Assembly (NCBI GenBank): GCA_022539475.1
Contig: VCMS01000431.1
Coordinates: forward strand, 1 to 32,648
Length of the DNA: 32,648 nt
From: Gracilaria domingensis
Taxonomy: Eukaryota; Rhodophyta; Florideophyceae; Gracilariales; Gracilariaceae
Direction of reading: 5' to 3'
How positions within the stretch are numbered: position 1 is the stretch's first letter; the number at the start of each line of letters is the position of its first letter. Made by a program: the position numbers and the translations under genes. This document shows, piece by piece, positions 1 to 32,648 of the stretch. The notes below the pieces were generated by a model. That model was not told where the DNA came from, ran no database searches, and saw only the letters and a list, made by a program, of their open reading frames with translations.

Positions 1-339
1 GGTCTGTCAAAATTCCTTTTAGCCAGTATTCGGAGGTTTGTAATGCATTCCATCATCAAGTCTCCACCGATCCACTAGTACTGCATCTGTGGCACATCAT
101 TTGTGTAATCGAGTACTCTGGCTCGGCGGGGCATTAACCAGACTCCCGTGTCTCTAGCGCCGTATACTTCAACGTCTTGCATATTCATGTTAAAAATGTA
201 TGGTTTCACCATCATTGCCTGAACCGTTTTGTGTATCCACGCATGAGCAAAACAACTGCCATGCCAATCGACTCACTGAAAGCGACATCCCAGTCGATCA
301 AGTGTCTTTGGAAGAACGACGTAAAAGTGGGTATGTACA

Positions 340-950
340 TCAGATGGTGCGTGGCTTCACCTTTTCGTTTCTTTTTCGGTTGTTTTTCTTCATCATTCGG
401 ATGTTGTCGTTCTCTCCCATTATGTGGCCGAGGTATGATAAGTATATAACGACCTCAAATGGGTTCACAGCTGTTGGTGGGATGAACACTGTCGTCTTCA
501 GAACCTGCTTTCTCCTGGTCATGAAATAACCAACCAGGCATCGCACCGGTTGGTATATACCCATATCCATAGAGAGAAGGAAAAAATCGCGCAGTCTCTG
601 GTCCTCATCCCCGTCCTTCTTGTCAAGAAGCTTCGTTACAAGATATCGTTCTTCCACAGGTTTGTTATTCACAACACTCTTTCGCAGCTGTTGCAGTGTC
701 AAGTTCTGGAGGTTCTTGGAGTTAGTGGCCTCCTCAAACATCTTCCTTGCCTCCGGAATATCCTTATAGTTCTCGGCGAAGAACTCTATTAACCCTCTAA
801 ACCCCACGTCCCGTGGCCGATCAGGGCCTCCATCGCTGTTTGCCAAAGCATCGCGAAGAACCAGAAAAGTCTGACATATGCATGGAACGCCGGAGGCGGA
901 GCACTCATGTCGATAGGATGTATCTCCTCTCCATCATCGGTGGAATCCAT
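340..950 (-). pseudogene. Unknown protein gene, one frameshift
   Basis: I do not recognise the family. The reading frame that ends at 340 is open for about 170 codons and has the charged, varied composition of a real protein (for example the stretches FRGLIEFFAENYKDIPEARK and LTLQQLRKSVVNN). It has no ATG at its left edge. The nearest good ATG, at 950-948, opens a different frame that starts MDSTDDGEEIHPID and reads towards the same region. The simplest reading is one gene of about 200 codons with a single frameshift near 870-880. No membrane segment is evident; the C-terminus is basic (KKNNRKRNEKVKPR). The start codon lies 11 bases from the end of the nested inverted repeat at 961-1718, which therefore occupies its promoter position. 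It could also be a fragment of a transposon accessory gene. The frameshift is inferred by joining frames and not from a homolog. Confidence 0.45.
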
Positions 951-960
951 CGCTTCAGCG

Positions 961-1068
961 CAAACAACGGATGCGAGCCTTTAAATGGCGACTTACGCTG
1001 GGCACCCCCGCTTTCGGCAGCTCCTCCCAGCCCACTGCCAGTCTCGTCCGTGTCCGTGTCCGCTCGGT
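961..1068 (+). repeat. Left outer arm of nested inverted repeat
   Basis: This roughly 100-base stretch reappears in inverted orientation at 1609-1718 with high identity. Long shared blocks include GCGACTTACGCTGGGCACCC and CTTTCGGCAGCTCCTCCCAG. It contains a TATA-like TTTAAA at 980-985 and ends 11 bases before the ATG of the minus-strand gene (950). It could be a terminal inverted repeat of a non-autonomous DNA element, or a duplicated promoter-proximal sequence facing each of two divergent genes. No clear target-site duplication is visible outside the arms. Confidence 0.85.
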
Positions 1069-1200
1069 GCGAGAGCGTCGCGTGTCGGCCACGTCACGAT
1101 TCCGAGCTATTTCAAAAGTCGCGTAATGTGCTAAAAGCGCGCATCAAGTGGGTGTGAAGCGCTAGTTTCCCCTAGTTCGATATATGTGCACGACGTGTGC

Positions 1201-1417
1201 AGCGAAATCACTGCCGGAAGTGCCGCGAGGAGTGCTTTGGAAGGTCTCCGGAAGGCGCCGGAATGTGGCCAGAACGTGCCCGCGGGCGGGGGGGTCCGGT
1301 CGTGTTAGGGTACCTACCCTAACACGACCGGACCCCCCCGCCGGCGGGCACATTCTGGCCACATTCCGGCGCCTTCCCGGGACCTCCCAAAACACGCCGC
1401 CCCGCAGTGATTTCGCT
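1201..1417. repeat. 217-bp near-perfect palindrome
   Basis: The two arms (1201-1312 and 1315-1417) are inverted copies separated by only two bases at 1313-1314. The outer 14 bases match perfectly (AGCGAAATCACTGC against GCAGTGATTTCGCT), as does the inner stretch around GGTCCGGTCGTGTTAGGGTA. Mismatches are few and concentrate at about 1215-1245. This can form one long DNA or RNA hairpin and resembles a MITE/foldback element. It lies inside the outer inverted repeat, so the region is a hairpin within a hairpin. Both strands carry short open frames that are only mirror translations of each other. Confidence 0.9.
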
Positions 1418-1608
1418 ACACCAGGCCGCCGGTACGTTGGCGCCGCTGTCCACGTGTATTTGCGGGAGTAGGCTGTACATGGAAGTGAATGAGTGTACTC
1501 TTGACTACTATGCAAAGCATTTGAAGAGCATGATTAGAGAGCGCGACCATTGCTCGCGTGAGTCATCATTGCGCGAACTCCACGACTCTAAAGCGTACAA
1601 TGAGCGTG

Positions 1609-1718
1609 CGAGCGGCCACGGACAGGACACGGACGAGACTGGCAGTGCGCTGGGAGGAGCTGCCGAAAGCGGGGGTGCCCAGCGTAAGTCGCAATTTAAA
1701 GGCTCGCCTCCGTTCTTG
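1609..1718 (-). repeat. Right outer arm of nested inverted repeat
   Basis: This is the inverted partner of 961-1068. It carries the same TTTAAA box (1695-1700) and the same GC-rich block. It ends 59 bases before an ATG at 1777 that opens the plus-strand gene. The two arms differ by scattered substitutions and one small indel near the inner end, so the duplication is not recent or is not under gene conversion. Confidence 0.85.
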
Positions 1719-1776
1719 TATCGTCCAGAGCGAGAGTATTGTTGATATACACCTTTCACTGCAATAGCTGTTCAAG

Positions 1777-4700
1777 ATGAAGCCAACTCGTGTTCGAAAG
1801 CGTACGCAAGCGTGACTCCTCGCACTCGGCGGAGCACTCGATTATTGCAAGGTGGAATGCGGATTTCTCTGCAGATGGATATTGAGAATGAAGGAAAGGT
1901 GATAGTCGGGAAGCGTTGTTGCATGGAATTGGAAGTGTTCTACGCCGCGAGTGCACGGGAAGCAATTGGACCCAGATCTTGTGGTGGTTCATAATATTCT
2001 CATCAGTCGAAGCGGTCAGACGTTCTACCCTTACCGGGCGGAGGGCCTGGATCTTCCACAATACATCCAGGATCTCCCGACGGCCCCTCTTGGGATGAGA
2101 AATAGTGGAACCGGTGGCAGCCAGCATTCCGGCGTCGAAGCGAGAACGGTGAGCGCTATGAGTGAGGTGATGACGCCGACAAGCCGCACGGAGCCAATTC
2201 GAAGTTCATCAACACCGAGAGTAGCGCATCAGTAGCACCTCCGCGGGCAGGTCCGTCGTCTGTTACGAAGCGGTCTATGGAGACGAGAGCATCCCCAGCT
2301 ACGAAGCAGACAGGTCAAACAAAGTCTACCTCCGCTACGAAGCCCACTGCGTCGAAAAGGGCTTCTCCTGCGATGAATCAGACCGTCGACAAAGGGATCT
2401 TCTGCGTCGAAACAGACGGTTCAGCAGGGACGGCTGTGCAAGAGGAGGAAGATGAGATCATAAAAGGTCCCCTTCCAGACGCGGATGCGCAATCCGCACA
2501 AGGAGCTGGTCCATCTGTACCCCAAACTGCACCACAAACTGCCGAGCAGCAGGACGATGACGTTGTGCTTCTGTCCGCAAGAATGACACGTTCAAGTGTT
2601 TCTGGCGAGCGGTCTGGAACACAAGGACACCTACTCGGAGCAAGACGTACAGACGAATTCGTCAGAAGGTACCAAAAGTGAACCTCAATCAGTACCGGAT
2701 GGTTGTTGTTACTGTTGACATCAGTCTGGTGGACACTCCGCCCAATTTACTCCGTGGAGTAAGTAAACGCCACGTGAAGCCCTTGTGAAGAGTATGGAGG
2801 AGCGGGGATATTGCAGTCGATGGTTCTCCAGTGGTGGCCTTACAAGATGCTACTACGGGAGAGAGGGATACTGACAAGGGACGCCTAACGAAGAAGTGCT
2901 TCATTGTAGATGGTTTGCATCGTCTGAAAGCTATACAATATTTGCAGCGACTGGTGCACCGAAGTGGAAGCGATTAGCCAAGTTTTGGCGTTGCAATCTG
3001 CTGATACGAAGAGATGGGAGCCCATTGGGATGAAGGAATTGTTATGTGTTGCTTCGTACCTCAATGAGTCGACGAGTACCATGCGAAGGATGATTTTGCA
3101 GACAAGATACACTCTATAGTTAGTGTGGTCGCCATTCTAATTGAAGATGTTGAGGGGGTGACTCCGGCAGACGTGGATCCTGCAGAAGTACAGAAGTGTT
3201 GAAGGAGAGCCAACTGATTGGGACTGTGCAAGAGCGTCAGTATCTGAGATATGCCAATGTCGCCCTGCAACTCATGTCTCTGAGGGAATGCTGGCCCATT
3301 TCGAGGATATATGTGAGACTGTGAGTGACATACGTCTCACACATCTGTCCATACTCCGCTTTATGTTTGGATGCCGAGGAGTTTTCCTTCATTCTTGATT
3401 GTCTTCAGATGTTTCTATGAAGGGCAAGTCGACGAAGACAAAGCAATGGAAACGTTTGAGGAGGTTCGAGGTTTCTTTTATGATAGAGCAGTGTCCCTGT
3501 TCCGCGTGGCTCGAGCATGAGGAATGAACTGAACGAGGAAGAGTCCATGGAAGTGTTCCTGAAACGCGAAGTCAGTCTTTCTGCTCCATCGAATGAAGAT
3601 GACGTTGAAGCCCCAGACAACAACGCAGCTGTGTATCAGTTCTTTTGGGACAGTTGTGAACTTCAACACATTGCCGCGTGTTTGGAGCAGGACGAACTCA
3701 ATTAGAACTGCCACGACTTCCGTTTCAGAATCGATTGCGGACGATGGTCAAGTAATTCCGCCCCCCCGCACCATTGAAGCAGTCCGTGACGAAGAGGAGG
3801 ACTCCCGCTGCTGCTGCTGCAAACATCTGGCAGTGAGAAGGGGAGCGCGAAGAAGTGCAAGAACGGCGAGGTGAGTTATAGGGAAATTGAGCACGGCCGA
3901 AATCGAGGTGCCATAGAAGTTTGGATAGCCCGAAGAAGACAGCGGGCTCCGCCGAGAAGAAACGGAGAAAGACTTTCACACAACAGATGAGATCTACTCT
4001 GAACAGCATGACACCGGATGACCTGATGTCTCAACTAAATGAACATGTGCTGAGAGGAAGGTCGATGAAGGTTCAATTCGTGGCATTGGAAGAGGGAGCG
4101 AATGCAGAGAACGCAGGCAGTTCTGCATTTGTGGATGACGAAGAGCTTCTTTCTGTGACAGTTCCACGGGTTGTAACCGTCGGAAAGATGCTGGCCAGGA
4201 CGATCAGCCAAGAGACAGGTGGGGGGTCATTTGATGACGAGTTACCTATAGCACTTCCGGAATCTGAGGAGCGCGGACTTGTTCGAGGAGACCATATGAT
4301 GGCCCCGAACCCATCATGGTGCGGGTATGTCAGGCTGAGACCGCAGGAATGGCAAGGGAAGAACGTAATTGAGCACAAGGACCGGGCTCAGAGTCATCAC
4401 TTGCCGAAGGGACATAGGTCGGAGCTGCTAAGTGTCTCGAATCTCAGAGATGTACACCATCTTGTCTTTTGGCACGCTGCAAGGGCTGAACATCTCCTAC
4501 GGCGGAGACTTAATGTATGCAGTATCCTCTACTCGACGACAGGTATGGATGATGAAGAGGTGCTGTGGGTTGCTGCGAAGGAGCATGACGAATTTGGGCA
4601 AATGTTCTTCGCCCGAATGCAAGCTGAGCTAAGGCAGAATGGATATTGCGTGCTTGATGGCTTTGCGACGGATAATGGTGTCCCTAAATGGGAGGAGCTG

Positions 4701-5657
4701 GAAGAAGTTCGGGAGTTCGGAGATGTGTCGGGGAAGTTGGTGGACTTCTTCGAGAATGAGTACGGAGCGATGCCGGATATACGGAAAGGGGAGGAACAGA
4801 AGTCGTTTGTTCAAATATCAACGATGATGAAGGATGGAAGGACGGTAGCGATGGAACATTTGAGGGGAGAGTGATGTCGACACGTTGGGGTACGTTGGAG
4901 AAGCCGGAGGATAATGAGGAGCTCAGGTGGGTGTAAGGTCGCGTGCTTTACTTGATGTTCGAATGGGTACAATTGCTGCGGCTTTGGGACTATGGGACAT
5001 GAAAGGAAGCTGTGAAGATGTACACTCCGAAAACTGGTGGTCGATTTCTGGGAACGACGAGAAAGTCAAGCGCCAGACCTGCACAACGACTTCAGTGGTC
5101 AAAGGAAACAAGGAATACTGGTAACCCGGATACTTTGTAATGGCCTCTGGAAAAGAGAGCTTTCTCTCTGGGTGAGCGCTGGAAGCCATCAACTGGTGGG
5201 GATGAACAACCAACAGTTGCGAGTGATGTCGGAGGTGTATCCAGCGAGAAGATAATCATCCAACCGTACTCTGTATTCGTGGGCCGTGGTGATGTGACAC
5301 ATGCTGGAGCAAGTGGGAAGGACAAGGTGGATAGGCCAGAGTCTATAGATTTTCTGGTTAGATACAATGTACATGGTACCAGAGGGCTACGCACTACCTG
5401 ATGCTGTTCATCGGGTGCGGGATTTCCGACCCACGTTTGTCAATGGTGACGAGGAGGAGGAGGCGGAGGATGAACTGTTGTCCGATAAGGAGGGTGGGGC
5501 GGTTGACATGGAAGAAGACCAAGTGGTCGTGGAGATTGGTGTGGAAGCCGACGCCGGTAGAACCGAAGTGCTCGAGAGTAGTAGTGATGACGAGTTGCCA
5601 GTAATGAGGCTGCGAGGCCTCGAAGTGGATGAAAATGAGATGATTAGTAAATTATGA
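1777..5657 (+). pseudogene. Broken gene: ParB-like motif plus 2OG-Fe(II) dioxygenase-like domain
   Basis: A long gene can be followed through several frames with many frameshifts and a few nonsense codons. The N-terminal part (about 2277-2680) is low-complexity and acidic. At 2900-2935 it reads FIVDGLHRLKAIQYL, which resembles the DGxHR motif of ParB/Srx-like domains. The middle part is helical and charged; the longest intact piece is 317 codons at 3921-4874 and includes NGYCVLDGF. The C-terminal part reads like a double-stranded beta-helix dioxygenase: an HxD motif (LHNDFSG, His 5082-5084 and Asp 5088-5090), then LWVSAGSHQL near 5170-5200, then VFVGRGDVTHAGASG (His 5300-5302) and an Arg at 5360-5362 in VRYNVH. 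HxD, distal His and Arg are the iron and 2-oxoglutarate ligands of that superfamily. These three pieces lie in different frames. The protein ends with acidic tracts (EEEEAEDE, EEDQVVVEIG). The substrate is unknown; nucleic acid is a guess from the ParB-like motif. Confidence 0.55.
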
Positions 5658-5965
5658 GTGTCTTGCGAGTACTAGAGTAGTATATTATTACAAGGCTATG
5701 CATATGAACATAGAAAGGTGCGGCAGGCTGGTAATTGAACAAATGTCAAACGTCTTTGGTCCAGTTGCGTCTAATTGCAACATGCCAAATGCTCGGTATG
5801 GTTAACATCATTGGTGGCACCAGTCAATTCGCAATTGAACATGTAGCGTCCTAACATTTCTGAAACTGCACTTAAGGTTGCTTTTAAGAGAAGTATGAAC
5901 TGAGAAGTCTATACAGTTCCTGTCTATGCGGTACTTGTGGCAGTGTGGTGACTGTATCAGGAAAA
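5658..5965. other. Intergenic spacer
   Basis: About 300 bases of AT-leaning sequence between the broken dioxygenase-like gene and the first HAD gene. I see no repeat, RNA gene or convincing promoter element. It should hold the 3' end of the former and the promoter of the latter. Confidence 0.6.
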
Positions 5966-6805
5966 ATGGCAGAGGAACAGAGAGACTTGGCGGAAATTTC
6001 ACCCAATACCTTTTCTAAGTTCATATATGCCAATGGTTACGGTATATTAAGTTCCGTTGATGGAACGTTGAGAAGAGAAGGAGAGTCAATTCCAGAAGAA
6101 GTTGTGAAGTGTATGAAGTTCATTGACGAACGTGTTGGTTTCGGAATTGTCACAGGGGCTGATGTGGGCGACGTGGAGGAGAAAATGGAAGGACTCGGAG
6201 ACTATAAGTTTGGTGTCTCGGCGAATCATGGAGCTTTCCTCCGTTTCTCTGACGAGAGGGAAATTAAGGGTGCATTCAATGATCACACCCTTGACCACAC
6301 TGTTGATGGACTACTGTTCCTGGCAAGGGATTTAAATAGGAGGCATGGTATTGTGAATGATGATGAGAAGGGGTTCGTGGAGACCAGAAGTGATAGTGGG
6401 CTTCCCAATTTCGTGTACAACAAACTGTGGCAGTGGAGAGAAGAAGTGGATTCTGCTATTGGGGACCTGTTGCAGAAGATGGATGCGTTTTTTATCTATC
6501 CCGGCGATAAAAGTTGCGAAATTGTGGACAAGCGATACACAAAAGAAAGCGGAGGAGAAAATCTTGTGGATAATGAACCGAGATTTATTGATACGGATGA
6601 CGTCGTGACGTTCGGAAGTACTTTGAGCGAAGGACCTTTGCATGAGGTAGGCGTGTACGGCGTTCACGTCAAAGAAGATTGTATCCCGGGTAGAGTACAC
6701 AACCTGTTCGAAAGCGTGGAGGATGTACATTCGACAATTATGCTGGTGGCTCTGTTGTACGGCTACGAGGAAAAGCAGCAAGATAAAAACCACCATGAAT
6801 CATAA
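5966..6805 (+). CDS. HAD-family phosphatase-like protein, predicted catalytically dead
   Basis: An intact 279-codon frame from the ATG at 5966 (MAEEQRDLAEISP) to TAA. It is clearly homologous along its length to the minus-strand gene at 6858-7730: NGYGILSSVDGTLRREGE against NGYAVISDIDGTLKRAGE, then VKCMKFI, DSGLPNF and SVEDVHSTI. The family is HAD subfamily IIB, the group that includes trehalose-6-phosphate and mannosylglycerate-phosphate phosphatases. In that family the first Asp of DxDGT is the phospho-accepting nucleophile. Here it is Ser (SVDGT). The TGRD motif is TGAD, and the metal-binding SNDGPLYE motif is SEGPLHE. Three motif changes together predict loss of hydrolysis, while the frame is free of stops. 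It may be a regulatory pseudoenzyme, or a young pseudogene not yet interrupted. It converges with its paralog with 52 bases between stops. Confidence 0.8.
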   Translation: MAEEQRDLAEISPNTFSKFIYANGYGILSSVDGTLRREGESIPEEVVKCMKFIDERVGFGIVTGADVGDVEEKMEGLGDYKFGVSANHGAFLRFSDEREIKGAFNDHTLDHTVDGLLFLARDLNRRHGIVNDDEKGFVETRSDSGLPNFVYNKLWQWREEVDSAIGDLLQKMDAFFIYPGDKSCEIVDKRYTKESGGENLVDNEPRFIDTDDVVTFGSTLSEGPLHEVGVYGVHVKEDCIPGRVHNLFESVEDVHSTIMLVALLYGYEEKQQDKNHHES

Positions 6806-6831
6806 AAGGGTATTGAGATATATACGACACT

Positions 6832-6837
6832 TTTATT
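6832..6837 (-). terminator. Poly(A) signal AATAAA
   Basis: AATAAA on the minus strand, about 20 bases past the TAG of the HAD gene at 6858. This is the expected place for its polyadenylation signal. The 52-base gap means the two convergent transcripts must overlap at their 3' ends. Confidence 0.5.
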
Positions 6838-6857
6838 ACTGAGATCTCATATCATAG

Positions 6858-7730
6858 CTAAGTATTACAGGCATCGTAGCACTTGAAGCAAATTCCAAGA
6901 GCATTTCTAAACCATTGACACTTGCATTTTTTGTACCCGTACAGTTCTGCCACCCTTCTGATGGTCTCATGCACGTCCTCCACCCCATCAACAAGATATG
7001 TTACCGCTGCTGGAGGGTCGTCTCCCTTCACATGAACTGCCAGGGTTGCCATTTCATATAGAGGGCCATCATTGGAAGCATTCCCGAAAGCAACGATTAA
7101 ACGTGTGTCGAACTGGGGGTCGTTTTCAACCAAGGCTAGCGCCCCACTATTTTTCGTGAAACGAATGTCCCCTATGTCACAGTTTTCATCTTGAGGGTAC
7201 GCAACCAGGTTCGGAAAGGATGTCAACACTTTTGAAATACCGGAGTTAACTTCTGTTTTCCACTTCGACAGTCCATTGTACGTGAAGTTAGGGAGTCCAC
7301 TGTCTTTTCTACTGCTCAAAACTGCTTGTTGACGCTCTTCGTGAACTCCGTGCGATTCATTTAAGGAGATTGCAAGTCTCTCAAGTTCGGCTGCACATCT
7401 TTCGTAGCCTTCCCTGTCAAGGTCCTGATCAATTTCGGTACCATTGGATAATCTCACCCGTGTGCCTTGGTTTCCAGAGATGCCAAAAGTGTAGCCACCC
7501 AGGTGCTCCATGAAACTCTCGGCATCCTCTATATCTCGCCCAGTAGCAATTCCGAAACCAACGCGTGCATTGATGTACTTCATGCATTTGACTGTTTCGG
7601 CAGGAATGTTCTCCCCAGCTCTTTTCAGAGTACCGTCAATATCACTAATCACGGCGTAGCCATTTTCGAATATTTCGTTAGCCAGCTGCTGAGGAGTTAC
7701 TTCTTGGGCTCTAACTTCTGAGTTATACAT
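6858..7730 (-). CDS. HAD superfamily IIB phosphatase, active-site motifs intact
   Basis: A 290-codon frame from the ATG at 7730 (MYNSEVRAQEV) to TAG. The frame stays open upstream to 7874 but contains no ATG there, and similarity to the paralog starts only after 7730, so I choose this start. Motif I is SDIDGTLKR with both Asp residues; motif II is FGIATGRDIED; a SGNQG loop follows; the C-terminal metal site is FGNASNDGPLYEMA. The pattern of a small cap between TGRD and the last motif fits HAD subfamily IIB, with trehalose-6-phosphate or mannosyl-phosphoglycerate phosphatase as plausible activities. I cannot decide the substrate. The protein ends in a Cys-rich tail (CKCQW...CFKCYDAC) that is absent from the paralog. 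No signal peptide is visible. It is in tail-to-tail arrangement with the degenerate copy at 5966-6805, which suggests an inverted duplication followed by asymmetric decay. Confidence 0.8.
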   Translation of the reverse strand: MYNSEVRAQEVTPQQLANEIFENGYAVISDIDGTLKRAGENIPAETVKCMKYINARVGFGIATGRDIEDAESFMEHLGGYTFGISGNQGTRVRLSNGTEIDQDLDREGYERCAAELERLAISLNESHGVHEERQQAVLSSRKDSGLPNFTYNGLSKWKTEVNSGISKVLTSFPNLVAYPQDENCDIGDIRFTKNSGALALVENDPQFDTRLIVAFGNASNDGPLYEMATLAVHVKGDDPPAAVTYLVDGVEDVHETIRRVAELYGYKKCKCQWFRNALGICFKCYDACNT

Positions 7731-8356
7731 GTTTTGAACGCTTTCGAAAGGGTTCGTTTTGCAAATGGGTGTGGGTATGCCAATGAGAAGGATGTGATTG
7801 ATGTTCACAAGGTGTTTCGTAGTATAAAAATAGTCTAAGAACGACCATATACGGGTATTGTAGCACTGTTTCAAAACGTTACTACGACGAGAAGCTTTCG
7901 CATCGATTTGCAGTAAAGAAAGGATGATTTAGTCATAAATTATATGTACGGGTTCAAGTGGGTAAAGAAAACTATGAATATCTTCAACATGAGCTTAGAA
8001 ATCAAGATCAGTAAAACGACCTCCATTATGGGTTGAAACCCATGAAAGGTTTACCTTACTTTATACGGGTGACCCAAGTATTGCAAAGGCTTAGTTCTTC
8101 AGAAATATCACAATTTTGTACTTGTTTCGTTACTAGTATCGTGCACTTTAATGATGTGGAATGACGCTTTTCCATCTAGCAAAAACTTAGCCAGGTATTA
8201 GTGATAAGGGATGTAGGATTTAAAGGGGCATATTTGAACCACAGAAGGACGAACAATATAAGTAATGTAATAGGAACAGGTCATTTCGATAAAGTAACTT
8301 TTATGTTTAACTATCTCTAAAAGGTTTACAACACCGAAACGTCATGTGTTCTAACC
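7731..8356. other. Intergenic region, nothing recognised
   Basis: About 620 bases between the HAD gene and the ketopantoate-reductase-like gene, both on the minus strand. It is AT-rich, with stops in all frames. It must include the promoter of the HAD gene and the 3' end of the neighbour, but I see no clear motif, repeat or RNA. Confidence 0.6.
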
Positions 8357-9259
8357 TCAAAGCTGGGGGAATGGGGAGGAGGATAACTTTTCCTTAACAA
8401 CGTTGACGTAGTTTGTATGAAAAGGAGCGGGGTCACCGCCTACAATGTTTCTTTCTTGGCGGGAAAAGTCGTAGAAGTACGCGTTCCTAAACTGAAAGTC
8501 GGAGAAAGAAGTAGGGAAGCCAACGAGAGTTTTCCCATATGCAAGAAGTCGCCCAACGGTCTCTTCCAGGTTGAAAGTAGTACCTGTCTTAAGCGAAACT
8601 ATCTTCAACAGCTCTTTCATTATTGTGAGCACAACCGTACTGCACTCCGTAGCGACTACGTCTATAGGAATGAAACCTCTTGAGACCCCGACGATGTTGA
8701 ACGCTGATAGCCACACGAGCTTCTCTTAATAGCTTACGAGAAATGTGTCTTCGTCGACAACTCCGCAAGTGAGACCCATAGACCTAAACCTGTCTGCAAC
8801 GTTGGAGGCCCACTTTCCTGTTGCGACGGTTAGACCATCCGGACTTTGAGGAGTGACACCATCCTGCGGAGCTGCGTTTCTTGGGAGGACACCAACGTAT
8901 AGGACAACTTTTGAACATTTGTCCACACCGAGCTTCGAAACCAATGGTATGACGTCTCCATTCTGGGAGAAAACGAGATTCTCTCTGAGCGAATAAGGGC
9001 AAGCCTGAATTACGGTCTCCAGGGTGTTCGTTCTTCCACAAACTAGTATCGGTACATCAGAAAGATGAGAGGTAGCAGCCATGCTGCAGAATTCGTGTGC
9101 GGAAATGACCATATCTTGTTCATTCGCCAGCATGGTACCTATACGCCCCCTTCCGACAATAACGGCCCGAGTCCTTCGGGCGGGAGATGAGGCCTGAGGG
9201 ACTTCAGAGTATCTGGAACTCGGAGGCGGAGTCGGAGGCATGTCGGACTGGGAGTTCAT
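8357..9259 (-). pseudogene. Ketopantoate reductase-like oxidoreductase with one in-frame stop
   Basis: From the ATG at 9259 (MNSQSDMPPTPPPSS) the frame runs about 300 codons to a TGA at 8357, broken once by TAA at 8726-8728. After a Pro/Ser-rich start comes a Rossmann-type nucleotide-binding loop (AVIVGRGRIGTMLA). Next come CGRTNTLETVIQ and FSQNGDVIPLV, at the place where ketopantoate reductases have their QNG segment. The stop falls inside LVSY(stop)EKLVWLSAFN, the region that holds the conserved Lys of the family (K..W...N). TAA is one C-to-T step from CAA (Gln), so a recent nonsense mutation is likely. The rest (about 119 codons) is uninterrupted and ends TSFSDFQFRNAYFYD, like the family's C-terminal helix. 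The family belongs to the 6-phosphogluconate dehydrogenase fold and uses NADPH; a role in pantothenate synthesis is not shown. Alternatives are a short intron, since GTAAGC sits just before the stop, or stop readthrough. Confidence 0.6.
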
Positions 9260-9639
9260 TGCAAGTGTTCGATTGTTTTTGTGTGACGATAAGATCGGAG
9301 AACTGCTGGGGTAAAGAGTGATACTTAAGTACAAACGTTTGGGAAGCGCAGAACGGGAACATGGTTCACTTTGTGAAAGTGAGCGAAATGTATGATATGT
9401 GATTGTACTGAATGAATGATAGGGCTTGTATGAGACGACAAGCCACAAAGTGTGATGATGTTTTATGAAAAGTAGGTGGAAGAGTAGAAAGTGTACAATG
9501 AATGAAACTGATTTCGAACTTGAGTTGTAAAGTAGTTGTAAAGTACGAGTTACGGGGAGCTTGAATACAGGATGAAAGGAGCCATTTTGGCTTCATAAAT
9601 GACGTGAGCGGGTTCTATAGCTTCACTCGGATTGCTATA

Positions 9640-9978
9640 ATTAAAAGGATGGGAATGCAGGTTGGAGTTGGGTTGCGCACGAATACGTCTATAAAGGTCG
9701 TAGAAGCACTTATGAAGTAAGGAGTTGTAGACATGTTGTTGTTGATGACGGTGGAGCCAGGGTTTGGAGGACAGGCGTTTATGAAGGGTGTTCTTGATAA
9801 GGTGCGACATGCAAGGGAGTTGTACCCAAGAATAGGGATACAGGTGGATGGGGGTATTGGACTCAGTACTGTGAAAGGAGTAGTGAAGGCGGGTGCAAGC
9901 ATTTCAGTTGCAGGATCTGCCATCTTTGGCTCGAGTAACCGAGCTCATGTCATAGTTGGTTTTCGAAAGCTTGGTTAG
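9640..9978 (+). pseudogene. rpe: Ribulose-phosphate 3-epimerase, 3' fragment
   Basis: The frame from 9733 reads LLLMTVEPGFGGQAFMKGVL and later IQVDGGIGLSTVKGVVKAGA, the highly conserved C-terminal half of ribulose-5-phosphate 3-epimerase (a TIM-barrel enzyme of the pentose phosphate and Calvin pathways). It includes the catalytic Asp of VDGG and the phosphate-binding GSAIFGSS loop. Similarity extends upstream in the same frame (GMQVGVGLRTNTSIKVVEAL) but is interrupted by TAA at 9718-9720. The N-terminal half, with its active-site His and Asp residues, is not found upstream. The natural C-terminus is present. It is a truncated pseudogene, and a working copy should exist elsewhere. Confidence 0.8.
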
Positions 9979-10009
9979 AGATAGTAGCATAAAATTATTG
10001 TTTATGACA

Positions 10010-10400
10010 TTGTTACCTTTACGTGTTATCACGACTATATTCTCCGTCTCCATTGGAGATGTATTTCTCTTGTATCACAACCGGGAAAGGATGTGAGAGA
10101 ACATCAATATATCCCCAGTGGACGCTGAGAGGGAGGATGAACTACTCTACGTGCTATCATTGTTACCCATCCGGTGTCGAGTGGTGACATATTCTTTTTT
10201 TGTCACAACCCACACATGATGTGACGGAAGAAGAAGATGCCCCCAGTCGAGACAGAGGGTAAGCTACTCTAAGTACAATCACTAGTCCCTAGCTTGCCTC
10301 CACTGGCAATATCTTCCTGTTTTGCTATAACCATCGAGTGAGGTTATGGTGGAAGAGAAAAAATATCGCCGGTCGAGGCGAGGTGGGTGGGGATTATGTG
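10010..10400 (+). repeat. Three diverged ~126-bp tandem units, each with a hairpin
   Basis: Three copies of a unit follow each other with a period of about 126 bases. Each shows a T-rich run, a short inverted repeat, a purine-rich run, a CCCCAGT/CGCCGGTCGA block and an ACTCTA-like end. The inverted repeats are TCACA/TGTGA (10075-10096), GTCACA/TGTGAC (10202-10225) and ATAACC/GGTTAT (10327-10347). The stem sequence of the third differs on both sides, so pairing is kept while bases change. They precede the coiled-coil gene at 10620 and could be part of its 5' region or an independent satellite. Confidence 0.65.
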
Positions 10401-10619
10401 AGCGCGAAAGAGGGGACAGAGAGGTGGCGCTCAAATAGTGGAAGGTGCGAAGGTGTACAGTAGATGTTTTGGCGGGAAATTGGATGAGGGAAACAGGGAC
10501 AATCATGGTGCTGGATATAGCCCGTGTGGCTGGACAGTGGGGGTGGACAGCACAGTTTAGCTCGATTGCACTGTATCGCAGCGGAAACTTCGATCCAACT
10601 ACTACTTCTTCTTCTGAAG

Positions 10620-11549
10620 ATGTCGAACGGATACGTGGAGGATGAGGAGCTGTTGGCGCTGTTGGAGGGGAAAGAGGTACTGCCGACGCCGTCACCAAAG
10701 CGGGAAGAGGACGTGATTACGGCGGCTGGTCGGATGTCGCAGAAGAAGGAAGTAGCCGATGAAGGAAAGAAGTGTGAGGCGAGGAGAGGGGATGGTGATG
10801 AGGTGGAGAAGGGTGTAGAATTGGAGGTGGAGGGGGTCGCAATGGAGAGAAGGGGTGTGGTGCATCTGAGTCAGTTAGAGGTTGGAGACCAGATAGAGAG
10901 TGGGGGCGGAGAGGGTGACAGGGAGATGCGGTTTGTGGGGGAGATGAAGGCGAGGGTGGGGATGTTGGGGTTGGTGATGAAGGAGCGACTGGAAAATGGA
11001 ATTATGGAGATTGTAACGGAAATGAGCGGTGTGGTGCTGAGTGGGGGTGGTAGTGGTGTTTCGGTTGAGGCGATTTCGAGCCTGCGGAATTCGTTGTCGG
11101 TATTGGGAGTGGAGATGAGAAATCATGTGTATGGGATAGTGGAGTGAGCGGGAAGGGAGGTTGGAGAGTTGCGGGAGGAGAATAGGGTTCTGAACGAGAG
11201 GTTGGACGTGCTGGAGAAGGAGGTGAAGGAGCTGGGCAAGAAGCAAAGATTGGTGGAAGAGGAGACGGTGAAAGAAGATGTGGAGGGAAAGACGGAGAAT
11301 GGAAGTGTGGGAAGGGTGGCGGTGCAGATGGGGTCCCCTGTGACACCGAAGACAAAGGGTGGTGGGGTTGGGGATGGGAAGAGCCGTGTGAAGAAGAGGC
11401 GTAAGGAGATGAAGAAGGTGGTGGAGGAGGTGCCGCCGGAGGGAGTCGGAGCTCCGGTCGTGACTGGGTTTAGGAGTGCGGCGGAGGTAGCGCGGATTGC
11501 GAAAGGGATTCTGAGGGGACAGGAGGAGAGAAGGATGGGAGGGATTTGA
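10620..11549 (+). pseudogene. Coiled-coil protein gene with a single in-frame TGA
   Basis: From the ATG at 10620 (MSNGYVEDEELLALLEGKEV) one frame runs 309 codons to TGA at 11547-11549, with a single TGA at 11145-11147. Directly after it comes a strong leucine-zipper-like heptad stretch (GELREENRVLNERLDVLEKE), so the two halves clearly belong together. Later there is a basic segment (KSRVKKRRKEMKKVVEE) and a conserved-looking end (SAAEVARIAKGILRGQ). The plus strand is very purine-rich and G-rich, which also leaves a long low-complexity His/Pro/Leu frame open on the other strand; that is a shadow. The protein resembles retroelement structural (Gag/ORF1) proteins in general form only. The stop could be a CGA-to-TGA mutation (Arg), a readthrough site, or the true end of a short form. 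Confidence 0.5.
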
Positions 11550-12510
11550 AGCCGTTTTGGGGCGAGGCGGGTATACGAGAACGGGGAGAGTTGTACACCT
11601 GACTTCTACAAAATGAACGCGTGATGGGCGAGAAATGGGTGAATAGCGGGGGTGGTGTGGACTGGGAAGAAGTGATGGGATGATTGAGGTGGGATGAGTT
11701 GCGATTGGCATTGCAACATGGAAGAAAATGGAAACGCAAACTAGCACCAGTGCAGTTTTGAGAGAGGGCCGCGGGAAACAGTGAATGGGGTGGTGCGGCG
11801 AAGTAGAACCTCTACAAAAACTAGGGGACCCAAGAACTAAACTGCGCGAAATGGAATTTAATATTCCAAAATTTCTTACTTATTTGAGTGCCAGCCTCTG
11901 CCACCCCCTCGCGCGCCCCAATTAGCGCCAAAACTAGCTTGGTTTCCAAAGCGAACAGACTATATTCCACTTTGCAGAACACAGACGTGTGAGAGCAGTA
12001 ACCTGGAAATTATATTCGCAAAACTGGTAGGTTATCATACAAGAAAACATGACCATTTCATGCCATTCTCACTCTCAGTATCGAACTGCCGGAACTTGTA
12101 CTGAATCCATTAGACATAAATTCTTTCCGACAGAGCAGGTTATTATACAGGACCGAGCCAAGCAATATTGCGGACCTCGGCTTACTTGGCCATGCTTCTC
12201 TTGGAAAAGCACTTGCCTCGGTCCACTATCGCTATTGTGCAATGAACTGTACGTGAGAGTTCTGCTAGATTTTTTGAATGTTAAGAGCATTTTGTCTGAG
12301 AGGCGAGAATGATCCCTCTGCAGCAGCAGCCCCCAAAATGTTAGGCAGACGAAATATCTGCAGGACAAATAAAGTGCGGAGGTCATTTTTGTAGATTAGT
12401 GACGCCGGGTGTGACAAACCCAACAGACAGAGCAGACGAGCAGACATTCCAGAGGGAACCAGCCAAGAATGGCGATGTGCACTGAGGCACAAAGGAAAAC
12501 AACAAAAGTG
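11550..12510. other. Non-coding stretch
   Basis: About 960 bases without a supported gene. The first part is the G-rich 3' flank of the coiled-coil gene. A pair GGACCGAG (12150-12157) and CTCGGTCC (12217-12224) forms an 8-bp inverted repeat around a 59-base spacer, and GGTTAT[CT]ATACA occurs twice (near 12031 and 12139). I see no reading frame with protein-like composition. Confidence 0.5.
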
Positions 12511-12692
12511 ATAACTGCAAAAGCCCACGCCAACTTTAGACGAAGGTTGGAATAATAAACGGTAAAGTGCTTGCCAAACTTCAGACACAGTCTCGAGATG
12601 ATACGGCTAAAACTTGCGCCAATTGTTAGACGCGAGTTCGGAAACCAACGGCAAAAGCTTGTGCCAAACTTCGGAAACAAGCTTGAAAAAAT
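12511..12692. repeat. Four tandem copies of a 45-bp unit
   Basis: Four adjacent units of about 45 bases are visible, the last three starting near 12558, 12603 and 12648. The shared core is ACGGCAAAAGCTTGTGCCAA followed by an ACTTCGGA-like block. The unit length is a multiple of three. On the minus strand the repeats lie inside an open frame (12396-12713) and produce a 15-residue hydrophobic repeat (for example LCLKFGKHFTVYYSN). No homolog is recognised, so whether this is a protein repeat or a plain minisatellite is undecided. Confidence 0.7.
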
Positions 12693-14157
12693 TAAAAGGA
12701 TATTGGTAGCCAATCACCATGCGTAGGCGAAAAAGGAAAGAATGGAAGGTAAGGCCGGAACCACCAAGCCGCGGAGAGAGGGATAAAGCAAAATTTGGGA
12801 AAGCACAACAAACTAAAGGGAAGACGGAAGAGAGCTTGAAGTAAAGATTAACGAACAGGTCTTTCTGTGTATGGGGGGGTGTAGTGGGCGGTAATTAGTT
12901 AGAGAGCATTAAAGATAGGTTATTTCTATCACCACTTAGATTATATAGACGATTCTAACTCGAGTCTAGATTTTGGTTGAGAGTAGGATACCTAGAAACT
13001 TTGTCTACGCTTTTACAATTGTGAGCAGTTCACAATATATTTTGAGACATTTCCGCGCATTACTAAAGCTTTAGTTTTGTGACGCTACTTCCTATTCATT
13101 CTTTTCTACCAATTTTCTTGGAAGCGTTTAGAAGTTCACGATTAGTTCAAAGACTTCTAAACAAGTCTTTCGGAATCATTCAGAAGCATCTGTATTTCTT
13201 TAATCTCGAAATTGGACATCTCTGACAAGAAACAAGTAGAGATTTTCAGTGCCATCTATAAGGTTCTGAATAATTCCAGGTATTTTCAGATCATTACAAA
13301 ACAATCTGGAATGTTCTCGTGAGTATTCTGTAATGGAAAGCATATGAGCCTCAAACACTCACGCAATCAGTAGGGGCTTCGCATGGGCGACCAACACTCA
13401 CTTCTTACATCGTAGTTTCCAAATCCCTATTCCTTGAAAGTTCTTCAGTAGTCTATTAGAAAGAAGAAGGAGACTCTGAGAAATCAGGGTCAGGCTCAAA
13501 GTTGACAATTAACTCCTCTCGCTGACCAATGAGCCTGATGAAGTCTACCACTTGCTTTTTTTGTGTAACTGCTCAAAGAAGTTACCCATGTATTCAAGTC
13601 TTTTATAATAGAAAGCATATGCGCCTCACAGAAAGAGGCTGCGTTCACAGTTCTTTACAATGCATGTACTATTCCTGCACCCTGTTGCGTCATATTTAGA
13701 ACGTAAGACGTTCAAGTGCTCCTGCCAAGACTGCAACCAATATAATTGCAATTAATTGCACCTCAAAACACAATAAACAATATTTCTAAATACTGGCCGC
13801 CGTCTTGAAATACAAATTGCAATAGCGCCCTAAATCTGAAATAAAATTGCAAAAACAGAATGGTTTTGCAATATGCAAGCAATATTGGTAATCACGGAAA
13901 CGTTTGTCCTTTCTGATTTTGATGAAAGGAGGTTCCATAGCCCTGTGATACGGTTGTAGACGATTTAGGCTTAAAATTAGATGTAGAAGATATTTCGCCC
14001 GTTTCCAGTAGAACCTCTTGGCACACTCCACCGCTCTATATGTCAGTGCGCTCTACTTCTTGTGTGGTAGCGTCGTAAACAACCTGTTGTAGACCTCTAC
14101 GAGCGAGGGCAAGAACTCGTCGACTCTGGCGACGACATGGCATCACCATCCTCATGA
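12693..14157. other. AT-rich non-coding region
   Basis: About 1.4 kb with stops in all frames and long AT-rich runs. The only internal structure I see is a 23-base direct repeat (13331-13353 and 13606-13628, core GAAAGCATATG), with copies 275 bases apart. It could be the remnant of a long terminal repeat or the flank of the transposon that starts at about 14158. Confidence 0.5.
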
Positions 14158-17100
14158 TTGGATAAACTCACGCGTGTCATTGTCTCCGACCCCGCAGCTA
14201 CTCGCCTGCTTCCTGAGCGGCAAACGACGGCCTTTGAGGACTTCAATAGTGCGTGCCAAGGCCCGTTTATGTCGCAAGATCTCGAGAGCGCAAGCGCGAA
14301 AACTTGCAACGCTAGGGTGACTAACCAAAACAGTATCGTTGACGATGACGTATGCATCTTACATGATGAACAGACTGCTCTTCAGGCCGATACTGAGAGC
14401 ACCGCAAGAGAAATTGAGAATTTACGCTTGGGCGAGTTTGAAATTCTGCGCATGCCCAATATATCCCAGAGGACCCTCTTATTTCTGCGCATGACGCCTC
14501 TATGAATGGGAGTGATATGCCTTTTTCGCAAGAGCTGCAAGAGCATATTGGCACAGAGTCCGTATGTAGCTCCCACCAAAGTAATGGCAGTATGAACGAC
14601 ACTGACTGGGACGCAGAGCTCACAATTCTACGTGAATCTTCGACACGTGGGATTCCCTCTACAGAGTCCGATAGTCAGATGTTGGTAATGGATGATATGG
14701 AGAGTCAGCTGTTTCACTCCTACGATGATGAGCGTTACGAAAACGTGCCCCGGCTGCAACAGGGTACTGAAAACATTTCATATTCAAACCTCGAATGATC
14801 AAGCAAGGAACTGCAAGATAGAGTTAATGCGAGCAAAGAGAGAGGGCTTCTTAATTGGTTGTATGACAGTCCATTCAATCCAATCAATGTCAACATTGAC
14901 GATGTAGATATGTGGTTCGGGAACCGTTTTATGACTGAAGCGAATGTGGTACTAGACAATGTTTTGTCTCAACTGGAGGCAAAGAGGTCAGTTGACAAAC
15001 AATCTAGTGGGCTAAGAAACCAAAACTCTGATCATACGCTTGTTGCACCTCTACGGCTTCTACGTGTATTCGTGCCAGATTCTCTACTAGAACGGCTTTC
15101 AGATGTTGCGAATCGCAGCTCGGTATCCAAAAAGAAGCAAACAACGAGCAAAGAAGAACTTCTTTGCATTCTAGTTCTGCACGTTTTGTGCGCATCGTAT
15201 GACGAGTCTCCTACTGTTCTTTGTGATCCTCAAGAAGCGGGAAATTTTCTACAGATTGGGATATCGAGTGAGAGGTATCTAGAGGTGTGCGCATCATTGG
15301 CTGCTGGTAAGCAAAAGCGCGGAGACATTGAATACTCAAGAACGAGATGGAGTAAAGCAGCGGGCCGACATACAGCGCTTATTTCCCAGGTCGAATCCGA
15401 TCTTGCGGCCATCAACCGCGAACTTCTTTATGTAGCAAAAGACACTACTCTCTCTCTCGATGATGATTATCTAAGAATGGCGTCAAGGTCCGTGGTGCAA
15501 CTGACCTATCTGGAACAACAGAAAAATTCCAAGAAAGGACTTGGGCGGGTGTGGAATGCGCTATGCTCTGCGTTAAATCCTTTGTTCATTGGATGTCACT
15601 TTTCCCGAAAGGGTGAGAAGCTTGTGCATATATGGGAGAGGCTGACGCGACTGCTTCAAGGAGCAAGCACCGAAGGGGAACTCCGAAAGATGTGTGCTGC
15701 TATTTTTGGGGCAGACCGTTGCTACATCTGACAGAAAACCACTGCTTTCGTTTGTAACAAGCTAGAGGCAAGTCTTTTCGGCACACACAAGAGGGATTTG
15801 ACGTATCCAGTTGTGTTTGGTGACGAAGCCATAACGCAGCGACAAAAAGGTATGCTTGTATCTTAAAAAGGCTGTACAGCTGTATATACTGCGCGTTTGA
15901 AGAGCAGAGACTCCCAACGAACGTCACCAAGGAAAGTGGAAGCCTGTTTGTATCGGGAAAGTTGTCCTGGCCGTATTGCTGCACTGATCCATAACAACCA
16001 GCGCCTGTTCAAATCTCTTTCATTCACAGTGGTCGTTCACGACCGCTATAGAAGCTTGTGAGCCATGTTGGATATTGCGCAGATACAACAGGTGTATGAA
16101 GAGGATTTGACCGCTCCTAAGACGATGAGAAGCAGTTCGGCTGTCACTGGGAGGAGTGCTGCTTCGGAAATCTTTCGCAATGTGTCGCTTTTAACGTCTT
16201 TCCAATCGGAGGATCCTGTGGGGTTGTTGCTTCGAACATTCAGTTTTACGCCCAGGACGTCGTATGGGTTTGTGACAGTTGTTGCGTCAGACTTCGGAAA
16301 GATGATCAAAGGGTTTTACTGGTTAGTAAGAGGGAAGAGTTTAGCAAGAGGCAGTGATCCTTTACCCCAATCTTGCACAGATTTGGAAGCCCGTTTCCAA
16401 CCCAAATGGGAAGCGCTCATAAAATGCTGGGAATCCAAACGAGAGATGTGGTTGAAACATCAACGGAGCTTGCTGCCGCTGGGCAATTAGACGGGTACTC
16501 CCTCGGTGAAATCACTGCGTTAACCAAGGCTTGGCGGCAAGAAATATGATCCGTATTTGACAGGTCTCTAACAGGCAGGCCATCGAAAAGCGACTTGGTA
16601 GCTGCCGTTCGAGAGCTTCAGAGTGACCTCAGAGAGGAAGGCTGATCCCGAAAGAAACATGTGAGCATGAGATGACGGACGAGGCGCGCGCTTAAATGTA
16701 CTCAAAAGTAGCCATATCGAAGTTGTAGCACGCCTCTTTAGAGGCGCGGGTTATGAAGCACCTCGTCTGTACTACCGGAATGAAAGAAGAGTCACGAAAT
16801 GAGATCGAAGTGTTGAAGCCCTTACCCAGTTTCTTTCAGGATAATCCAGGAGCATTTGAACTAAATCAGGCCGACCCTTTCCACAAGTTCGATATTACAA
16901 AAATTATAACAGTGAGTTATCCGCGCGCAGTAGGACTAGTACAAAGCACAAGTTGTGACATGATGGCACACAGTTCAGACGCTATCATGGCATGTCGATG
17001 GTGGGGAGAAGGATGGTTAAGGTGCGCAGCTGAAGTGAAGATAATGACAGCCGAGATGACAATCGAAGAAGCATCACACATTGCCGGGATATATGGACCA

Positions 17101-18222
17101 CTGGCAGTGATAAAAGATATTGACTCACGAGACCCACAACGACAGTTGCTGCACAAACTCGTACCCTCTCCGTCTTACAGAGCTTAAATTATTCACCACG
17201 CTGCTGCTTTAGATTTCAAATATGTGCTTTTTGTCGTGGAGACGGGTGGGTATATATCGGACGGCAGAATCTTATGCACATGTCTAATACAGATACCATT
17301 GACGATTCGAAATGCTTCCAGGTATGTACTGGACACCGTTCGCGTGGAATGTTTTGAGTGGGTGGACAAAAAGCCTGACTGCATACCAAAAGAGTACGAT
17401 GAGATGCTCAAGGACAGTCATGCTTCTGACCTTCATAGTTTTGCCTCATGCTACTCCCTGAGCAAGACACTCCGAGACGAGGTAGAACGCAACAAGCGTC
17501 CACTTCCGCGTTGCAGAATGATACGACTTACACCCGCCGTGTTTTGGAAGCATCTAAAAGAAGGCGTAGACGTTATATCACGGTACATGAAGACCTTAGC
17601 AAGGACAAGCATATCTGAAAATCTCGTGGTAAGCATCATAGCCAGGTTGCTCACAATGCATGTCAACAACGCAGCAGTTTTTTCTCGATTTCACAACGCA
17701 AGAGCACAAGCAGTTTTTCCATCAATTGGAAAGAACGTAAGATACCACAGTGCTCGGCATAAAGTTACCAGTTCTGAAACATTTGGCAGGTTTGTTCAGC
17801 AGCTCGCCAGAGAGTAAAGGGATTCAACGGCAATTGCTGAGGGCACAAAAGATATATACACAGACGTTACGAAAAAGCTTCAACTAAGATTTCTTCGCAA
17901 AGCGACTGAACAGTACAATCGTGGTTTAGACAAGTCGAGAAGGCTTGATACGAATTTCAATGATGAAAATATTGCAGCGCAGGCACCATATTGTTCTCTT
18001 TCTCACTGGTCATTGAGGGGAACTTGCGCGAATGGAAAGGTTAACTTGCAATATGAGGGATCAAAATCTACGCAGTGTTGCTCTAGTTGTCGGCAGCCAA
18101 TATGTGCGACCTGTTGGAACGATGGGCATATTAGGTCTGTGTTGGAACGAAAAGAAGTTTTCGATGAAGAAATGGAACGGTTTAAAGCTTCAGTTGGTGC
18201 AAGTCGTAGGAGGATTGTTTAG
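14158..18222 (+). mobile_element. Dead transposase gene, probably piggyBac-like, with embedded exonuclease-like domain
   Basis: One gene of about 1,350 codons can be followed in three frames. Frame 1 runs 14158 to about 14460; frame 3 to 16490 (stops at 14796, 15729, a TAA near 15860 and a TGA near 16056); frame 2 to about 16646; and frame 1 again to 18222 (TAA at 17185 and 17815). An acidic N-terminus is followed by a stretch with SLDDDYLRM (Asp triplet 15459-15467). Next comes FGTHKRDLTYPVVFGDEAIT, like the GTxR region of piggyBac transposases, and near the end FWKHLKEGVDVISRYM (Asp 17569), like their GVD motif. The C-terminus has a Cys/His cluster (CCSSCRQPICATCWNDGH), as in piggyBac zinc fingers. 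Between them lie a SAP-like segment (LTGRPSKSDLVAAVREL) and a PD-(D/E)xK signature: SSDAIMACRWW (Asp 16978), AEVKIMT (Glu 17032, Lys 17038), then YRA(stop)IIHHAAAL. This matches the D...ExK...Q order of lambda exonuclease/YqaJ proteins. The domain assignment is inference. Terminal inverted repeats and TTAA target sites were not identified. Confidence 0.55.
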
Positions 18223-18539
18223 ATTGTAACCGTTCTAAATCAAATCTGTCAAAAATTGGGCGACGCGACGAAACACGGGTTTCAAGCCGCTCCCACAGCC
18301 GTCTTCTTTGAGCAATTATTAAGATCTGTCTCTCAATTAAAAGGGCTTTTTCTGTGCAGAAAAAGAGCGCTGAAGAACGACGGCAGCAAATGTAGTAAGG
18401 AGAACAAACCAGCGTCCCAAACGTAAGTGTTTTGGCATATATAGAAAATTTGTCGCTCGTGCCGTGCGCACTTCATGTCGTAAGAACACCAGAACTAGCT
18501 AATCACAACGCCAAGAACGTGGAACTAGCCAATCCAAAC
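18223..18539. other. Spacer between transposon and retroelement
   Basis: About 320 bases without a supported gene. It contains AAAAGGGCTTTTTCTGTGCA followed by GAAAAAGAGC, a weak inverted repeat (about 18340-18368). It may hold the right end of the transposon, but I could not delimit it. Confidence 0.4.
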
Positions 18540-18770
18540 GCAACACGCACCGCCAGTTATTAAACCCTGTGGTATAACCGATCGGTGCGAGCTGTGAGTG
18601 GGGAGCCCTGCGTGGGCTCGACCTTGCGGAGGAATGAAACGCGTGACACCTAATTGGTCCGCAGCACCCGCCGTTGCCTATAGTGCACGGTGACCAAGTG
18701 GTAAATACGCCTGCACTGGTGTGCGGCAGGCACGTATCACCCTCGAGGCCAGCAAAACTAACAGAGGACT
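18540..18770. repeat. Left terminal repeat remnant (3' LTR candidate)
   Basis: It shares ordered blocks with 29330-29590 in the same orientation: CAAACGCAAC, a hairpin GAGCCC-TGCGT-GGGCTC, CGGAGGAATGAA, ACGCGT, GCAGCACC, TAGTGCA, ACCAAGTGG, GCCTGCACTGGT, GCGGCAGGCA and AGCAAAAC. Between blocks the sequence has diverged with indels. Several dispersed palindromes lie in or beside it (18564, 18577, 18693, 18780). The hairpin-bearing blocks are the best kept, so selection on structure or a protein-binding role is possible. Confidence 0.65.
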
Positions 18771-18789
18771 ACTAGACTTACCAATTGGT

Positions 18790-19769
18790 GACTGTAGAAC
18801 CGAACTGGTGTCGAATTAGCCTAGCTGGTGCTTGACGTTACCATTTCGTGTGGGAGGTTGGCGTCTCGGGGGTTTAGTACACCCGGGCGCCCCTCCGGCT
18901 CTCACGGGCCTAGTACCACGTGGGCCCCCGGAGATGCATTTGTGGTGCACCACCCCGGCCACATATCTACACTACCTAGTAAATATTAATTCTAAATTAA
19001 TGAAAATAAACTAATTAGTCCTTGTCGTCCGTGCCCATACGCGTCCCACGTGGTACAGTAGACACCCGGGCTCAGAGCCTGGTGACGTCACCGTTTGGTC
19101 GAGCGCAACTCCCCACACCGATCGGGCGTACTATAGTACAAACCCCCCTCCTACCAACAGGCACGCCCCGCGGCTGTACAGATCCGCCGGCGTCTGCCAC
19201 TCTTTCACCGAACGGTCAGGGCCTGACGTCGCCCGCCGCGTAGCGCGCGTCATAGCGCGACACGGCGCCTGTAGCGAAGTATCCTTTAGAGGTGGGGATC
19301 TCGAGTGCGTTGATTGCACACCCTCGTGGTCGCGCTCTCTGCCAGTGCCATCCCTAATAGGTCGGCACGCCTTTCGCAACGAATGCGCGACCTGAGCGAC
19401 CTTGCGGTGATCGGCGCCGAGTGTACCTATTGGTCGTCCTCCTCTTCTTCCCATCCTCGGTTTCTGGTTGCACCTCTACCCCCCAGCGGTACCTCTCTCC
19501 GCGGGTTGCGAAGCTTCCCGCGCTTTCCTCTTGGTTGCCGTGATCTTCCCGGACGGGTGTTGTCGACGTCGCCGCCCCCACCCCGGGGTTGCTAATACCA
19601 AGTGGTGCCTCACGGGTGAGTCTCATCTTGCGCCGGCTCGCCCTGACCTTCCTGGTTTGGTGACCGCTCCTCCGTGTCGGTTCGCTCCCTTGTGGGTTGT
19701 GTGATTTGCGTCTCTTGCCGTCTTGGTCTCCGTCCTCCGTGGCGTTTCCGCTGCACGATTTCTAACCTC
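18790..19769. other. Leader region of the plus-strand gene, no supported gene
   Basis: About 1 kb between the left terminal repeat and the ATG chosen for the plus-strand gene. It is GC-rich with short frames on both strands only. It includes one AT-rich island (about 18980-19015) and dispersed palindromes at 19090, 19399, 19425 and 19597. It probably contains the promoter and untranslated leader of the plus-strand gene. Confidence 0.45.
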
Positions 19770-22529
19770 ATGGGTGAACGGTTGACCTCCCCTACGGCGT
19801 GGTCTATGACCTTCGAGCGCTGCATGGACGGGGATAACGTCTGCGTGTCCCCCGTCCTGACCAGTGCGGGGCGTGCTTCCGATGCAAGCGCTCCTTACGC
19901 GCACGATTACCAGTTGGTGCAGTCCTCGCGTCGCCGTGGCCTATCCCAAACCGGTACCCCGGTTTCCCTTCCAGCGGGAGTCGACGCTGCCGAAGCCGAG
20001 ACCCTCGTGGTGCGCGAAGAGCCGCAATACGACCCTATAAGGGGCTGATCCACCTCTGAGGTATCTCCCTCACCGCAGACGATCCTCTGGGTCCGAGAGG
20101 TTCTTGCGGCGTCTAGGATGTCCGGAAAGACCACTGGAGTAGCCCGCTGGGGTGGCGGCGGCATTTTCAAACCGACCACTCGGGTTAGCACCCGGGCTCG
20201 CCAGGATCCATATCGTCTTGGCGAGGGCTATGATCCTTATGTCGCCGCTGCTGGTCCCAGCAACATCAACCCCTTGGCGGTCGCCGGAACGGTGGAGGCT
20301 CAGAAGCTCACCCCGCACGACCTTAACAGGACACATGGGCAGCCGCACGCCCATCATGGCGCCCGGTTTGCCGACATCTCCGCCGAAATGGTCGCTCTCG
20401 GGGACTGGCCGTTTCATTTCAGCTCCTCGTTCTGTCCCTTGCGGTTCCGCCATATGGCACTCTCGCAGTACAGCGCCATTGCCCGCTGGGATTGTCGCCG
20501 TGTAGAGGCGGTGCCGATGGCTCCTCCGCCACCCCGTCAGGGTGAGAAGCAGAACCGATTTGGTCGTCCTCAGTGCTTCCACGCACGGCAGAGGCACACG
20601 ACGTTCCTCTACTACATCCTAGTGGCCATCCCGTCGGACCTTCTGTTCATCCGATGCGACGGGGAGGTCCATTACTTCCGCCGCTTGGTCGATATCATTC
20701 ACCGTCTGGACGAACCAACTGGTCACCTCGAGGTTAATCTCGACTACGTGGCGTTCGAATGCCCTTTAGACACCAACTATTGAACAGACGGTGGCAAGTG
20801 GGCGACCCATGCGATGGCCGAGAGCCGGGTTCGTCACCGTCATGGTCGTACGCGTACGATGCATCTCTTCCACAACGTTGAATACTGCTCGCAGAGCGAC
20901 CAGAACCGCCGTTCGTGGTATGTGAGCTGACCGTCTTGGTGGGATCACTATGAAGTTTGCCAGTGGTTGGAGGTGCCGACCCCTCCGGTTCTAGCGTTCT
21001 TTGGAAGTAGCATCGTCTCCGAAAGGAACAATGCGTACGCCGTTTGGTCGGTTTCGCGTAGCGAATGGGCCGTTATGGTGGCGATTCTCGCCCTTCAGGC
21101 ATCCGTGGACGGTGTGACCTGGGACACCCGCTGTCCTGACAAGGCCGTCGGCATCAGCGGTACTCAACCAGTTGGTCGTGTCTTCCACATCCCGACTGAT
21201 GTCATTGGAGACATTCGTGCGATGGGGCTTGCCGCCATTGTGGAAGGTACGAAGTATACTGCTCAGCAACTCGACAACTACCTCACGGCTGTGAGTAACC
21301 ACAATTGGGGCGACCATCAAGGTTGGGACGTCTATGACCCTGAGGTACAGAGCATAGTGCCCTTGCAGAACCAGCATGTTGCTGGCGAGGACCCTTTTGG
21401 TGACGACGATACCATGATGGTGGCCGCCGAGAATTGTGAGTCCCCTGCATTGCCTCCGTCGGCTCCCGTGCAGGCCACTTCCCCTACCAGTGTGGCGGCT
21501 CCCACCCCTGGTGGTCCTCCAAATGCTCACGCAGCGGCGCATCTTCCCGCCCGCAGGACCCATGGGCCTCTCCGCGTTGGTTTTCAGTCGCTCCCGGTAA
21601 ACGAGGTACCTTCAGGTGGTGACAGCGGTGCGATTCGGAGCGCTCTGGCGCGTCTCAACCACGCGTCGATGGTGCAATTCAACAGTCCTGGTCCAAATGA
21701 CATCCTCACCGCGGTGGATACCTTGACCAACTTGCTCCCAGTGGTCGCTCACCATGAGCGGCGTACCAGCGAGTTGTGGCAGTTCCGCGACAGCTTCCAG
21801 CGCAAGCTCTACCGTGAGGTGACTGCCTATGTCGGTCAGCTGAGCAACCTCGTGGAAGGCCATGCGCCGTTACATCGACCCCCTGTGGAAAGTTTCAACC
21901 CGTATGGCCCAGCGTCTCAGGCGCCTGCGACCCAGACGGTAGGCTTCGGTGGTCTCGGGAGGTATCAACCGCCAGGTGGAGCTCCTGGTGCAGATCCTTC
22001 GGCACCCTTTCATACACCGCTTGGTCCTCATAACGTTCCTCTCCCTCCTGCCAGGACTGGGATGGGAGCACCAAGTGGTTTCCAAACTGGTTTCTGCTCG
22101 GCTCCGCTTCCGTCGTCGTCCAGTGCTCTTACGGCGCCTGCTGGTCCTGGGCCTTCGAGAATTTGGGCACCTCCTGGTCTGACCCTTGGTGCAGGGCCGT
22201 CCACCGGTGTTGATCCTCCTCCGACCTCTGGCGGTATCCCTCCGACTAGCTTGCCGCATTCCTTCCATCCACCCACTGGTCCTGCGAACACCATGCCTGT
22301 AGTTAGCCGCGGCACCTCAGTAGGGCCTTCTGCCTCTACTCTACTACCAAGTGGTGGTGCGCCAGCGAGCGCAGCCAGCGGCGGAGGCGGAAGCTCCACC
22401 GGTCCTATGTCGGTTTTCTCTGGTGGTGGAGGTTCCGCGTCGTCTTGCGGTACCTCTCGTGGGCGTGGGCACGGTCGCGAGACCGGTCATGGTTTCGGAC
22501 GTGGCCGTGGTTCTGCCAAGGCCTCCTAA
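19770..22529 (+). pseudogene. Antisense extra gene of the retroelement, three in-frame TGA codons
   Basis: A single frame stays protein-like for 920 codons from the ATG at 19770 (MGERLTSPTAWSMTFERC) to TAA at 22527. It is interrupted only by TGA at 20046, 20781 and 20928. The N-terminal half (after an internal ATG at 20118, MSGKTTGVARWGGGG) is rich in aromatic residues and His, suggesting a folded domain (FHFSSSFCPLRFRHM, LEVNLDYVAFECPLD, PSWWDHYEVCQWLEV). The middle has a helical segment (RLNHASMVQF through LYREVTAYVGQL). The last 200 residues are Pro/Gly/Ser-rich and end in RG repeats (SRGRGHGRETGHGFGRGRGS), typical of nucleic-acid binding. I do not recognise the family. It converges with pol (150 bases between ends). 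Its position between pol and the 3' repeat recalls antisense ORFs of Tat-type elements. The TGA codons may derive from CGA or TGG; recoding is possible but not needed. Confidence 0.55.
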
Positions 22530-22568
22530 GTAATCTTGTGGTTAGCGCTTGTGGGTCCGTCTTTGACT

Positions 22569-22574
22569 AATAAA
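22569..22574 (+). terminator. Poly(A) signal AATAAA
   Basis: AATAAA 39 bases past the TAA of the plus-strand gene, followed by a GT-rich stretch (GTGTCTTGCGTTGTGCGTTA). This is the expected layout of a cleavage/polyadenylation site and supports the plus-strand gene as a real transcription unit. Confidence 0.6.
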
Positions 22575-22679
22575 GTGTCTTGCGTTGTGCGTTATGATCT
22601 GGTTCCATTTTCCTGTTAGGTTAGTTAGCATTTCATGTGCCAGTTGGCGTTCAACAGCTTAGAAAACCCTCCTCCCTCC

Positions 22680-24568
22680 TTAGCGACGCGTACCACTCGG
22701 AGGAGTACCAGTTGGTGGGGGCGTTCGCCCATGTTTGCGCCAGTATCGGATGATGAATTTGTTAGGGATATGACCAGGTGGTTCCATAGAGTCGTACTCT
22801 GGCGACCATCCGTACCATCCTACCCTGTACCTGATACCCTTTGTGATGTGTTCGTGACCTACAATGGTGTCAATAGCACACTCCTGGGTGTCTACTTGAG
22901 GATGTGACTCTTCTGTTTGGTCGCGAGGTGCTTGGCTCCCCATAACTCGATCTCCCGTGCCTCTTGGGTCGTGGGGTCAGCCGTTACGGCCCTGATGGAA
23001 CGTTAACCGCTCGGTTGACTCGTCAGAGGAGGGGCTATAGGAGACGTTTCTCCCCTTTGACCTTCCTTCTGAGTTGGATCACTTATTGGTTGTGTATGCG
23101 GTGCCGTCGTTTGTGCGGCCTTGGCAATCCTATCGATGGAGACGGTGTTCTCCAAGCCATCCATTATGACCGTAGCGGTATGCTCATCGGAGCGAATCAC
23201 CTTATATGGTCCCGTCGACTTGCGTAGTAGTTTAGAGTTGATATCCTCCTAAATGCGGATGTCTTCCTCTATTTCCGCTGGCGTCGGTCGTTTACCTTTT
23301 GGTGGTACGTCGATGTAGACCATGTCTTCTGCTACCACTTTGGTTACTATGCTCACCGTTCGGTCATAATCTGCTTTATAACGATCGTGGACTGCTGTCA
23401 TTTTGACTTTGGCGGCAGCCAGAGCAGCGCGTAGCTTCCGGAGTATGTTTCGCTTGACCTTCGCAGGTGTGAGTGTCCCTGCCGCTTCCGAGCGGTCGGG
23501 TCCGGGCTGGACGATAAAGCCGTGTGGTGTTCGTGAAAGTACCAGTTCAAACAGGGTGGTCTGGGTGACCCTGTGGACCTGGAGTTTGTACGCATATGTC
23601 AATGGTTGGACATATTCCGACCATTTGGTTTGGTGCTCTTCGACGTAGTGCCGTAGGCGTGCCACTAGGGTCTTATTGAACCGTTCTACTTGGCCGTTTG
23701 TTTGCGGATGATAGCCCGTGGTGAAGTAGTGTTTGACCCCTACCATGGTGCAAACCGCCTCAGAGAACTTAGAAGCTAAGTTCGAACCATTATCGGTCAG
23801 TAGGTACATAAGAGCACCGTATGGGTAGACCCAGTTCTCCAAGAAGGCTGTCGCCAGTGTCTTTGCCGTTTGGTTCTTCAGGGGTATGGCCCTGGTGGGC
23901 TTCGTGAACCTATCGGTTATGACTATTACAAAGCGAAAACCCTCCGAGGTCTTTGGCAGGGGCCCCAGTATGTCGATCGCGACGAATTCCAGGGGCCCCG
24001 TCGCCGGGAATAGCTTCAGGTACTTCCTGTGCTTCCTCACACCACCTCGGGTCTTAATGCACGAGTTGCACTCAGCCACATAGGTATATACGTAGTTAGC
24101 CATGTTCGACCAGTAGAATTGCCTCCGAAGGGTATAGTACAACCGCATGGCTCCAGGGTGTCCCGAAAGCCGTTGGTTGTGTGACAAATACAACCCTCTT
24201 TGTCTTAATGACTCAGGTACAACCTTCTGGAGAGCTCCGTCTAAAGGTGAGCGTCTGATGAGGTACCCATTGTGGTCGACGTCGAACTGAGAATCCTTCT
24301 TTCTTACTACGTGAGCGAGCGTTTTGCACGACCTATGGGCCGATTGTTCGCGTAGGAATTCCTCACGGGTGATTGGAGCGTGTTCTCCTTCTTCCACAGG
24401 GAGGAGAGTCTCCACCACCACTTGGTACGTACTGTCATCATGCCAGTGTCCCTTCAGAACTTCGTTGACCTCGTGGTTCGCTGATTCTATTGTAAAACAT
24501 GGAATGTCGTCTTCCACTGGGTCAGTGTCCAATCCTTCGGTACTCAACCGGTACATTACATCCGCCAC
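22680..24568 (-). pseudogene. pol: Integrase with C-terminal chromodomain
   Basis: The frame from 24568 to 23249 has the full integrase plan. An HHCC zinc-binding domain (HNQRLSGH ... ECNSCIKTR) precedes the DDE core: VAIDILGPLP, LLTDNGSNLAS and YHPQTNGQVERFNKTL, so all three acidic residues are present. After a TAG at 23249-23251 the same frame continues with LLRKSTGPYKVIRSDEHTAT, the GPY/F motif of gypsy integrases. A frameshift later, residues at about 22880-22734 read IVGHEHITKGIRYRVGWYGW and EYDSMEPPGHIPNKFIIRYW, a clear chromodomain. In chromoviruses this domain directs insertion to marked chromatin. The catalytic core is intact, but the stop and frameshift should detach the targeting domain. 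Confidence 0.85.
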
Positions 24569-25949
24569 TCAGTGCTTGACCCCGGGGCGGCCGTACTGCA
24601 CATCGTAGTCAAACTCCGAGAGTCTTAGGCGCCATCGGGCCAGACGACCCGATGCGTCCGCCAACCCTAGTATCTACCTCAAAGAGTCATGATCCATTCG
24701 AAGCGTGAAGCGCACACCATATAGGTAAGGAAGTAGCATGAGCATACTTTAAACAAGCGCTAGGCATTCCTTCTCCGTTACAGTATAGTTCTGCTCTGCT
24801 TGGTTCAGAGCTCTACTCCAGTACCCAATTGGTGCGAGCGTGCCGTCCTCCTGTTCCTGCATTACGCAGCAATCTATTTGGGCGTCCGACGCGTCTGTGT
24901 CCAGCGTATACAGGAGTCCCGTTTTCGGCAGTGCCGGTACCGGTGGGGAGAGAAGCGCTGCTTTCAATGTGTGGAAGGCCTCTACCTCGTCTTCTTCCAA
25001 GTGGCCGAAGTGTGTGGGTTGCCCCTTCTGCAACCTCCGGTTCAGGGGTGCAGTTATCTTTGTAAAACCCTTAATGAACCGCCGGTAGACGTTATATAGA
25101 CCTATAAAGGATCGCATGTCCAACGTAGGGAGCTTCGCTTCCTGTACCGCTCGGATATTCCGTTTGGCCACTTCGAGTTTCCCGGGGCTTTTCGTATGCC
25201 CTAGATACTCTACCTCTTGGCTGAAGAACATACATTTTCGTAGTTTGAGGGTCACGCCTGCCTCCTGTAGCAACCGAAATACCACTTGGACGAGTGAGAA
25301 GTGTTCCTCAATGGATCGCGAGTAGATGACTACATCATCTATATATACCAATGCGGTTGTCCACTTCACCTTAGACAGTATGATGTCTAATGCTCTTTGG
25401 AAAGTAGCTGGGGCGTTTCGCAAACCGAACGGCATACGTAAGAAGCGATACAGGCCTGCGTGGCATGTAAACGCAGTCTCATCACGATCACCCTCTGGTA
25501 TTTCGATCTGCCAATAGCCGCAGTTCGCGTTCAGTGTGGTGAATATGTTCGCATCTCCTAGGGAGTCGATGCATTCATCCATCCTCGGGATGGGATATGA
25601 GTCCCTCACCGTTACGGCGTTGAGTTTTCTGTAGTCAATACAAAACATCAACGGGTCTCTCTTCGTTTTTGGACTAGCACTACAGGGCTAGACCATTCCG
25701 AGTTTGCCGGCTCTATAAACCCCTCGCGGAGCATCCGCTCCACCTCCTCCAGCTCTACCTCACGGGCCTATGTCCCGCGCGGTATGGCTGTTGGTGGATG
25801 GGACGGGAGTCCGGTTTGAGGTCAATCCTATGCTGGGTGGCCTTAATGGCTCCCAGATGACCAGATCACATGGTACTGAATGGCTCAAAGAGTCCGAGGA
25901 TCCGGGCTCTGAGCTCTTCCCCTTCAAGTCCTATATTCACTTCCGTTTT
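24569..25949 (-). pseudogene. pol: Reverse transcriptase and RNase H, catalytic Asp lost
   Basis: The RT region starts near 25860 (HRIDLKPDSRPIHQQPYRAG, after a TGA at 25866-25868). It is frameshifted near 25740 and again near 25640, and is then open from 25651 to 24749. Motifs in order are LMFCIDYRKLNAVTV, YPIPRMDE, FTTLNANCGYWQIEI, RFLRMPFGLRNAPATFQRAL, ALVYIDDVVIYS and VEYLGHTKSPGKLEV. The YIDD box is intact. In motif A the expected catalytic Asp (LDxxSGYxQ) is Asn, encoded by AAC (minus strand) at 25529-25531. RNase H follows (LYTLDTDASDAQIDCCV, TEKECLALV). It is cut by TAA at 24749 and TAG at 24674, both at positions where relatives have Trp, and by TGA at 24569. The gene is non-functional both by missense and by nonsense changes. 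Confidence 0.85.
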
Positions 25950-27218
25950 TTAATTCGTCACTGGGTCGAGCTCCAGTTTCGGGTCTTCTCGCTCAGCTAG
26001 TCGCTGCACCATATGGTCTGTTTGCGGCGAATTGGCACTGCCTCCCCCCTCTTTAGCGTCCACGGCCTCGTGAGACCATTGTGGTTTGATCGTAAAGATC
26101 GTACGAGGAGCCGGTAGGGCCAGACCAATTACGGTGTGCTTTCGCAACTTAACCGGGCGGTTGGTGAAGTTACTGAGGTAGACCTGAAACGGTTTTGTCG
26201 GTATGTTGTCGACTCTACCATTTGCCATTAAGGTCATATGTCGTTCAGCCAGCCGTGAGTGGTTCTGAATAGATAATAAACCAGGTTGTTGGCATGTCAC
26301 CTTCACTACCAAGTGGTTCATAGTCGGTATCGTTACCGTTTTTGCCAGTCGCACCTTGTTGGAGAGTGTATTTTCCGGAACGGGTTGGTGGCAAATGCTT
26401 TTCTCCGTGGGAGAGGCACCCTTTTGGTTACCAACGATGGCAATACGGGGGCCATTGTGGAACAGCACCGTCTTAGAGTGTGGGAAAATCGCCCCGACGT
26501 GCTGGTCTATAAAGGTCGTCCCGAGGATACAGTCTGTTGCCAGTTGGTTAACGGCTATGAAGCGGACTCGGACCTTCATGGTGTCAATCTATACCATTAT
26601 GGTAAGCGCGCCCATGACGGTTAATGGTGTGTTATTGGCGTCAACCAGCGGGTTAGTTAATGTACATGGCTGAAGCTTAGTAAGTTGTCTGTTAGTTAGT
26701 AGTTTGGCATTCTCCAGAATAGGTCCTGCTCCGGTGTCCAGGACAGTGACGCATGGTACCCAGTGGTTAGAAGTAAACCCGAGGGTGACGTTTACCTTAT
26801 AGTTACTATGCTTTAGGAAGCATATGGGTTCGGTGCCATCCATGAGGCTCTCCTCCCCTGTAACCAATGGGTAATTGTCCATACTTGCACCACTTGTTCT
26901 GGAAGGCCTTCCACATTCGGACAGTTGGGGGAGGTCTCTATCCCAACTGTTCGGCGTTTTCCGCCTGCGGGCAGGCTCCGTTTGGTCCTCCTCCGTAATG
27001 ATGTGTACCTGATGAGGTGTGGCTGCATTGGGGCGCGCATTTGCGTGTCCCGTGCCTGCGCTCCGCGCTGTAGGCCCAAATATATCCTGGTGGTTCTGCT
27101 GGCGAGCAGTCAGGAGAGCGTTCCTGTTCTGCGGAGCCACACTCGGGCACGCTGTTGCCAAGTGGTGAGGCGATAAACAGAACCAACACAGGAGATTACC
27201 GTTTGTCGGGTCCTTCAT
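25950..27218 (-). pseudogene. pol: Zinc knuckle and retropepsin-like protease
   Basis: From an ATG at 27218 the frame reads NLLCWFCLSPHHLATACP, a CX2CX4HX4C nucleocapsid knuckle (about 27188-27147). It then passes through a hydrophilic linker to VPCVTVLDTGAGPILENAKL. There DTGA is the active-site motif of retroviral-type aspartic proteases. The flap and second half follow, with a TAG at 26589-26591 in the middle, and ILGTTFIDQH matches the conserved ILG strand. The frame goes on to TAA at 25950-25952, just before RT. Apart from the one TAG the 1.27-kb frame is open, so this is the best-preserved part of the element. Confidence 0.8.
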
Positions 27219-28950
27219 CGCGAGCGACGGCGCGCGTGTTGGGGGACGACCTCCAGTCGGTGCTACACTCCGTTGCTGTGGGGGTGGTCATCTATCACCA
27301 TATTGGTTGAATGGCACCGCTCGGACCGAACTGACCAGTACGGATACCTGTGATGGTGGAGCTGAGGTTTACCTCGAGGGTGGTTCACTGGATAGCGAGC
27401 TGGACTAGGAAGTGTTACCGTGCGATCGGGTTGTCGGTTGTGCATGCACCAAGTGGACTGGGTGACCCTGGGAGGCATACTGTGTGGATGCCTCATCCGT
27501 AGTGGTCTCCTCTTTTTCTACGTCAAACACTGACGGCCTGGTTTTTCCTTTCTCCTTCGATGGTTTGCCAAGTGATGCGGAGTCTTTCCTGGCGCCTGAC
27601 CGGACGGTGTCGCTTAGTCCCTGTGCATGTCGACCTAGTGCGTTGTAGTCGACCGTGCGGTTGGTGGCTAGGTAGTTACGAGCCTGTGATCGGATAGACT
27701 TCGCCACGTTGTCGGCGTACGATTTCAACCTCTTGGTAGTAAAGACACTTCCACAGCGAGAGGCTAATGCCCACAGGGAGCGAGCGAATTCCAATTCGGT
27801 TTGTACCGCGCGCTGGCGGTACGCAAGCACCTCTGCTTACGCCTCCTGAATTACCTCATCGGTCGCCTAGGTTTCCAGTAGAAAGTCAACCACCTGTGGG
27901 TATGTCGTCAACATTTCTGTTTGGTCTTCGTCCACCGCCATGGTGTTTTTTTGGAGGCGGCTATGGAGCAACGTTCCAGCTTGACCAGTTATGTAGAATT
28001 GAAACAACTACATGGCTGCTGCCTCTGAAAACCCATTCTGGTCAAAAGCTGTCTTGAACCTTTGAAGGAAATCAATGATCGCAATAGGGTCATCCCCACT
28101 AAAGCGAGTCTCACCCAGTTGGAAACGAGCTTCCTATGATGCTTCGTTATCTTCTGAGCTACCTCTTTGGTATACTCAGCCTGTCTGTTCTCCAACCTAT
28201 AGGTACGATAGTCAACCGATTTGGTGAATAAATCGTTAAGCGGTATGAGCACCTGTACGTCAGTCTCTTCGTCGAAAGTTGAGTCCGAATCATTGTACCT
28301 TTCGGTCTTACCCTTGCCGGTATTCTTTCCTTTCTTCTGGCGAGAGTCCTTCGTCTTGCGTCGTGAACCTTTACGGTCGTTTTCTCCTGACGAATCCGAA
28401 TCGCCTGAGGACGAAGAGAGTCCGAGTCCGACCGGCGACTCTTTCTCTTCCCCTTTTGTTTTTCTTCTTCTTACCATTTGGTTTACGTCGACGCTCGTCT
28501 CCTGAGCTTGACGAATCTCCATCAGGGTCTCCATCACTTGGTCCTGACGGAGCTACACCAGTGGGTTGGGGGAGGTATACGTACCTCGGCCCTCCATGCC
28601 AGGAGGCTCTGCCCCTTTCCCCATGCGGTCGATAAATCTTTCACCAATCGGTTGTGTAGGAAGGTTAGGATGGAGAACACCAAGTGGTTTCGTGGCCTCT
28701 ACAGCAGGCTGGGGAGCATGCTTCATGAGGGCGGCCTGGGCCACCATCTCAGGTTGAAGCTTAGCTCCCTGCTGCTGCAAAGCCAGCATAACCAATCGGT
28801 CAATGTGACTCGTACCTCGTTCGCGAGGTACTGTAGCACCACCACGGGTACCTTGTCGAGAATCTCTTGAGAGGCTCGATCAACTACGACTCGGGTGACC
28901 TCGTTCAGGTCCAGCCGAGGCCCGACTGGGACCTCCATTTGGTCTACCAC
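27219..28950 (-). pseudogene. gag: Gag capsid region, several stops and frameshifts
   Basis: The N-terminal part starts near 28950 (DLNEVTRVVVDRASQEILDK), shifts frame near 28800 and continues with LQQQGAKLQPEMVAQAAL and a stop at about 28553. A charged, Ser-rich segment follows (LGLSSSSGDSDSSGE, basic KGSRRKTKDSRQKKGK). After another shift near 28110 the capsid homology is clear: RFSGDDPIAIIDFLQRFKTA, then LFQFYITGQAGTLLHSRLQ, and VLAYRQRAVQTELEFARSLW. Stops lie at 28008 (TAG), 27867 (TAG), 27837 (TAA), 27403 (TAG) and two more before the zinc knuckle. Gag forms the particle that packages element RNA. The order gag-knuckle-protease fits a single Gag-Pol product, since capsid and protease share a frame. 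Confidence 0.7.
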
Positions 28951-29140
28951 TGGGGTTGTTACTGGAGCGGGCTACTCCGTTGCGGAGTCTGCTCCTCCGT
29001 CCACTTGGTCAGCCCGGGGAAGGGTCGAGGGGCCCCCAGCCTCTCGGTCTACCTTCTTCCCATTAGGTGGGCGTTCCTTCCGAATTAGGTTCCTCCGGGT
29101 TATCCAACACCGGATAAGACACTGAATCCCGTACGGGGTG

Positions 29141-29150
29141 ACCACTTGGT
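29141..29150. promoter_or_regulatory. Outermost non-LTR copy of the dispersed palindrome, upstream of gag
   Basis: ACCACTTGGT, the reverse complement of ACCAAGTGGT, lies in the leader between the right terminal repeat and the gag start. It is the only full-consensus copy in the untranslated leader, so it is a candidate regulatory or packaging site. Function is not shown. Confidence 0.3.
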
Positions 29151-29329
29151 GGAGCGCTCGACGCCCTTTTCGGGTGACGCACGCCCCGTTTCTCTATTTA
29201 GGTAACTGGTGTCGGAGCAGATTGCTTCGCCAGGACTCGGCGAACCAGAAAGCCATCCCGCTGGTATCTAAGTTGAATTCCTATAACCTCCTCCATCCAA
29301 CAACCGACTTGCTCTCCTATAGGGCATCT

Positions 29330-29590
29330 GGTTTCATCAACGCAACTTATGGGTTAACCCGCATCGGAGTCTGATCGAGCTGGTTGCGCACACTGGATGA
29401 GCCCTGGCTTGGGCTCGACACATTGTCGGAGGAATGAACGCGTTTGTATAACCTAAAGGTCGGCAGCACCGCTCACGTTGAGTCTTTCGCTTACTAGTGC
29501 AGCGCGAGCTTACCAAGTGAGCTAAGGCCTGCACTGGTTGCTGCGGCAGGCAGCAATCTGTAGCAGCAAAACGCCTTTGCTGGGATGCAC
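29330..29590. repeat. Right terminal repeat remnant (5' LTR candidate)
   Basis: Homologous to 18540-18770 in the same orientation; the shared blocks include GAGCCC-TGGCTT-GGGCTC, CGGAGGAATGAA, CGCGT, GGCAGCACC, TAGTGCA, TTACCAAGTG, GCCTGCACTGGTTG and GCGGCAGGCA. It carries one dispersed palindrome form (ACCTAAAGGT, 29451) where the left copy has ACCTAATTGGT. In the orientation of gag-pol it would be the upstream LTR and would contain the promoter, but TG/CA ends and a tRNA primer site were not found. Confidence 0.6.
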
Positions 29591-32500
29591 CAGAGGTCGT
29601 TCTCTTTCAATTGTTTGAATTGATGCCGCGTTCACCGTGATCGACTAATGTTATGAGAGAGACTACTGTAAAAGTAATGGCCCTACTTTTGCGACGCCTA
29701 GCGTTTATTCATAGGAAAGGGTAGTGAGTCTCTGCACCGTAGTGCTTGAGTTGCCCGATGCCGGGTGCGCCCTGCAAGCCTGATACGGTTTCACACGTGT
29801 AGGATGTTGCCGGCCAGCGCGGACTACTTGACATGTCAGTTGATACTTTTCAAGCTCCATATTAGGTCGGCACTTGCCGCCACTGTACGGAAATAAACCT
29901 GGCAAGAGGCTTCTGGCTACTGACTTATCTTGCCGCTTGTATGGAAAGGTCTTCTCACCTACATCGGGCAAGCGCCGCAATTCCGGCTAGTCATCCCGAC
30001 TCTACCACTGAGATTACGTAGACCGTCGTTACGACCTGTTTGTTGTTTCGTTGTTATTATTTACGTCATACGGCTCTTCGTTTCTCTGCCCTGTTATAAG
30101 GTTTTTTTGCCCACTAGCTTCCGTGATTATTCCCGTTTATACAGGAGAGTTCCAGTGCTCTGCAGTGCGGCTCTGTTGACTGTCCCTGTTGCTCGCCTAC
30201 CGTTAGGCTGGGAATATCTCCACTCGCTAGTGGGTCGAAAGGATCAACCGGAATACCGATACGCCAATTCTTCCCTTCACCTCGACTGACCACGCTCAAG
30301 ATCGGCGCCACCCGGGACTTACCATCCGGAACATCGCGATGGCCCTATCAGAGGGTTTACCTGTGCAGTCTACCGCTACAAATTAGGTTAGGTAAGCAGG
30401 ATTTACGACGCTCTGTCATGCGATTCCGCGACGCGTCCTTGTTCGACCCACCTCGTGGGATGTGCCCACAAACTGGTCTCCCGACTAGAATCCGGCTTTA
30501 TTCGCCAAGCATCTGTTGGATGTTGATCGTTTGTTTGGAGCCCAGAGTATTCGAATATCCTTTACTTTACCGGTGCCTCTCATTCTCCGTTTCGGAACGT
30601 TGTTTGATTGCAATGCGACTGTGTGTCGGTGAAACGATGTCGTATCCATGAGGAGTGGCGCACCACGTGCGCTTCTGTAGCCCGGTTTCATCACGGATTA
30701 CACGGCAAGCGTCTGCCCCACTGCGAAGCACACCCTCGAGGTCCCCGGTAATGCGCTGACCGACCGTTGCTCCCGGGGCCTCCGTTCTTGATTAACGGAC
30801 CCCACCCACATCGTCGGGCCAACTGAACCGCACCTGCACCTGATTCCCGGAGCGTTGAGCGTTATGTCGTCCGGTCCCGACGAAGTCATACCCTCCCGTA
30901 ACATTAGAGACTCAGGTTCGCATCCTGCAGAACTCCCAATGAGACCTCCAGCGGATATTACGAAAGACTCCGCGCAACGGCTCGATGACAGCCGATGTCC
31001 GGGATGTTTCGAGCGAACCAGTCACGTGGTTTTACGTACTGATGTCACCAGATTATGGAACAACCGACAGAAGGTGTTACGGCTGCCCTGCACGAGCAGG
31101 CTTTCTGCACGCCTGGAGCCTGGCTATCCTCTGTGAGACGGGTTGATAGGCAAAATCATCGCTATCTGTTGATGCTAGTTGCCAGCCGGGAGCCCCGGTT
31201 TTCTGGGAATTCTCAGCACTCGCGCCGTTTCCGGATCGTCCGGCAAGGAAGAAGGTAAGGTTGAGATCTGACATTGTTTCTTCGTCCTACGTTCAGAAGA
31301 AGGAACGCCCAAATGTGGATCTTCATTTCCCACTCGATCGGGACAGCGAGAACAAGTCGCTTTCGCCAGCCGTGTGTCCGTTCGCGGGCTACTAGAAGGC
31401 CACTTCTGGATTGTGCACGAGGTGCGTACGAAAGTACGGAACACCGCAACCACCATTGGATTGAAGGAACTGAAAGCCGACAAATTACTCTGATCGAGAA
31501 GTTGCATGATACGGGATATTATCGCTTGCTTGACACGACCCGCACAGAGAACCCCACCGTGGGGACTGCAAAAGTGACGAAATCATCTCCGCAAATGGAG
31601 CTCACCGCTAAAGCCCCACCAAGTTTCTCTGGGAAGATTCAATTCTCTGTTTGAATTTTCTGCCGCTTCGTGGCGGAAGCCCGAATTGTACTTCGGTATG
31701 AGTGCGACAGGCCTACATTGCGCTGCCGTACTTTTTGACGGCAGTAGCCGATAATTCAAATTCGTTCGTGGGTCGTCTCGCGCCTCAAGGAGGAGTTATG
31801 TGCTGCCGAAGCAGGATACATATACCTGCGCTCTTACGCGACAGACAATGTGTATTAACGATTCTAATACTCGCGATGCGGACACGAGCAAGAGCCGAAG
31901 GTCGGAAACTGTTTATTCTACCCTCTTCGATCAAGCTTTCCACAGGTGTCGGCAATAGTGTTCTCCGCAGCTGAGCGGATGTGACGGTTTTGTTATGACT
32001 GCACCGATCAACGTCGGACGTTGGTGCCGTATGAGGAGACCAACGCCGGATTAACTATCTGGAATCGTGCAATTTGCCCAAGCTGAGGGAGATGCAGCTC
32101 GCGCACGCGCTGGTTGTCAAGACGCGCACGCGCGCCTCTTCACGTAGAGGCCGGCGGACTCTTCTTTGCCTCTATCGGAGGTTCGTTCAAGGGGGTACTA
32201 TGACACCTACACCTGTACAGGCTGAGGTTGTTCAATGCCCACTACGGAGTTGCGTCAACAACGAGCCGTAAATGCTACTGTTGAACGTTAGACCCCGCTT
32301 CTGTCACACGGTCACACGTTCCGCCTTTGCACGTGCCACCACTCTGGTGATATCGCAGTCAACGCCCTCGGGTTGGAGATATCCCTATCCTCCAGCGACC
32401 AGAGCGCGCGTCAGCCGAATCCGGCATCTTACTCCGGCACCTTAATTGCCAACCCTGTTACAGGCATGGAACATCGCTCCGAATTGTTTGAAATAGCCCC

Positions 32501-32648
32501 ATACATATATTGGCGAAGATCGTGCCTCACTACGATCTGATCCCGCCGAACGTGAACGCGTTCCGACAAATCTACCTATCGTGCGAAGCGGAGACTTCAG
32601 CTGGAAACCCAGGAAACGGGGGTGCCATCGAATGGTGAACTGTAGCCG
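29591..32648. other. Unassigned region, no supported gene
   Basis: Three kb with only short frames (the longest about 126 codons, 31274-31654) of unremarkable composition on both strands. The dispersed palindrome is absent. Local structure is limited to small hairpins such as CGTTGGT/ACCAACG (32019-32045, 13-base loop) and CCTCT/AGAGG near 32138-32153. It may be older, eroded mobile DNA; I recognise no protein, RNA gene or satellite. Confidence 0.5.

Follow-up and report, generated by a model that had tools for sequence, protein, structure and literature searches.

Lineage-specific palindromes dispersed through Ty3/gypsy retroelements of an algal genome: predicted sites for a self-recognition protein

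Results

A retroelement seeded with palindromes

Why should a short palindrome recur throughout one retroelement and be scarce in the DNA around it? The question arose from a sequence-only reading of the 32,648-nucleotide stretch analysed here (the window), which proposed a self-recognition system as one answer. The element has reverse transcriptase (RT), RNase H and integrase in the gypsy order; its parts are listed below.

18564..29460, no strand: Ty3/gypsy-type retroelement with ACC-n4-7-GGT palindromes (116 sites, 53 at spacer 4; RT and integrase domains)
18564..18573, no strand: first ACCn4GGT site
18603..18668, no strand: left terminal-repeat-like stretch (on the pol strand, the side of the 3′ LTR), pairing with 29399-29470 (78% over 74 bp)
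20049..20783, + strand: antisense gene, N-terminal fragment of 244 aa, broken copy (81% identity to the 941-aa antisense ORF of copy C4, L045)
20931..22529, + strand: antisense gene, C-terminal fragment of 532 aa, broken copy (84% identity to L045; 87 genome matches)
22070..22079, no strand: example of the commonest full site, ACCAAGTGGT, also at 18693, 19597, 22346, 26308 and 28679
23249..24568, − strand: integrase part of pol (Pfam domains Integrase_H2C2 and rve)
24749..25687, − strand: RT and RNase H part of pol (domain matches)
25950..28552, − strand: ORF fragments upstream of RT (protease/gag side by position)
29399..29470, no strand: right terminal-repeat-like stretch (on the pol strand, the side of the 5′ LTR; 78% over 74 bp)
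29451..29460, no strand: last ACCn4GGT site

The fragments at 25950..28552 match no Pfam family at its cut-off; a CX2CX4HX4C zinc-knuckle-like string was read by eye at 26589-27287. Similarity between the element's ends is confined to patches (78% over 74 bp and 92% over 26 bp), so that they can be no more than old LTRs; as to the palindromes first described in both terminal repeats, each 78% stretch contains a site. The group to which the element belongs qualifies as Ty3/gypsy chromovirus; the window copy being broken, the Chromo domain was read in its relatives L043 (5.3e-9, over the cut-off) and L044 (1.7e-4; 21.9 bits, under the 25.1 cut-off).

The element is indeed seeded with palindromes, and more heavily than first stated. 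ACCNNNNGGT (ACC-n4-GGT) has 53 matches within 18564-29460, about half of which were missed in the original count of 28, and three in the rest of the window, at exactly the positions reported (545, 2694 and 5518). The full form ACCANNTGGT, originally counted sixteen times, matches 17 times inside the element and once outside. Spacer length is variable: ACC-n-GGT counts in the element are 53, 34, 18 and 11 for n = 4, 5, 6 and 7, against 2-6 per spacer at n = 0-3 and n = 8-12. At n = 4-7 the 116 sites inside the element compare with 11 outside; density is zero at 10.2-18.5 kb, rises to about 5 per 500 bp in the element and ends near 29.45 kb. The thinning described at 23.63-26.0 kb holds for the RT/RNase H stretch (24569-25949; 2.9 sites per kb) but not for the integrase stretch (23249-24568), whose 11.4 per kb falls within the 8.3-13.3 of other element parts. 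No regular inter-site spacing was found in the window (CV 0.87; randomly placed sites gave 0.98, and a fraction of 0.107 of the nulls was as low) or in L039 (null fraction 0.159), L040 being borderline (0.0495); neither was helical spacing (10.5-bp phase, |R| 0.05-0.13).

Local composition was ruled out as the cause by dinucleotide shuffles of the window element (n = 300), which gave a mean of 3.9 and a maximum of 12 at spacer 4 against the observed 53. For ACCANNTGGT the mean was 0.24 and the maximum 3. Synonymous-codon shuffles of eight ORF fragments on both strands, the control which that reading had proposed, left the enrichment standing (the observed count was reached in 0 to 8 of 500 trials per fragment) and eliminated codon or amino-acid preference. 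Tandem repeats were discarded as well, the window having no direct repeats of at least 30 bp.

Each lineage has its own palindrome

The search was extended to the host genome (a 78-Mb assembly with phycobilisome genes, most probably from a red alga). In each of five examined RT lineages of one retroelement group a different palindrome is dispersed, and all five share a CC(N)xGG core: ACCn4-5GGT in lineage 1, CCGn2CGG in lineage 2, CC[A/T]..GG with 3-4 letters between in lineage 3, CCGn3-4CGG in lineage 4 and CCCn3-4GGG in lineage 5. They recur through the element genes once per hundred to few hundred letters. The CC-n-GG spectrum peaks at n = 4-6 (lineage 1a), 4-5 (1b), 4-6 (2), 3-4 (3), 5-7 (4) and 4-6 (5), and is flat in window positions 1-18563. 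The lineage's own palindrome ranks top of all 3-mer pairs in the window element and in L039, L040, L041, L042, L044, L052, L053 and L054; in L043 (lineage 3) the palindromes come merely seventh and eighth. The motif-by-lineage matrix is strongest on its diagonal, lineage 5 included, with some signals off it: CCGn2CGG in lineage 1a (16/4.6), CCGn3CGG in 1b (12/1.5 and 9/1.6), and ACCn4GGT in lineages 3 (10/1.8) and 2 (6/2.2 and 9/3.0). In lineages 2 and 3, the motif inside the antisense ORF showed no enrichment against codon shuffles.

The lineage palindromes stand at chance level in the window's host DNA. In the lineage-1b copy C342, 107 sites at spacer 4-5 occupy 9929 bp, with 1 in some 3.1 kb of flanks, and in both copies with two visible ends (window and C342) the element ends bound the sites. 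Genome-wide, clustered ACCn4GGT number 990 vs 122 for the reversed pattern. Among 100 listed clustered places, 72 lie no more than 9 kb from a listed copy, RT or antisense, belonging to lineage 1 in 63 cases and to lineage 3 in 9; the other 28 have no listed copy nearby. The motif is also present in a stretch at C39 without an ORF above 97 aa. For comparison, four of 150 Ty1/copia matches were scanned: L047 and L049 gave no palindrome signal, L048 a slight CC-n5-GG excess (13, 6.2 expected), and L050 has CCGn2CGG solely at 2779-3618, toward a lineage-2 RT copy further along the same contig. These last sites may be the start of that neighbouring copy.

Such a distribution bears on two explanations that place the reader of the sites in the host. 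The palindromic form would suit host DNA methylation or a restriction-like system; however, the motifs are lineage-specific, a six-frame search of the genome (whose assembly may be incomplete) gave 0 matches to the C5-DNA methyltransferase family PF00145, and CpG is not depleted in the elements (o/e 0.94-1.24). Because of the last two results the methylation site suggested by the sequence-only reading is hardly credible. Alternatively, a host factor serving silencing, chromatin or nuclear organisation might read the sites, through different paralogues for each lineage. The common CC..GG core fits one protein family, and both the ORF-poor C39 stretch and C342, which has the motif without the antisense gene described below, can be counted in its favour. 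Against it stand the chance level in the window's host DNA and the differences among lineages in one genome. Furthermore, the sites exceed codon chance in coding DNA and are kept in lineage 1 (see below); this suggests that they benefit the element, whereas a silencer target should be lost. We regard a host reader as distinctly unlikely.

Conservation and symmetry of the sites

Lineages 1a and 1b have the motif in common at about 66% DNA identity, 14 of 26 aligned sites being shared (14 of 28 in the other direction). Four comparisons in lineage 1 set the motif letters against identical trimers elsewhere, and in each the motif letters were better conserved: 186/186 v 332/357 (p 3.6e-5), 226/233 v 319/351 (p 0.0036), 474/498 v 576/649 (p 1e-4) and 475/504 v 555/617 (p 0.011). 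No such excess was seen in lineages 2 and 4, nor in the window-to-C4 antisense comparison (128/156 v 241/282). A neutral control with few sites, LTR vs LTR of the C342 copy, gave 35/36 and 39/42 for core letters and 441/475 and 437/469 for the rest.

The results in lineages 2 and 4 are what mutation or composition might leave, whether through targeted mutation, palindrome correction or codon bias. Such an origin is nonetheless very improbable, given both kinds of shuffle, the lineage dependence of the motif within one nucleus and the conserved letters of lineage 1. Moreover, in the window element the letter pair that flanks ACC..GGT tends to be non-complementary (8 of 105 complementary, 26 expected), the reverse of what palindrome correction would produce. 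The same outward pair shows weaker anti-complementarity in lineage 1b (12/19, 13/19, 4/8) and is unclear in the other lineages.

Symmetry also bears on the possibility that the palindromes form short hairpins in element RNA or single-stranded cDNA, for instance as dispersed Gag packaging sites. Elements of this kind pass through single-stranded RNA, and most spacers (3-7) have a length that suits a loop. Beyond the consensus letters, the inner pair is enriched in several Watson-Crick combinations in lineages 4 (AT 9/4.0, TA 12/4.1, GC 69/46.8) and 5 (AT 17/10.4, TA 14/5.9, GC 16/9.4, CG 41/34.4). Yet the inner pair shows no wobble enrichment, and single-mismatch variants carry no G-U signature on the sense strand, wobble-tolerant variants being without strand asymmetry. 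Longer stems are not favoured, because of the anti-complementarity that the outward pair shows in the window element and, more weakly, in 1b. Finally, the loops would have to be 1-2 nt long in CCAnTGG (lineage 3) and ACCAnnTGGT (lineage 1). Hairpins are on balance unlikely.

A candidate binder encoded antisense to pol

Examined copies of lineages 1a, 2, 3 and 4 carry an ORF downstream of pol on the opposite strand (two overlapping ORFs in L042); none was detected in the C342 copy of lineage 1b, which has the motif. The lineage-4 protein has homologues in the proteins of lineages 1a, 2 and 3, though identity to it over the alignment is only 24, 31 and 35%, respectively (28-42% in local matches). 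Among the 8000 best candidates scored, homologues elsewhere were limited to two metagenomic proteins. No Pfam family matched under E 0.2, and PDB sequences gave just a histone-H1 match (E 0.029) and an ice-binding protein (E 3); these searches thus revealed no known DNA-binding domain.

Discussion

The dyads are dense, lineage-specific and built on a common CC..GG core, with a spacer spanning about three to four values. We see an even chance that they are arrays of sites for a dimeric, sequence-specific DNA-binding protein of the element's own lineage, through which it would recognise its own copies. The double-stranded sites would run the length of the element. The binder would be element-encoded, and the antisense gene is the best candidate for it, even though the examined lineage-1b copy has none; there the product might be supplied in trans by lineage 1a, with which 1b shares its motif. 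Coating along the element could counter silencing at the chromatin level; variants of the proposal are copy-number control or tagging of the DNA for a different life-cycle step, e.g., packaging. Protein and sites would change together, so that lineages would drift apart. The self-recognition idea gains indirect support from the lineage-specific motifs, the chance level in the window's host DNA, the insufficiency of codon use and the conserved letters of lineage 1. Counting against it, independent reading of half-sites predicts neither the inner-pair covariation nor the outward anti-complementarity.

In a broader form, which we hold at somewhat under even probability, the whole clade would use a self-addressing code. 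A homologous family of dimers would read CC..GG half-sites, with neighbouring letter and spacer shifted in each lineage, and each protein would coat only its own copies, coding and non-coding alike; elements without the gene, such as C342, would use the protein of a relative with the same address. If true, LTR retroelements would have their own equivalent of the VANC motif system, one that is written through protein-coding sequence and has branched into five or more addresses within a single genome. Such a code would offer a concrete hypothesis for the function of Ty3/gypsy antisense genes and make protein-DNA co-evolution in selfish elements directly testable, antisense genes and site sets being at hand for four lineages.

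VANDALs, with which the sequence-only reading had drawn its parallel, are Mutator-like DNA transposons. In the Arabidopsis VANDAL/VANC system a short motif is dense in its own family and rare elsewhere, the motifs of relatives differ, motif density matters, and co-evolution of protein and motif has been proposed (PMC5735166, PMC10398659). The algal motifs are likewise enriched in their own family and different in relatives, with some off-diagonal signals, and to this extent the parallel stands. It fails in other respects: VANDAL motifs are non-palindromic, in the same orientation and in non-coding tandem repeats (PMC5735166, PMC10398659), whereas the algal sites are palindromic, have a variable spacer, run through coding DNA and lack detectable tandem repeats. 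The algal elements are also of another class, LTR retroelements, and their antisense proteins match no Pfam family. VANC-style demethylation is unlikely, since no C5-DNA methyltransferase was detected in the host, and the binder here is predicted from sequence.

The antisense gene has a precedent in Retand, a non-chromovirus plant lineage of Ty3/gypsy with an antisense TRP28 ORF between pol and the 3′ LTR, suspected of DNA binding and regulation; the passages of that report on these genes describe the function of Ty3/gypsy antisense genes as unknown and mention no dispersed motif (PMC11963269). The algal ORF is similarly placed in lineages 1a, 2, 3 and 4; however, TRP28 (PF04195) was not found in its products (maximum E 5, HMMER filters dropping most matches above 0.1).

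Sireviruses (plant Ty1/copia) provide family-specific palindromic motifs with dyad symmetry, mostly of CGG-CCG signature, an element having no fewer than 8 and as many as 32 (PMC2829016). The algal dyads resemble them in being family-specific. Sirevirus motifs are, however, mostly in the LTR (the printed figure for its upper half is 117 of 127 3′-LTR copies) and close to the TATA box, with some at the envelope-like gene, and the sections of that report on the motifs describe no gag-pol-wide spread (PMC2829016); the algal sites, in Ty3/gypsy elements, are element-wide instead of clustered in LTR or linker. HIP1 of cyanobacteria is a short palindrome iterated at high frequency genome-wide and linked to methyltransferases (PMC4390886), whereas the algal palindromes go with retroelement lineages and change from one lineage to the next.

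A variable-spacer palindrome fills the window element

The retroelement under study is of the Ty3/gypsy type and carries a gene antisense to pol:

18564-29460, minus strand: element with RT, RNase H and integrase (domain matches)
20049-20783 and 20931-22529, plus strand: antisense gene of the window copy, in two pieces

The window copy is split into several ORFs; its relatives carry a chromodomain. A script scan counted 53 matches to ACCNNNNGGT in 18564-29460 against 3 in the remaining window. The enrichment described in the sequence-only reading, and its three outside positions (545, 2694, 5518), were reproduced; its figure of 28 matches inside was too low. The spacer is variable: ACC-n-GGT occurs 53, 34, 18 and 11 times in the window copy for n = 4, 5, 6 and 7, and just 2-6 times for each n of 0-3 and 8-12. 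Sites with n = 4-7 number 116 within the element and 11 outside, their density stepping sharply at either element end. Dinucleotide shuffles gave a mean of 3.9 for n = 4. Codon preference, already dismissed as a cause by that reading, does not explain the sites: synonymous-codon shuffles of eight ORF fragments, on both strands, reached the observed count (n = 4-7) in only 0 to 8 of 500 trials. Thinning had been claimed over RT, RNase H and integrase; it holds for RT/RNase H, the sole thin part of the element (2.9 sites per kb), and not for integrase (11.4 per kb).

Five RT lineages, five palindromes

Among the 27 loci of lineage 1a (L012-L038; about 91-92% RT identity), 26 carry 17-21 ACCn4GGT sites, compared with 14 in the corresponding 3.9 kb of the window copy; L038, with 12, falls below it. 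The copies of sister lineage 1b on contigs C38 (L039) and C342 (L040), at 71-74% identity, have 36 and 33 ACCn4GGT and 39 and 44 ACCn5GGT sites in 8 kb. Lineages at about 61% identity use other words: CCGn2CGG (24 and 34) and CGTACG (15 and 25) in lineage 2 (L041, L042); CC[A/T]..GG with three or four letters inside in lineage 3 (L043; CCAnTGG 18, CCTnnAGG 15); CCGn4CGG (30) and CCGn3CGG (24) in lineage 4 (L044); CCCn3GGG (18) and CCCn4GGG (17) in lineage 5 (L052). Second copies, which are not independent because sites are common by descent, show the same pattern in lineages 4 (L053, L054) and 5 (L055) and a weaker one in lineage 3 (L056; CCAnTGG 10, CCTnnAGG 6). Lineages 1a and 1b, 66% identical in DNA with 14 of 26 (or of 28) aligned sites in common, are nearly independent cases of one word.

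An RT tree built from 11 copies gives supported clades for the lineages with more than one row (1a, 1b, 2 and 4). Shuffle z-scores of motif by lineage are strongest on the diagonal; off it lie CCGn2CGG in lineage 1a (16 against 4.6 expected), CCGn3CGG in lineage 1b (12 against 1.5 and 9 against 1.6), and ACCn4GGT in lineages 3 (10 against 1.8) and 2 (6 against 2.2 and 9 against 3.0). All five lineages build on a CC-n-GG core. Its spacer spectrum has its peak at n = 4-6, 4-6, 3-4, 5-7 and 4-6 in lineages 1 to 5, respectively, and is flat over window positions 1-18563. The own palindrome is the top 3-mer pair in the window copy, L039, L040, L041, L042, L044, L052, L053 and L054 (lineages 1, 2, 4 and 5), and ranks just seventh and eighth, in its two forms, in L043. 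Of 150 Ty1/copia matches, four were examined: neither L047 nor L049 shows a motif, CC-n5-GG is slightly in excess in L048 (13 against 6.2), and in L050 CCGn2CGG is confined to 2779-3618.

Sites keep strictly to the CC/GG core and less closely to the outer A in lineage 1, and G-U-tolerant variants show no excess on the sense strand; strictness and lack of excess argue for sites read as double-stranded DNA. Two features complicate this reading. The inner pair in lineages 4 and 5 is complementary above the independence expectation, with several letter pairs. One step further out, complementary letters flank just 8 of the 105 sites in the window element, where 26 were expected (G-C and C-G totalling 1); this avoidance is weaker in lineage 1b and shows no clear trend in the other lineages. 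Possible contributors are affinity tuning, relics of older specificities and a bias against longer stems.

Distribution in the genome

The 77.9-Mb assembly, in which the window is contig C431, holds at least 127 scored RT matches and 87 antisense-gene matches. Genome-wide, ACCn4GGT forms 990 triple clusters and the reversed pattern 122. Among the first 100 of the 990 places, 72 lie within 9 kb of a listed RT or antisense copy (63 of lineage 1, 9 of lineage 3). The other 28, on C8, C10, C16, C25, C26, C32 and C39, are near no listed copy; some may be unlisted copies, since the copy lists are lower bounds. On C39, the first 1.7 kb of the part examined (L046:1-1700) has 21 ACCn4-5GGT sites and no ORF longer than 97 aa, and is possibly a non-autonomous element or relic with the word of lineage 1. 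The 9929-bp C342 element, bounded by two LTRs of 511-512 bp (93% identical), has 42 sites with spacer 4 and 65 with spacer 5; its flanks (3.1 kb) contain none of the former and one of the latter.

A Ty1/copia RT-like ORF, recognized by eye (L039:6768-7943), starts where the lineage 1b sites in C38 stop. Fragments of the broken window copy recur at 100% identity, RT on C587 and C588 and antisense on C588, pointing either to a recent duplication or to duplicate contigs. The window also has inverted-repeat pairs at 963-1717 (93 nt, 96%) and 1221-1406 (92 nt, 89%, 2 nt apart), perhaps a foldback element. Ten of 12 phycobilisome-family matches in the assembly fall on C680, probably plastid; by these 12 matches the host is most likely a red alga, with some other phycobilisome-bearing alga as a less likely choice.

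Tests for selection on the sites

In stop-free pol ORFs, the count of a lineage's own motif was above that of all 400 codon shuffles in lineages 1b (29 against 7.5), 2 (21 against 5.5), 3 (63 against 29.5) and 4 (33 against 7.0). The same was true of antisense ORFs in lineages 1a (21 against 5.0) and 4 (15 against 3.2), and not in lineages 2 (4 against 2.2) and 3 (8 against 7.5). Foreign motifs in ORFs were mostly at chance level, the exceptions being CCGn3-4CGG in lineage 1b pol (7 against 1.8; 0/400) and ACCn4-5GGT in pol of lineages 2 (7 against 3.0; 5/400) and 3 (9 against 4.2; 7/400).

Conservation of motif letters was compared with that of identical trimers elsewhere in pairwise copy alignments. 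Motif letters were better kept from window to C4 (186/186 against 332/357, p 3.6e-5; reverse 226/233 against 319/351, p 0.0036), L039 to L040 (474/498 against 576/649, p 1e-4; reverse 475/504 against 555/617, p 0.011) and window to L040 (90/108 against 208/306, p 0.0019). From C4 to L040 the values were 128/154 against 224/309 (p 0.011; reverse 130/165 against 236/326, p 0.15). Within the antisense gene, L045 to window gave 110/120 against 259/310 (p 0.031), and window to L045 no significant difference (128/156 against 241/282). Constraint on individual sites is thus demonstrated in lineage 1 alone: comparisons against identical trimers were not significant in lineage 2 (either direction) or lineage 4 (all five, p 0.36-0.6). 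When the rest of the letters served as reference, two of the five lineage 4 comparisons reached p 0.024 and 0.018. Control palindromes, with few sites in two alignments, showed no significantly higher conservation, and the GGT control was less conserved from L040 to L039 (75/90 against 955/1031, p 0.0043).

A candidate binder and possible functions

By tblastn (E 1e-20 to 5e-83), lineages 1a, 2, 3 and 4 encode homologous antisense proteins; those of 1a, 2 and 3 are 24, 31 and 35% identical to the lineage 4 row. The four match no Pfam family and have two metagenomic relatives elsewhere. The antisense protein is the best candidate for the predicted binder, since it is present in four of five lineages (lineage 5 was not reached), diverged, and outside the reverse-transcription machinery. 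The C342 copy has no antisense gene by tblastn, so a binder there would act in trans or be another protein. Downstream of pol, lineages 1b and 4 share 72-82 aa at 51-52% identity:

L039:4511-4726; L040:4495-4740; L044:3823-4314: on opposite strands relative to pol between lineages 1b and 4

The titles and abstract openings listed in literature searches, with few subscription journals among them, mention no palindrome that is lineage-specific and scattered across the coding part of an LTR retroelement; this does not prove absence. A known parallel is VANC, the anti-silencing protein of Arabidopsis VANDAL transposons. A function in which DNA methylation is lost, as with VANC, is unlikely: no C5-DNA methyltransferase turned up in the genome search, and the elements show no CpG depletion. 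Copy control and packaging are possible alternatives; our first choice of function, by analogy, would be anti-silencing at the level of chromatin.
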